From NCBI GenBank assembly GCA_026394015.1, contig JAPKZA010000018.1, forward strand, positions 1 through 52,821: a stretch of DNA of 52,821 bases, written 5' to 3'. Of the stretch, positions 1-52,821 are shown one piece after another; within the stretch, counting starts at the first letter, position 1; every line of letters begins with the position of its first letter. The translations under genes were made by a program, and so were the position numbers. This DNA comes from Acidobacteriota bacterium (lineage in GTDB: Bacteria > Acidobacteriota > Terriglobia > Bryobacterales > Bryobacteraceae). The notes under the pieces are model-generated. The model ran no database searches. It was not told where the DNA came from and saw nothing but the letters and a program-made list of their open reading frames with translations.

Positions 1-4
1 CCTT

Positions 5-56
5 GGATCTCGGTCATTAAGCCAATCTTGTGTCCAAGAAAACCGGGTCCCCTATA
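5..56. repeat. Left copy of a 52-bp inverted repeat shared with the right window end
   Basis: Positions 5-56 match the reverse complement of 52680-52731 at about 50 of 52 bases; similarity stops abruptly inside the window after position 56. In the same phase both copies encode the end of a short reading frame (L-D-L-G-H-stop here, K-D-L-D-H-stop at the right end). The stop codon of the neighbouring metallophosphoesterase lies in this repeat. Most likely this is the edge of a dispersed or mobile repeat at which the sequence assembly ends. The identity of the element is not recognised. Confidence 0.75.
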
Positions 57-1062
57 CAAACAACGACGACCCGTTTAGCGTGGACTTGCCGTAAGTGTAG
101 GGGGTATAAAAACGCGCCGGGTTCAATCGCGAATCCAAGTGCTCGAGGGTGATCTGCCCGCCGTGCGTGTGCCCCGATAGGACCACGTCCCAGCCCTGTT
201 TCACGGCCACCGGAAATACGTCCGGATTATGGGAAAGCAGCAGGTTCAACTCACCCGGCCGCACCATTCCCGCCGCATCCGCCAGGTAGGGGCGGCCCAG
301 CCGTTGATAGTCAACACCCGCGATGTTCAATTTACTTTGACCGAACCGGTGCGTCGCCGATTGCGAGCGCAGAAATCGCATGCCGCGGCGGGCCGCCAGA
401 TTTGTTGCCAGCGCCTCGCATCCCGCGACGATTTCATGGTTCCCCAGGCACCCGTAGATCCCGGCGTTTGGACCGAGGCGTGCGAGTTCGGCAATGGCTT
501 CCTCCAACGGGTCGCCATAAGAACTGATGAGATCTCCAGTGATGATGGCCAGGTCGGCACCGAGGCCGTTGGCCTGATCGACCGCGCGGCGCAACCGCGA
601 TTGGGAGAAGAACGAGCCGAGGTGAATGTCGCTCAACTGAACCAGCCGGAGGCCCTGCAAATCGAGCGGGAGATTGGGGATGGCGAGCTCCACTTCCCGA
701 ACTTCCGCGTCCTGGCGCGCCTTGTGAATCGCGAAGCCAGCAGCGGCGATCGGGACGGCGGCCAGAGTGGCTCCCGCGCGAAGGAGTTGCCGGCGGCCAG
801 GATCCGCTTCGATTCGCGACCTCTTCCACAGGACGGAGAGGGCGTACGCCGGCACCGCGAGCACAAACCACAGAAACCCCAGCGCGCGGATCCAGGTGGC
901 GCCGGGCATCCACTCGAAGAAGCGGATCCCCTCGGCAATGTGCGAGCAAAGGCTGATCGTCGTCCACACCGAGAGAGCGCCCCACAGCCATTTCGAGCCC
1001 CCGGCGACGCCATAGTTCACGCCAATCGCCAACGCCGCCAGTACCGCCTCCGCGAGTGCCAC
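52..1062 (-). pseudogene. Metallophosphoesterase (YkuE-like), 3'-truncated by the repeat
   Basis: The 336-residue product has an N-terminal membrane segment region (about residues 1-80), a further hydrophobic stretch near 92-108, then a calcineurin-like phosphoesterase domain. The metal-binding motifs are visible in order: SDIHLG, ITGDLI, GNHE, LSHNPD and GHTHGGQ. Family members normally continue after the Y-T-Y-G...L-F-V stretch with a conserved segment containing a V-R-x-G-x-P-P-E type end; here the frame stops at L-F-V with the stop inside the terminal repeat, so about 25-35 residues are missing. The GTG start directly follows the rfbB stop codon (TAG then GTG), so it was probably translated with the rfb operon. 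Substrate unknown; relatives act on nucleotides or lipid-linked phosphates. Activity is uncertain because the HTHG motif is retained but the domain end is lost. Confidence 0.8.
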
Positions 1063-2088
1063 CTAGACAACCTGCCCGGCGGGTAGATTCAGCCCGTACT
1101 GCGCCTTATAGTAATTCAAGTATTCGCCATTGCGAACCGCTTTCACCCACTCCTGATTCTGGCGATACCAGTGAATCGTCGAACGCAACCCGGTGGGGAA
1201 GGATATCTCGGGATGCCAGCCAAGCTCACGTTCGATCTTCGCGTAGCTGACGGCGTAGCGACGATCGTGACCCAGTCGGTCGGTGACGCGTTTCAATAGC
1301 GACTCGTGGCAATACAGCATCGAGAGCAGCGTCCGCAACACTTCCATGTTCGTCTGCGGGGTGCCGCCACCGATGTGATAGGTTTCCCCGGCCTTGCCTT
1401 GCAACAGCGCCAACTGCAGCGCCTTGCTGTTGTCGGCCACGTGGACCCAATCGCGAATCTGCAGACCGTCGCCGTAGACCGGGATCGGCTGGCCGGAGAG
1501 AGCGTTGCAAATCGCCAGCGGCAGCACCTTCTCCGGGAACTGATACGGGCCGTAGTTGTTGCTGGTGCGGGTGATCACATAGTCCATGCCGAACGTAGCG
1601 CCGACCGCGCGGACCAGCTGTTCGGCCGCCGTCTTGCTGGCGGCGTACGGGCTCCGCGGGTCCAGTTTGGAGTCTTCGAAGAACCACCCCAGCCCCATCG
1701 TGCCCCCCACTTCATCGGTGGAGATGTGCAGGAACCGTTTGGCACCCCGCTCACGAGCCACATCGAGCAGCACCTGCGTTCCCACTACATTGGTGCGGAC
1801 GAATTCGGCCGCGCCGGCAATGCTGCGGTCCACGTCCGACTCGGCGGCGAAGTGAACGATGGCGTCCACGTTGGCGGGAATGGCCTCCAGCAGCGCGTTG
1901 CGGTCGCAGATATCGCCACGAATAAACCTGTAGTTGGCGTGGGCTTCCACCGCCGTCAGATTCGCCAGATTGCCGGCGTAGGTCAGCTTGTCGAAGTTGG
2001 TGATGTGCCCTTCGGGAAACCTCTCCGCCCAATCGCGAATGAACTGGGATCCAATGAATCCGGCGCCGCCGGTGACAAAGATGTGCAC
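1063..2088 (-). CDS. rfbB: dTDP-glucose 4,6-dehydratase
   Basis: Second step of dTDP-rhamnose-type sugar synthesis: dTDP-glucose to dTDP-4-keto-6-deoxyglucose, cytoplasmic, NAD-dependent. The 341-residue protein is of normal family length. It has the Rossmann motif GGAGFIG at residues 7-13, the STDEV motif that carries catalytic Thr-Asp-Glu, and the Y-A-A-S-K catalytic Tyr/Lys pair. The usual Tyr after STDEV (VYG) is Gly here (VGG), a small deviation. The gene follows the rfbC-like gene by 9 bp on the same strand, and its stop abuts the metallophosphoesterase start. No rmlD reductase is present in the window, so the final sugar may be another 6-deoxyhexose, or rmlD lies elsewhere. Confidence 0.95.
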   Translation of the reverse strand: MHIFVTGGAGFIGSQFIRDWAERFPEGHITNFDKLTYAGNLANLTAVEAHANYRFIRGDICDRNALLEAIPANVDAIVHFAAESDVDRSIAGAAEFVRTNVVGTQVLLDVARERGAKRFLHISTDEVGGTMGLGWFFEDSKLDPRSPYAASKTAAEQLVRAVGATFGMDYVITRTSNNYGPYQFPEKVLPLAICNALSGQPIPVYGDGLQIRDWVHVADNSKALQLALLQGKAGETYHIGGGTPQTNMEVLRTLLSMLYCHESLLKRVTDRLGHDRRYAVSYAKIERELGWHPEISFPTGLRSTIHWYRQNQEWVKAVRNGEYLNYYKAQYGLNLPAGQVV

Positions 2089-2097
2089 GATATTCCT

Positions 2098-2652
2098 TTA
2101 CTTGTGTTGGGTGGACCAGTCGTAGGCCAGTGCGGGATGGTCGTGGGCGATACGGCCTTCGTCGGCCGGGTCGTAGAAGCGGTCGGTTGCGTACACCAGC
2201 ACCCCACTGCCGGGGCTGACGATCTTGTAGCCGTGCGCCACGCCGGGCGGGATCAGGATGCGCCACGGCCGCTGTTCACCGACATAGAGGGTGTTCTTCT
2301 CGCCAAACGTTGGCGACTCCGGCCGCAGGTCCACCAGCGCCACCTGGAACAGCCCGGTCATCGGCGCCCACACATCCGTCTGGAAGTGATGAATGTGGAA
2401 TGCCTTGATGATGGAAGGAAAACTGACCGCCGCCGATACCTGCGTGGTGGCTGCCGGGTACTTCTGCACCAGCCCGCGCCCTAAGCGGAAAATCTCCTGG
2501 AACCAGCCGCGATCGTCGGGCCACAGCGCGGCATTTTCCACCAACACGCTGTCGATCAACTTGGCCGACGCCGGGCTCATGATCAGATGCCCCAAGCCCG
2601 GCGTGCACGACGGAATCTCCGTCCGCACCGGGCTCTCCATCAGCGCGCTCAC
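2098..2652 (-). CDS. rfbC: dTDP-4-dehydrorhamnose 3,5-epimerase family protein
   Basis: RmlC-type cupin of 184 residues. The core H-I-H-H-F-Q-T-D segment replaces the usual G-L-H-Y/F-Q motif that carries the catalytic His, followed by the conserved I-P-P-G-V-A-H-G-Y strand and a Y-x-T-D-R-F-Y-D-P-A-D-E segment typical of the family end. Expected role: epimerisation of the 4-keto-6-deoxy sugar made by RfbB. The GTG start overlaps the rfbA stop (GTGA), showing translational coupling; internal Met codons at residues 5 and 25 are alternative starts. Sequence is somewhat divergent in the active-site strand, so a related 3- or 5-epimerase specificity is possible. Confidence 0.85.
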   Translation of the reverse strand: MSALMESPVRTEIPSCTPGLGHLIMSPASAKLIDSVLVENAALWPDDRGWFQEIFRLGRGLVQKYPAATTQVSAAVSFPSIIKAFHIHHFQTDVWAPMTGLFQVALVDLRPESPTFGEKNTLYVGEQRPWRILIPPGVAHGYKIVSPGSGVLVYATDRFYDPADEGRIAHDHPALAYDWSTQHK

Positions 2653-3395
2653 GCCGCCACCGCCAACTGCACCGAGTCCGCCGCCTGCTGCGCCATCTCC
2701 GACGCTTCCGCCAGCGAAGCAAACGTCCCCGCATCAATCCACTTGCCGTCCAGCATCGCGTACCCCAACTGGTCGTCCTCAAGATACATGCGGTTCAAAT
2801 CCGTCACTTCCAGCTCCCCCCGAGCCGATGGCTTCAACTGCCGAATCTTGTCGAACACCGTGGCATCGTACAGATACAGGCCCGTAACGCCCAGGTTCGA
2901 TTGCGGCGCCTTCGGCTTCTCCTCGATCGATTCAATCCGCCCATTCGAAATCCCCGCGATGCCGAACCGTTCCGGATCCGGAACCCGCTTCAAAAACACC
3001 TTCGCGCCCTCCGAATAGGCGGCAAACTCGCGCACCGCGCCCGCCACATTCCCACCAAAAACCAGGTTGTCTCCCAGCACCACGAAGGTCTTATCGCCCT
3101 GCGCGAACTGCTCGGCCAGCGCCAGCGCCTGCGAAATGCCGCCGGCCTTTTCCTGCACCGTGAAGTACAAACGGGTGAAGCCGAACTGGCTGCCATCTTT
3201 CAGCACCCGCATCATCTCGCCGCAGTTGGCACCGCCCGTCACGATGAGCACTTCCTCAATGCCGGCGTCCGCCATCATCTGCAGCGGGTAGTAAATCATA
3301 GGACGGTCGTAGACCGGCAATAAGCTCTTGTTCGTCACCGCGGTCAACGGCATCAGCCGTGTGCCGTTGCCTCCCGCCAGAATAATGCCCTTCAT
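2649..3395 (-). CDS. rfbA: Glucose-1-phosphate thymidylyltransferase
   Basis: First enzyme of the dTDP-sugar pathway: glucose-1-phosphate plus dTTP to dTDP-glucose. The 248-residue product is the short form of the family. The N-terminus has the nucleotide-binding signature L-A-G-G-N-G-T-R-L-x-P followed by the conserved N-K-S-L-L-P-V-Y-D-R-P-M-I-Y-Y-P, and V-L-G-D-N marks the metal-binding Asp. It is the first gene of the minus-strand rfbA-rfbC-rfbB operon and lies 61 bp downstream of the predicted start point of a sigma-54 promoter in the 3396-3712 intergenic region. Confidence 0.95.
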   Translation of the reverse strand: MKGIILAGGNGTRLMPLTAVTNKSLLPVYDRPMIYYPLQMMADAGIEEVLIVTGGANCGEMMRVLKDGSQFGFTRLYFTVQEKAGGISQALALAEQFAQGDKTFVVLGDNLVFGGNVAGAVREFAAYSEGAKVFLKRVPDPERFGIAGISNGRIESIEEKPKAPQSNLGVTGLYLYDATVFDKIRQLKPSARGELEVTDLNRMYLEDDQLGYAMLDGKWIDAGTFASLAEASEMAQQAADSVQLAVAA

Positions 3396-3465
3396 GTGTG
3401 TGTCATGCTCCGATTTCGTTGGAATGAGCGGTGCGTTTCGCCGCTGTGTGTTTCGCCTATTACAA

Positions 3466-3484
3466 AGGCACGCCGCCTGCCAAA
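3466..3484 (-). promoter_or_regulatory. Predicted sigma-54 promoter of the rfb operon
   Basis: On the minus strand the sequence reads TTTGGCAGGCGGCGTGCC: GG and GC separated by exactly 10 bases, with TTTGGCA and TGC matching the other sites in this window. The predicted start point is near 3456, about 61 nt before the rfbA start. Confidence 0.6.
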
Positions 3485-3682
3485 CGGGCCAGACGAACGC
3501 AACCCGCTGAAATCGCGCCGCTTAGCGCCTGTTTCGCCAAACCGCCTGTTTTCCGGAAAGTGTTTCGCTTCGTGACGGTCGCCGCGGAACTGTTCTGTTG
3601 CGTGCGATCGCGCGCCGGCCGGCCCCTGGGCCGAACCAGCACGAAACCTCCGCCTTTTCAACGTCTTGGCCGTGCAGCCACG

Positions 3683-3700
3683 TTTGGTACGCCGCATGCC
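3683..3700 (+). promoter_or_regulatory. Predicted sigma-54 promoter of the STAS gene
   Basis: TTTGGTACGCCGCATGCC has GG (3686-3687) and GC (3698-3699) 10 bases apart. The predicted start point is 3711, 2 nt before the ATG at 3713, so the transcript would be almost leaderless. Confidence 0.65.
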
Positions 3701-3712
3701 CTAAAAGCAAAC

Positions 3713-4033
3713 ATGAAATCTGATATCGTCCTCGCCGTTCGTGCCTCCCGTCTGGAAGGCAATGCGCTTACCTCTTTGAAAGATGAGCTCCGATTCCTCG
3801 CCCAGCCCGGCCGCAACCTCACCCTGGATCTCTCCGCCGTCGACAGCGTCACCGCGGCCGCCGCGAAAGTAATCGTTGACGCCAACGCCCGCCTCCAACC
3901 GTGCGGAGGTAGCCTCCAACTGGTCGGAGTTCGCAACACCGTCGCCGCCTACTTCGAACTGCTCCGCGTCCACCGGTACCTGCCAATCAACCCCGCCATT
4001 GCCGCCCCCATGGCCCTGCCGCTCGCCGCGTAA
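3713..4033 (+). CDS. STAS-domain protein (anti-sigma-factor-antagonist-like)
   Basis: A 106-residue protein made almost only of a STAS fold: N-terminal strand, then L-T-L-D-L-S-A-V-D-S-V-T-A-A-A-A-K-V-I-V-D-A, in which the S-A-V-D-S-V-T region corresponds to the loop that carries the phosphorylatable Ser/Thr in SpoIIAA-like proteins, and a helix-strand end. No partner kinase or anti-sigma factor is visible in the window. The start at 3713 was chosen over upstream in-frame codons because the -24/-12 element lies just before it and the STAS fold begins there. As first gene of the exopolysaccharide transcription unit it may regulate the pathway post-translationally, as small STAS proteins do in some other polysaccharide loci; this is inference. 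Confidence 0.8.
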   Translation: MKSDIVLAVRASRLEGNALTSLKDELRFLAQPGRNLTLDLSAVDSVTAAAAKVIVDANARLQPCGGSLQLVGVRNTVAAYFELLRVHRYLPINPAIAAPMALPLAA

Positions 4034-4048
4034 TTCAGGAACGCCGTC

Positions 4049-4705
4049 ATGAACACCGTGAGAACAACGCTCATCAAAACCAGCTGGCACCTGCAAGCCG
4101 CGCTCCCCAAACAGGCGAAGCGCGCGCTGGACGCCCTCCTCTCCGGCCTCGCCCTTCTGGGCCTCCTGCCTCTGTTCGGCGTCATCGCGGCGCTCATTAA
4201 ACTGGAAGACGGCGGCCCGATCCTCTTCTGGCAAACGCGTGTCGGCAAGCATGGCCGGCACTTCGTCTTCCCAAAATTCCGCTCGATGGTGGTCGATGCC
4301 GAAGCCCGCCTGGAAGCCATCCGCGCCCGGAATCAACACGGCGCCACGATCACCTTCAAGATGCAGGACGACCCGCGCATCACCCGCGTCGGCAAGGTCC
4401 TCCGCCGCTTCAGCATGGACGAACTGCCCCAACTCTGGTGCGTCTTCCGCGGCGACATGTCGCTGGTCGGTCCCCGCCCGGCGCTGCCGAAGGAAGTGGC
4501 GCGCTACGATCTCTCCGCCCGCCGCCGCCTGAACGCCATCCCCGGCCTCACCGGCGTCTGGCAGGTCAGCGGCCGCTCCAATCTGGCCTTCCCCATTCAA
4601 TGCGAAATGGATATCGCCTACATCCGCCAGCAGAGCCTCCGTTACGACATCGAACTCCTCGCCCGCACCATTCCTGCCGTCGTCAGCGGCAAAGGGGCCT
4701 ACTAA
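4049..4705 (+). CDS. Undecaprenyl-phosphate sugar phosphotransferase (bacterial sugar transferase)
   Basis: Starts assembly of the repeat unit by moving a sugar-1-phosphate from a nucleotide sugar to the membrane lipid carrier. The 218-residue protein is a short PglC/WbaP-C-type enzyme: a hydrophobic membrane-entry segment (about residues 28-50), basic and F-P-K-F-R-S-M motif, the catalytic M-D-E-L-P-Q-L-W Asp-Glu pair, R-G-D-M-S-L-V-G-P-R-P, and P-G-L-T-G-V-W-Q-V-S-G-R-S. It starts 15 bp after the STAS gene and is followed 2 bp later by the GT26 fusion. The sugar is not predictable from sequence. Confidence 0.93.
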   Translation: MNTVRTTLIKTSWHLQAALPKQAKRALDALLSGLALLGLLPLFGVIAALIKLEDGGPILFWQTRVGKHGRHFVFPKFRSMVVDAEARLEAIRARNQHGATITFKMQDDPRITRVGKVLRRFSMDELPQLWCVFRGDMSLVGPRPALPKEVARYDLSARRRLNAIPGLTGVWQVSGRSNLAFPIQCEMDIAYIRQQSLRYDIELLARTIPAVVSGKGAY

Positions 4706-4707
4706 TC

Positions 4708-6000
4708 ATGCGCCTTTCCATTCACCAGTTTCGGATCGTAATCCAGGCAACGGTACCCGTAGCGATTGGCCGTGGACTGGCCGCGCTGCTGCTGTTGTTG
4801 ACCGCGCCCGTCGCCGCCTTCCTCTGGCTCCGCGGAGCGCGTGTCCGCCGCACACCCCGGATGGGCCGCCACGGCGCACTGGTGATGGAACAGACGCTCT
4901 TCAATCGCGCCGGCGCCCCGGTGGCGCTTTTCCACGCCTTTCCCCGGCTGGTCAATCTCGCCAACGGGGACTTGTGTTGGGTCGGTCCGGCCGCCCGCGA
5001 AGTGGGCCCCTGCGACCTCCGAACGGAAAAAGGCCGCGTCGTTGCCTCCGTCCCGCCTGGCATCTTCTCCACCTGGAAACTCCGCCAACGCACCAACGTC
5101 GCCTACGGCACCCAGAAAGATATCGACGCCGAATACGTCCGCACCCGCTCTCTCCGCGCCAACTGCGGCATCCTCCTCCGCTCCCTGCTCGCCTCCCTCT
5201 ACGGCGGGGAAACCCGCGGTGCCTTGAAAGAACGCGCCCACATCCTCGGTCTCCCGCTCGACAATCTCTCCATGGACCAGGCCATCGACGCCATCGTCAC
5301 CCCCGCCGCCCACGGCCGCCTCCGCCAGGTCTCCTTCGTCAACGTCGATTGCGTCAATCTCTCCTATCGCGACACCGCCTACCGCAATGCCCTCGTCAAC
5401 AGCGATCTCCGCCTCGCCGACGGCATCGGCCTGCGCATCGCCGGCCGTATCCTGCACAGCGAAATCCGCCAGAACGTAAACGGCACCGATCTCTTCCCGC
5501 TGCTGCTGGCGCGCATCGTCGGCTCCGGCCAAAGCCTCTTCCTCCTCGGCGGCCGCCCGGGCGTGGCGGACGACGTGGCCACCTGGGCCCAGGCCAACTA
5601 CCCCGGTGCCCGCATCGCCGGCACTGCACACGGCTACTTCGCCCCCGATGAGGAAAGCGCGCTGATCGAGCGAATCAACCAATCCGGTGCCAGCATCCTG
5701 CTCGTCGCCTTCGGCGCACCCCGCCAGGAAAAGTGGATCGAGCGTAACGCCGGCCGCCTGCTCGCGCACGCGGCCCTCGGCGTCGGCGGGTTGTTTGACT
5801 TCTACGCGGGTCGCATCCCGCGCGCCCCGCAGTGGTTGCGCGAATTGGGTCTGGAATGGACCTACCGCTTGTTTCAGGAACCCGGCCGCATGTGGCGGCG
5901 CTATTTGGTGGGAAATGTGCTCTTTCTGTCCAGAGTGATGACGGAACGGGCCAAACGGCAACTCGGAATCGGACAAATTCAGGAACAGGTGAACTCGTAA
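4708..6000 (+). CDS. WecG/TagA/CpsF family glycosyltransferase with an N-terminal degenerate sugar-transferase domain
   Basis: The 430-residue protein is a fusion. Residues about 1-170 carry a membrane segment (about 20-45) and then a worn-down bacterial sugar-transferase domain: the segment equivalent to R-G-D-M-S-L-V-G-P-R-P reads N-G-D-L-C-W-V-G-P-A, but the catalytic D-E-L-P-Q motif is absent. Residues about 180-400 are a GT26 domain: N-V-D-C-V-N, S-D-L-R-L-A-D-G-I-G, N-G-T-D-L-F, F-L-L-G-G and G-A-P-R-Q-E-K-W, which normally adds the second sugar to the lipid-linked first sugar. The start at ATG 4708 follows the previous stop by 2 bp. The dead domain may anchor or dock the enzyme to the lipid carrier or to the true transferase upstream. 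Confidence 0.88.
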   Translation: MRLSIHQFRIVIQATVPVAIGRGLAALLLLLTAPVAAFLWLRGARVRRTPRMGRHGALVMEQTLFNRAGAPVALFHAFPRLVNLANGDLCWVGPAAREVGPCDLRTEKGRVVASVPPGIFSTWKLRQRTNVAYGTQKDIDAEYVRTRSLRANCGILLRSLLASLYGGETRGALKERAHILGLPLDNLSMDQAIDAIVTPAAHGRLRQVSFVNVDCVNLSYRDTAYRNALVNSDLRLADGIGLRIAGRILHSEIRQNVNGTDLFPLLLARIVGSGQSLFLLGGRPGVADDVATWAQANYPGARIAGTAHGYFAPDEESALIERINQSGASILLVAFGAPRQEKWIERNAGRLLAHAALGVGGLFDFYAGRIPRAPQWLRELGLEWTYRLFQEPGRMWRRYLVGNVLFLSRVMTERAKRQLGIGQIQEQVNS

Positions 6001-6950
6001 TGAAAGCAATTCTTTGGACTCGGTGCCCGGAAGCGAATCTGATGGCGCAGGTGGTGGATCGCCCCTTTATCCAGCACGTCGTCGAACAACTCATCACGGG
6101 CGGCGTGAACTGCATTGAATTCTGCCTGCCCGCGCCGCTCGGGGCCGTGGCTGCGCACCTCGGCGACGGGACCCGCTGGGGGATCGAAATCGTCCACCAC
6201 GCCGACGCCACGCCCCTCGCCACGGACGCCAACGAAACCGTCCTCCTCGGCGAGGCCTCCTGCCTGCCGCAACTGCCCGCTCTCGGCGGCAGCACCTGGC
6301 CCACACTCTTCTTCCACGATGAAGACCGCATCAGCCGCTGGACCGGTTGGGCCACCATGCCCGCCGCCGCCGTCACCGAGTTTCTCGCCGCCGAAGACGA
6401 CTGGCGCTCCGCCTGCCGCACCGTCTTCCTGCAAGCGCAGAAAGTGTTTCTCGATGCTCCCTCCCTCTCCGCCCTCACCCCCAAACACGTCATCCTCGCC
6501 AACCGCATCGCGCTCGAAGGCGCCTTCCCCGGCCTCCATTTTGAAGGCGAAGAACGCACCCCCGGCGTCTGGGTCGCCCGCGCCGTAAAGCTCCCCGCCA
6601 GCGTCCACATCAGTGCCCCCTGCTACATCGGCGAAGAAAGCTGGATTGGCGAAAACAGCCGTCTCGGCCCGCACGCCGTCATCGGCCGCCAGTGCGTCGT
6701 CGAACCGGGCACCGTGGTCTGCCGCAGCGTTGTCGGCGAAGGCACCTACCTCGGCAAGGATCTCGAAGTGTCCGACTCGCTCGTCTCCCGCAACATCCTC
6801 CACAACGTCCGTCTGGATGCGCAAATTGAAATCGCAGAGCGCCACGTCGCCGGCGCTCTGCTCGAGGGCGGAGTTTCTCTGAAATGGATCGCCCTCACCA
6901 CCGCCGTCGCTCTCGCCGGCGCCGCCACGCTGATCGCAAGGGCCCTCTAA
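6000..6950 (+). CDS. Nucleotidyltransferase-like protein with left-handed beta-helix and C-terminal membrane segment
   Basis: The ATG at 6000 overlaps the preceding stop (TAATG). The 316-residue product begins like a sugar nucleotidyltransferase (K-A-I-L-W..., D-R-P-F-I-Q-H-V-V-E-Q-L) but lacks the G-G-x-G-T-R-L phosphate-binding signature, so catalysis is doubtful. Residues about 200-285 form hexapeptide repeats of the left-handed beta-helix type (Y-I-G-E-E-S-W-I-G-E-N-S, H-A-V-I-G, T-Y-L-G-K-D). The last about 20 residues (W-I-A-L-T-T-A-V-A-L-A-G-A-A-T-L-I-A) are a predicted membrane helix. It may be a structural or regulatory paralogue of a GDP/UDP-sugar pyrophosphorylase; function is not recognised. 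Confidence 0.7.
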   Translation: MKAILWTRCPEANLMAQVVDRPFIQHVVEQLITGGVNCIEFCLPAPLGAVAAHLGDGTRWGIEIVHHADATPLATDANETVLLGEASCLPQLPALGGSTWPTLFFHDEDRISRWTGWATMPAAAVTEFLAAEDDWRSACRTVFLQAQKVFLDAPSLSALTPKHVILANRIALEGAFPGLHFEGEERTPGVWVARAVKLPASVHISAPCYIGEESWIGENSRLGPHAVIGRQCVVEPGTVVCRSVVGEGTYLGKDLEVSDSLVSRNILHNVRLDAQIEIAERHVAGALLEGGVSLKWIALTTAVALAGAATLIARAL

Positions 6951-6953
6951 CCC

Positions 6954-8315
6954 GTGAGCATTCTCGCCATCCTGCCCGGCCTCTTCGCCATCGTCTGGAT
7001 TGCGAGACGTTCCACCCGCCAGGCCTACCTCGACGTCTACCTCTTCTCCCTCTTCCTCCTCCCCGGCTGGTGCCGCTTTATCGCCCCCGGCACCCCGGAC
7101 CCGACGTTGTACGAAGCCGCCATCCTCCCCATCGCCGCCGTCGCTATCGTCCCCCTTCTCCGTCGCTGGAAGTTCTCTCTCGTCGACCTGCTCGTCTTCG
7201 CCTTCGCCGCGCAAATCGGCTACTCCGAATACGCCAACGCCGGCTACAAAGAAGCGCAAAACCTCCTGTTCGATATGATCGCCGCCGGCGTCCTGCCCTA
7301 CCTGCTCGCTAAAGGATTCACCACCACTACCGCCGACCGCGTCCGCTTCGCGAAACGAATCGTCTGGTCTCTGGCCATTCTCACCGTCTTCTTCACCTTC
7401 GAATTCCGCTTCGGCTTGAACCCGTACCGTCTGGTGTTCGACCGCTTCTTCCCCGGCCAGGGCGATGGCTGGGTCACGACGTTCCGCTACGGCCTCGCCC
7501 GCACCGCCGGGCCCTTCGGCCACGCCATCCTCGCTGGCATCGTCTTCCTCGTCGGCCTCCACCTCCAACGCTGGCTGGAGAAAAGCGGCTACTGGGAACA
7601 GAACTTCGCCAAGCTCAAACTGCCTGGCCTCACCAAGTCCCGCGCGCTAACCATCACCCTCTTCCTCGGCATCGCCATGACGATGGTCCGCGGCCCCCAA
7701 ATCGGTGCGGTCCTCGCCGCCGCCGTCTGCGCCATCGGCTCCGGTCCCAACCCGCGCCAGCGTGCCCGCTGGGTCCTGCTCGCCATCCTCGCCGTCGGCA
7801 TCCCCGCTGCCACCGTCGGCTACCAATACGCCTCCGTCGGCCGTGAGGCCGCCACCACTGCCTCTCAGGAATCAGCCGCCTACCGCAAAGAACTGATCGA
7901 TAAATACGTCGATATTGCCAAGGAACGCAGCCTCCTCGGCTGGGGCCGCAACGGTTGGCCCAAAGTACTGGGCATGCCGTCCATTGATAACTACTACCTG
8001 CTCCTCTCGCTGATGCACGGTGTTACCGCCACCGCCCTGCTCGGGCTGCTGATCATCATCCTCATCACAAAACTGCTCCGCAACGGCATCCAAACCGGCC
8101 AGCTCAAACCAACGGGTAGCTCCCTCAGCTTCCGCCTCGCCGGCATCTACGCCGGCTTCGCCTTCGCCATCCTCACCGTCTATATGGGCGATAACGTCAT
8201 CCCCGTTTTCTTCACCCTCACCGGCTTCGCCGAAAGCTATCTCCAGTCCGGTGGCGACCGCACTCTCCTCCTCTCCACTCCCCAACCCGCCCCCCCCCCC
8301 CCCCCCCGCGCCTGA
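6954..8315 (+). CDS. O-antigen polymerase/ligase-like membrane protein
   Basis: A 453-residue polytopic membrane protein of the Wzy/O-antigen-ligase type: about ten hydrophobic segments, a large loop near residues 265-340 between membrane segments, and the ligase-like G-W-G-R-N-G-W segment in that loop followed by the D-N-Y-Y-L-L-L motif commonly seen in this superfamily. Expected role: polymerising repeat units at the periplasmic face. GTG start 3 bp after the previous stop. The 3' end encodes a poly-proline tail through an uninterrupted run of 18 C (8290-8307), eight bases before the stop; slippage there would alter or extend the C-terminus. Confidence 0.82.
   Translation: MSILAILPGLFAIVWIARRSTRQAYLDVYLFSLFLLPGWCRFIAPGTPDPTLYEAAILPIAAVAIVPLLRRWKFSLVDLLVFAFAAQIGYSEYANAGYKEAQNLLFDMIAAGVLPYLLAKGFTTTTADRVRFAKRIVWSLAILTVFFTFEFRFGLNPYRLVFDRFFPGQGDGWVTTFRYGLARTAGPFGHAILAGIVFLVGLHLQRWLEKSGYWEQNFAKLKLPGLTKSRALTITLFLGIAMTMVRGPQIGAVLAAAVCAIGSGPNPRQRARWVLLAILAVGIPAATVGYQYASVGREAATTASQESAAYRKELIDKYVDIAKERSLLGWGRNGWPKVLGMPSIDNYYLLLSLMHGVTATALLGLLIIILITKLLRNGIQTGQLKPTGSSLSFRLAGIYAGFAFAILTVYMGDNVIPVFFTLTGFAESYLQSGGDRTLLLSTPQPAPPPPPRA
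8290..8307 (+). repeat. Homopolymer tract of 18 cytosines
   Basis: An uninterrupted run of 18 C lies in the last codons of the polymerase-like gene. A one-base change would shift the frame past the TGA at 8313 and read on through the following promoter region to about 8436. Such tracts are prone to replication slippage and also to sequencing error. Confidence 0.9.
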
Positions 8316-8410
8316 ACGGCACGAAACGAAACACCCCGCGGAACGCGATACACCCCTCCTTCCTGTTTTCAATCACTTACGATGGCCCGTCCGTTGCACT
8401 ACTTCTTGGT
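8316..8410 (+). promoter_or_regulatory. Predicted sigma-54 promoter with activator half-sites
   Basis: TGGCCCGTCCGTTGCA at 8383-8398 has GG and GC 10 bases apart and a full TTGCA -12 box, close to the sigma-54 consensus. The predicted start point, 8409, is 2 nt before the ATG at 8411. About 80 bp upstream, ACGAAACGAAACACC (8321-8335) gives two overlapping CGAAAC half-sites of the type seen upstream of the sigma-54 regulator, and CCTGTTTTC lies at 8362-8370. Confidence 0.65.
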
Positions 8411-9655
8411 ATGCTCCGCATCGCCTACCTCATTAGCCGCTACCCCGCCATCTCCCACACCTTCATCCTTCGCGAAATCCGCGAGCTTCGCCGCCTCGGC
8501 GTCGACATCTACCCGGTCTCTGTCAACCCTCCGGACCGCCCCGTCTCCGAGCTCAGCCAGGAAGAGCGCATCGAAGCCGCCACCACCGTCTGCCTAAAAA
8601 GCATGACCGCCACCCAGATGGCCGGTGCCCTGTGGCGCACGCTCACCGCCCATCCCGCCGGTCTCCTCGCCGGTCTTCAACTCGCCTTCCGCCTCAGCGG
8701 CACCGACCCCAAAGCCATCACCAAACGCCTCTTCTACCTCGCCGAAGCCGTCCTCACCGGCGACTTCCTACGCCGCGAGAAGCTCCCCCACGTCCACGTC
8801 CACTTCGCGACTCCCGCCGCCACCGTCGCCCTCTTCGTCAAGGAAGTCTTCGGCATCCCCTTCTCCATGACTGTCCACGGCCCCGACGAATTCTACGATG
8901 TCACCGCCCACCACCTCACCGAAAAAATCGCCGCCGCTTCGTTCATCTGCACCATCGGCAGCTTCTGCCGCAGCCAACTCATGAAGCTCAGTGCGCCCGA
9001 ACACTGGTCGAAGATCGAGGTCTCCCCTCTCGGCGTCGATCCCCAGCTCTTCCGCCCGCGCCCCGTCTACAAAGACGAACACTTCCGCATCCTCTGCCTC
9101 GGCCGCCTCGTCGCCGCCAAAGGTCAGGCCGTCCTGCTCGACGCGGTTCGCCTCCTCGCTCGTCACGGCCGGTCCGTCCACGCCACCTTCGCCGGCGACG
9201 GCCCCGACCGCCAGCGCCTGGAAACCATGGCCCTCGAGTACGGTGTCGCCAATCACGTCTCCTTCCTCGGCGCCGTCAACCCGGAATCCGTCCGTGACCT
9301 CTACGCCGCCACCGACGCCTTCGTACTTCCCAGTTTCGCCGAAGGCATCCCCGTCGTCCTCATGGAAGCCATGGCCATGGAAGTCCCCTGCGTCACCACC
9401 GTCGTCAACGGCATCCCCGAACTCATCACCTCCGGCGAATCTGGAATCCTCGTCTCCCCGTCCGACGCCCCCCAGCTCGCCGCCGCCATCGAAAGCCTCA
9501 TCGCCGACCCCGCCCTCCGCCAATCCCTCGGTAAAGCCGGCCGCCGCAAAGTCACCGCCAGCTACGATCTCACCCGCAACGTCGCCCGCCTGCACAACAT
9601 CTTCCGCCGCCGTCTCGGCGGTAGCGCCAACGCGGAACTGCGGCGTGCCGCATGA
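8411..9655 (+). CDS. Glycosyltransferase family 4
   Basis: A 414-residue GT-B fold enzyme of the colanic-acid WcaL-like group: the N-terminus I-A-Y-L-I-S-R-Y-P-A-I-S-H-T-F-I-L-R-E-I is typical of these transferases. The C-terminal donor domain shows G-R-L-V-A-A-K-G, F-A-G-D-G-P-D-R, and the P-S-F-A-E-G-I-P-V-V-L-M-E-A-M-A retaining-GT motif with the E-x7-E pair. It begins its own transcription unit and overlaps the next gene by 4 bp (ATGA). No Shine-Dalgarno sequence is evident. Donor and acceptor sugars are unknown. Confidence 0.92.
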   Translation: MLRIAYLISRYPAISHTFILREIRELRRLGVDIYPVSVNPPDRPVSELSQEERIEAATTVCLKSMTATQMAGALWRTLTAHPAGLLAGLQLAFRLSGTDPKAITKRLFYLAEAVLTGDFLRREKLPHVHVHFATPAATVALFVKEVFGIPFSMTVHGPDEFYDVTAHHLTEKIAAASFICTIGSFCRSQLMKLSAPEHWSKIEVSPLGVDPQLFRPRPVYKDEHFRILCLGRLVAAKGQAVLLDAVRLLARHGRSVHATFAGDGPDRQRLETMALEYGVANHVSFLGAVNPESVRDLYAATDAFVLPSFAEGIPVVLMEAMAMEVPCVTTVVNGIPELITSGESGILVSPSDAPQLAAAIESLIADPALRQSLGKAGRRKVTASYDLTRNVARLHNIFRRRLGGSANAELRRAA

Positions 9656-10110
9656 GGCTCCTTCTCCTCACCGTCTGCCTCTGCAGCGCCCAGGCCCCGC
9701 TCGGCGATGACATCGTCGACGCCGTCGTCTCCCGCTCCGCCTCCCTCCGCGATGTCCCCCGCATCGGCCTCAATCTCGGCGTCTGGACCTCCTGGGGCGC
9801 CGAACAGCTGTCCGCCAACGTCCTCATGAACCCCGGTTTCGAGGGCCTCATTGATCGCGCCATCGTCGTCGTCCGCGACCCGCAAGGCGACAGCTTCTCC
9901 GATGACACCGATTGGCTCGCCCGCGCTCCCGGCGTCTGGAACCAGGCCGTCTTCCATGTCCTCACCGGCCGCGAAACCGGCAAACAAGGCGCCATCCTCC
10001 AGTCCAACCGGACTTCCTTCCAAATCGCCAACCCCCTCCCCGGCCTCGCCCCTGGAGACATCGTTGCCGTCACCAAAACCGACGATCGCCAACTGCCCAC
10101 CCAGTGGTGG

Positions 10111-10139
10111 CTCGAAGGCGCCGGCCACGCCGTCGACTC
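10111..10139 (+). repeat. 29-bp exact direct repeat, copy 1
   Basis: Identical to 10930-10958 and in the same reading frame; both encode L-E-G-A-G-H-A-V-D-S. Exact identity over 29 bases within one gene is unlikely to reflect protein constraint alone. Confidence 0.9.
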
Positions 10140-10929
10140 CCCCCGTCCCGGCAGCCCCGGCCGCCGCTCCCTCCGCCTCCTCCCGAATTCGGCCGCCGCG
10201 TCCTATCTCGACGCCATCGGCGACCGTGCCGGCAAACTCCTCCCCCTCAATGGCGAATGGACCGTCTCCGTCTGGGCCCGCGCCGCCAACCCCTCCGGCA
10301 AACTGCGCGTGCAAATCGACCGCAGCGGCGCCCCCGCATTTCTTAACGTTCTGATCCCGCTCGAAACAGAATGGCGGGAGTACCGCTGGACCATGCGCCC
10401 GGCCGACACCGGCGCGCCCGCCACCCTCGCCGTCCGGTTCGCCAACGAAGGCGATGGTGCCGATATCTGGCTCGACGACGCCTCCCTCCGCCCCCGCACC
10501 GCCAACCCCACCGCCTTCCGCGACGAAGTCGTCCAAACCCTCCATACCCTCCGCCCCGGCTATCTGCGAGACTGGCAAGGCCAACTCGGTGATACTCTCG
10601 CCAACCGCCTCGCCCCCGCCGCCGCCCGCCGCGCCACCCGCTATCGCCCCGGCGGTCCGCAGGCCACCGATTTCGCCTACTCCCTCCCCGATTTCCTCGC
10701 CCTCTCTCACGAAATCGGGGCCAACCCGTGGGTCGTCCTGCCCACCACGTTCACCCCCGCCGAATGGGCCGAAGCCGGCGCCCTCCTGCGCGCCAAGGCC
10801 GATGAATACGGCTTCCGCGAAGTCATCGTCGAATTCGGCAACGAAAACTGGAACGAGCTCTTCCGCCCCGCCGGCATCCTCTCCGCCGCCACGCTCACCG
10901 AAGCCGCCGGCCGCGCCTTCACCCGTCTC

Positions 10930-10958
10930 CTCGAAGGCGCCGGCCACGCCGTCGACTC
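10930..10958 (+). repeat. 29-bp exact direct repeat, copy 2
   Basis: Second copy of 10111-10139. The apparent first frameshift of the glycosidase gene lies within about 15 bases downstream of this copy, so repeat-mediated rearrangement may have caused the lesion. Confidence 0.9.
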
Positions 10959-11501
10959 GTCCTGTTTTAAGCGGGTCGTTCTCCAACCTGTCACAACACG
11001 AAACACTTTGGGAGCGAACACCCCCGTCCACCATCCTCGCCTTCGCCCCCTATTGGGCCTACGATCCCGAAGCCCCCCGCGCCTTCTTTCCCGACGATCA
11101 CAGCCGCCGCCTCCGGACTCTATCCAACCGTCACGAAACCGCTATCTACGAAATGAACGCCCATTCGCTCAACGGTTCCGCACCGGCCGAAACCGTAAAT
11201 CAGATCCTCGCCGCCCCCGCCACCGCCGCCGCCTTGGCCTGGAATACCATCGGCGCCCTGCAAGCCGGTGTCGAGCGCATCTGCATCTATACGCTCGCCG
11301 GTTTCGACACGCTCGGCGAAGGCAAAGGCCGTCTTATCAATCTCTTCGGCGTCACCCGGGATCTCGCCGCCCCCAACCGTTTCCGCCCCGAAGGCGATGC
11401 GCTGGCCCTGTTCAATCAGGCCATCGGCGGCAACTATCACGCCGTCGAAACCACCCAGCCTCCGCCCTCGCAGCCGAACCGTCGAACTCTACCTCCCCGC
11501 G

Positions 11502-11520
11502 TTTGGCATTCAGCTTGCAC
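11502..11520 (+). promoter_or_regulatory. Possible sigma-54 promoter within the glycosidase 3' end
   Basis: TTTGGCATTCAGCTTGCAC has GG (11505-11506) and GC (11517-11518) 10 bases apart and shares its first 13 bases with the element at 14342. The predicted start point, 11530, is 9 nt before the glycosyltransferase ATG at 11539. It lies in coding sequence of the preceding gene, so chance is not excluded. Confidence 0.55.
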
Positions 11521-11538
11521 AACCAGAAGGAAAGACAA

Positions 11539-12726
11539 ATGATCGCTGAACTCATCACCTCCGTCACCGGCATCGCCGCCGCGGCAGCCACCCTCCCGGG
11601 GACTATCGAACTCGCTCTGGTCACTTTCGGCAGCTGGCTGCCAGCCCGCCCCGCGCCCCGCCCCTCGGCCGCCCGGCTCCCTCGCCTCGCCGTCGTCATC
11701 CCCGCCCACAACGAAGGCCCGTCCATCCGCGCCTGCCTCCACAGCGTCCGCGCCTGCCGCCGCTTCGAAGAACTGGCCACCCTCTTCGTCGTCGCCGACA
11801 ACTGCACCGATGACACCGCCGCCATCGCCCGCTCCGCCGGCGCCAACGTCCTCGTCCGTAACAATGACACTCTCCGTGGCAAAGGCCACGCCCTCCACTT
11901 CGCCTTCACCCTCCTCGGCGAGCGCTCCTACTTCGATGCCTTCCTCGTCGTCGACGCCGATACCGAAGCCGCCCCCAATCTCATCGAAGAAGTCGCCACC
12001 GCCTTCCACCACGGGGCCGACGCCGTTCAGTGCGCCTACCTCGTCTCCGAGCCCGAACGCTTCGCCCGGTTCGATCTCGCTCTCCGTGCCTTCAATCTCG
12101 TTCGCCCGAAGGGCCGCTCCCGCCTCGGCTTCTCCGCCGGTATCCTCGGCAACGGCTTCGCCGTCTCCGTCCAGACCCTCGCCCGCGTCCCCTACACGGC
12201 GGACTCGGTCGTCGAAGATCTCGAATACCATCTCCGCCTGGTGGAGCAGGGAATTCGCGTCCGGTTTCTGGAATCCACCACCGTCCGTGGTGCCATGCCC
12301 GGCACGCAAACCGGCCGCGTCACCCAACGCGCCCGCTGGGAAGGCGGCCGCCTCCGCATGCTCCGCGAACGCGGCGCGGAAATCGCCGGCGGCTGGCTCT
12401 TCGGCAACCGCGCGCTGAAGGAGGTGCTGCTGGAACTGTTGACACTCCCTCTCGCCTACCACTCCCTGCTCCTCCTCACCGCTCTGCTCATCCCTTCCGC
12501 CGTCGGCCGCGGCCTCGCGCTCGCCGGTGCCGTCGTCCTGTTCGCGCATCTGCTCACCGCCATCGGCCACGGCAACAGCCCCCGCCGGGACCTGTCCACC
12601 ATCCTCTCCGTCCCGCTCTACCTGCTCTGGAAGCTTCGCCAGATCCCCGCCACCCTCCGCGCCTCCAGCAGTCGCGCCGCGTGGGTCCGCACCGCTCGCA
12701 GCCAGGCGGAGGCCGCCCGTGCGTAA
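11539..12726 (+). CDS. Glycosyltransferase family 2, membrane-associated
   Basis: The real start is the ATG at 11539, with AGAAGGA just upstream; the longer open frame merges it artificially with the preceding gene. The 395-residue protein has an N-terminal hydrophobic segment, a GT2 core with V-V-I-P-A-H-N-E, the D-x-D-like V-V-D-A-D-T, the V-V-E-D-L-E acid motif, and Q-R-A-R-W, a Q-x-x-R-W-type motif of processive-like enzymes. Two or three C-terminal membrane segments lie at about residues 300-355. Expected role: adding sugars to the lipid-linked unit on the inner membrane. Substrate unknown. Confidence 0.9.
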   Translation: MIAELITSVTGIAAAAATLPGTIELALVTFGSWLPARPAPRPSAARLPRLAVVIPAHNEGPSIRACLHSVRACRRFEELATLFVVADNCTDDTAAIARSAGANVLVRNNDTLRGKGHALHFAFTLLGERSYFDAFLVVDADTEAAPNLIEEVATAFHHGADAVQCAYLVSEPERFARFDLALRAFNLVRPKGRSRLGFSAGILGNGFAVSVQTLARVPYTADSVVEDLEYHLRLVEQGIRVRFLESTTVRGAMPGTQTGRVTQRARWEGGRLRMLRERGAEIAGGWLFGNRALKEVLLELLTLPLAYHSLLLLTALLIPSAVGRGLALAGAVVLFAHLLTAIGHGNSPRRDLSTILSVPLYLLWKLRQIPATLRASSSRAAWVRTARSQAEAARA

Positions 12727-13702
12727 TCAAACCCCCGACGTCTCCATCGTCATAGTCTCCTTCAATACCCGCGACATGCTCCGCGAATGCCTGGAAACCA
12801 CCCGCAACCAGGGCGTAACCACGGAAGTCATCGTGGTCGATAACGCCTCCCGCGACGGCTCGGCCGCCATGGTCCGCGCCGAGTTTCCCGAAGTCCGCCT
12901 CATCGCCAGCACCGATAACCTCGGCTTCGCCGGTGCGAATAACCTCGCCTTCGCCGAAGCTACCGGCCGCTACGTTGTCCTGCTCAACTCCGACGCCTTC
13001 CTCCGCCCCGGCACCCTCGCCCGCGCCGTCGCCCACATGCACGCCGAACCCAACGTCGGCCTCGCCGGCGGTCTTCTCGTCGGCAGCGATGGCCAATGGC
13101 AACCCTCCGCCCGCCTCTTCCCGTCACTCTTCAACGATTGCCTCAGCCTCACCGGCCTCTCCGCCCGCTTCCGCTCCTCCCGCCTCTTCGGCAGGGCCGA
13201 CCGTACCTGGGCCGACCCCAAACAACCCACCGATACCGACTGGGTTCCCGGCGCCTTCTCCATCATCCGCGGCGACGTGCTCGCGACCATAGGCCACTTC
13301 GATCCCCGCTTCTTCCTCTACTACGAGGAAGTCGATCTCTGCCGCCGCATGAAGGCCGCCGGCTGCCGCGTCGCCTACTGGCCCGATATCGAAGTCGTCC
13401 ACATAGGTGGCGAATCTTCCAAAACCATCCGCCGCCTTAGCCTCTCCGCCAGCGGCTCCCAGCTCACCCTCTGGCGCATGCGCAGCGCCCTTCTCTACTA
13501 CCGCAAACACCACGCTGCCCAAGCCTGGCTGGTCATGTTCGCTGAAACTCTCTGGCACCGCGTTCGCCGGCTCCGAAACTCGTTCCGTAATTCGCCCGAC
13601 GCCGCCGCCAAGGCCGAAGAGTCCCAAGCCGTCGTCGCGCTCTTCGCCGCCGCCTGGCAGGAAACCAACGGAGGACGGGTCTGCCCCCAGCGGCCCTGGT
13701 AA
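12719..13702 (+). CDS. Glycosyltransferase family 2 (rhamnosyltransferase-like)
   Basis: A 327-residue GT2 protein. The GTG start at 12719 overlaps the upstream gene by 8 bp and places the first strand (V-S-I-V-I-V-S-F-N-T) a few residues from the N-terminus. Motifs: V-V-D-N-A-S-x-D-G-S, N-L-G-F-A-G-A-N-N, L-L-N-S-D-A, P-G-A-F-S-I-I-R, and F-D-x-R-F-F-L-Y-Y-E-E-V-D-L-C-R-R, the usual arrangement of WbbL-like rhamnosyltransferases. This agrees with the dTDP-6-deoxysugar genes at the left end. The C-terminus has no clear membrane segment. Confidence 0.92.
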   Translation: MRNQTPDVSIVIVSFNTRDMLRECLETTRNQGVTTEVIVVDNASRDGSAAMVRAEFPEVRLIASTDNLGFAGANNLAFAEATGRYVVLLNSDAFLRPGTLARAVAHMHAEPNVGLAGGLLVGSDGQWQPSARLFPSLFNDCLSLTGLSARFRSSRLFGRADRTWADPKQPTDTDWVPGAFSIIRGDVLATIGHFDPRFFLYYEEVDLCRRMKAAGCRVAYWPDIEVVHIGGESSKTIRRLSLSASGSQLTLWRMRSALLYYRKHHAAQAWLVMFAETLWHRVRRLRNSFRNSPDAAAKAEESQAVVALFAAAWQETNGGRVCPQRPW

Positions 13703-13707
13703 TCACC

Positions 13708-14313
13708 ATGTTTGAAAAGCTCCGCGAAGACTACCGCATGCACGAAGGCCACGTCAGTAGCCAGGGCTTCTGGGTCATGATCCCCTACCGCTTCGGCCGC
13801 TGGCGCTACCAGCTCCGCCCCGCCCTCCTCCGCAAGCCCATGTCGATGATCTACCGCGTCCTGAAGACCCTCTCCCAAATCCTCACCGGCATCGATCTCC
13901 CCTGCGAAGTCGCCATCGGCCGGCGTTTCCGCATTGAACACTTCGGCGGCATTATCATCAGTGGCGATGCCGTCATTGGCGACGACGTTGTCCTCCGCCA
14001 CGGCGTCACCATCGGCCTTAAACACCGCGACGATCCCGGCTCCCCCGTCGTCGGCAACCGCGTCGATATCGGCGCCGGCGCCAAACTCCTCGGCAAAATC
14101 CGCATCGGCGACGACGTCCTCATCGGCGCCAACGCCGTCGTCATCACCGACGTCCCGGCCAACTCCATCGCCGTCGGCGTCCCCGCCCGTATCCTCCCCC
14201 GCAAGCCCCGCGCCAAAGGTGTTTCGAATCAAGAGAGTGGTGCGGTCCCGGCTGTTTCCTTACCAGCGTGTGACCTTCGCGAAGAAGAAGCCGCCGCCCT
14301 CGTATCTTATTGA
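13708..14313 (+). CDS. Serine O-acetyltransferase-like hexapeptide acyltransferase
   Basis: The 201-residue product has a helical N-terminal part and a left-handed beta-helix (about residues 75-165) with G-I-D-L-P, I-E-H-F-G-G-I-I-I, H-G-V-T-I-G, and I-G-A-G-A-K-L-L-G-K-I-R-I-G-D-D motifs as in CysE-like enzymes. In a polysaccharide locus it more likely O-acetylates the sugar than makes cysteine. It follows the rhamnosyltransferase by 5 bp. The tail after residue 170 is low in conservation and overlaps a CTGTTTCG-like activator site (14220-14234) that may serve the next promoter. Confidence 0.85.
   Translation: MFEKLREDYRMHEGHVSSQGFWVMIPYRFGRWRYQLRPALLRKPMSMIYRVLKTLSQILTGIDLPCEVAIGRRFRIEHFGGIIISGDAVIGDDVVLRHGVTIGLKHRDDPGSPVVGNRVDIGAGAKLLGKIRIGDDVLIGANAVVITDVPANSIAVGVPARILPRKPRAKGVSNQESGAVPAVSLPACDLREEEAAALVSY
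14220..14267 (+). promoter_or_regulatory. Candidate activator sites upstream of the FkbM gene
   Basis: TGTTTCGAATCAAGA at 14220-14234 is identical over 15 bases to the site at 15260-15274 upstream of the export gene. A further GCTGTTTCC lies at 14251. They sit about 105-150 bp before the predicted start point at 14370, a usual distance for enhancer-binding-protein sites. Confidence 0.55.
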
Positions 14314-14341
14314 AAATAAAAAATAAAAACGCGCATCCCCA

Positions 14342-14360
14342 TTTGGCATTCAGCGTGCAT
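14342..14360 (+). promoter_or_regulatory. Predicted sigma-54 promoter of the FkbM methyltransferase gene
   Basis: TTTGGCATTCAGCGTGCAT: GG (14345-14346) and GC (14357-14358) are 10 bases apart. The predicted start point, 14370, is 4 nt before the ATG at 14374. An A-rich stretch (GAAAATAAAAAATAAAAA) lies between the previous stop and this box. Confidence 0.7.
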
Positions 14361-14373
14361 TACATAGATCAGA

Positions 14374-15189
14374 ATGGCTACCACCTCATACTCTCAACAA
14401 CTCGCCCGCAACATTTTCCTTCGCCCCCAGCTCCGCCGCCCTTCCATGCAGCCCGTCTGGGATAGCCTCCACCGCCTCGCCCTCTGGGGCAAAAACATCG
14501 GCCCAGCCGGCTATGTCGAAGATAGCAGCGAAGAATGGGCCCTCGCCTGGGCCGTCAACCAATCCGCTACAGATAAGCCGTTCGTTCTCTTCGACGCCGG
14601 TGCCAACAAAGGGCAATACGCCACCCAGGCGCTGGCCCTCCTCGGCAACCGCGTCCAGGCCCATTGCTTCGAACCGTCGCCCAAAACCTTCGGCGAACTC
14701 TCCGCCAACATGGTCGGCAAGAAGCAGGTCAAACTGCTGCCCTTCGGCCTCAGCAGCCAGCCCGGCGAACTCAACCTCTACAGCCACCTCGGCGGTAGCG
14801 CCGAAGCCTCCCTCGCCAAACGTGATCTCTCCCACTGGGGCATCGAGCAAAACATCGTCGAAACCGTCGCCCTGCGCACCCTGGACGGCTATTGCCAGGA
14901 AATCGCCACCACCCGCATCGATTTCCTGAAAATCGACGTCGAAGGCCACGAAATTGAAGTGCTCCGCGGCGCCGCGAAGATGCTTGGCGAACGCCGCATC
15001 CGCTTCGTCCAGTTCGAATTCGACTCGCCCGACATCGAATCCCGCACCTTTTTCAAGGATATTTTCCACTTCCTGAACCCCAATTACCGCATCTACCGCA
15101 TCGTCTACCAGGGCCTCGTCCCCATCGACGCCTACAGCGAGTTCCACGAAACCTTCGCCACCGCTAACTTCCTCGCCGTCGCCCGCTAA
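14374..15189 (+). CDS. FkbM family methyltransferase
   Basis: A 271-residue SAM-dependent methyltransferase. The SAM motif is F-D-A-G-A-N-K-G-Q-Y (about residues 72-81), followed by H-C-F-E-P-S-P, and the family hallmark F-L-K-I-D-V-E-G-H-E-x-E-V-L-R-G-A near residues 186-202. FkbM proteins O-methylate sugars or polyketides; here a sugar of the exported polysaccharide is the likely target. The gene appears to be a single transcription unit between a sigma-54 promoter and a strong terminator at 15208-15255. A later Met at residue 25 is an alternative start. Confidence 0.92.
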   Translation: MATTSYSQQLARNIFLRPQLRRPSMQPVWDSLHRLALWGKNIGPAGYVEDSSEEWALAWAVNQSATDKPFVLFDAGANKGQYATQALALLGNRVQAHCFEPSPKTFGELSANMVGKKQVKLLPFGLSSQPGELNLYSHLGGSAEASLAKRDLSHWGIEQNIVETVALRTLDGYCQEIATTRIDFLKIDVEGHEIEVLRGAAKMLGERRIRFVQFEFDSPDIESRTFFKDIFHFLNPNYRIYRIVYQGLVPIDAYSEFHETFATANFLAVAR

Positions 15190-15207
15190 CAAACTACCAA
15201 TCGCACC

Positions 15208-15255
15208 CACAAACGGCGGCTCTTCCCGGAAAGAGCCGCCGTTTGTGTTTGTTCC
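15208..15255 (+). terminator. Rho-independent terminator
   Basis: A perfect 17-bp stem (15208-15224 with 15231-15247) closes a 6-base loop and is followed by TTTGTT. It ends the FkbM transcript and separates it from the next promoter. Confidence 0.92.
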
Positions 15256-15257
15256 AT

Positions 15258-15278
15258 GCTGTTTCGAATCAAGACAAC
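15258..15278 (+). promoter_or_regulatory. Candidate activator palindrome upstream of the export operon
   Basis: CTGTTTCGAATCAAGACAA (15259-15277) is an imperfect palindrome centred on 15268, with the same half-site spacing as the palindrome at 31453-31473 upstream of the sigma-54 regulator. It lies about 96 bp before the predicted start point at 15364. Confidence 0.6.
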
Positions 15279-15335
15279 GCCCCACCTAAAAACAACGGAG
15301 CCTCCCAAAAGTTGTTGAACACAAAGGAAATCGGC

Positions 15336-15354
15336 TTTGGCACGTGGTGTGCAT
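15336..15354 (+). promoter_or_regulatory. Predicted sigma-54 promoter of the export/co-polymerase operon
   Basis: TTTGGCACGTGGTGTGCAT contains the TGGCACG -24 consensus and TGC at -12; GG (15339-15340) and GC (15351-15352) are 10 bases apart. The predicted start point, 15364, is 3 nt before the ATG at 15367. Best match of the set. Confidence 0.75.
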
Positions 15355-15366
15355 TTCTACACTCGA

Positions 15367-16347
15367 ATGCAAACCCTCAAGTTCGTGGCCGCGCTACTCT
15401 CCCTCGCCACGCTGCTGCCCGCCGAAGAAAAATCCGGCTTCGAAACGCCGACGAAGGCGAATCGCGTCACCTCGCTCGATCTCCTCCGCGAGTTCGAAGC
15501 CCCCGAAGAAAAGGATTATCTCCTCGGCGAAGGCGACGAGATCCAAATCTCCGCCTGGGGCCGCGCCGAACTCAGTGGCAAACACGTCATCGGGCCCGAC
15601 GGCAATATCACCCTCCCCTACGTCGGCCTCTTCCCCATCGCCAACCTCACCCGCACCCAGGCCGCCAAGGCCGCCCTGGAAGCCTGGAGTCGGTTCTACG
15701 ACGCCCCCAACGTCACCGTTCAAGTCCAACGCTACGAAGCCAACAAAATCTTCGTCCTCGGCCGCGTCGCCAACCCCGGCCTCCTCCGCTTCGAAGGCCA
15801 GCCCACTCTGCTCGAAGCCGTCACCCGCGCCGGCGGCCTACCCATCGGCGGCATCGGTGCGGAAAAGGCCGCCCTCGCCCGCTGCATGGTCTTCCGCGGC
15901 CGCGACAAACTCGTCTGGATCGAACTCCGGAACCTCCTCAACGGCACCAACCTCGCCCTCAACATCCGCCTCCAGCGCAACGACACCCTCTACATCCCCG
16001 ATTCCGACGACCAGCTCGTCTACGTCATGGGCGAAGTCAAACGCCCCGGCGTCGTCCGCGTCACCCCGGAAATGACCTTCCTCTCCGCCCTCGCGCAAGC
16101 CGGCGGCCCCACCGACGACGCCAAAACCGGCAAGATCCGCCTCCTTCGCCCCACCGCCGGCATCGACCGCGACTTCAACCTCAACGACTTCTACCGCCTC
16201 CCCAAAAACCAGGACGTCCGCGTCCAGGACGGCGACATCATCTACGTCTCCAAATCCGGCATGGCCAAGCTCGGCTATGTCATGCAAAAGCTCAGCCCGC
16301 TCACCGGCTGGATGCTCTTCGGCACCGGATTCGTAGGGGGCAAGTAA
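15367..16347 (+). CDS. Wza-type polysaccharide export protein (SLBB domains)
   Basis: Outer-membrane or periplasmic export component, 326 residues. It starts with a signal peptide (M-Q-T-L-K-F-V-A-A-L-L-S-L-A-T-L-L-P-A) without a lipobox Cys, then a polysaccharide-export domain (Y-L-L-G-E-G-D-E-I-Q-I, G-P-D-G-N-I-T-L-P-Y-V-G) and two SLBB-like domains (F-V-L-G-R-V-A-N-P-G near residue 130; V-Y-V-M-G-E-V-K-R-P-G near 220). The start at 15367 was preferred to the upstream in-frame TTG because it begins the signal peptide and the -24/-12 box overlaps the longer form. The co-polymerase gene follows by 2 bp. Confidence 0.9.
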   Translation: MQTLKFVAALLSLATLLPAEEKSGFETPTKANRVTSLDLLREFEAPEEKDYLLGEGDEIQISAWGRAELSGKHVIGPDGNITLPYVGLFPIANLTRTQAAKAALEAWSRFYDAPNVTVQVQRYEANKIFVLGRVANPGLLRFEGQPTLLEAVTRAGGLPIGGIGAEKAALARCMVFRGRDKLVWIELRNLLNGTNLALNIRLQRNDTLYIPDSDDQLVYVMGEVKRPGVVRVTPEMTFLSALAQAGGPTDDAKTGKIRLLRPTAGIDRDFNLNDFYRLPKNQDVRVQDGDIIYVSKSGMAKLGYVMQKLSPLTGWMLFGTGFVGGK

Positions 16348-16349
16348 CC

Positions 16350-18386
16350 ATGACCACCCATCGCCCCGGCCCCACCGCAGCCAACTCCGAAGCAGAACCC
16401 AAGTCCTCCCCCCGCTCTTTCCATCCCCTCGAAAGCCTCCGCCAACACTATCGCCTCGCCCTCGGCATCGCCCTCGCCGTCATCGTCCTCGGCCTCCCCG
16501 CCGCCTGGTGGAAGGGCCGGCCCACCTTCCGCACCGAGGGTGTGCTATTCGTCTCCCCCCGCTTCCTCCGCAACCTGGACACGGACCCGGAGCACGAACT
16601 CCAGTCCAACTCCCAATACCGCGAATTCGTCCAACAGCAGGTCCGCACCATCAATCGCTACGACATCGTCGCCAACGCCCTCCCCCTCGGCTCCCCGGAA
16701 TCGGCCATCTGGACCCTCGGCAAGGAAACGCCGCGCCGCGCTACCGACCGCCTACGCACCTCCCTCCAGATCTCCCCCGTCCCCGATACCTACCAGATCA
16801 CCGTCGCCCTCGAAGGCGAAAAAGCGGCCGGTCTCGCCGAAATCATCAACAAAGTCATGGAAAGTTACGTCCGCACCGCCCACCACGAACTGCTCTACGA
16901 CAGCGATTCCCGCCTCCGCAATCTCGAAGAGGAGAAGCAGCAGGTGCAGGCCGGCATCGACAAAATGATCGACGAACGCGCCACGCTCGCTCAGCAACTC
17001 GGCACCACCGTCTTCAGCGGCGCCATCGTCAATAGCTTCGACAAACAGCTGGGCGGCACCGTCGACGCTCTCGCCGATGCCCGCCGCCAGCGCTTCGTTG
17101 CCGAAGCCGCCGCCGCCGCGCCCGAAGCCACCAAAGCCACCGCCCTCCAAAGCGCCATGAACGACACTGGGCTCAACGGCTTCAAGGGCGCTCTCAATAC
17201 CCGCAAGGCCGAACTCCTCACCAGCATCCGCGGCCTTGGGCCCCAACACGCCGGCCGCATCGCCGCCGAAAAGGAGATTCGCGCCATAGAGCAGGAACTC
17301 GAAGCCGTTACTGCCCAGTTGCAGCAAAAACTCGCCGGCAACCTCGACACCATCCAGCGCGCCCGCCAGGCCCAGGCCACCGCCGTCGAACAGCAGCTCA
17401 CCCAGGAATCGCAGTCCGTCCGCAAGCAAACGGAGTCCTACTACCGCGGCTATCAGCGCAGCCTCGAAGTCGGCGAAGAGCTCGACCGCCTCCGCAAACG
17501 CCTCAACGCTATCGAAGTCCGCATCAGCTACCTCCGCCTGGAAAACAAAGCCCCCGGCTTCGTCCGCGTCTTCTCCCCCGCCATGACGCCGGAATTCCCC
17601 ATCACCGGTGGCCGCACCAAGCTCGGTGCCTTAGTCCTCCTCGCCGCCCTCGCCCTTGCGCTCATGGTCCCGCTCGGCATCGATTACCTGGACCCCCGCC
17701 TGCGCGCCCCCGATGAACTCCAGGTCCACCTCGGCCTGCCCATCACCGGCTGGGTCCCCATCGGACGCGATGCCGACCCCGCCCACGTCCTCCGCGCCGC
17801 CGTTTCCATCCGCCGCCAGCTCCACATGTTGAAGCACCGGGCCATCGTCGTGTCCGCGCTCGATCACGGCGGCGGCTCCACCACCCTCACCCTAGCCCTC
17901 GCCGTCGCTCTGAACCGCCTTGGCATCCGTACCCTCGTCGTCGAAGCCAACGCCCTGACCCGCGACGTCCGCTACGAAGGCCACCCCTCCGGCGCCGGAC
18001 TCACCGATTGGCTCGCCGGCCGCACGGAACAGGAACCGCCCATCGCTCCCGCCATCGCCTCTCTCCCGTCCCGCATCGCCACCGGCCTCTGTGATGACCT
18101 TCTCCCCGTCGAACGGCTAATCACCCTTCTCGATACCCAATGCCAAGACTGGGACCTTGTACTGATCGACGCCGCCCCGCTCCCCACCAGCCTCGCCACC
18201 GAAGAGTTCGTCCGCGTCTTCGGAGCCTCGCTGCTCATCGTCGATGCCGAAAAAGACAGTAAATCCAACGTCTCCGCCGCCCTCGATAAACTCGACATCC
18301 TCGCTCCCAGCGCCTTCGGCGCGATTCTCAACAAGGTTCCCAAGAAAAGGAAATCAAATGACACCCCTACTGTACTCGCTGCATAG
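16350..18386 (+). CDS. Wzz/Wzc-like polysaccharide co-polymerase with degenerate tyrosine-kinase domain
   Basis: The 678-residue inner-membrane protein has membrane helices near residues 35-55 and 430-450, with a long periplasmic coiled-coil region between (many E-Q-Q/K-Q-V-Q and E-L-E-x-L heptads, about 190-400). The cytoplasmic C-terminal domain (about 475-660) has the P-loop fold of bacterial tyrosine kinases: the Walker A position reads D-H-G-G-G-S-T-T without the essential Lys, the A' motif is V-V-E-A-N, and Walker B is L-V-L-I-D-A-A-P-L. There is no C-terminal tyrosine cluster. It therefore probably sets chain length without kinase activity. The end overlaps the next gene by 29 bp. Confidence 0.88.
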   Translation: MTTHRPGPTAANSEAEPKSSPRSFHPLESLRQHYRLALGIALAVIVLGLPAAWWKGRPTFRTEGVLFVSPRFLRNLDTDPEHELQSNSQYREFVQQQVRTINRYDIVANALPLGSPESAIWTLGKETPRRATDRLRTSLQISPVPDTYQITVALEGEKAAGLAEIINKVMESYVRTAHHELLYDSDSRLRNLEEEKQQVQAGIDKMIDERATLAQQLGTTVFSGAIVNSFDKQLGGTVDALADARRQRFVAEAAAAAPEATKATALQSAMNDTGLNGFKGALNTRKAELLTSIRGLGPQHAGRIAAEKEIRAIEQELEAVTAQLQQKLAGNLDTIQRARQAQATAVEQQLTQESQSVRKQTESYYRGYQRSLEVGEELDRLRKRLNAIEVRISYLRLENKAPGFVRVFSPAMTPEFPITGGRTKLGALVLLAALALALMVPLGIDYLDPRLRAPDELQVHLGLPITGWVPIGRDADPAHVLRAAVSIRRQLHMLKHRAIVVSALDHGGGSTTLTLALAVALNRLGIRTLVVEANALTRDVRYEGHPSGAGLTDWLAGRTEQEPPIAPAIASLPSRIATGLCDDLLPVERLITLLDTQCQDWDLVLIDAAPLPTSLATEEFVRVFGASLLIVDAEKDSKSNVSAALDKLDILAPSAFGAILNKVPKKRKSNDTPTVLAA

Positions 18387-19413
18387 CGGCAACCTCTACG
18401 GCACCGAACGCATGGCGCTCGCCACCGCCCTCGGCCTCCGCGATGAGTTTGAAACTACCTTCGTCGCCCCCGAAGGTCCCTTCCACGCCGAAGCCAGCCG
18501 CCTCGGCTTCCGCACCATCGTCTTCAAAACACCCCTCCGCTTCGCCGCCGATATTCGCCAGTTCTTCGCGAATAGCCCGCGCACCGCCGCCGCCGGCACC
18601 CGCGCCCTCCCCACCCTCGCCGCCGCCCTCTGGTCCCGCGTCTACCGCCGCCCCTGTGCCAATATCCAGGTCGTCCACGGCGGCACCGAGGAACGGCTCA
18701 GCTACGGCCGCAAACGCTGGCTGAACCGTCTCGGAACGAAACAGGTGGCTGTTTCGAACTACGTCAGGGAACGCATGCTGTTCCATGGCGCGGACCCCGC
18801 GGCCCTCTCCGTCATCGAAAACTTCCTTACCCCTGAACGCGTCGACTCCAGCCCTCGCCGCGAGCCCTTCCAAAAATCCGGCATCCGCAAAATCGTCATC
18901 GTCTCCCGCCTCGACCCCATCAAACGCATCGATCTCCTACTCGACGCTCTCGACCTCACCCCCGCCCTGCAGAACGTTCAGTTCGAAATCTACGGCACCG
19001 GCGAAGACGAACAACTCCTTCGTTCCCGAGCACTTGCGCGGAATCCCAACGTCCACTTCCTGGGCTACCATCCCGACATCCCCTTCCGTGTAAGCCAGTC
19101 CGACCTCCTCCTCCACCTCTGTCCCGAAGAGCCCTTCGGCCTCGCCATCCTCGAAGCCATGGCCGCCCACGTCCCCGTCCTAGTCCCCAATTCCGGTGGT
19201 GCCGGCGCCATCATCGACCCCGGCAAAACCGGTTTTCACTTTCGCGCCAACGACGCCTTCGATCTGGCATTCCAACTGCAATACCTACAGTACCTACCAA
19301 AGGAAACCCTGACGAAAACGGTCGAAGCAGCCACCCGCTCCCTCCGCACCCGATTCTCAGCCAACTGCGGCATCGCTCACTACCGAAAGCTCATCCACAA
19401 ATGTCTAGCCTGA
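18358..19413 (+). CDS. Glycosyltransferase family 4
   Basis: A 351-residue GT-B enzyme. The ATG at 18358 is preceded by AAAAGGAAATCAA and starts the G-N-L-Y-G-T-E-R-M-A N-terminal motif typical of GT4 proteins. The donor domain shows V-S-R-L-D-P-I-K-R-I-D, Y-G-T-G-E-D-E, N-V-H-F-L-G-Y, and C-P-E-E-P-F-G-L-A-I-L-E-A-M-A with the E-x7-E pair. It overlaps both neighbours, so it is co-translated with them. An exact inverted repeat of activator half-sites lies inside the gene at 18737-18756. Sugar specificity is unknown. Confidence 0.92.
   Translation: MTPLLYSLHSGNLYGTERMALATALGLRDEFETTFVAPEGPFHAEASRLGFRTIVFKTPLRFAADIRQFFANSPRTAAAGTRALPTLAAALWSRVYRRPCANIQVVHGGTEERLSYGRKRWLNRLGTKQVAVSNYVRERMLFHGADPAALSVIENFLTPERVDSSPRREPFQKSGIRKIVIVSRLDPIKRIDLLLDALDLTPALQNVQFEIYGTGEDEQLLRSRALARNPNVHFLGYHPDIPFRVSQSDLLLHLCPEEPFGLAILEAMAAHVPVLVPNSGGAGAIIDPGKTGFHFRANDAFDLAFQLQYLQYLPKETLTKTVEAATRSLRTRFSANCGIAHYRKLIHKCLA
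18737..18756. repeat. Perfect inverted repeat of the activator half-site inside a coding region
   Basis: CGAAACAG-GTGG-CTGTTTCG: two exact 8-base half-sites of the CTGTTTCG motif, in the opposite (everted) arrangement to the palindrome at 31453. It encodes part of a glycosyltransferase, so its regulatory meaning is open. Confidence 0.8.
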
Positions 19414-20378
19414 ATCCAACCCTATCTGTCGTCGTCATCGGGCGCAACGAAGGCGAACGCCTGCGTCGTTGCCTGACTTCCATCCGCGACAGGAACCCCA
19501 TCCGTGGTCTCGTCGAAGTCATCTACGTCGATTCCAACTCCACCGACGGCAGCCCCGCCCTCGCCACCACCTTCGGCGCCCAGGTCGTCGAACTGAACGC
19601 CGCTCGCCCCAGCGCCGCCCTTGCCCGCAACGCCGGCTGGCGCGCCGCCGCCGCCCCTTGGATCCTCTTCCTCGACGGCGATACGATTCTCCACCCGGCC
19701 TTCCCCCGTTTGGCCCTCCGCAATGCCGGTGAAGCCTCCGTCGCCGCTGTGTGGGGCCATCGGCGGGAGATTGCTCCCACTGCCAATTTCTTCCACCGCG
19801 TTCTCGATCTGGACTGGGTCTATGCCCCTGGCGTCACCCCCTTCTGCGGTGGTGACGCCCTCTTCCGCCGCGCCGCTCTCGAACAGGTCGACGGTTTCAA
19901 CGAAACCCTCATTGCCGGTGAAGAGCCTGAACTCTGCACCCGCCTCCGCGCCCGCGGCTTCCAGATCCTGCACATCGACGCTCCCATGACCGGCCACGAT
20001 CTCGCCATCACCCGCTGGGGCCAGTACTGGTGCCGCGCCACCCGCGCCGGCTACGCCTACTCCCAGATGGCCTGGCGCACCCGCGGCGAACAATTCCCGC
20101 TCTGGAGCGCCGAAGCCCGCGGCAACGTCCTCCGCGCGCTCGTCCTGCTCGCCCTCGTCACCGCCATCCCCTTCGCCCCGCTCCCGGCCATGGTCATCCT
20201 CGCCACCCTCGTCGCCCGCAGTGCCTGGCGCTCCCGCTGGAAGAGCAACAACAACTTCTCCCTCCTCTGCTACGGTGCCCACTCGCACCTCCAGCAGCTT
20301 CCCATCTTCGCGGGCCAGGTCGCTTTCTGGTGGGACCTCGCCCAGAACCGCCGCCGCGGCTTGATTGAGTACAAATGA
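19401..20378 (+). CDS. Glycosyltransferase family 2
   Basis: The 325-residue protein has a GT2 core: L-S-V-V-V-I-G-R-N-E-G-E-R-L, V-D-S-N-S-T-D-G-S, L-D-G-D-T (D-x-D), G-G-D-A-L-F-R-R and E-E-P-E-L-C-x-R-L-R. A C-terminal hydrophobic stretch (about residues 230-262) suggests membrane attachment. It overlaps the upstream GT4 gene by 13 bp and the downstream acyltransferase by 4 bp (ATGA). Confidence 0.9.
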   Translation: MSSLNPTLSVVVIGRNEGERLRRCLTSIRDRNPIRGLVEVIYVDSNSTDGSPALATTFGAQVVELNAARPSAALARNAGWRAAAAPWILFLDGDTILHPAFPRLALRNAGEASVAAVWGHRREIAPTANFFHRVLDLDWVYAPGVTPFCGGDALFRRAALEQVDGFNETLIAGEEPELCTRLRARGFQILHIDAPMTGHDLAITRWGQYWCRATRAGYAYSQMAWRTRGEQFPLWSAEARGNVLRALVLLALVTAIPFAPLPAMVILATLVARSAWRSRWKSNNNFSLLCYGAHSHLQQLPIFAGQVAFWWDLAQNRRRGLIEYK

Positions 20379-20959
20379 CACTGAAGAGCCTCCTCCTCGC
20401 CCCCGCCGTCGCCCTGGCCCGCGCCGCCCGCCCCTTCGCCGGCCTCGCCCGCCTCTGGGCATTCGCCCGGCTCCGCGCCTCCCTCCGTACCCACGTTCCC
20501 GATTCCGTTGTCGTCCTCGGCGCCCCGGAGATCCACGGCACCGCCAACATCGTCCTCGGCGAAGAGCTCTACCTCTATTGCGATCTCTACCTCGAAACAC
20601 AGGACCACGGCCGCATCGAAATCGGCCGCGGCACCGTCATCTCCCGCGGTGTCCACATCGTCTCCTTCGGGTCCATCCGTATTGGCGAAGGCACCATGAT
20701 CGGCGAGTACGCGAGCATCCGCGATGCCAATCACGCCTTTCTCGCCGACGGCCCCCTTCGTGACGCCGACCATACCGCCGAGCCCATCTGGATCGGCAAC
20801 AACGTCTGGATCGGCCGCGGCGTCACCATCCTCTCCGGCGCTCGCATCGGAGACCGTGCCGTCATCGGCGCCAACGCCGTCGTCACCCGCGACGTCGCCC
20901 CCGGCGCCATCGTCGCCGGCGTCCCGGCGCGCCCCATCATCTCCCGGAGAGCCGCATGA
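20375..20959 (+). CDS. Hexapeptide-repeat acyltransferase
   Basis: A 194-residue left-handed beta-helix acyltransferase of the WcaF/maltose-O-acetyltransferase type. The active-site region contains D-A-N-H-A-F with the catalytic His, followed by P-I-W-I-G-N-N-V-W-I-G-R-G-V-T-I-L-S-G and V-I-G-A-N-A-V-V-T-R-D-V. The N-terminal about 45 residues are basic and alanine-rich. Probable role: O-acetylation of a sugar residue. It overlaps its neighbours by 4 bp on both sides. Confidence 0.9.
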   Translation: MTLKSLLLAPAVALARAARPFAGLARLWAFARLRASLRTHVPDSVVVLGAPEIHGTANIVLGEELYLYCDLYLETQDHGRIEIGRGTVISRGVHIVSFGSIRIGEGTMIGEYASIRDANHAFLADGPLRDADHTAEPIWIGNNVWIGRGVTILSGARIGDRAVIGANAVVTRDVAPGAIVAGVPARPIISRRAA

Positions 20960-22212
20960 CCCCCCGCATTCTTCTCAGCGCCTATCAATGTGCCCCCGGC
21001 CAAGGCAGCGTCTCGCAGATCGGTTGGGAGTGGTACGCCCGCATGGCCCGCCGCGCCTCCGTCACCCTCGTCACCCACATCCGCAACAAGCCGTTTCTCG
21101 AAGCCGCCGGCACCCCGATCAACGGCTCGGAAATCATCTACATCGATACCGAATGGTTCGCCCGCAGGATGTACGGCGCCGCCCGCTTCCTCTTCCCCGG
21201 CAGCGAACACTCGGTCTTCCTCCTCTCCTCAGTCGATTTCTTCGTCTACGACCGCGCCGCCCTCCGCACCCTCGCACCCCGCAAGAGCGAATGGGATGTC
21301 GTCCACATTGTCACCCCCGTCTCTCCCTCCGCCCACAGCGTCCTCGGCCGCCTCGGCCTCCCCGTCCTGCGCGGCCCGCTCAACGGCGGCCTCCGCACCC
21401 CGCCTAACTTCCCCGAATTTATGCGCGCCGACAGCGCCTGGCTCTACTCCCTGCGCGATCTCGCCAAGCCGCTCCAGGCCGTCCTCAACACCCCGCCCTC
21501 GGCCACCCTCTACGCCAACCAGTCCACCTGGAACGCCCTCTCCCCCGCCGAACGCAAACACGCCGAGCGCCTCCCGGAAATCGCCGTTGACCCTGCCTTC
21601 TTCCCCGCCGCCCCTTTGCCCGCCAGCCCCAGCCCCACCAATCCTCTCCAGGTCCTTTTCGTCGGCCGCCTCATCCCGGCCAAAGCGCTCCCGCTGCTGT
21701 TCGAAGGCGCCCGCCGCGCACACGGCCGCGTCCCCATCGAAGTTACCGTCATCGGCGATGGCCCCATACGCCAAACCTGGGAAGCCGAATCGAAAGCCCT
21801 CCCCTATCCCGTTCACTTCCTCGGCTCCCGCAATGCCGATGAAGTCAGCGCCGCCTTTGCTGCCAGCCACGTCTTCTGCCTCCCCAGCATTCGCGAATCC
21901 GGCGGTGCCGTGTTGCTCGAAGCCATGAGCGCCGCCCGCCCCGTCATCGCCGTCGACTACGGCGGCCCCGCCGAACTGGTCAACGAATCCGTCGGCCGCC
22001 TCGTCCCGGCGGACTCCTCGGAATCGGTCGCCGCCGGCATCGCCACTGCGCTCAGCGAAGTCATCGCCCAGCCCAATAAATGGCGCCAACGCGGCCTCGC
22101 GGGCCGCCAACACGTCCTGCTCAATCACACCTGGGATCAGCGCGTCCAGCGCGGTCTCGCCGTCTGTCGCAAACTCAACAACACCGCAATTGTCCGGCAG
22201 GAGGCCGCATGA
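20956..22212 (+). CDS. Glycosyltransferase family 4
   Basis: A 418-residue GT-B protein. The N-terminus I-L-L-S-A-Y-Q-C-A-P-G-Q-G-S-V-S-Q-I-G-W-E-W is characteristic of one GT4 subgroup. It shows L-F-V-G-R-L-I-P-A-K-A, V-I-G-D-G-P, and C-L-P-S-I-R-E-S-G-G-A-V-L-L-E-A-M-S. Translationally coupled to both neighbours by ATGA overlaps. Donor sugar unknown. Confidence 0.91.
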   Translation: MTPRILLSAYQCAPGQGSVSQIGWEWYARMARRASVTLVTHIRNKPFLEAAGTPINGSEIIYIDTEWFARRMYGAARFLFPGSEHSVFLLSSVDFFVYDRAALRTLAPRKSEWDVVHIVTPVSPSAHSVLGRLGLPVLRGPLNGGLRTPPNFPEFMRADSAWLYSLRDLAKPLQAVLNTPPSATLYANQSTWNALSPAERKHAERLPEIAVDPAFFPAAPLPASPSPTNPLQVLFVGRLIPAKALPLLFEGARRAHGRVPIEVTVIGDGPIRQTWEAESKALPYPVHFLGSRNADEVSAAFAASHVFCLPSIRESGGAVLLEAMSAARPVIAVDYGGPAELVNESVGRLVPADSSESVAAGIATALSEVIAQPNKWRQRGLAGRQHVLLNHTWDQRVQRGLAVCRKLNNTAIVRQEAA

Positions 22213-23444
22213 ACTACCTACTCGTGACCCACATACCCTTTACCCGGGATCAACACGGTCAGCCTGTTGTCGATAGCCTCTGGGCCCGCGATTTGATCGG
22301 TCTCGCCAAAGCCCTTGGCCCCATCCGTGTCGCCGCTCCCGAAGTCGACCCGGCAAAAGGTCCCACCACCTGGGGCCCCAACAGCGAAGCCCTCCCGGCC
22401 TCCTCCAACATCACCCTCCGCGGGTTCCCGGAAATGAAATCCGCCCGCTCCCTTGGCGCCATGCTGAAGATTCGATCCATCCTGAAGCAGGAGGTCGCCG
22501 CCGCCGATATCGTCCACACTTCCAATTTCTTCCCGCCCTACACCTGCCTTTCCTACGCTCACGATCTCGCCGTCAAGCTCGGCAAGAAGACGCTCTTCAT
22601 CATCGCCGAAGACTTTCACGACATGCTCGCCTGGGAATGGGTCCGCCCGTCGCACGGCCTAGCACGCTGGCGTCGCGAACGCGCGCTCAACAGCATTGAC
22701 CAGCGCGCTCGCAAGACCGCCGGTTCCGCCGCGCTCACCCTCCTCCACACCCCCGCCGCCGTCGAGCGCTACCGCCTCGATGCCCGCCACTCCATGATGA
22801 TCCGCCAGCCCGGCCACGAACTCTCGCAAGTCATCCCCGAACCCGCGCTGGACGCCCGGCTGCAGGCTCTCTCCAACGGCGCTCCCCTCCGTCTCACCGC
22901 CGCTTGCCGCCACGCCGAACTGAAAGGCCTCGATCTTCTCATCCGGGCCATCGGCCTGCTCAATGACCGCGGCGTGAAAGTGGACCTCACCCTGTACGGC
23001 CAGGGCCCGGAGACCCAGCATCTCCAATTGATCGCCGTCGCCGCCGGTGTCGCCGGGCAGGTCCACATGCCGGGCAGTCTCCGCGCCGGCGAAGAACTCG
23101 ACGACGCCCTTCGCGCCTCCGACCTCTTCGTCATGCCCCACCGCACTACCGATTTCGGACGCGCCTTCTTCGACGCGATGGCCGCCGGCCTCCCCGTTCT
23201 CGCCTTCCGCACGCCCGCCAGCGCCACTACCGTCTACGATGGCCAGGACGGCTTCCTCGCCCCGCTCGATGACGTCCAGGGCCTGGCCGAACGCATCTCC
23301 TGGCTCCACGCCGAACGGCCCACCCTCGCCGCCGCCTCCCGCGCCGCCCGCCGCCGCGCCCTCGGGAATACCCGCTCGGAATGGTTCCGCATGCGCGCCA
23401 ACTGGACGCTCGCCCTCCTCGAAGAAAGCTCCCATGCCGCATAG
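22209..23444 (+). CDS. Glycosyltransferase family 4
   Basis: The start at 22209 gives a 411-residue protein beginning M-N-Y-L-L-V-T-H-I-P-F and overlaps the preceding stop by 4 bp; the site is preceded by AGGAGG. Donor-domain features are A-C-R-H-A-E-L-K-G-L-D, L-Y-G-Q-G-P-E, and M-P-H-R-T-T-D-F-G-R-A-F-F-D-A-M-A, which keeps the acidic residue near the usual E-x7-E region but with Asp. Last glycosyltransferase before the flippase. Confidence 0.88.
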   Translation: MNYLLVTHIPFTRDQHGQPVVDSLWARDLIGLAKALGPIRVAAPEVDPAKGPTTWGPNSEALPASSNITLRGFPEMKSARSLGAMLKIRSILKQEVAAADIVHTSNFFPPYTCLSYAHDLAVKLGKKTLFIIAEDFHDMLAWEWVRPSHGLARWRRERALNSIDQRARKTAGSAALTLLHTPAAVERYRLDARHSMMIRQPGHELSQVIPEPALDARLQALSNGAPLRLTAACRHAELKGLDLLIRAIGLLNDRGVKVDLTLYGQGPETQHLQLIAVAAGVAGQVHMPGSLRAGEELDDALRASDLFVMPHRTTDFGRAFFDAMAAGLPVLAFRTPASATTVYDGQDGFLAPLDDVQGLAERISWLHAERPTLAAASRAARRRALGNTRSEWFRMRANWTLALLEESSHAA

Positions 23445-24978
23445 TCGCCGCCTTCTCCAGAACGTCTCCGCCCAAGCTGGCGCCAGCGTTTTCTATCTCG
23501 CCACCCGCTTCTTCATTCCCCCCTTCGTCCTCGCTCGCGTCGGCATGGAAGCCTACGGCCTCTACGGCACGCTCTTCGTCCTGGTCGCATACTTCGGTAT
23601 GTCCGCCATCGGCTTCTCCAGCGCCTACATCAAGTACGTCGCCGAGTTCCAGGCCAATGGCGAAACCGACCGCGCCAACCGCCTTCTCTCCTCCGGCTTT
23701 ACCCTCATGAGCGCCATTGGCATCCTCGGGTTTGGCGCGTTTCTCGCCTGCTGGCCGCGCGTCGAAGCAGGGATGAAGGTCCCCGAAAATCTTCGCGCCG
23801 ACTCCCGCTCCCTCGCCTTCCTCATCATCGGCACCTTCTTCGCCTATCTCGCCCTCTCCGTTTTCCGCGACACCCTTACCGGTCTCCAGCAGATCGCCGT
23901 CATCCAACGCGTATGGATCATCTCCTTCCTGGTGGAGACCGCGCTCATCTTCGCCCTCGTCGGCAACGGCTGGGGCCTGCTGGGCCTCGGTATCAGCTTT
24001 TCCGTCCGCACCGCCATTGAACTCGCCGCCCACTACCGCCTGGCCAAGGAGCGCATCCCCTGGCTCAGCATCCGCTGGGTCCGTCCGGACCGCGACTCCC
24101 TCCGCCTCCTTCTCAACTTCGGCGGCATCGTCCAGCTCAATGCCATGCTGTCCATCTTCCTGAACTCCATCGAACGCGTCATCGCCACCCCCCTCCTCGG
24201 CCTGACCGCCTCCGGCCTGCTCGATCTTGGCAAGCGCTTCCCCTCGATGGCCACGTCCATCCCCAGCTCCTTTGCCTCCTCCGTCCTCCCCGCCGCCGCC
24301 GAACTGCATGCCAACGACGCCAACAAAGAATCCATCGCCAACCTCTACCTCCAAACCGCCCGCCTCATGAACGCCGTCTCCGGCCTGCTCTTCGCCTTCC
24401 TCGCCTGCTTCGCCACGCTCAGCCTCACCATCTGGCTCGGCAAGCTTCCCGAAGGCGCCGCCATCCTCGTCGTTCTCTTCTCGGTCAGCTCGCAGGTCCA
24501 CCTGCTCACCGGCCCTGGCACGTCCATCCTCAAAGCCATCGGCAAGCCGAGAATGGAGTTCCACTACAGCCTGTCCAACGTCGTCGTCCTCGCCGTCATC
24601 GTGCCCGTCGTCCCCCGCACGGTCACCGGCATCGCCGCCGCCTGCGTCGCCGCCACCATCCTCTCCGCCGCCTGGTTCATCGCCCGCGCCCACGCGGAAA
24701 TGGGCGTCTCTCTCCGGCGCTACGCCCTGGATGTCCTGCTCCCCGGCCTGGTCCCTTACGCCGCCGGCATGATCCTGCTACCGCTAGCCCCCGCCGCCAC
24801 CGGCCGCTGGGAATCGCTCTTCGCCCTCGCCGTCATCGGGCCAGTCTTCGTCATCCTCGCCGCCGCCGGGCTCTACGGGTTCTGCGCCAACGACGCCGAA
24901 CGGCAAACCATCCGCCACCTCGCCAACCGCCTACCGTTCTTCGGGCTCCCAGCGGAGGTTCGCCAGCCAGGTCTCTAA
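23434..24978 (+). CDS. Wzx-type lipid-linked oligosaccharide flippase (MOP superfamily)
   Basis: Polytopic membrane protein of 514 residues with 12-14 hydrophobic segments and the N-terminal pattern of polysaccharide flippases (A-S-V-F-Y-L-A-T-R-F-F-I-P-P-F-V-L, G-M-E-A-Y-G-L-Y-G). Expected role: moving the completed lipid-linked unit across the inner membrane for the polymerase at 6954-8315. It overlaps the preceding gene by 11 bp. Its 3' end overlaps the 3' end of the convergent hybrid kinase gene by 48 bp. Confidence 0.9.
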   Translation: MPHSRRLLQNVSAQAGASVFYLATRFFIPPFVLARVGMEAYGLYGTLFVLVAYFGMSAIGFSSAYIKYVAEFQANGETDRANRLLSSGFTLMSAIGILGFGAFLACWPRVEAGMKVPENLRADSRSLAFLIIGTFFAYLALSVFRDTLTGLQQIAVIQRVWIISFLVETALIFALVGNGWGLLGLGISFSVRTAIELAAHYRLAKERIPWLSIRWVRPDRDSLRLLLNFGGIVQLNAMLSIFLNSIERVIATPLLGLTASGLLDLGKRFPSMATSIPSSFASSVLPAAAELHANDANKESIANLYLQTARLMNAVSGLLFAFLACFATLSLTIWLGKLPEGAAILVVLFSVSSQVHLLTGPGTSILKAIGKPRMEFHYSLSNVVVLAVIVPVVPRTVTGIAAACVAATILSAAWFIARAHAEMGVSLRRYALDVLLPGLVPYAAGMILLPLAPAATGRWESLFALAVIGPVFVILAAAGLYGFCANDAERQTIRHLANRLPFFGLPAEVRQPGL

Positions 24979-27900
24979 CCCCGCCGCCAGCGCGTCCACT
25001 TCGTTCGCCGCGCCCGCCTTCGCACACTCCTCAATCGCCGTGCCCACTCGCGTAATCTCATCAAACCCGTACGACGATCCCGTCCCCTTCAGGTTGTGTC
25101 CCAATAGCGCCGCCTGCGCCAGCTCGCCGCTGTCTGCCGCTTTCCGGATCGATGCCGCCTGCTGCTGCACCCTACTCAGAAATCCGGGAATCAGATCCGC
25201 CAGATCCATATCCACACGAATCACCCTCTCCGCCACCTCCACCGCCGGCCCCACGAAGCCCCATCGGTCCACTACGTCCACCAGCGCCTGCGGCCGAAAT
25301 GGCTTCGTCACGTAATCGTCCATATCGGCCGAAAATGCGTGCTCCCGGTATTCCTGCATCGCGTGCGCTGTCAACGCGATGATCGGCGTCCGCTTCCAGC
25401 CGGCCTGCGCTTCATGCGCCCGAATCCGGCTGGTCGCGTCGAAGCCGCTGCCGTCCGGCAGCATCAGGTCCATCAGGATCACGTCGAACCGTTCCTTTGT
25501 CCCTACTCCCACCGCGGCGCTCACCGTCGCCGCCAGGACCACTAAGTGGCCCTGATTGACTAACACCCGGTTCGCATAGTACTGCCCTACCGGATTGTCT
25601 TCCACCAGCAGTACCCGTAACGGACGCCCCTGAACCGCCGCCGTCCGCTGCGCCCCGTCACTGGTTTCTGTCAGGGCCCCTTCGTCCTCATAGAGCCGCG
25701 AAATCGCGCGACCGATCCGCACCGGCGTCAACGGATACGCCAGCTCGCCGCTTCGCCCAGGCATCGCGTCCATCGACCGCCTGCGGGTCCCCGGGCCGGT
25801 AATCCGCAGGAATCGCGCCACTTTGCCTAGCGATGTCAACCGCGCCAGCTGCCGCAATTGCACTGCCGTTCCCCGGCATCTCTCATCGAACACGAACAGC
25901 GTCTCCGCCTCGCACTGATCGGCGAATTCCAGTGCCGCCGCCGCATCCGTGAACGTGTGAACAGCATAGCCCGCCGCGGTCATTGCCTCGTGCGACAACT
26001 CCCCCCGCTCCGGTGCCGCCAGCAACAGAATCGCCAGAATCGGCCGCTGTTCCGTGAAGACCTCCGTCACCGGTAGCGGGATGCGCAGGGAGAACCGCGA
26101 CCCCCTCCCCTCCTCCGATTCCAGCGTCAACTCCCCGCCCAACGCCTCCGACAGCAGCCGCGAAATGCTCAACCCGAGCCCCGTACCCCCGGCCAGCCGC
26201 ACCGCCGGCGCGTCCACGCGGAAGAACTTCTGAAACACTTGCCCCAGGACATGTGCCGGAATCCCGATGCCCGTGTCTTCCACACAAAAGTGCGCAGCCA
26301 CCCGCCCGCCGTCCAAATGCTCCATCGCCAGCCGGACCACAATCGAACCCCGCTCCGTAAACTTCGTCGCGTTGCTGATCAGGTTGATCAGAATCTGACG
26401 AATCCGGTTCGCATCGCCCCGCAGCCGGAAGCCGTCCCCCTGCGGGATGAAGTACAGCTGCAGTCCCTTTGCCTCGGCCCGCCCCCGCAGGGTCTCCACC
26501 GCCTGCTCCACCACCTCCATCGGGTCGAACGGGGCCGACTCGATATCCACCTGTCCGGCCTCAATCTTCGAAAAATCCAACAAATCGTTGATCAGGCCCA
26601 GTAGCGATTCCGCCCCCACCGCCACCGAATCCAGCATTTCCCGCTGATTGACATCCAGCCGCGTCGCCTTCAGCAGCTCCGTCAAACCCAGCACGGCGTT
26701 TAAGGGCGTCCGGATTTCGTGACTCATGTTCGCCAGGAAATCGCCCTTGGCCTGATTGGCGCTCTCCGCCTCCCGGATGGCCGCCTTTAACTGTGTTTCG
26801 GCCGCCTTTCGCGCCGAAATGTCCCGCAAAATCGTCGTGTAAATCCGCCGTCCGGCCTTGTGCGATAGCCCATAGGACAGCTCCAGCGGCACACGCAGAC
26901 CGTCCGTTCTTTGGCCAATCAGCTCAATCCCGAACGACGCAACCTTGCCTGTCGCCCTGGAGATCATCCGTGCCAGGATCCGGCCATATCTCGCCCGCAA
27001 CTCCTCCGGCGACCAGTCAAATATGGCCGTCCCGGCCAGCGCTCCGTCCTCGCAGCCAAAGATCCGGTGCGCCGCCGCGTTGGCGTACTCGATCCGGTAC
27101 TCCTCGTCCAGCGTCATAATGCCGTCCGACGCCGTTTCCGCCACCACCCGGTACCGCTCTTCGCTGTCCCGCAGTACTGCTTCCGCCCGCCACCTCTCTG
27201 TCACATCCCGGTGAGACCACAGCCTGCCTACCACCTGCTGTCCCACCCGCTGCGGTTGCGTATCCCGCTCCAGCACGCGCCCGTCCAGTAGGTGAATCAC
27301 ATCGGAGCCGGACTCCTCCGGGTGCTCATACAACCATTCAACCCGCCTGTCAAAATCGTCCGGCCGCGATGTCTTCCTTCGGGCCAGCGCCCGCAGCGCC
27401 CCAGGGCTGCGGTCCTCCGTTGCTCCTTTCGGAAACTTCCAGATCTCCAGTAATCGCTTGTTGACGATCAACGCCCGCCCCGTCAGGTCGGCCACCAGAA
27501 TCCCGTCCTGGGTTGCCTCCAACGTCGCGTTTAAAGTCGCCAACAGCTTGTCCCGCTCGTCCTGCTCGGCCAGCGACTGCGTCACATCCCGGTAAAGCCA
27601 CACCCGCCCCACAATCCGCTGCTTCATCCGGTGTGGGTTGGTTGTCACCTGAATTACCCTGCCATCCACCAATCGCAGGAAATCTTCGCTTGTCTGCTCC
27701 GGGTTTGCCAATAGCTCTTCCCGGCGTCTCCGCCAATCCGGTTCGTCGATTAATTGGGGGCCGACCCACTCATTGAGCGCCTGCCGGTTCGGACGTTCCA
27801 GCGACTTCGCCGGTATCTTCCACATCTCCACCCATCGCCCGTTAAAGAGCAGTTCGTTGCCCTTAATATCAGTAACTAGAATGCCCTCGTGCGTTGATTC

Positions 27901-29361
27901 AATGGTGGAGTGCAACAGCGCCGATGCGGCACCTCGCTGCGCCTCCGCCTCCCGCCGCTCTACGAACTGTCCCACCTGGTTCCCCAGTCCGCTGACCATC
28001 TCTATCAATACCGCTGAAGGTTCTTCGTCCTGCCGCGAGAAAAACTCCATCACCCCATGCACTTCCCCGCCGATCTCCACCGGAACCGCGAGCCCGCTCC
28101 GCAGTCCCGCCGCCGCCGCCTCTCGCGCACGCAGGAAATGACCTTCCTCCAGTACGCCCATCCAGTGCGGTCTCCGGCTGCTCCACACCTCAGCCAGAAG
28201 CCCATGGTCTTCCTCAAACCGCATCCGGCGGCTGGCCGTGTCAAAGTCCGATCCTCGCAGCGAGTCTACCCGCCACTGATACCGGCAAATCAACCCCCTC
28301 GCCGCCGGATCCACCCGCCACATCGCCCCGTACTCATACCCCAGTCCGTTGCAGATCTTCCCCAAAATCTGCGGCAACGCCACATCCACGTCCGTCGACT
28401 CCGCCAGAATCTTCGTCACCGAATAGGCAAGATGGCTCCGCAGCTCCCACTGCTTCCGCGCGGTGATGTCGGTGACAATCGCCATGTACCCTTCATACCC
28501 GCCATCGGCGCCCGTCAATGGATGAGCCTCTACTGTGACCCACATCTTCTTCCCGCTTTTGGTGTAGTTCAGTAGCTCGACATGAAACGAGCTGCGCTGC
28601 TCAACTTGGTGCGCTGCGTACTCCGCGGCGTGGACGTCCGTCTCGGGACCGCGCAGAACCGCGGGGCCCGTCCGGCCCTTTACCTCCGCCAGCGTGTATC
28701 CAGTCAATCGCTCGAAGCTGTCGTTCACCCACTCAATCCGGTCTTCCGCGTCGGAGATGATCACGGCGTTGATTGTCCGCGCCGCGATCATCGACAGCCG
28801 CGTCTTTTCCTTGTCCTGCTCTGCCAGTCGGATGTTGACGGCCCGCAACTCCTCCCGCTGCGACTGCAACCTTTTCGTCAGCCGCCGCAAGTCGTCCAGC
28901 GCGAGGCTCTGCGCCTGTACTACCTGCAGAAACTCGGGCATCGAATCGTGGACCGGAAAGTCGCCGATCTGCAGCCCCAGCGTTTGTATCGCGCCCACTT
29001 CCGGCAGCCAGGGAGAACAAAGAAACATCGTGCACAACTGCTCCGGCAAATCCAACATCTGCCCGCGCAGCCGCAGCTGCGCGACGTTCCGGTGCCTCAG
29101 AATGAACAGTTGGCCATGCGCCTCAGGCAGCCCGTTCCATTCCCTGTTCGACGACGGCCGCTCAATCTCAAACAGTTGGCGCACATCCACCCCCGGTATC
29201 GCCTCCGGACAGATCTTCGCTAGGGATCGACCCACGTGCACCAGCCGTAATTGCGCATCGAATGCAAGATGAAACGGAAACAGTTCCGCGATCTGATCGG
29301 GCGTCAGCTGCACGCCCGGCCCCGGGTTACCCTCTTTACCAGCGGATGATGAATTCGTCAT
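24931..29361 (-). CDS. HNOBA-PAS-GAF hybrid histidine kinase with receiver and HPt domains (H-NOX partner kinase)
   Basis: About 1476 residues. In order: an HNOBA-type domain (about 20-150; F-P-F-H-L-A-F-D...V-G-R-S-L), which in other proteins couples to H-NOX; a coiled coil (150-190); PAS (195-310); GAF (320-475); three more PAS domains (about 485-860); HisKA with S-H-E-I-R-T-P-L-N; an HATPase domain with N-A-T-K-F and G-T-G-L-G-L; a receiver-like domain lacking a clear phospho-Asp; a true receiver (V-E-D-N, L-M-D-L-M-L-P-D-G, T-K-P-F); and an HPt domain with G-H-N-L-K-G-T-G. The ATG at 29361 was preferred to the GTG three codons earlier. It overlaps the H-NOX gene by 26 bp. Likely output: phosphotransfer through HPt to the adjacent sigma-54 regulator. 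Confidence 0.92.
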   Translation of the reverse strand: MTNSSSAGKEGNPGPGVQLTPDQIAELFPFHLAFDAQLRLVHVGRSLAKICPEAIPGVDVRQLFEIERPSSNREWNGLPEAHGQLFILRHRNVAQLRLRGQMLDLPEQLCTMFLCSPWLPEVGAIQTLGLQIGDFPVHDSMPEFLQVVQAQSLALDDLRRLTKRLQSQREELRAVNIRLAEQDKEKTRLSMIAARTINAVIISDAEDRIEWVNDSFERLTGYTLAEVKGRTGPAVLRGPETDVHAAEYAAHQVEQRSSFHVELLNYTKSGKKMWVTVEAHPLTGADGGYEGYMAIVTDITARKQWELRSHLAYSVTKILAESTDVDVALPQILGKICNGLGYEYGAMWRVDPAARGLICRYQWRVDSLRGSDFDTASRRMRFEEDHGLLAEVWSSRRPHWMGVLEEGHFLRAREAAAAGLRSGLAVPVEIGGEVHGVMEFFSRQDEEPSAVLIEMVSGLGNQVGQFVERREAEAQRGAASALLHSTIESTHEGILVTDIKGNELLFNGRWVEMWKIPAKSLERPNRQALNEWVGPQLIDEPDWRRRREELLANPEQTSEDFLRLVDGRVIQVTTNPHRMKQRIVGRVWLYRDVTQSLAEQDERDKLLATLNATLEATQDGILVADLTGRALIVNKRLLEIWKFPKGATEDRSPGALRALARRKTSRPDDFDRRVEWLYEHPEESGSDVIHLLDGRVLERDTQPQRVGQQVVGRLWSHRDVTERWRAEAVLRDSEERYRVVAETASDGIMTLDEEYRIEYANAAAHRIFGCEDGALAGTAIFDWSPEELRARYGRILARMISRATGKVASFGIELIGQRTDGLRVPLELSYGLSHKAGRRIYTTILRDISARKAAETQLKAAIREAESANQAKGDFLANMSHEIRTPLNAVLGLTELLKATRLDVNQREMLDSVAVGAESLLGLINDLLDFSKIEAGQVDIESAPFDPMEVVEQAVETLRGRAEAKGLQLYFIPQGDGFRLRGDANRIRQILINLISNATKFTERGSIVVRLAMEHLDGGRVAAHFCVEDTGIGIPAHVLGQVFQKFFRVDAPAVRLAGGTGLGLSISRLLSEALGGELTLESEEGRGSRFSLRIPLPVTEVFTEQRPILAILLLAAPERGELSHEAMTAAGYAVHTFTDAAAALEFADQCEAETLFVFDERCRGTAVQLRQLARLTSLGKVARFLRITGPGTRRRSMDAMPGRSGELAYPLTPVRIGRAISRLYEDEGALTETSDGAQRTAAVQGRPLRVLLVEDNPVGQYYANRVLVNQGHLVVLAATVSAAVGVGTKERFDVILMDLMLPDGSGFDATSRIRAHEAQAGWKRTPIIALTAHAMQEYREHAFSADMDDYVTKPFRPQALVDVVDRWGFVGPAVEVAERVIRVDMDLADLIPGFLSRVQQQAASIRKAADSGELAQAALLGHNLKGTGSSYGFDEITRVGTAIEECAKAGAANEVDALAAGLETWLANLRWEPEER

Positions 29362-29878
29362 GATCGGCACCTGACGATTTGTCGGTGGCCTGGGTCACCT
29401 CAACCGCAGTCTCAAAAAGCTGGCCCAGGCCAACGATCAAACCGCGTACAAAGGGGGCTAGCCCGGCTCGATGCGAACGATAATGCAAACGCAGCGAGTG
29501 TTCCTCCACGTCACTACAGGCAAACTCCGGCGGCTGCAGATGCGGGAAGATCATGCTCAGCCGCGCATGGAAATTTGGCAGATTCACCAGGAACTCCCGA
29601 AACGTGGTCCCGCTTGACGCCATCAGGTCCCCATACCCTTTTTGCGCCGTCTGCATTACCCAGTGAACCCCGAACGCCTCCAGGATCTTCTCGGCTGGTA
29701 CGCCCAATTCCGCGCTCGCCGCTCCCACCAGTCCGTAGGTCAGCGAATCGTCGTACCCCTCATTGCTGACAAAGACTTCCACGTCGACGCCCGCGCGCTC
29801 CTTGATCCGCTCCCACACCGCCTCGCCGTGGCCGGATATGACCATCTCTTCAATCGCCCGATTTACCATTCCGTACAT
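29336..29878 (-). CDS. H-NOX haem nitric-oxide sensor protein
   Basis: A stand-alone 180-residue H-NOX domain: M-Y-G-M-V-N at the start, the proximal haem ligand His104 in N-F-H-A-R, and the haem-propionate motif Y-x-S-x-R at Y133, S135 and R137. The position five residues after R137, which is a hydrogen-bonding Tyr in O2-binding H-NOX proteins, is Pro here, so NO rather than O2 is the expected ligand. A good ribosome site (AGGAGG, overlapping the stop of the regulator) lies 8 bp before the ATG. It sits between its regulator and its HNOBA kinase in one operon. Known H-NOX proteins inhibit or activate such kinases on NO binding. Confidence 0.95.
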   Translation of the reverse strand: MYGMVNRAIEEMVISGHGEAVWERIKERAGVDVEVFVSNEGYDDSLTYGLVGAASAELGVPAEKILEAFGVHWVMQTAQKGYGDLMASSGTTFREFLVNLPNFHARLSMIFPHLQPPEFACSDVEEHSLRLHYRSHRAGLAPFVRGLIVGLGQLFETAVEVTQATDKSSGADHDEFIIRW

Positions 29879-29890
29879 GCCGTTCGCCTC

Positions 29891-31294
29891 CTATGCCCCG
29901 CCCGACTTGCGTAGCTCATCAATCTGACCTTCCAGGTCGAACGTCCGCAGCATCCGATAAAACCGCGTGCGGCCGATATTCAACTCCCGCATCGCGGCCG
30001 ATGCGTTCCCCTCGTGCTTCTGCAGCGCAGCCACAAGCAGCCGTTTCGACGCGTCTTCCAGCGTGCCGCCATCGGCCACCGCTTCGGCCTGAATTGCCGC
30101 TGCAGCAGCCGGCGTGGCTCGCAACCGGTCCGGCAGGTCCACCGCGTCAATCTCTTCTCCATTGGCCACAACCATCGCCCGCTGGATCACGTTCTGCAAC
30201 TCCCGTACGTTGCCCGGCCAGTCATGCGCCAGCATTACTCCTAGAGCGGCCGGCCTCATCCCCGTCACCCGCGGGTTAATCGTGTCCCGGTGATGCCGAA
30301 TAAACAGTTGCGCCAGCACCGGGATGTCTTCCTTGCGTCGCCGCAGCGGCGGCAGTTCCAGCTCAAACACCGCCAGACGGAAGAATAAATCCTCCCGGAA
30401 CCGTCCGGCCCGGACGTCGTCGGCCAGATTCCGGTGCGTCGCCGTAATCAGCCGGAAATCCGAACGGATCATGGCCGACCCGCCCAGCCGCTGAAAGCTT
30501 CTTTCCTGTAAAACCCGTAACAGCTTCGCCTGCACATTGGCCGACAGCTCGCCAATTTCGTCCAGAAAAATGGTGCCCCGATTTGCCTCTTCAAAACGGC
30601 CCGCCCGCCGCGTGGCCGCCCCCGTAAAGGCGCCCTTCTCGTGCCCGAACAGTTCGCTCTCCAACAGATTCTCCGGAATCGCCGCCGAATTCACCGCGAT
30701 GAACGGACCCTTACTCCGGCTGCTCGACTGGTGCAGAGCCCGCGCAACCAACTCTTTCCCAGTGCCGCTCTCGCCGTGAATGACAACAGACACATCCGTC
30801 ACCGCCAGCCGGTCCAACTGCCGGAAAACCGCCTTCATCGCCGACGAGTTTCCGGCAATTCCCGGATATCCGCGCCCCTCCACCTCGCGTTCCAATTGGG
30901 TGACCCGTTGTGCCATTCGCCCATGCGCGATGGCGTTCCTGATCGTGGTCAGAAACTTGGTGTTGTCGAACGGTTTCGTCAGATAGTCATGCGCGCCCAG
31001 CTTCATCGCCTGCACGGCGGTCCCCGCTGAATCGTCCGCCGTCAGGACAACTACAGGCAACACCGGGAACCGCTCCCGGATCCGTTCCAGTGTCTCCAGC
31101 CCACTCAGCCCTGGCATGTTCATGTCCAGGCAAATCGCCTCCGGCATGTCCTCCGACAAAGCCTCAAGACATTCGGCGCCGCCGTCAAATCCAAATGCTT
31201 CGTAGCCCTCGCGCTTCAGCCAACGCTCCACTAACGCGCGCATCGCCTCGTCATCGTCGACCACAAAAATAAGGTTCTCCGATTCACTCGTCAT
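29891..31294 (-). CDS. Sigma-54-dependent response regulator (NtrC family)
   Basis: A 467-residue enhancer-binding protein: receiver domain (residues about 8-120; V-D-D-D-E, phospho-Asp in C-L-D-M-N-M-P, T-K-P-F), AAA+ domain (about 145-380) with Walker A G-E-S-G-T-G-K-E, the sigma-54 contact motif G-A-F-T-G-A, Walker B I-F-L-D-E-I-G-E, and a Fis-type helix-turn-helix at the end (A-S-A-A-M-R-E-L-N-I-G-R-T-R-F-Y-R-M-L). First gene of the H-NOX operon. The start at ATG 31294 is preferred; a GTG 18 bp upstream is possible. Upstream are a sigma-54 promoter and a near-perfect palindrome, so autoregulation is likely, and similar sites lie before the polysaccharide genes. Confidence 0.94.
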   Translation of the reverse strand: MTSESENLIFVVDDDEAMRALVERWLKREGYEAFGFDGGAECLEALSEDMPEAICLDMNMPGLSGLETLERIRERFPVLPVVVLTADDSAGTAVQAMKLGAHDYLTKPFDNTKFLTTIRNAIAHGRMAQRVTQLEREVEGRGYPGIAGNSSAMKAVFRQLDRLAVTDVSVVIHGESGTGKELVARALHQSSSRSKGPFIAVNSAAIPENLLESELFGHEKGAFTGAATRRAGRFEEANRGTIFLDEIGELSANVQAKLLRVLQERSFQRLGGSAMIRSDFRLITATHRNLADDVRAGRFREDLFFRLAVFELELPPLRRRKEDIPVLAQLFIRHHRDTINPRVTGMRPAALGVMLAHDWPGNVRELQNVIQRAMVVANGEEIDAVDLPDRLRATPAAAAAIQAEAVADGGTLEDASKRLLVAALQKHEGNASAAMRELNIGRTRFYRMLRTFDLEGQIDELRKSGGA

Positions 31295-31355
31295 CTGTGG
31301 ATATGGTGGCACAAGTCAGGTCGATGAGAATGCTCCGGCAGGTCCCACTCCTTTC

Positions 31356-31374
31356 CATGCAAGCCAATCGCCAA
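31356..31374 (-). promoter_or_regulatory. Predicted sigma-54 promoter of the H-NOX signalling operon
   Basis: On the minus strand: TTGGCGATTGGCTTGCATG, with GG and GC 10 bases apart and a full TTGCA -12 box. The predicted start point is near 31347, leaving a leader of about 53 nt to the ATG at 31294. Confidence 0.68.
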
Positions 31375-31452
31375 CTCGCCACGCCTGAATTCGTCCTATT
31401 TCGTTCTCGTTAGCCGCAAGAGCCGCTCAAAGCGGAACACTGTTCTGTTTTG

Positions 31453-31473
31453 GCTGTATCGATTCGAAACAGC
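31453..31473. promoter_or_regulatory. Palindromic activator site of the sigma-54 regulator
   Basis: CTGTATCGATTCGAAACAG plus one flanking G/C pair forms a 21-bp palindrome with a single mismatched pair, centred on 31463, about 116 bp before the predicted start point of the regulator's own operon. Half-sites of the same sequence recur at 3529, 3560, 8321, 14220 and 15259. Confidence 0.7.
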
Positions 31474-31949
31474 ACCACGGGTCGTCGGTGTTGCCTCTGT
31501 TTCAGTACTGGCCCGGAGCACCCTCAGGCGATGCTCAATCCGTGCCGCTCTGTTCGTTTTCCGACTAAACGGGAACCCAATGGCGCATCGTCAGAAGCGC
31601 CGCTCCGCTGTCGCTACATCAGCAAACATGGCGGAAGGCATCTGGAAAATAACATCCGAATACCTGTGCCTGTCGCCAACTCCGTACGCCGGGAGATTGC
31701 CCGTACAGGCGCGCCCATCGTGGTTTGGTTTGGTTTGAAGCAGCAGGAATGCGTCGACCCGGGTTTGGCTTCTCTCCTCGAGTCGATTTTGTGGCCCGAG
31801 TGTGAGAACGAATTCGAGGTCCTTCGGTAGAACGGCGATCCTTATGTAGGCGTTTCGGCTTAAGCTTGCGATAGAGTCGGGTGCAAACAATGAGGCCGCG
31901 CGGCACTCGTACCTGTGATGCAGGCACCCCACCCGCGCAATGGCAACGC

Positions 31950-32897
31950 CGCGTCCCGACATTGTTGGCCGCACGGCCGAGGATGCCGAGCGTCATTGCA
32001 ACAGAACAAGTGCGTTCTTTCTCCGTGATAATACCCGAAATAGGAAGACAGCGTCAGAGGGAGCGAGGCTTCGCTGAAGCCCATCAGAGGATCGAGGCAT
32101 TCCCGGCGAATGGTCCCGATAACGCTTGCGATATAGGCTCGCTGCCAGCGCGACCGGGGCGCTGAGAGCACATTTGAAAGATCGGAGCCGAAGATGCCGT
32201 CGGAATCCCGCAACAAGTTGCGCGTGACTCGGTCAAACGGGAAGGTCTTGAGAAGTTGCTGGCCGGTCCACTCGGCGGTGGGATGAGCGGTGCCATTAAA
32301 ATGGAAAATCTGCCTACGATCGTGAGCGAGCACCAGGAACACGTAGAGGACCTGGAAGCCGATCGTGGGCACCGTGAAGAAATCGACCGAGACGAATGAC
32401 TTGAGGTGATTGTCGAGAAAGGTTCGCCAAATCGGAGAAGAAGGCTTGATGAGCCGGACCATGTTCTTACCGACGCTGGTCTGGCCGATGTTGATGCCTC
32501 GCATCCACAGTGCGGGTTGTCGCGGCACATAGTGCGGATCAGTTAGCGGACGTCTTCGGAAACGTTAGGCCGACCGCGCTGTCCGGTTCGGATCTTCCAC
32601 CGCCAGAAAGAGCGGCAGCCCCGCCGTTTTCAGGCGATTACGGTTGCAAGCTTGACGTTTACAAGAACAGAAGGCCAGTCGCGCCAGACTCCGCACAGCC
32701 ACGCCCACAGGAGCCGATGCGGGCTGGCCAGCTTCGGCTTTTTGCAGGAATGAGGCAGGAAGCCGAGTTGTTGCCGAAACACGAGAGTCTCCATCAGGAC
32801 AGGAGGGCGGCTCGGAATTTGACGGTTGCTGACGCGACGGCTCCAACAGGCGGAGTGCGTCGACAGCCAAGCGTAGGAACTGAAGGAGGGCAAGCAA
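31950..32897 (-). pseudogene. Decayed DDE transposase/integrase-core gene
   Basis: Pieces in all three minus-strand frames match one rve-type transposase in order: L-Q-F-L-R-L-A-V-D-A-L-R (32897 down), V-F-R-Q-Q-L, W-R-D-W-P-S-V-L-V-N-V-K-L-A-T-V-I-A then stop, R-G-R-P-N-V-S-E-D-V-R then stop, L-I-R-T-M-C-R-D-N-P, then W-R-T-F-L-D-N-H and V-S-V-D-F-F-T-V-P-T (first Asp), L-L-R-D-S-D-G-I-F-G (second Asp), and S-A-P-R-S-x-W-Q. The catalytic Glu position (normally V-E-R-V-I-G) reads I-A-S-V-I-G, and about 12 residues before S-A-P-R-S are missing. No terminal repeats were found. Old insertion remnant beside the regulator operon. Confidence 0.8.
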
Positions 32898-33218
32898 TCT
32901 TCAGTTCTCATGCAGTTCGCGCTTTCCGGCAGGCGCAGATGATTTACGAAACAGCCGTCCTGATTTTGAACACTGCTCGCGCGAGAAGCGACTGGCGAGT
33001 GGCCAAGGCTGCTAACGCGGAGTACCGGAAACAGGCGACATCGTTTGGCCCCGGACAGCGTCCGAAGAGCATTCCCGCGCAAACTTGGTTACAATCTGCA
33101 CCGTAAGAGCAGAAAACGTTCGGTAACCGCTCGAGATCGACGACCCGCTGGAGCCAGCTCCGAAACTGTTTGCAAGATTCGGAGAGTAGAAAGGCAACCT
33201 AAGCCTAATCTAATGAGT

Positions 33219-33269
33219 TGGTTGCGGGGGCATGATTTGAACATGCGACCTTTGGGTTATGAGCCCAAA
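33219..33269 (-). tRNA. 3' fragment of a tRNA gene with CAU anticodon (attachment-site scar)
   Basis: On the minus strand the sequence gives an anticodon stem-loop (T-T-T-G-G-G / C-T-C-A-T-A-A / C-C-C-A-A-A; anticodon CAT at 33259-33261), a variable loop, a T arm with stem GCATG/CATGC around TTCAAAT, the 3' acceptor strand CCCCGCA, the discriminator A and an encoded CCA at 33219-33221. The 5' acceptor strand and D arm are absent upstream, so this is half of a tRNA-Met-like gene, not a working tRNA. Such 3' fragments mark one end of elements integrated into tRNA genes; the orientation puts the element to the right of 33269. Confidence 0.85.
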
Positions 33270-33286
33270 CATAGAATTGCCCTGCG

Positions 33287-33384
33287 TTGCCCTAGAGTGC
33301 CCTCAGTTTGGTGACAATTTTGGTGACATGTACCCCTCCATTGCCCTGAGTTCCCCTCGGAATTGGTGACAATTTTGGTGACAT
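33287..33384 (+). repeat. Two tandem copies of a 54-bp-period repeat with four TTGGTGACA boxes
   Basis: 33287-33329 and 33341-33384 are imperfect direct copies, each starting TTGCCCT and ending with two TTGGTGACA boxes 12 bp apart (33308, 33320, 33363 and 33375). They lie 18 bp inside the tRNA fragment. Their number, spacing and place suggest integrase arm-type binding sites, or the decayed end of a recombinase gene. Confidence 0.8.
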
Positions 33385-33708
33385 TCCATACTCCCGAATC
33401 GCTTTCAGTACTGTGCAAGCTAGCTGGCAACATACCATGATTCTCGATCAGAGACCGGTCGTTAGTCAAGGTTCTTCCCATGTTGGTTGGATTCTTGGCG
33501 ATGCCATCGATTCCTGTGTGACTACGACCTTATCTTTCCCCATCTCATGGTCTGCTCAAATCCCTAGTTGCTTTCGCAAATACTGCCGGGAAGGGCGAAC
33601 TCGCGATCTGCGGCGAAAGCAGTTCTACGCGAGTTTGCTAAGTGGCAGGTGAGGAGCGACTGCTTAATTATTACGTCGATCTAGTCGTCGAGTCGCTCAC
33701 CTCTCGTC
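33385..33708. other. Gene-free stretch beside the tRNA scar
   Basis: No convincing gene. AGGTGA...GCGACT at 33647-33661 can pair with AGTCGCTCACCT at 33691-33702 (6+6 bp with a 3-base bulge), directly downstream of the minus-strand regulator stop at 33709; it might end that transcript, though there is no T run. Confidence 0.4.
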
Positions 33709-35058
33709 TCAGACCAATCCAAACTCGCCCATCTTGTCATAGAGTAGGCGGCGCTGGATTCCGAGGATGCGAGCCGCCTCCGTTTTGTTGCCGCCCGCGT
33801 CTTCGAGCGCCCCGCGCACCAGGCGTTCCTCCACTTGGCGAATGACGCTCCAGTAGCCATCACGATGGGGTAGTTGCTTAACCCAGGAATCAGGCACCGT
33901 CGCCGTTGCTCGTTCGGAGATCTGGATGCATTCGGGCGTAATGACGCCGCCCGGAGCCAGAACAATCGCGCGAGTAATGGCGTTCTCAAGTTCTCTTACG
34001 TTGCCCGGCCACCCGTGCTGCATGATCCGGTCAAGCGCGTCTTGCCGAATCGTGACGGGACGATCTGACCTTGCCAGGAACCGCTGTACCAGAAGAGGTA
34101 TGTCCTCGGTGCGTTCGCGAAGCGCTGGCAAGGAGATCGATACAACGTTCAGGCGGTAGAAGAGATCCTCGCGAAAGTGGCCGTTCGCGACACTCTCATT
34201 GAGGTCGTGCGCCGTCGCGGCGATCAGGCGAACGTCAATCGGTATCGCGGCATTACCGCCCAGGCGCTCGACAGTTCTTTCCTGGATGGTACGAAGGAGC
34301 TTGGCTTGAAGATTCGGCGCTAACTCCGCAATCTCGTCCAGAAAGAGCGTCCCGCCGCTGGCTTGTTCGAACCTCCCGATCCGGCGCGACGCGGCATTCG
34401 TAAACGCGCCTTTTTCATATCCGAATAGTTCGGATTCGAGCAAGGCATCCGGAATCGCGGCACAGTTCACTTTGACCAGCGGACCCTTGGCGCGGCCACT
34501 GAACTCATGAACGGCATTCGCCACCAATTCTTTGCCGGTGCCGGACTCACCACCGATCAGCACCGTAGCGTTGCTGCCCGCCACCCGCCCAATCAACTTG
34601 TAGACTTCCTGCATCGCCGGACTGTGACCGACTATCCCCGGAATCCCTGGTTGTGGCGGCGTCTGCCGAAACTCCCGGACCTCTTTTTCAAGGGATCTGT
34701 ATTCAAGCGCCCGTCGAATCAGCAGGAGCAGATGCTCATCGTTGATCGGCTTTGAAACGTAGTCAAACGCACCGTACTGCGTGGCGCGGATCGCATTGCT
34801 GCTGGTGGTCTCGGCTGTCATGATGATGACTGCGGCGTCGGAGTAGCCCGCCCGTAACCGTTGCAGAACCGTGATGCCATCGACATCGGGCAAACGGATA
34901 TCGAGCAGGATCAGATCCGGCTCCTCCTGCAAGGCAAGTTGCAAGCCGGCCTCACCGCGCTCGGACTTGAGAACCTCGTACCCTTCGTCTTCGAGCAACA
35001 GTGACAGTGCCTTCAATGCAGTGCGCTCATCTTCAACGATCAGGATTCTGGTTCTCAC
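33709..35058 (-). CDS. Sigma-54-dependent response regulator with a GAFTNA motif
   Basis: A 449-residue NtrC/ZraR-type protein: receiver (V-E-D-E, phospho-Asp in [12 protein letters not shown]), AAA+ domain with G-E-S-G-T-G-K-E, Walker B L-F-L-D-E-I-A-E, and a Fis-type helix-turn-helix ([16 protein letters not shown]). The sigma-54 contact loop reads G-A-F-T-N-A instead of G-A-F-T-G-A. The GTG start overlaps the upstream kinase stop (GTGA). Its likely target is the divergent mgtE-efflux operon, where a TGTACG palindrome and a -24/-12 element are visible. Confidence 0.92.
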
Positions 35059-36506
35059 GCGATCTGCTCCGTCGGCAGAAACACTTCAAACCGTGCGCCC
35101 TTGGTCCCATTTCCTGAGCGGATGCTTGCACCCATTTTTTCGAGGAGCGTCTTGGTGACGGCAAGGCCCAGCCCCGTGCCACCGGTCTTCGTCGTGTAGA
35201 AGGCCTCGAAGAGCCGGTCCTGCTGTTCAGCCGTCAGGCCAGGTCCGCTGTCTTCGATATCCACTTCCAGCCGGTCACCTTGCAGGCTGACTGTCACCTC
35301 GACAAGACCCTTGCTGCCCGAAGCGTCGATGGCGTTCAGAAGCAGGTTCATCAGGGCCTGTTGCAAATAGTCGCCATCGACCCATGCCGTGGACTCCGGA
35401 ATCGAATTCAGCGCGATGCTGATACCGCGCTCTTCAGCATGGTGTTTCACCAGTGCAATCGTACGCTGCAAGATGGGCTCCACTGGTTGCATCCGCATTT
35501 TCTCGGTTTCTTCAGCACGGAATACGAGCAGACTCTTAAGCAGGGAGTCTAGCCGGTCGATCTCTGCCGTGATCAGTGAAATCGGCTCTTCGGCGGAGAC
35601 TTCGTGTTGCAGCCGTCGAGCGAGGACGCGTACAGTGAGCCGGATCGAGTTCAGGGGATTCCTGATCTCATGGGCAATTCCCGCGACAACTCGTCCCATC
35701 ATGCGAAGCCGATCTTCCCTTCGCAGTTCTCCTTCCACGGTCTGGCGACTCTCGGCCATTTGATTGACGGCCTGTACGATCGTCTTCAGTTCATGCGCTG
35801 GGTCTGGGAGGCGGAAGTTGGGATCGGTTCGGAGTTTTTCCAGTCCGGACTGGATAACGCCGAAGCCGCGTTGCAGGCTGAAGCTGAGCCGGAGAACCAC
35901 GAGGATTGCCCCGAGCGCGACGATCATCGCGCCAACGAGCAGCATTCTCTGATTGATCTCGTTGGATTCGCTGAAGTTGAACAGACGCCTTAGACACCAC
36001 GCGGAAAGTTCACCTTCCCGACCGGCAATTGTTGTCACAACGACAAGATCGCGGCCGTCGTGAACGATCCGCGTCACGATTCGCCCCGAAGCGCGACTCT
36101 CGTCAAGGCCTGCGCTCACTTCCTTCGCTTCGAGCGGTGCTTGCCGTAGAGTGCTTCCTGGCTCCGTATAAGTTGGGCAAGTGTGGCCAAACACCTCGCT
36201 GCCGCGCATGAAGCCGCCCTCCACGTCCGGGTAAGAACGTAGCACCTCATAGGACGCGCGGCTCAACTCGGTTTCGACGACGTCATCGTCGGTGGCGGAG
36301 CGGCGGACGGACTGCCACGCGATGCCAGACTGGGTCAGTTCCTTGACGGCATTCGTCAGCGCCTTCGAAGTGTCACTGATGACCACCGTGCGAAGATTTC
36401 GCGCCAGGTCAACGACCAGCAACGCCGCAACGAAGACCGCAACCAGAGCCGTGATGAGCAGCCAGGTTTGCAGTCGCTGCGCGGCGACTATCCTCGGGAA
36501 ACGCAT
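35055..36506 (-). CDS. Membrane sensor histidine kinase
   Basis: A 483-residue kinase with membrane helices at about residues 11-34 and 185-210 enclosing a periplasmic sensor domain without recognised family. The cytoplasmic part has HisKA ([14 protein letters not shown]), the N box (N-L-L-L-N-A-I-D-A), D-S-G-P-G-L and G-T-G-L-G-L-A. The ATG at 36506 has GGAGG 8 bp upstream and is preferred to a TTG seven codons earlier. Paired with the sigma-54 regulator by a 4-bp overlap and divergent from the metal-transport operon, as ZraSR-like systems often are. Stimulus unknown; metal or envelope stress is plausible. Confidence 0.9.
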
Positions 36507-36600
36507 GGGAGTGGCCTCCACGACCAATCAAAGTTTGCAGTTCTCGCGCCAACCATCCGCCCACTGCGGTCCACACTATTCATTGCCAAATCGTGGCTGC

Positions 36601-36628
36601 TGTACGAAAACCGTACAACCAGTGTACG
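36601..36628. promoter_or_regulatory. TGTACG palindrome and extra half-site between kinase and mgtE
   Basis: TGTACG-AAAAC-CGTACA (36601-36617) is a perfect inverted repeat, and another TGTACG lies at 36623-36628. It sits about 100-115 bp before the predicted start point of the mgtE operon and is a good candidate for the binding site of the adjacent GAFTNA regulator. Confidence 0.6.
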
Positions 36629-36688
36629 CATTTCACTCGCCCTGGCGATATCCGCTGCTGATCGATGCCGATTCTGCACGCCTTGCCA

Positions 36689-36705
36689 TGGTGCTGTACA
36701 TGCAC
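36689..36705 (+). promoter_or_regulatory. Possible sigma-54 promoter of the mgtE-efflux operon
   Basis: TGGTGCTGTACATGCAC has GG (36690-36691) and GC (36702-36703) 10 bases apart with TGCA at -12; the -24 box is less good than in the polysaccharide locus. Predicted start point 36715, about 30 nt before the mgtE ATG. Confidence 0.5.
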
Positions 36706-36744
36706 TTGTGCTTTGGTCGAAGTGTGTCCCGCGAAGCCCGAGAA

Positions 36745-38055
36745 ATGACAACAACCGCAACAAGCCTAGAAGAAATCCTTGAGCGATGGCCCAAACTCGG
36801 GCCGAGAGAGCGCCTGGAAACGTTCCAGGCGATTCCGCGCGAACAGGCCGATGACATCTTCCTCGAACTGAGCAGCCGCGACCAACTAGACCTGCTTGCG
36901 GCCTTACCGGAAGGCGAGCACCGGATCTGGCTTCGCCTGCTTGCGCCCGATGATGCGGCCGATCTCATCCAGTTAACCCCGCCCGGCCAAAGGCAGAACT
37001 GGTTAAAGCAACTGGACGAGACTGCCCAACGGGAGGTTTCCGCATTACTCGCGTACAAAGAGGACGAGGCTGGAGGACTTATGAGTCCCCGGTTTGCTCG
37101 ACTCCGACCCGAGATGACCGTGGATGAGGCAATCACCTACCTGCGACGCCAAGCAGGCCAACTGGAAACGATTTACTATGCCTACGCGCTGGACGACGGA
37201 CAACATCTACTCGGCGTTGTCAGTTTCCGGGATCTCTTTTCCGCGGACAAGTCCAAGACCGTGCGCGACGTCATGCGCACGCAGATCGTAACGACCACAG
37301 AAGATACCGATCAGGAGGCGGTCGCGAAGCTCTTTTCCACGCACCACCTGCTGGCGATACCCGTCGTGGACGGCGACAACTGCATGAAAGGCATTGTGAC
37401 CGTGGATGACATCGTTGCTGTCGTCCAGGAAGAGGCCAGCGAGGATATCCAGAAACTCGGCGGTATGGAGGCTTTGGACGCTCCGTACCTTGAAATCGGT
37501 TTCTGGCGCATGGTTCAAAAGCGGGCCGGTTGGCTCGCCGTCCTCTTCGTGGGCGAGATGCTCACAGCTACGGCGATGGGCTACTACGAGCAGGAAATCG
37601 CCCGTGCCGTGGTGCTGGCACTATTCGTACCGCTCATTATCAGCAGCGGAGGCAACTCCGGTTCCCAGGCGACTACCCTCGTGATCCGAGCCATGGCTTT
37701 GGGCGAGGTGAAGCTCCGCGATTGGTGGCGGATCATCCGGCGCGAATTTGCGACGGGACTGGTGCTCGGATCGGTCCTCGCCAGCATCGGCTTGACGAGA
37801 ATTGTCCTTTGGCAGGCGATCTGGAAACCCTACGGTGAACACTATGTGATCATCGGGCTCACGGTGGCCTGTAGTTTGATCGGAGTCGTGTTGTTCGGAA
37901 CCATGGCCGGTTCCATGCTGCCTTTCATCCTTCGCCGATTCGGTCTCGATCCGGCTAGCGCCTCGGCCCCTTTCGTCGCAACGCTAGTTGACGTAAGCGG
38001 GCTGGTCATCTACTTCACCATTGCTAGCATCTTTATGCGGGGGACACTTTTGTGA
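36745..38055 (+). CDS. mgtE: MgtE-family magnesium/divalent-cation transporter
   Basis: A 436-residue protein with the full MgtE layout: N-terminal helical domain (about 1-115), two CBS domains (about 125-245; V-M-R-T-Q-I-V near 180 and G-I-V-T-V-D-D-I-V near 225), a plug helix, and five C-terminal membrane helices with the signature P-L-I-I-S-S-G-G-N-S-G-S-Q-A-T-T. The ATG at 36745 is preferred over a longer frame that runs back through the promoter. The stop overlaps the next gene (GTGA). In this operon it may balance Mg, or carry another divalent ion, during metal stress. Confidence 0.93.
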   Translation: MTTTATSLEEILERWPKLGPRERLETFQAIPREQADDIFLELSSRDQLDLLAALPEGEHRIWLRLLAPDDAADLIQLTPPGQRQNWLKQLDETAQREVSALLAYKEDEAGGLMSPRFARLRPEMTVDEAITYLRRQAGQLETIYYAYALDDGQHLLGVVSFRDLFSADKSKTVRDVMRTQIVTTTEDTDQEAVAKLFSTHHLLAIPVVDGDNCMKGIVTVDDIVAVVQEEASEDIQKLGGMEALDAPYLEIGFWRMVQKRAGWLAVLFVGEMLTATAMGYYEQEIARAVVLALFVPLIISSGGNSGSQATTLVIRAMALGEVKLRDWWRIIRREFATGLVLGSVLASIGLTRIVLWQAIWKPYGEHYVIIGLTVACSLIGVVLFGTMAGSMLPFILRRFGLDPASASAPFVATLVDVSGLVIYFTIASIFMRGTLL

Positions 38056-39338
38056 ACAGAACCCAAAACTTACTCCTTGCGTTCGTGATGGTAATTCTTG
38101 CGGGGACAGCCTCTGCTCAGCAAGCGCCGCAACCTTCGGCCCAAACGCTAACAATTGACGAAGCCGTTCGAGAAGCAATCGACCGCAACCTGGATCTCGT
38201 TGCGGAGAAGTTCAATCTGTCCGTGGCTGACGCCCGCATCATTACCGCGAAGCTGCGACCCAACCCTGTGCTCAGCTTCGGTGGAGATCACCTCGACCTG
38301 CTCGGTACAGGCTACAACGCTGTGAACCAGGCGGGCCCGTCCGAATATAACGTCCGCACGGATTTCCTGCTGGAGCGCGGTCAGAAACGAGCCAATCGGA
38401 TCGCGGTGGCGGAGGGCAGCCGCGCGGTCGTCGAGTTGCAGTTCCTCAACTCGATTCGAACCCTTGCCCTGGATGTTCAGAACGCCTACGTGGAAGCTCT
38501 GCAAGCAAAAGCGAATCTGGCTCTCGCGCAGGACAATCTTAAAGCGTTCGGCGATATCGTGGAGGTCAATCGAAAACGAGTGAGCGCCGGGGACTTGGCC
38601 GAGGTGGAGCTCTTTCGGACCGAACTGGCTCAACTGCAATTTGAAAGCGCCGCCCGCCAAGCGAACTTGAAATTGCGGACCGCGCGAGTGCGGCTGCAAC
38701 TGCTCCTTGGCCGAACCAATAAAGGTCCGCTGGTTGATGTCACCGGCCAGTTGCGAAAGGACGGGCAGCCAGTCGACCAAACGGAACTTGTCAAGGCTGC
38801 ACTGGAATCCCGCCCCGACTTGCGCAGCGTGCAGCGAGATCAGGCGCGGTCGCTCGCCGATATTAAGTTGCAACTTGCCCAAAGCAAGATCGACTATACC
38901 GTCGGCACGGAGTATCGACGCCAGCAGGGTTTGGCTGGTCGTGGGAGCTCGGTTGGCGTTTTCTTCAGCACCAACATTCCCGTCTTCAACAAAAATCAGG
39001 GCGAAATCGAAAGGGCAAATCAGGAGCAGCGGCAGATCGAGGCTAGAATCCGGGCGTTGACCGCGACGATCCAAACCGACGTCGAAACGGCATACCTGCA
39101 ATACACAAACGCTCTAACGGCTCTCGAACGGCTAGAAGGGGCAATGCTTGCCAAGGCCCGCGACGTTCGTCAAATCACCGATTTCTCGTATCGCCGAGGG
39201 GAGGCAACATTGGTAGAACTCCTGGATGCTCAAAGAGCCTACAACGAAACGATTCAAAGCTACAATGAGGCGCGCGCTGAATTCGCGCGGAGTCTCTATT
39301 TGATTGACTCCGCTTCCGGTAAGGCGGTGATCCGATGA
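38052..39338 (+). CDS. Outer-membrane efflux protein (TolC/CzcC family)
   Basis: A 428-residue outer-membrane factor: GTG start overlapping the mgtE stop, signal peptide ending at A-S-A-Q, and two repeats of long amphipathic helices separated by short strands. The C-terminal half has the conserved N-I-P-V-F-N-K-N-Q-G-E-I and Y-R-R-G-E-A-T-L-V-E-L-L-D-A-Q-R-A-Y motifs typical of CzcC/CusC proteins. Exit duct of the tripartite pump coded by the next two genes; 4-bp overlap with the adaptor gene. Confidence 0.92.
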   Translation: MNRTQNLLLAFVMVILAGTASAQQAPQPSAQTLTIDEAVREAIDRNLDLVAEKFNLSVADARIITAKLRPNPVLSFGGDHLDLLGTGYNAVNQAGPSEYNVRTDFLLERGQKRANRIAVAEGSRAVVELQFLNSIRTLALDVQNAYVEALQAKANLALAQDNLKAFGDIVEVNRKRVSAGDLAEVELFRTELAQLQFESAARQANLKLRTARVRLQLLLGRTNKGPLVDVTGQLRKDGQPVDQTELVKAALESRPDLRSVQRDQARSLADIKLQLAQSKIDYTVGTEYRRQQGLAGRGSSVGVFFSTNIPVFNKNQGEIERANQEQRQIEARIRALTATIQTDVETAYLQYTNALTALERLEGAMLAKARDVRQITDFSYRRGEATLVELLDAQRAYNETIQSYNEARAEFARSLYLIDSASGKAVIR

Positions 39339-40492
39339 GGCGGACGGCTGTCATTTCTGCGGCTTTGCTGTTTCTCATTGGGTGTGGAGAAAAGCCCGAA
39401 GCGGCCAAGCAAGATGCGAAACCGCCAGAAAAGGCATCGCCGACGGGCGAAGTTCGACTTCCAGTTGGCTCTCCGCAATTGCAGCGCATTAAAGTCGCCG
39501 TAGTGCAGGCGGCTCGCGTACCGCTCGATGAAGTCGTGGCTCCAGGAAAGATCGAATCGAACCCCAATCGGATTTCTCGCGTTGTCATGCCGGTGGCCGG
39601 CCGGGTGATGCGCGTGATGGTCGCGGTTGGCGATGCCGTGGTGGAAGGCCAGCCGCTGCTGACGATCCAGAGTCCGGAAGCTAGCACCGCGACTTCAACC
39701 TACCAACAGGCGCTCGCTCGTTCGGGAGAGAGCAAAGCGACTTTCGCCAAAGCCGAGGCGGATCTAGCCCGCGTGAAGGATCTGTATGCCGGGCGAGCAA
39801 TCGCTCAGAAAGAAGTCGTGAGCGCCGAGGCATCGCTGGCGCAAGCCAAATCGGCCGTAGAGCAAGCCAAAGCGGCGCAGGATGAAAGCGTCCGGCGATT
39901 GGAAATTCTTGGCGTGAAGCCGGGAGATACGAATCCCATGATCCAGGTCCGAGCGCCGTTGGCGGGAAAGATCCTGGAACTGTCGGTAGCGTCGGGTGAA
40001 TACAGGAACGACACGAGTGCGCCATTGATGACGATTGCCGACCTCAGCAGCGTGTTCATGGCCGCAGATGTGCCAGAGAGCCAGATTCGTTTGGTGACGC
40101 GTGGCGAAACCGTCAAGATCACACTATCGGCCTATCCCGATGAGGTCTTTACTGGCACTGTGGCGCGAATTGCGGACGTCGTCGATCCGCAAACCCGGAC
40201 GATCAAAGTTCGCGCGGCGCTGAGCAATGCACAGGGCCGGTTGCGACCGGAGATGTTTGGGGAGATCCGGCACGAAGAGACTTTCCGGCGTGTACCCGTG
40301 ATCCCGTCGAGCGCGATTGTGCAATCGGACAAGCGCAGCGTCGTGTATCGAGAAAAATCAACGGGCGTCTATGAGCCGGTGACGATCACATTTGGAAAGC
40401 AGGATGGCGAACGCGTCCCGGTGTTGACTGGCCTCGCCGAAGGTGACCGTATCGTGATCGACGGTGGAATGCTGCTCAAGGGTGTCCAGTAG
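39335..40492 (+). CDS. RND efflux periplasmic adaptor (CzcB/CusB-like lipoprotein)
   Basis: The 385-residue adaptor has a lipoprotein signal with lipobox L-I-G-C-G, then barrel-sandwich (V-M-P-V-A-G-R-V...V-G-D-A-V-V-E-G-Q-P-L), a helical hairpin rich in A/Q/K (about 120-190), and a beta-barrel domain (F-M-A-A-D-V-P-E-S-Q-I). It links the outer-membrane factor to the RND pump. It overlaps the preceding gene by 4 bp and is followed 15 bp later by the pump gene. No added metal-binding His-rich tail is seen. Confidence 0.92.
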   Translation: MRRTAVISAALLFLIGCGEKPEAAKQDAKPPEKASPTGEVRLPVGSPQLQRIKVAVVQAARVPLDEVVAPGKIESNPNRISRVVMPVAGRVMRVMVAVGDAVVEGQPLLTIQSPEASTATSTYQQALARSGESKATFAKAEADLARVKDLYAGRAIAQKEVVSAEASLAQAKSAVEQAKAAQDESVRRLEILGVKPGDTNPMIQVRAPLAGKILELSVASGEYRNDTSAPLMTIADLSSVFMAADVPESQIRLVTRGETVKITLSAYPDEVFTGTVARIADVVDPQTRTIKVRAALSNAQGRLRPEMFGEIRHEETFRRVPVIPSSAIVQSDKRSVVYREKSTGVYEPVTITFGKQDGERVPVLTGLAEGDRIVIDGGMLLKGVQ

Positions 40493-40507
40493 TGAGGCAT
40501 TCGTAAG

Positions 40508-43470
40508 ATGATCGCGCAACTGCTTCGCTTTGCACTCTACAACCGGTTCATCACCGTCGCCATCGGACTTGTGTTGATCGGCCTTGGGATCTACTCGTTT
40601 CGCCTCCTCAAACTGGAAGCTTATCCCGACATCTCGGACACACAGGTGGTCGTGATCACCGTTTTCCCAGGTCACGCCGCCGAGGAAATGGAGCAACAGG
40701 TCACGGTTCCGATTGAGCGGGCTCTCAACAGCGTGCCTCAAGTAATCGCGCGCCGCTCGCGAACGATTTTCGGTTTGTCGGTAGTGGAACTCACCTTCGA
40801 GTACGGCACCAACGACTACTTCGCGCGCCAGGTTGTCAGCGAAAAGCTCAAGGACACGAATCTGCCTGATGGCGCGAATCCATCGCTTGGCCCGTTATCC
40901 ACTCCCATTGGCGAGTTGTACCGCTATAGCCTCGAAGCACCGAAAGAATACGACGAGATCCAGTTGCGCGAATTGCAGGACTGGGTGATCGCACCTCGCA
41001 TCCTCCAAGTCCCCGGCGTAGCCGATGTCGTCCCGTTCGGCGGACTCACCAAGCAATATCAGATCGAGATCGATCCGTTGGCGCTCGAAAAATACAACCT
41101 CACCATCAACCGGGTCGCCGCCGCCGTGAACGCCAACAACAAAAATGCCGGAGGCGCGCTGTTGGACAACAAGCACCAGTCGCTGGTCGTGCGTGGTGTC
41201 GGCCTCATCAAGACCGTCGAGGATGTCGAGAACATCGTTCTCGCTGCGAACAACGGCGTACCTGTTCTGGTCCGAGATGTGGGACAGGTGAAGATCGGCG
41301 CGGCGCTTCAGACTGGACTCTTCGGCCTGAACGGAAAGCTCGGCGGAGTGGAAGGCATCATTCTGATGCGACGCGGCGAAAATCCATCGGACGTCCTCGA
41401 CGGCGTGAGCAAGGCGATAGACAACCTGAACGACATTCGCTTGCCGAAGGGCGTTAAGATCGCTCCTATTTATGACCGTCGCGACCTGGTCGCCAATACG
41501 TTGAACACGGTCTCCCGGACCCTGCTCGAAGGTTTGGTCATCGTCCTCGTCGTACTGTTTCTCTTTCTGGGAAGCTTTCGCGCCGCGCGGACGGCACGCT
41601 CATTATGGTGGAGCACATCGTCCATCACCTGTCATCACGCCGCGACTCGGAGGACGGAGTGCTGGAGAAGGTCCGCGACGCGGCCTTTGAAGTGGAACGG
41701 CCGATCTTCTTTTCCCTGCTGATCCTGATTTCCGCTTATCTTCCGTTGTTCACTCTGGAGCGCGTCGAACGCCGTCTTTTCACGCCTATGGCGTTCACGG
41801 TATGCGCGGCGCTCTTGGGTTCGATGCTGATCACGTTGACGGTCATCCCGGTGCTTGCAACTTATATGTTCAAAAAGGGGACAAAACACTGGGAGAATCC
41901 GGTTCTGGCGTGGGTCTACCGCCGCTATGAAGGAGTTCTCACCCGGGTACTGCCACGCTCCCCGTATGTGGTCATGGCGTCGTTTGCCATCGTTGCTGGC
42001 GCTTTCGCCCTCGCGGCTACACTGGGTTCAGAGTTCCTTCCGCAACTAGACGAGGGCGTGATCTGGGTCCGCGCGAATTTGCCTCCAGGCACGGCGTTGG
42101 CCAAGTCGGCAGACATCGCCAACGACATGAGCGGACTGATTCGTCAATCGGAAGAGGTGCGCAATGTGGCATCGCAAACAGGCCGCAACGATTCGGGTAC
42201 CGACCCGTTCGGCCCGAATCGAAACGAGCTACTGCTTACCTTGAAGCCTTATGACCAATGGACTGCGGGCAAAGGCAAGCCGCAACTCGTGGAAGAGTTG
42301 AACAACCGATTGAAGAAGAACATCCCAGGGGCAACGTTCAACTTCACGCAACCGATCATTGATACGGTTACCGAGTCTGTCACGGGTTCGTCCGCAGATC
42401 TGGCGGTAATCCTAACAGGCAGCGACCTTACCACCCTGCGGGGCTTGGCGGCACAGACGCTGGATTCGATCCGCACCGTTCCCGGCTCGGCTGATTCCGC
42501 CATCGAACAGGAAGCCGACCAGGCCCAGGTCCAAATTCTCGTGAAGCGCCCCCAAGTGGCGCGCTACGGCATCAATGTTGAGGATGTCCAGCAGTTGATC
42601 GAATTGGCTGTAGGCGGTAAAGCGATCACTAGCCTCTTCGAAGGCGAGCGTCGATTCGATATTACGGCACGCTATAAGAAGGCTGCTCGCACTGATCTGG
42701 CGGATCTTGGCAACATTCTCGTTCACACCGCCGATGGCGGAAGAATACCCATGTCGCAACTAGCCGAGATTCGCGTCGTCAATGGCGCAAGCATTATCGC
42801 CCGCCGCGAGAACGAACGTCAGATCACCGTTCGGACCAATATCCGCGGCCGGGATCAGGGCGGCTTCGTGAAGGATGCCCAGTCCAAATTTGCGAAGGCG
42901 GTGCGGCTGCCGTCGGGCTACACCGTAGATTGGGGCGGGCAGTTTGAAAATCTGGAACGCGCCCGCAAGCGTCTGATGGTGGTACTGCCCATGACCATCG
43001 CTTTGATCTTCGCCCTCCTCTTCTTTGCCTTTGGATCGCAACAGTATGCGTTTCTTGTGCTGATGAATGTGCCGTTTTCCTTGGTGGGCGGGATTCTATT
43101 TCTATGGATGCGAGGGATCAACCTGAGCGTCTCCGCCGCCGTTGGATTCATTTCGCTCTTTGGCGTTGCCGTGATGAGCGGTGTCCTCATGGTGGCGGAA
43201 ATCAATCGCCGGCGAACTCAGGAAGGCGCGGACTTGCAATCGGCAGTGCTCAAGGGTTCGGTTGCGCAGGTTCGTCCGGTCCTGATGATGATCGTCGTGG
43301 CATTGTTGGGTATGGTGCCGGCGGCACGGGCATCGGGAATCGGCTCGGACGTACAACGGCCATTGGCAACTGTTGTGGTCGGCGGGTTACTCTCAACCCT
43401 GTTCCTTACGCTGATCGCTCTGCCCAGCATGTACTACCTGGTGGAGCGACGGAGAGAACGGAGATCATGA
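40508..43470 (+). pseudogene. Heavy-metal RND efflux pump (CzcA/CusA family) with an internal deletion and frameshift
   Basis: The N-terminal frame (from 40508) has L-E-A-Y-P-D-I-S-D-T-Q-V and the first periplasmic domain; it runs to L-F-L-F-L-G-S-F-R-A-A-R near 41588. The rest is in another frame from 41590 (D-G-T-L-I-M-V-E-H-I-V) to 43470 and contains the second periplasmic domain and final membrane helices. In family members about 40 residues lie between these two points, including two membrane segments and the first Asp of the D-F-G-x-I-V-D-G-A-V-V-M-V-E-N proton-relay helix. That piece is missing and the frame changes, so the pump should be inactive unless this is an assembly error. Upstream and downstream genes of the operon are intact. 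Confidence 0.85.
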
Positions 43471-43799
43471 TGTCAACAGCACGGAAGGCGCTGGTTATTT
43501 TCGTAGATGAAACCGATATGTGGCAGGACTCGCACCTTTATGCCGCTATCGTCATGACCCTTGAGCGCCAGGGAATTGCTGGGGCAACGGTCAATCTCGG
43601 ACTGATGGGATATGGACGGCACCGGCGAATTCATCGCAAAGGACTGTTCGGCATGTCCGACGACAAACCGGTGACCATTATCGCGGTTGATACTGATGAG
43701 AAGATCCGCGCCGTGCTGCCAATCATCACGCCGATGGTACGAGAAGGTCTTATCTTGCTACAAGACGTTGAAGTTGTTTCTACCGGCACGGCGCAGTAG
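43467..43799 (+). CDS. DUF190 family protein
   Basis: A 110-residue protein of the DUF190 family: A-L-V-I-F-V-D-E-T-D, L-Y-x-A-I-V-M-T-L-E-R-Q-G-I-A-G-A-T-V, and G-Y-G-R-H-R-R-I-H near the middle, with L-P-I-I-T-P-M-V-R-E-G-L-I near the end. The fold is a small ferredoxin-like, PII-like one; the function is unsettled, and family members occur next to ion channels and exporters. It overlaps the pump stop by ATGA (a second ATG follows), so it belongs to the efflux operon and may sense or modulate transport. Confidence 0.88.
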   Translation: MMSTARKALVIFVDETDMWQDSHLYAAIVMTLERQGIAGATVNLGLMGYGRHRRIHRKGLFGMSDDKPVTIIAVDTDEKIRAVLPIITPMVREGLILLQDVEVVSTGTAQ

Positions 43800-44510
43800 T
43801 GCCGCGTGACCGAGCCGCGGTTGTCGACCTTTTCTTACGCCCGGCATACAGACGGAAGCGAAACGCCGAAGTGTTGATGTCTGGCTATTACGAACTTGAC
43901 TCCCAAATTCCCTCGTGCCCCTGAGGAAGAAAGACGCAATCCTTTCCCCACCGAACTGCGCGACCAATGGCTGCGCGTTGGGTTGTCCATTGAAGCTTTC
44001 TTCAGCCGTCTTGTGAATCCGCCTTCCGGATTGAGCGTGCGAATGATTTATCGCTGGATGAGCGATGACGCGCCTTGCGCGTCATGCAGGATCACATCGA
44101 TTTCGTTTTGGCTGGGTGGCGGGCGTTGCCCGACGACTCCGGACGGCTGAAAAGCATCCACTCCATTCCGTTTGAGGAAAAGGCCGTGCGTACTGCGCCG
44201 CCCTCCACCTGACCGCTCAACCTATCAGAGAAGCTCATCTTTCTGCTTCAGCGTGAAGAGGACGAAGGTTGCTACGATTATGAAAGTTGTGTGCGCAGCC
44301 TAAGCGTTCTCATTCTCTAACTTATCGGCTCGGATCTGCCCGGCGCTCGACCTTGCTCGCAGAAGCGAATTCGCGCACGCCCAGCAAAAGGCGCGAGCGG
44401 AAATCAGATCCATTCCCGATGGATTTAGTGACGCCTCTTTGAATCCAAAAGCGGACAAAGTTCGTAATAACTTTTTGATATTCGTGTTACCGGGAGGGTT
44501 CTTTAGACAC
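43800..44510. other. Gap with a possible frameshifted hypothetical gene
   Basis: A frame beginning near 43896 (T-P-K-F-P-R-A-P-E-E-E, then L-S-V-R-M-I-Y-R-W-M-S-D-D-A) appears to continue in another frame from about 44085 (M-Q-D-H-I-D-F-V-L-A-G-W-R-A-L-P-D-D-S-G-R-L) to a stop near 44211. The pieces look protein-like but I recognise no family. Nothing else is evident before the ribosome site of the next gene. Confidence 0.35.
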
Positions 44511-47500
44511 ATGCGCACGGGAAATATGCCGCTCATTGGCTTCGCGATCTGCATAGCAGCTATGCCACTCTTCGGGCAATCGTCCGCCGCTTCCCTTTCT
44601 GGAACGGTTCAGGATGAACAGAACAGGGTGATCGTTTCCGCGAGCGTCAGATTGCACGATCCCGCAAGAGGAGTTTCGCGGGAGGCGATAACCGACGCCA
44701 ACGGTGCCTTCGTTTTTTCGCAAATTGCGCCGAGCGGATACGAGATCTTTGTCGAACAGCCCGGCTTCGCCAAGGCACGCTTCACCAACATCGCTATCAA
44801 CGCGAATGACCAACGATCGCTCCGCCTCACTATCAAGGTCGCAGGACGCGACGAGACGATCGTCGTGACGGATGAAGCGCCGCTCGTGCGCGAAAACCCT
44901 GCCGTAGCGACGTCCGTGGACAGGGGATTCATTGAGAATCAGCCTTTGAACGGCCGTTCCTTTCAGACCCTGATAAATCTCTCGCCCGGCGTGGTTCTTG
45001 TACCGTCTACGCTTCCTGATGCCGGTCAGTTTTCCGTCAACGGGCAGCGCAGCGGGACGAACTACTTTACGGTAGACGGCGTGGGAGCGAACTTCGGGCT
45101 TCCGTTCGCCACAACGCCCTACGAAGGCGCGGGCGGGGGAACGCCATCGTTTTCTTCGCAAGGCAGTACGAGTGCTCTGGCGTCCGTGGACGCCGTGCAG
45201 GAGTTTACCATCCAGACATCCACATACGCACCGGAGTACGGTCGTCAGCCTGGCGCGCAGGTAGCGATCGTCACGCGTTCGGGAACGAACAGCTTTCACG
45301 GAAGCGCCTTCAACTATTTGCGAAACGACAAACTGGACGCCAATAGCTGGTTTGGAAACGTGAACGGTTTGAAGCGGCCGGCGCTGCGTCAGAACGATTT
45401 CGGGTTCACGCTGGGCGGCCCGGCGTTGATTCCAAAAATCTACAATGGCCGCAACCGAACTTTCTTTTTCGTCTCCTACGAAGGTTTGCGCCTCATACAG
45501 CCGGTGATTTCAGTTCCTTCGCGCGTACCTTCACTCGCAGCGCGCGCGCAGGCCACCGGCATGTTGAAGAGCATCCTGGACGCATATCCGTTGCCCGTGG
45601 CCGCGCCGTTGCTGGGTGCGCCTGCGGAGACGCCCTATGTGACGAGTTTCTCCAATCCCTCCAGACTGAATGCCACCAGCGTGCGGGCCGATCATTCCTT
45701 CTCAGAACGGATTTCGGTTTTTGGACGTTACAACTACGCCCCTTCCGAAAACCGGGAACGCGGCCGTTTCGCTACGCCAAGCTTCGTGGCCATTCTGCCC
45801 GGCAGGACGGAAACCGCGACCATAGGATCAACGATGATTGTTTCCAGCGCCATAACGAATGATCTGCGTTTCAACTGGAGCCGCGCGGTCGCATCGCAGA
45901 TTTATGAACAAGACACTTTTGGCGGGGCCAAGATTTTGCCGCGCGATATCCTGTTTCCGTCTTTCGCGAACCCTGACACGTCGCTCTACTATCTGACCAT
46001 CGGCGCGAATGATGAAAACACGATCAGCCCCGGCGTGTTCAGCCGGAACACGCAAAAACAACTGAACATCGTCAACACGACGAGTTGGAATTCAGGCGCC
46101 CATGCCTGGAAGTTCGGCGTGGATGTCAGGCGGCTGGCGCCTTCCATCGGCGGGCGCTTGTTTAGTAAAACGCTGACATTTCCCACCATCACGGCGCTGA
46201 CGACAGGCATCATTCCCAGCGGCGAAGTCCGGCAGGCGGATGGCTATCTGGAACCGCGCTACGTCAACTATTCGGCCTTTATTCAAGACGCTTGGCGATT
46301 GAATCCGCGGCTGACGCTCACCTACGGTCTTCGATGGGAGGTAAACCCTGCGCCGTCGGAAGCCAATGGACGCCTGCCCCTCACGCTGACGGGGATTGAC
46401 AACCCGCCCACGGCGAAACTGGCTCCTGCAGGAACGAAGCTTTACGACACGACCTATGGCAATTTCGCGCCACGCGTTGGCATCGCCTATCAACCTTTAA
46501 GAGGGCGCGGCACGGTGATCCGCGCTGGTTTCGGCTCCTTCTATGACCTTGGTTACGCCTTTAGCGGCACCGCTTTCTCCCCATCGAATTATCCGTTTGC
46601 GAGGGCTGTGGCCGTCACCAATACGCCGCTCGACGCAGCGGTTCTCTTTTCGCAAGTCGGGCCGCAGACCATCAATCCGCCGTATCCGCGATTGTTCGAT
46701 TATGCGGACAATTACAAGCTTCCGTATTCTTTGCAATATAGCTTCGCAATTGAGCAGCCCTTCGGCAACGCGAATGCATTGTCGGCGTCTTATGTTGGCT
46801 CGGCTGGACGGCGGCTGGCGCGCATTGAAAGCCTGCGAACGCAGACGCTCCAAAACCCGCTCTTCGCGCGCGTAGACTCCGTCAATAATGGCGGTTATTC
46901 GGACTACAATTCTCTCCAGACGCAATTCAAACGGCGGATGACGCGCGGTCTGCAAGCGCTTTTCTCCTACACGTGGGCGAAGTCTCTGGATACTGCCTCT
47001 GACGAATCCAACAACAGCCTTCAGGCGCAGGCCGTCAGGGTCAACCCTTCATCGGATCGAGGGCCCTCTTCCTTCGATATTCGTCATGCGTTTACGGGAG
47101 CGGCCAGTTATGAGATTCCTGTCTTCACTTCAAATCGCGCGGCCCGGATCATTGCCGGCGGCTTTGCGCTCGACACCATCATGCGCTTCAGGTCCGCTGC
47201 GCCCGTCAACGTGCTTACTGGCCGCGATACGCTTGGGCTGGGGCTAACGACGATCGCACGGCCCGATCTTGTTCCGGGTCAACCAGTCTATATTTACAGC
47301 GATGCGTTGCCGGGCGGCAGGCGGTTCAACCCGGCGGCGTTCGACGGCGCGGCGCCTTTGGCGCAAACCCGTCAGGGAACGCTGGGACGCAATGCGCTGC
47401 GCGGATTTGGACTAGAGCAGGTGGACCTTTCCGTGCGTAGAAGGTTCCGCCTCGTTGAGGGCGTGGGATTAGATGTTCGGGCGGATGCCTTCAATCTTTT

Positions 47501-47660
47501 CAACACGCCGAATTTCGCCAATCCGATTGGCATTCTGACGAATACGAATTTCGGAAGATCTACGCAGATCGTCAGCGCATCCAGCGCCGGAGGCTTGAAC
47601 CCGCTGTTCCAGGTGGGCGGCCCGAGATCCATCCAGCTTTCACTGAAGGTGCAATTCTAA
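44511..47660 (+). CDS. TonB-dependent receptor with carboxypeptidase-regulatory-like N-terminal domain
   Basis: About 1049 residues: signal peptide (ends near L-F-G-Q-S-S-A), a carboxypeptidase-regulatory-like domain (about 25-105; L-S-G-T-V-Q-D-E, R-E-A-I-T-D-A-N-G-A-F-V-F), a plug domain (N-G-R-S-F-Q-T-L-I-N-L-S-P-G-V, F-T-V-D-G-V), and a beta-barrel ending in aromatic Q-F. This Oar-like layout is abundant in acidobacteria. The ATG at 44511 is preferred, with GGGAGG upstream. The ligand is unknown; the following DUF4198 gene suggests a metal or metal-organic compound. Confidence 0.92.
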   Translation: MRTGNMPLIGFAICIAAMPLFGQSSAASLSGTVQDEQNRVIVSASVRLHDPARGVSREAITDANGAFVFSQIAPSGYEIFVEQPGFAKARFTNIAINANDQRSLRLTIKVAGRDETIVVTDEAPLVRENPAVATSVDRGFIENQPLNGRSFQTLINLSPGVVLVPSTLPDAGQFSVNGQRSGTNYFTVDGVGANFGLPFATTPYEGAGGGTPSFSSQGSTSALASVDAVQEFTIQTSTYAPEYGRQPGAQVAIVTRSGTNSFHGSAFNYLRNDKLDANSWFGNVNGLKRPALRQNDFGFTLGGPALIPKIYNGRNRTFFFVSYEGLRLIQPVISVPSRVPSLAARAQATGMLKSILDAYPLPVAAPLLGAPAETPYVTSFSNPSRLNATSVRADHSFSERISVFGRYNYAPSENRERGRFATPSFVAILPGRTETATIGSTMIVSSAITNDLRFNWSRAVASQIYEQDTFGGAKILPRDILFPSFANPDTSLYYLTIGANDENTISPGVFSRNTQKQLNIVNTTSWNSGAHAWKFGVDVRRLAPSIGGRLFSKTLTFPTITALTTGIIPSGEVRQADGYLEPRYVNYSAFIQDAWRLNPRLTLTYGLRWEVNPAPSEANGRLPLTLTGIDNPPTAKLAPAGTKLYDTTYGNFAPRVGIAYQPLRGRGTVIRAGFGSFYDLGYAFSGTAFSPSNYPFARAVAVTNTPLDAAVLFSQVGPQTINPPYPRLFDYADNYKLPYSLQYSFAIEQPFGNANALSASYVGSAGRRLARIESLRTQTLQNPLFARVDSVNNGGYSDYNSLQTQFKRRMTRGLQALFSYTWAKSLDTASDESNNSLQAQAVRVNPSSDRGPSSFDIRHAFTGAASYEIPVFTSNRAARIIAGGFALDTIMRFRSAAPVNVLTGRDTLGLGLTTIARPDLVPGQPVYIYSDALPGGRRFNPAAFDGAAPLAQTRQGTLGRNALRGFGLEQVDLSVRRRFRLVEGVGLDVRADAFNLFNTPNFANPIGILTNTNFGRSTQIVSASSAGGLNPLFQVGGPRSIQLSLKVQF

Positions 47661-47675
47661 AGGATGACTGTTCCT

Positions 47676-48491
47676 ATGACTTTTCAAGCTAAAGGTATTT
47701 TATCGCTGCTGCTGATGGCGGGAGCCTCGCCGCTCTTCTCTCATGATCTGTACTTGATGCCTGAGAAATTTGTGACTCAACCGGGAAAGCGGCTCCGGCT
47801 TGTGTTTCAAAATGGAGACGAATTTCCTGTAGGCGTCTCCTCCGTAAAGGCGGACAAACTCCGGAACACAAAGCTGGTATCACGGGCCGATACGGCTTCT
47901 TTCGAGGATATCGTCGCCGAGGCCAAGCGGACGGTCGCGACGGTGAATGTTCCGGGGGAGGGCCTTGCCATTCTGACCGCTCAAACCATTCCTACATTCA
48001 TCGAACTGGAGCCGAAGAAGTTCCAGTCCTATCTGACGCATGAGAATTTAACGAACGCCATAAAGTGGCGCGAGGAACATGGAGACGCCGCAAAGCCGGG
48101 CCGTGAGCGCTATAGCAAGTATGTGAAATCGTTGATTCAGGTTGGCAAGCCTGATGGATATTACCGCGAACGCACTGGGCTCACGATTGAGATCGTTCCT
48201 GAGGCTGATCCTTATTCCCTGAAGCCCGGCGCCACGCTTCCAGTCCAGGTGTTGTTTCGGGGAAAACCGGCCGTGGACGTTGCGGTGGAATCCGCCTGGC
48301 TTGAAGGCGGCAAAGCCAAAATGGAGGTTTTCGGGCGCACCGATCGAGAAGGGCGTGTCCGCATTCCCGTCAAAGCCTTCGGACCTCACAGGCTTCATGC
48401 CATCGTGATGGAGCGATGCGACGAGCCTCAGGTCGCCGATTGGGAAAGTTTCTGGGCCAGCCTTACGTTTGAGATACCAAAGGGGCGCTGA
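47676..48491 (+). CDS. DUF4198 domain periplasmic protein
   Basis: A 271-residue secreted protein of the DUF4198 group, whose members often accompany TonB receptors and metal transporters. Signal peptide at residues 1-22 (cleavage near L-F-S-H); the mature N-terminus H-D-L-Y-L-M-P-E-K-F is the family hallmark, and the C-terminal domain has F-G-R-T-D-R-E-G-R-V-R-I-P-V and H-R-L-H-A-I-V. AAAGGA lies 11 bp before this ATG; an ATG 12 bp earlier is possible but sits on the ribosome site. It follows the receptor by 15 bp and is probably co-transcribed. Confidence 0.85.
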   Translation: MTFQAKGILSLLLMAGASPLFSHDLYLMPEKFVTQPGKRLRLVFQNGDEFPVGVSSVKADKLRNTKLVSRADTASFEDIVAEAKRTVATVNVPGEGLAILTAQTIPTFIELEPKKFQSYLTHENLTNAIKWREEHGDAAKPGRERYSKYVKSLIQVGKPDGYYRERTGLTIEIVPEADPYSLKPGATLPVQVLFRGKPAVDVAVESAWLEGGKAKMEVFGRTDREGRVRIPVKAFGPHRLHAIVMERCDEPQVADWESFWASLTFEIPKGR

Positions 48492-48601
48492 GCGATTTGT
48501 TCAGGACGTATCAAATCGAGATCCGCTCCATAATGCCGCCTTCCTCGCGGAACGAAGCGCGCATACCCCATCGCCGTCCGTGAAACGCATAGAATTACGT
48601 T

Positions 48602-48970
48602 ATGCACCGTTTGGCCGCAGCTTTGCTGCTTCTCTCGTTCAGCTTCGCGCTGATCGGGCCAGCGATGTTTTCAGACACGCAATCGCAACTGCCCGCCTGT
48701 TGCCGTACCCGAGGCAAACACGGCTGCTCGATGGCGCGACATTCCGCGCCATCATCAGGGCCGTCTTTCCACGCTCCGAACAAGTGCCCTCATTATCCGG
48801 TTGCCGGAGTCTTCACGAGCAATGGCAACACGCCGCTTCCAGGGGATAAGGCGACCGTCGCCATATCCTTTACAGCTCACCCCACAGGGGTGCGTCAGAC
48901 GGCAGCCCGTGGCCGCATCTCCTTCCGCCGCGCTTGGTACAAACGCGGCCCTCCTCGCTTCATAAGCTAG
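48602..48970 (+). CDS. Small secreted Cys-rich protein
   Basis: A 122-residue protein with a clear signal peptide (M-H-R-L-A-A-A-L-L-L-L-S-F-S-F-A-L-I-G-P) and a mature part starting S-Q-L-P-A-C-C-R-T-R-G-K-H-G-C-S-M, then C-P-H-Y-P. The C-C, C-S-M and His residues suggest metal binding (copper or similar), but no named family is recognised. It stands between the DUF4198 gene and the second receptor. The C-terminal 40 residues are basic and low in conservation; the true end may differ. Confidence 0.6.
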   Translation: MHRLAAALLLLSFSFALIGPAMFSDTQSQLPACCRTRGKHGCSMARHSAPSSGPSFHAPNKCPHYPVAGVFTSNGNTPLPGDKATVAISFTAHPTGVRQTAARGRISFRRAWYKRGPPRFIS

Positions 48971-49093
48971 TCATCTCCAAATTCTTCCCGCCGCGACGGC
49001 GCGTGAAAAGAGAAATGGACGTCCCCTTGCGTTGGCTATTGAACGCCGCCGCCCGTTCCATTTGAGTAACCAGCATATGCCAGAGGAGGCTTC

Positions 49094-51949
49094 ATGTTTC
49101 TATCCATATTTGCCCGTTCCATATTTAAAAGACAGGTATTCTCATCTCTCCTTTCAGCGCTGCTGCTGCCACCCGGGCTCGCATCGGCGCAGGAAACAAT
49201 CAACTATGCCAGCGTCAGTGGACGCATCACAGATCCATCGGGCGCGGTCGTCGAAGGCGCGGCGGTCACGGCGACGCAAACCGACATGAATCTCAACAAC
49301 AGCGCAAAGACCGACCGGGAAGGGCGCTTTCGCTTCCCCTACCTGAAGATCGGTCCGTATGAGATCAGGGTCCAGAAGCTAGGCTTTGGTGAGGTGAAAC
49401 GGTCGCTTGTGCTGACAGTGGGGTCCGCCTTTGAACTGCCTCTTTCACTGGCGCTCGAATCGGCGCAAGCCAATATCACCGTCATGGGAGAAGGAGCCGT
49501 CCTTGAGACGGCGCGCACGCAAGTCGCCGGGACCGTCCTGCAAAGAGAAATCAGCGCCCTCCCTCTGAACGGGCGCAATTTCCTCGATATCGCCCTGCTG
49601 GTGCCGGGCGTCTCGCCAACCAATACGGCAAGCAACCAGCTCTTTGCCGAAACCTCCGCTGTGCCCGGCCAGGGCCTCTCCGTTGGTAGCCAGCGAAACT
49701 TCTCGAATAACTTCATCGTGGATGGGCTTTCCGCAAACGACGACGCCGCGGGCCTCAGCGGTATCTTCTACGGACTTGATGTCGTACAGGAGCTTCAGGT
49801 CGTCACTTCTGGAGGCCAGGCAGAACTGGGGCGCGCTCTTGGCGGCTATATCAATGTCGTCACCAAGAGCGGAACGAATATGCTCCACGGGGACCTTTAC
49901 GGCTATCTTCGCAATCAGCGCTTTAACGCGGCGAACCCTCTGTCCAACGCAAAGCTTCCTTCGACCCAAACGCAATATGGCGCAAGTCTCGGCGGCCCCA
50001 TTGTGAAAGATCGAACCTTCTACTTCGCCAACTTCGAGCAGCGCTTGCTCAATCAAAGCGGGCTCATCACAATAGCCCCCGCCAATGTGGCGGTCATCAA
50101 CGCTAGGCTGGCGGCAACCGGTTACCCAGGCCTTCCCATTACGACCGGCCTTTATCCGAACCCGGTTCATAACACCAACTTTCTGGGCAAGCTAGACCAT
50201 CAGTTCAGCTCCAAGGACCAGTTCAGCGCCCGCTACAGTCTCTACGACGTGAGCAGCAAGAACTCACGCGGCGCGGGCGCCTTAAACGCGGCGTCGGCGT
50301 CGTCCGGGTTGGACAACCGCGACCAGACAATCGCGGTGGGCAACGTCGCCACTCTTTCTTCCCGCACCGTCAATGAAACAAGGGCGCAATTCACCCGCAG
50401 CAACTTGGCGGCGCTTCCGAGCGATCCACTCGGACCGGCTGTGAGCATTTCGGGCGTTGCCTCTTTCGGTACGCTCTCCGGCTCGCCCACAGGCCGCGTC
50501 AACAAACTGTATGAAATCGCGGATAATGTTTCGCGCCAAATCGGGCCGCATGCGCTGCGCTTGGGCGTTGACTTTCTCTATAACGATGACGCCATCACCT
50601 TTCCCCGCTCCATCCGGGGGAGCTACGCATTTTCCTCGCTCGCAACCTTCCTGCAAGGCGCCTACAACAATGGAGGCTTCACCCAGACGTTCGGCAATAC
50701 CGTCGTGCCACAGACGAACGCCAATGTCGGTTTCTACGCGCAGGATGAATGGAAGGTGAGCCAGCGTCTCACCTTGAACCTTGGCGTGAGGTACGATCTT
50801 CAGTACCTGAAATCCATCGAGACGGATAGGAACAACATATCGCCCCGCGCTGGTTTCGCATGGACGCCGTTCGAGTCCAGGCGCACGGTTGTGCGCGGCA
50901 GCTTCGGGCTTTTCTATGACCGCGTGCCTCTTAGGGCGCTCGCCAACGCCCTTCTGTCGAGCGGCAACACGACCACGCTCACCAGTTCAACGCAAGTTAG
51001 CATCGGGCTGTCGCCCACACAGGCAGCCGCGCCCGTGTTTCCCAATATTCTTCCGAGTACCGGCCTTCCGGCCGGCGTACTCGTCAATTTCACAACGATG
51101 AACCGGCACATGCAAAATGCCTATTCCGAACAGGGCAGCTTTGAGATCGAGCAGCAGTTGGGAGAGCGCACCACCTTAAGCGTCGGGTATCAGCATTTGC
51201 GGGGGCTTCATCTTATTGCCTCCGTAAACCAGAACGTGTCTACTTGTGTCGCGGCTGGTACAAACAATGGCTGCCGACCGAATCCCAGCTATGCCAACAA
51301 CAGCCAGTACTCGTCGCTCGCCGATTCGCATTATGATGGCCTTCATGTCTCTTTCATCCAGCGACCGGTCCGCTGGGGAAACTACCGCGTCTCCTATACC
51401 TCTTCAAAGTCGCTCGATAACATCGGCGAATTTTTCTTCAGCTCCCCAGTTAACCCGTATAACATTTGGGACGATTACGGCCGGTCCGACGATGATCAGC
51501 GTCATCGGCTCGTGTTCAACGGCAGCGTGCAGTCTGGGACTGGCCCGGCCAATACGCTTTGGAAGCGGCTCAGTAACGGCTTTCAGTTGAGCAGCCTGCT
51601 TCAATATTATTCGGCCTTCCCGCTGAACATCACCTCGGGCGTCACGACGATTCAAGGCACTGCGGGCCGCCCGATTGTGAACGGAGGCTTTATTGGCAGG
51701 AACACTGGAACAGGGAACGATTTCTTCGGCGTGAACGCGAGACTCAGCCGCAGTTTTCAAGTTACCGAGCGGCTCCGGCTTGAAGCCCTGGCGGAAGCAT
51801 TCAACGTCCTAAATCACCGCAACAACCTGACCCGAAATGCAAACTTCGGTTCTGGAGCCTATCCGGCAAATCCCTCGCCGACCTTCGGCCAAGTGATATC
51901 GGTTAACGATCCACGCGCGGTCCAATTCGCGGTGCGGCTGAAATTCTAA
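49094..51949 (+). CDS. TonB-dependent receptor with carboxypeptidase-regulatory-like N-terminal domain
   Basis: The 951-residue product has a signal peptide (cleavage near L-A-S-A-Q), a carboxypeptidase-regulatory-like domain (about 40-120; V-S-G-R-I-T-D-P-S-G-A-V-V-E-G-A), a plug domain (P-L-N-G-R-N-F-L-D-I-A-L-L-V-P-G-V, F-I-V-D-G-L), and a barrel that ends V-Q-F-A-V-R-L-K-F. A strong ribosome site (AGAGGAGG) precedes the ATG. Second receptor of the island; only distantly similar to the first. Ligand unknown. Confidence 0.92.
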   Translation: MFLSIFARSIFKRQVFSSLLSALLLPPGLASAQETINYASVSGRITDPSGAVVEGAAVTATQTDMNLNNSAKTDREGRFRFPYLKIGPYEIRVQKLGFGEVKRSLVLTVGSAFELPLSLALESAQANITVMGEGAVLETARTQVAGTVLQREISALPLNGRNFLDIALLVPGVSPTNTASNQLFAETSAVPGQGLSVGSQRNFSNNFIVDGLSANDDAAGLSGIFYGLDVVQELQVVTSGGQAELGRALGGYINVVTKSGTNMLHGDLYGYLRNQRFNAANPLSNAKLPSTQTQYGASLGGPIVKDRTFYFANFEQRLLNQSGLITIAPANVAVINARLAATGYPGLPITTGLYPNPVHNTNFLGKLDHQFSSKDQFSARYSLYDVSSKNSRGAGALNAASASSGLDNRDQTIAVGNVATLSSRTVNETRAQFTRSNLAALPSDPLGPAVSISGVASFGTLSGSPTGRVNKLYEIADNVSRQIGPHALRLGVDFLYNDDAITFPRSIRGSYAFSSLATFLQGAYNNGGFTQTFGNTVVPQTNANVGFYAQDEWKVSQRLTLNLGVRYDLQYLKSIETDRNNISPRAGFAWTPFESRRTVVRGSFGLFYDRVPLRALANALLSSGNTTTLTSSTQVSIGLSPTQAAAPVFPNILPSTGLPAGVLVNFTTMNRHMQNAYSEQGSFEIEQQLGERTTLSVGYQHLRGLHLIASVNQNVSTCVAAGTNNGCRPNPSYANNSQYSSLADSHYDGLHVSFIQRPVRWGNYRVSYTSSKSLDNIGEFFFSSPVNPYNIWDDYGRSDDDQRHRLVFNGSVQSGTGPANTLWKRLSNGFQLSSLLQYYSAFPLNITSGVTTIQGTAGRPIVNGGFIGRNTGTGNDFFGVNARLSRSFQVTERLRLEALAEAFNVLNHRNNLTRNANFGSGAYPANPSPTFGQVISVNDPRAVQFAVRLKF

Positions 51950-51960
51950 AGGTATCGTCG

Positions 51961-52440
51961 TCAACGACGTCTCTTGAGCCGCCACAGAATGTTGATCGTG
52001 ACCTTGTGCCCCCTTCGGTCGTAAATTCGTGTCGTCGTCGGGCTTAAACGCAGGTCGGGTCTTGCGACGGGCGTACAACGCGTGGCGGAGACATTTGCGT
52101 GCCCTAGCCATTCCTGAACTTTGCCGATGTCCGCCTGCTGCGAGAGCGACTTAGTTGCGGTCGTGGCGAGATTGGAGTGGACGCACAGCACATTCAATTC
52201 GGCGTTGATGCCGGTCGCCGGGCCGTTGTGCCGAACGATGTTCCGATAGAGAGAGGTGGGGTCGAGCGGCCGATTCAATCCCTCCAAAGTCCAATTGGTT
52301 TTTACCGGCCGGAAGAACGACTCGAGAGCATCGGCGCCGTTTCCTGCCAGAGTAAGGTATTCCTCAATCAGCCCCTGCGCCGCGGTCAACGCAGAACAGG
52401 AAATGGAAGGAAAGCTCCTCGACGCTTTTGAAATCTGATT
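51961..52440 (-). pseudogene. Inactivated tyrosine recombinase (XerC/D-type integrase), C-terminal remnant
   Basis: The minus-strand frame keeps the C-terminal catalytic part: A-Q-G-L-I-E-E-Y-L, L-F/F-F-R-P-V-K, L-D-P-T-S-L-Y-R-N-I-V-R, and D-I-G-K-V-Q-E-W-L-G-H-A-N-V-S-A-T-R. The H-S-L-R-A-T motif is altered to H-S-N-L-A-T, so the catalytic Arg is lost, and about 14 foreign residues separate L-G-H-A-N-V-S-A-T-R from the Tyr motif T-R-I-Y-D-R-R. The N-terminal half is missing. It lies 12 bp after the receptor stop and may be what is left of the integrase that carried the island. Confidence 0.8.
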
Positions 52441-52545
52441 TAGAACCCGACGTTGATGGAATCGCGGCGGAGCCGACACATGTGACCACCACACGCTCAA
52501 CCGCGAAGCCCCCAGCCTTCGCGGTCCTCCGCTACCGGAGACCAA

Positions 52546-52821
52546 CCCAAATGGAGCAACGTGCGAACCGCCCTATTGCGGTGGCCGCTTCTGTCCTGGT
52601 TTTGACTTAGGTTGCTCGTTCAAGTACTGCTCGGCCTTCACACCCGCCTCGTCCACGTCACGTTGATCCACGATGCGGTTATAGGGGACCCGGTTTTCTT
52701 GGACACAAGGTTGGCTTAATGATCGAGATCCTTGAACGTATACTTCTGGTTCTTGTGCTCGTATCGGATCGCATCCTTGTGGGGGTATTCTTTGGCCAAT
52801 TGAGTCAACATTTGTCCTCCA
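52546..52821. other. Right edge: short reading frames and the second repeat copy
   Basis: On the minus strand a 31-residue frame (52811-52716; M-L-T-Q-L-A-K-E-Y-P...K-D-L-D-H) has a good GGAGG site 4 bp before its ATG. An overlapping second frame (C-V-Q-E-N-R-V-P-Y-N-R-I-V-D-Q-R...) runs from the window edge to a stop near 52580. Either may be part of a mobile element; no family is recognised. Confidence 0.4.
52680..52731. repeat. Right copy of the 52-bp inverted repeat
   Basis: Reverse-complement match to 5-56 with two mismatches. The repeat boundary at 52680 is sharp; outside it the sequence continues to the window end, so the full repeat is longer than the window shows. Confidence 0.75.

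Follow-up and report, generated by a model that had tools for sequence, protein, structure and literature searches.

A candidate NO-responsive phosphorelay acting on a local sigma-54 regulon of polysaccharide genes in an Acidobacteriota bacterium

Which genes does an H-NOX sensor control when it is encoded beside a polysaccharide locus? We studied this in a stretch of 52,821 nucleotides from an Acidobacteriota bacterium (hereafter the window). The operon claimed in the preliminary description is indeed there: on the minus strand, convergent with the polysaccharide genes, lie an NtrC-type regulator (REG), a stand-alone H-NOX protein and an HNOBA hybrid kinase with receiver and HPt (Table 1). 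Of the 35 H-NOX loci examined, 7 show the order REG-H-NOX-kinase (the window counted; the count includes one kinase cut by a contig end and one locus where an additional HPt gene intervenes), and on top of these it appears in the genomes G400 and G417. Given its domains, its residues and this conserved order, the three-gene operon is more than chance ORF content. RpoN is encoded in the genome. The neighbouring locus holds NDP-sugar genes, an initiating transferase, a WecG-type protein, a Wzy_C protein, glycosyltransferases, hexapeptide transferases, a Wza-type protein and a flippase.

The H-NOX protein matches the HNOB profile at 1.4e-49 (168.6 bits, curated cut-off 25.5), and the solved chains nearest to it are Nostoc Alr2278 and next soluble guanylate cyclase (sGC) beta-1. 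His104 lines up with its counterpart in Alr2278, which we take to be the haem ligand, and Y133, S135 and R137 of the YxSxR motif are retained. In the alignment to Alr2278, Phe143 occupies the position that probably corresponds to the distal Tyr in O2-binding H-NOX proteins. From these residues it seems that NO would be bound at the haem. A sensor of CO, redox state or haem status instead of NO is improbable, as His104 and the YxSxR motif are kept and a Phe stands at the probable distal-Tyr position. In its favour, a response to oxidation is possible in H-NOX proteins (PMC12329717, PMC7108781).

In the kinase, Pfam recognises HNOBA (1.2e-25), PAS/GAF/PAS, HisKA, HATPase_c, Response_reg (1253-1367) and Hpt (1397-1473). 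The H, N and G boxes, the receiver Asp and the HNLKG of the HPt were all found by eye in the translation, which makes the protein an HNOBA hybrid, with N-terminal HNOBA, kinase core, receiver and HPt bearing their catalytic residues. The front of the kinase matches the histidine-kinase domain 2p04 (1.8e-17), and HNOBA with the following helix matches sGC beta-1 206-381 (2.6e-15). An Alr2278-type H-NOX and the domain 2p04, two Nostoc proteins, are the nearest solved relatives of the two sensory parts here. The kinase also gives a sub-threshold match to the sensor profile PF24820.

REG matches Response_reg, Sigma54_activat (2.1e-70), AAA_lid_14 and HTH_8, and it has the build of an NtrC-type activator: a receiver with the phospho-Asp, an AAA+ domain with GAFTGA and a Fis-type HTH. 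The equivalogs considered were NtrC, the PEP-CTERM regulator, NorR and LuxO, the last of which we take to be a sigma-54-type regulator. REG stays below the curated cut-offs: the top NCBIfam match, ntrC, scores 459.2 against 558.6, and none was passed among the best 25 of 113 matches. Assignment as a PEP-CTERM-type regulator was rejected (TIGR02915, 396.2 bits, cut-off 502.6).

Table 1. Coordinates of genes and predicted regulatory elements in the window
Feature	Position	Strand	Remarks
Polysaccharide locus	52..24978	.	Gene content in the text
Sigma-54-like element	3467..3483	-	Faces nucleotide-sugar genes, divergent from STAS gene
UAS	3560..3578	+	Upstream of STAS gene; perfect consensus; retained in G396, G397, G399
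Sigma-54-like element	3684..3700	+	STAS/sugar-transferase genes
STAS protein, single-domain	3719..4033	+	Opens rightward polysaccharide locus
UAS	8316..8334	-	2 mismatches; upstream of GT4 gene at 8411
Sigma-54-like element	8382..8398	+	Upstream of GT4 gene at 8411
UAS, weak	10988..11006	-	2 mismatches; intragenic; 497 bp upstream of 11503
Sigma-54-like element	11503..11519	+	Ahead of GT2 gene at about 11564
UAS	14219..14237	+	1 mismatch; upstream of FkbM methyltransferase gene
Sigma-54-like element	14343..14359	+	FkbM gene
UAS	15259..15277	+	1 mismatch; upstream of Wza-type export gene
Sigma-54 element	15337..15353	+	Wza-type gene; TTGGCACGTGGTGTGCA
Wza-type polysaccharide export protein	15367..16347	+	Poly_export, SLBB
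Wzz/Wzc-like ORF	16332-18386		No Pfam match
GT4 gene	18244-19413		Contains UAS 18726
UAS	18726..18744	-	Perfect consensus; within GT4 gene
Sigma-54-like element	19264..19280	+	Ahead of GT2 gene at 19401; 520 bp downstream of UAS 18726
Flippase	23437-24978		End of polysaccharide locus
Hybrid kinase	29361(ATG)..24931	-	ORF opens at 29370; HNOBA-PAS/GAF/PAS-HisKA-HATPase-receiver-HPt
H-NOX, stand-alone	29878..29336	-	His104, Y133-x-S135-x-R137
REG	31294(ATG)..29891	-	NtrC-type: receiver, GAFTGA-bearing AAA+ sigma-54 domain, Fis-type HTH
Sigma-54 -24/-12 element	31358..31374	-	REG operon; TTGGCGATTGGCTTGCA; shared by L031-L034
UAS palindrome	31454..31472	-	Upstream of REG; CTGTTTCGAATCGATACAG
Another sigma-54 activator	33709-35058		2.4 kb upstream

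The promoter of REG carries the sigma-54 element together with a palindrome in the window and in the loci L031, L032 and L033, the palindrome being weaker in L034. A blind pattern, fixed using REG promoters only, matched with up to 3 mismatches at 15259, 18726 and REG's own site and nowhere else in the window, and none of 1000 window shuffles reached two sites. Loosened at two positions once 15259 and 18726 were known, and thus no longer blind, the pattern placed 2 of 15 other sites of the whole own genome inside the 25-kb polysaccharide locus (expected 0.05). A refined consensus was then drawn by eye from the sites of the window, G396, G397 and G399 and the L033 REG promoter. With up to one mismatch, all 5 own-genome sites fall within the block, though these five were known beforehand and only the absence elsewhere is new; at the two-mismatch level 17 other UAS rows lie outside it. 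In eight other genomes 15 of the 17 sites stand in or beside the operon or its polysaccharide loci, compared to 2 sites for the reversed pattern in the same genomes, while 8 consensus sites versus 6 reversed-control sites were counted in 15 of the 19 family members that lack H-NOX. Both genomes unseen when the consensus was made had their best matches exclusively at the operon or polysaccharide loci (2/2 in G400 and 4/4 in G417, 6/6 together).

Every one of the seven UAS in the window has a sigma-54-like site 48-520 bp off, compared to 0.16 UAS sites and 0.015 paired ones in 200 shuffles. Sigma-54-like sites alone show no excess in two consensus forms (21 vs 15.8, sd 4.2; 22 vs 21.0), and the loose TGGN9TGCW does (21 vs 10.6). 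Because the sigma-54 scan alone was not above chance, these sites were used solely alongside the UAS and the relatives. The element at 3467 lies 77 bp from the UAS at 3560 and is seen also in G396 and G397; the UAS at 18726 is perfect in G396, G397 and G399 and has one mismatch in G417. It counts against control by REG that the UAS at 10988 and 18726 are intragenic and about 500 bp from their promoters. A UAS-like pair in L034 (18765, 18798) was discarded, as its coordinates place it inside a glycosyltransferase gene.

Further points against it come from the relatives. In G399 none of wza, GT4a, GT2 and REG has a UAS with up to 3 mismatches inside 650 bp, and wza also lacks a sigma-54 site; the FkbM gene of G397 has neither a UAS nor a good sigma-54 site, and the FkbM search in G396 gave no match. 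The UAS preceding the flippase of G417 lacks a sigma-54-like site in its vicinity (best 6 mismatches), and in the same genome the sugar transferase has a perfect sigma-54 site upstream with a UAS there only at 4 mismatches. Two one-mismatch sites (G399:C22 and G396:C265) are accompanied neither by a block gene nor, within 600 bp, by a strict sigma-54-like site.

The genome encodes 17 sigma-54 activator domains that match strongly (E below 1e-60), one of them just upstream of the operon (Table 1), and thus an activator other than REG could bind the UAS, with the H-NOX operon as a co-target of the polysaccharide genes. G402 and G171 would fit this, as they have no UAS with up to one mismatch although REG, H-NOX, the kinase and the recognition helix are kept. 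We find this explanation unlikely: the conserved block holds no activator other than REG, searching up to 7 kb from H-NOX revealed no further one in L031 (G396) or L034 (G399) (in G397 the search was limited by a contig that stops 1.8 kb past REG), and the UAS precedes REG itself, which in G417 follows the flippase on the same strand.

The preliminary description had also named the adjacent polysaccharide genes as the targets, and this has strong support in the sequence, as the UAS is shared and has sigma-54-like sites alongside. The block is conserved mostly gene by gene in G396, G397 and G399, H-NOX and the flippase are found together in the identical 2 of 21 family genomes, and flippase, REG, H-NOX and kinase run consecutively on one strand in G417. 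It is very unlikely that operon and locus are mere neighbours by inherited synteny, the operon acting elsewhere, for example on c-di-GMP. Their convergent orientation in the window would allow it, as would G402, where REG-H-NOX-kinase occurs without a flippase orthologue. On the other hand, the shared UAS, the co-occurrence and the rearranged yet linked locus of G417 speak against it. Pfam matched no GGDEF or EAL domain within the operon, which sets it apart from H-NOX/c-di-GMP circuits, nor among 35 window ORFs and a further 7 scanned (a subset of the window ORFs), and c-di-GMP output was therefore dropped.

Taken from the sequence, it is likely that a one-locus NO-responsive phosphorelay drives a local sigma-54 regulon. 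H-NOX would take up NO at its haem and then act on the kinase through its HNOBA/coiled-coil front; phosphate would pass from the kinase His to the internal receiver, the kinase's own HPt and REG. Phosphorylated REG is predicted to bind the UAS STGTTTCGNWYCRWGACRG, whose copies are seen as cis-elements, and would then switch on its own operon and the polysaccharide operons from their sigma-54 promoters. NO would most likely lower kinase activity and with it polysaccharide expression. This step, an analogy with Vibrio, is the weakest, and we lean towards it only slightly. The opposite sign, with NO activating the kinase and turning polysaccharide on, is possible but clearly less probable; it arises because H-NOX, HNOBA and coiled coil resemble soluble guanylate cyclase divided between two proteins, as the solved chains nearest to H-NOX and the sGC beta-1 match of the kinase also indicate. 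Vibrio harveyi biofilm likewise rose with 50 nM NO (PMC3759921). In contrast, autophosphorylation of V. parahaemolyticus HqsK falls with NO-bound H-NOX (PMC6759604) and V. fischeri HahK is inhibited by HnoX (PMC12369376, PMC10804989), neither kinase being assumed to carry HNOBA.

The statement that no system of this build is described was too strong, since the HnoX-HahK circuit of V. fischeri already is, and HnoX-HahK-SypF/LuxU-SypG-syp shares the logic. There H-NOX and hybrid kinase share one operon, and HnoX-HahK acts through the HPt of SypF or LuxU on SypG, which as a sigma-54 activator drives the syp polysaccharide locus (PMC12369376, PMC10804989). That locus holds several sigma-54 promoters with activator sites, as does the present one on sequence, and starts with a STAS gene (SypA), like the rightward locus here (PMC12369376, PMC10804989, PMC4517449, PMC10162802). 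In V. fischeri, however, the HPt sits in SypF or LuxU, the hnoX-hahK operon adjoins VF_A0070 and the SypG UAS is TTCTCANNNTGMDWN; the UAS here differs, as judged by comparing the sequences without a scan for the SypG motif. In the present system a single operon adjoining the locus encodes the activator, the sensor and a kinase with HPt, the activator's own promoter also has the UAS, and the host belongs to Acidobacteriota instead of Vibrio. In V. harveyi and V. parahaemolyticus, H-NOX, hybrid kinase, HPt and the response regulator LuxO are also combined, HqsK feeding LuxU and LuxO (PMC6759604), but the HPt is stand-alone and common with quorum sensing and the output runs through small RNAs (PMC6759604, PMC3759921). 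Shewanella oneidensis HnoK-HnoC similarly leads from H-NOX onto a transcription factor with its own regulon, but there HnoC represses, and phosphorylation lifts the repression (PMC8738867). We found no report of Acidobacteria with H-NOX, or of this locus, in the open-access literature searched. What is new here is the phylum, the different UAS, the gathering of the parts at one compact locus and an HNOBA kinase that resembles sGC and brings its own HPt.

We give about an even chance to the full reading of a self-contained Acidobacteriota NO-to-polysaccharide module, in which an sGC-like two-protein receptor and a complete phosphorelay act on their own sigma-54 activator. If true, about seven promoters, REG's own among them, would form a regulon dedicated to it, read through a UAS matched to no described activator, and several sigma-54 transcripts would begin 2-8 nt ahead of the ATG and be nearly leaderless. 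While the circuit of V. fischeri, a squid symbiont, has its parts scattered and common with quorum sensing, the same logic is compact here. Because the locus is compact and its DNA motif is clear, three purified proteins and a single reporter would suffice to test the pathway and to learn in which direction NO acts on an sGC-like HNOBA kinase. The UAS could also serve as a sequence marker to locate polysaccharide loci under NO control in bacteria for which only assemblies exist. Within the family, module and polysaccharide locus would have been gained and lost together, as a system analogous to syp but made of different parts.

The genes for the NtrC-type sigma-54 response regulator (REG), the stand-alone H-NOX sensor and the HNOBA hybrid kinase most likely form a single operon, since all three lie on the minus strand with a 12-bp gap between REG and H-NOX and a 26-bp overlap between H-NOX and the kinase. 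A domain search agreed with the domain make-up given for these proteins in the preliminary description. H-NOX aligns over its entire length with Nostoc Alr2278 and has His104 and Y133-S135-R137. REG carries Walker A and GAFTGA motifs, the receiver Asp and a Fis-type helix-turn-helix. In the kinase, a match to 2p04, a histidine kinase domain of solved structure, spans residues 15-132. RpoN is encoded in the same genome (7.9 Mb in 574 contigs, the window being one entire contig), and H-NOX was matched in 28 of 396 genomes of the phylum. Between the HATPase and the true receiver of the kinase, residues of about 1104-1245 look by eye like a degenerate receiver and gave no match in a Pfam search. 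A second H-NOX in the genome (L059, G000:C131:64984-65466), 58% identical to the first, is followed by a kinase of the same hybrid type (HNOBA, receiver, HPt), and no sigma-54 activator was found within 7 kb of it.

Features of the window and their coordinates
Feature	Coordinates	Strand	Remark
Polysaccharide locus	52-24978		
STAS protein gene	3719-4033		
Wza-type exporter gene	15367-16347		
HNOBA hybrid kinase	29361-24931	minus	
H-NOX	29878-29336	minus	
REG	31294-29891	minus	
Second NtrC-type regulator and histidine kinase	33709-36527		upstream of REG

The polysaccharide locus contains nucleotide-sugar genes, STAS, an initiating sugar transferase, a WecG-type enzyme, a Wzy_C protein, many glycosyltransferases, hexapeptide transferases, the Wza-type exporter, a flippase and an ORF that we read as Wzz/Wzc-like (no match in a Pfam search). 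It is convergent with the REG operon, the 3' ends of the flippase and kinase genes overlapping at 24931-24978. The reading frame of a glycosidase-like gene starting at 9652 (no match in a Pfam search) changes at about 10960, apparently also in the relative G396, by either assembly error or decay; in the relatives G397 and G399 the gene is in one frame. An RND-type efflux gene (ACR_tran) is split into two overlapping ORFs in different frames (40508-41722 and 41605-43470). Just upstream of the REG promoter, a weak, sub-threshold match to the integrase core rve_3 (31860-32528), fragments of which recur in G396 and G397, is perhaps an insertion-element scar at the edge of the block.

Upstream of REG, the window and the H-NOX loci L031-L034 have a sigma-54 element in common, which reads TTGGCGATTGGCTTGCA in the window. 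The palindrome CTGTTTCGAATCGATACAG, the proposed REG site (UAS), lies 80 bp upstream of this element in the window and recurs in L031-L034, with 3 mismatches in L034. Neither was found upstream of REG in L037, and L061 has a sigma-54-like TGGN9TGC and no UAS. The blind pattern CTGTWTCGAWWCGAWACAG, set from nothing but these REG promoters, gave two additional sites in the window when up to 3 mismatches were allowed, at 15259 before wza and at 18726 in a glycosyltransferase gene, a result reached by 0 of 1000 shuffles. A relaxed pattern, not blind because two positions were loosened after these sites had been seen, gave 16 sites in the whole genome versus 12 with the reversed control, the polysaccharide locus holding 2 of the 15 other sites versus 0.05 expected.

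With up to 1 mismatch, the consensus STGTTTCGNWYCRWGACRG, drawn by eye from aligned polysaccharide promoters of four genomes and partly circular for the window, G396, G397 and G399, had all five of its sites in the own genome inside the operon/polysaccharide block, and 15 of its 17 sites in eight other genomes in or beside the operon or its polysaccharide loci (G396 4/5, G397 4/4, G398 1/1, G399 3/4, G400 2/2, G401 1/1), with 2 reversed-control sites. The G398 site sits at the position of the STAS promoter on a contig that stops short of the gene, and that of G401 precedes a REG fragment and was already seen in the REG-promoter comparison. G402 and G171 had no such site; with up to 2 mismatches G402 gave 20 rows versus 6 for the reversed control and G171 7 versus 7, the sites being scattered. 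In G417, obtained after the consensus was made, 4/4 sites at up to 1 mismatch were in the locus. Fifteen of the 19 family genomes without H-NOX had 8 sites versus 6 reversed-control sites, and the background from H-NOX-free family genomes predicts 0.003 sites per 31-kb block.

Each of the seven UAS of the window (up to 2 mismatches) is accompanied, at 48-520 bp, by a correctly oriented sigma-54-like site that keeps GG and GC; the means over 200 shuffles were 0.16 UAS sites and 0.015 paired ones. The genes concerned are STAS (divergently also the nucleotide-sugar genes), GT4a, GT2, FkbM, wza, GT2c and REG. Sigma-54-like sites by themselves were not in excess (21 versus 15.8, sd 4.2; 22 versus 21 in another scan). 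In G399 no UAS (up to 3 mismatches, within 650 bp) was found at wza, GT4a, GT2 or REG, nor a sigma-54 site at wza, and at FkbM of G397 both the UAS and a good sigma-54 site are missing. Two sets of sites lie beyond the 650-bp span of the per-promoter search and were seen in another scan, the GT2 UAS of G396 and G397 and the GT2c UAS in each of the four genomes. A sigma-54-like site lies near both UAS of G400 and after three of the four in G417, where a 2-mismatch UAS before wza is paired too, the UAS before the flippase has none near (best 6 mismatches), and the sugar transferase has a perfect sigma-54 site with only a 4-mismatch UAS. Messages from four elements of the window (3684-3719, 8382-8411, 14343-14374 and 15337-15367) would be nearly leaderless, since by arithmetic transcription would start 2-8 nt before the start codon; G399 and G417 show a similar spacing at GT4a and FkbM.

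Gene order of the operon and nearly all of the polysaccharide block is kept in all three relatives compared (H-NOX identity 94% in G396, 86% in G397, 68% in G399), FkbM being without a match in G396, and metphos and GDPman in the stretch of G397, whose next ORF is only partial. A search up to 7 kb from H-NOX in G396 (L031) and G399 (L034) gave no equivalent of the window's two-component pair upstream of REG, and the G397 contig stops 1.8 kb beyond REG. The REG of G396 (L031 8615-9988) is without about 16 receiver residues, among them the conserved Lys region. G400 too has flippase, kinase, H-NOX and REG side by side on one contig, with further polysaccharide genes on a second. REG is preceded there by two additional genes, one of them a PAS-kinase-type ORF (L120 9205-12590), and a perfect UAS separates these from a divergent membrane-protein-like ORF that has its own sigma-54-like element. 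The polysaccharide genes are rearranged in G417 (H-NOX 66% identical), where the flippase gene leads straight into the operon (REG, H-NOX, kinase), all of them on the same strand. Of 21 family genomes, the own one included, the same 2 gave matches to H-NOX (E up to 0.001) and to the flippase (E up to 1e-60), and the other 19, one of them of the same genus, gave neither. Against linkage, however, REG, H-NOX and kinase are present together in G402 and G171, and no flippase orthologue was found in G402 or G401.

Judging from their families, H-NOX would bind NO and act on the kinase, phosphate would pass to REG by a His-Asp-His-Asp relay, and REG would bind the UAS. By analogy with HqsK, whose autophosphorylation is lowered by NO-H-NOX (PMC6759604), and with HahK (PMC12369376), NO-H-NOX would lower autophosphorylation of this kinase as well. 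The opposite sign, activation by NO, is a real rival because the front of the kinase is sGC-like, residues 19-187 matching sGC beta-1, including the stretch beyond HNOBA.

The closest known system is HnoX-HahK-SypF/LuxU-SypG-syp of Vibrio fischeri, and thus the preliminary claim that no such build has been described fails for the logic of the circuit and stands, within the searches made, for its exact build. Four syp promoters have sites for SypG, a sigma-54 activator (PMC10804989) whose UAS is TTCTCANNNTGMDWN (PMC10162802), and SypA, the product of the first syp-locus gene, is a STAS protein (PMC4517449). The literature searched gave no paper that joins the words Acidobacteria and H-NOX. As far as the searches reach, what is new is that activator, sensor and HPt-bearing HNOBA kinase are encoded in one operon, apparently autoregulated, that adjoins its target, with a UAS different from that of SypG and, probably, in another phylum than Vibrio.
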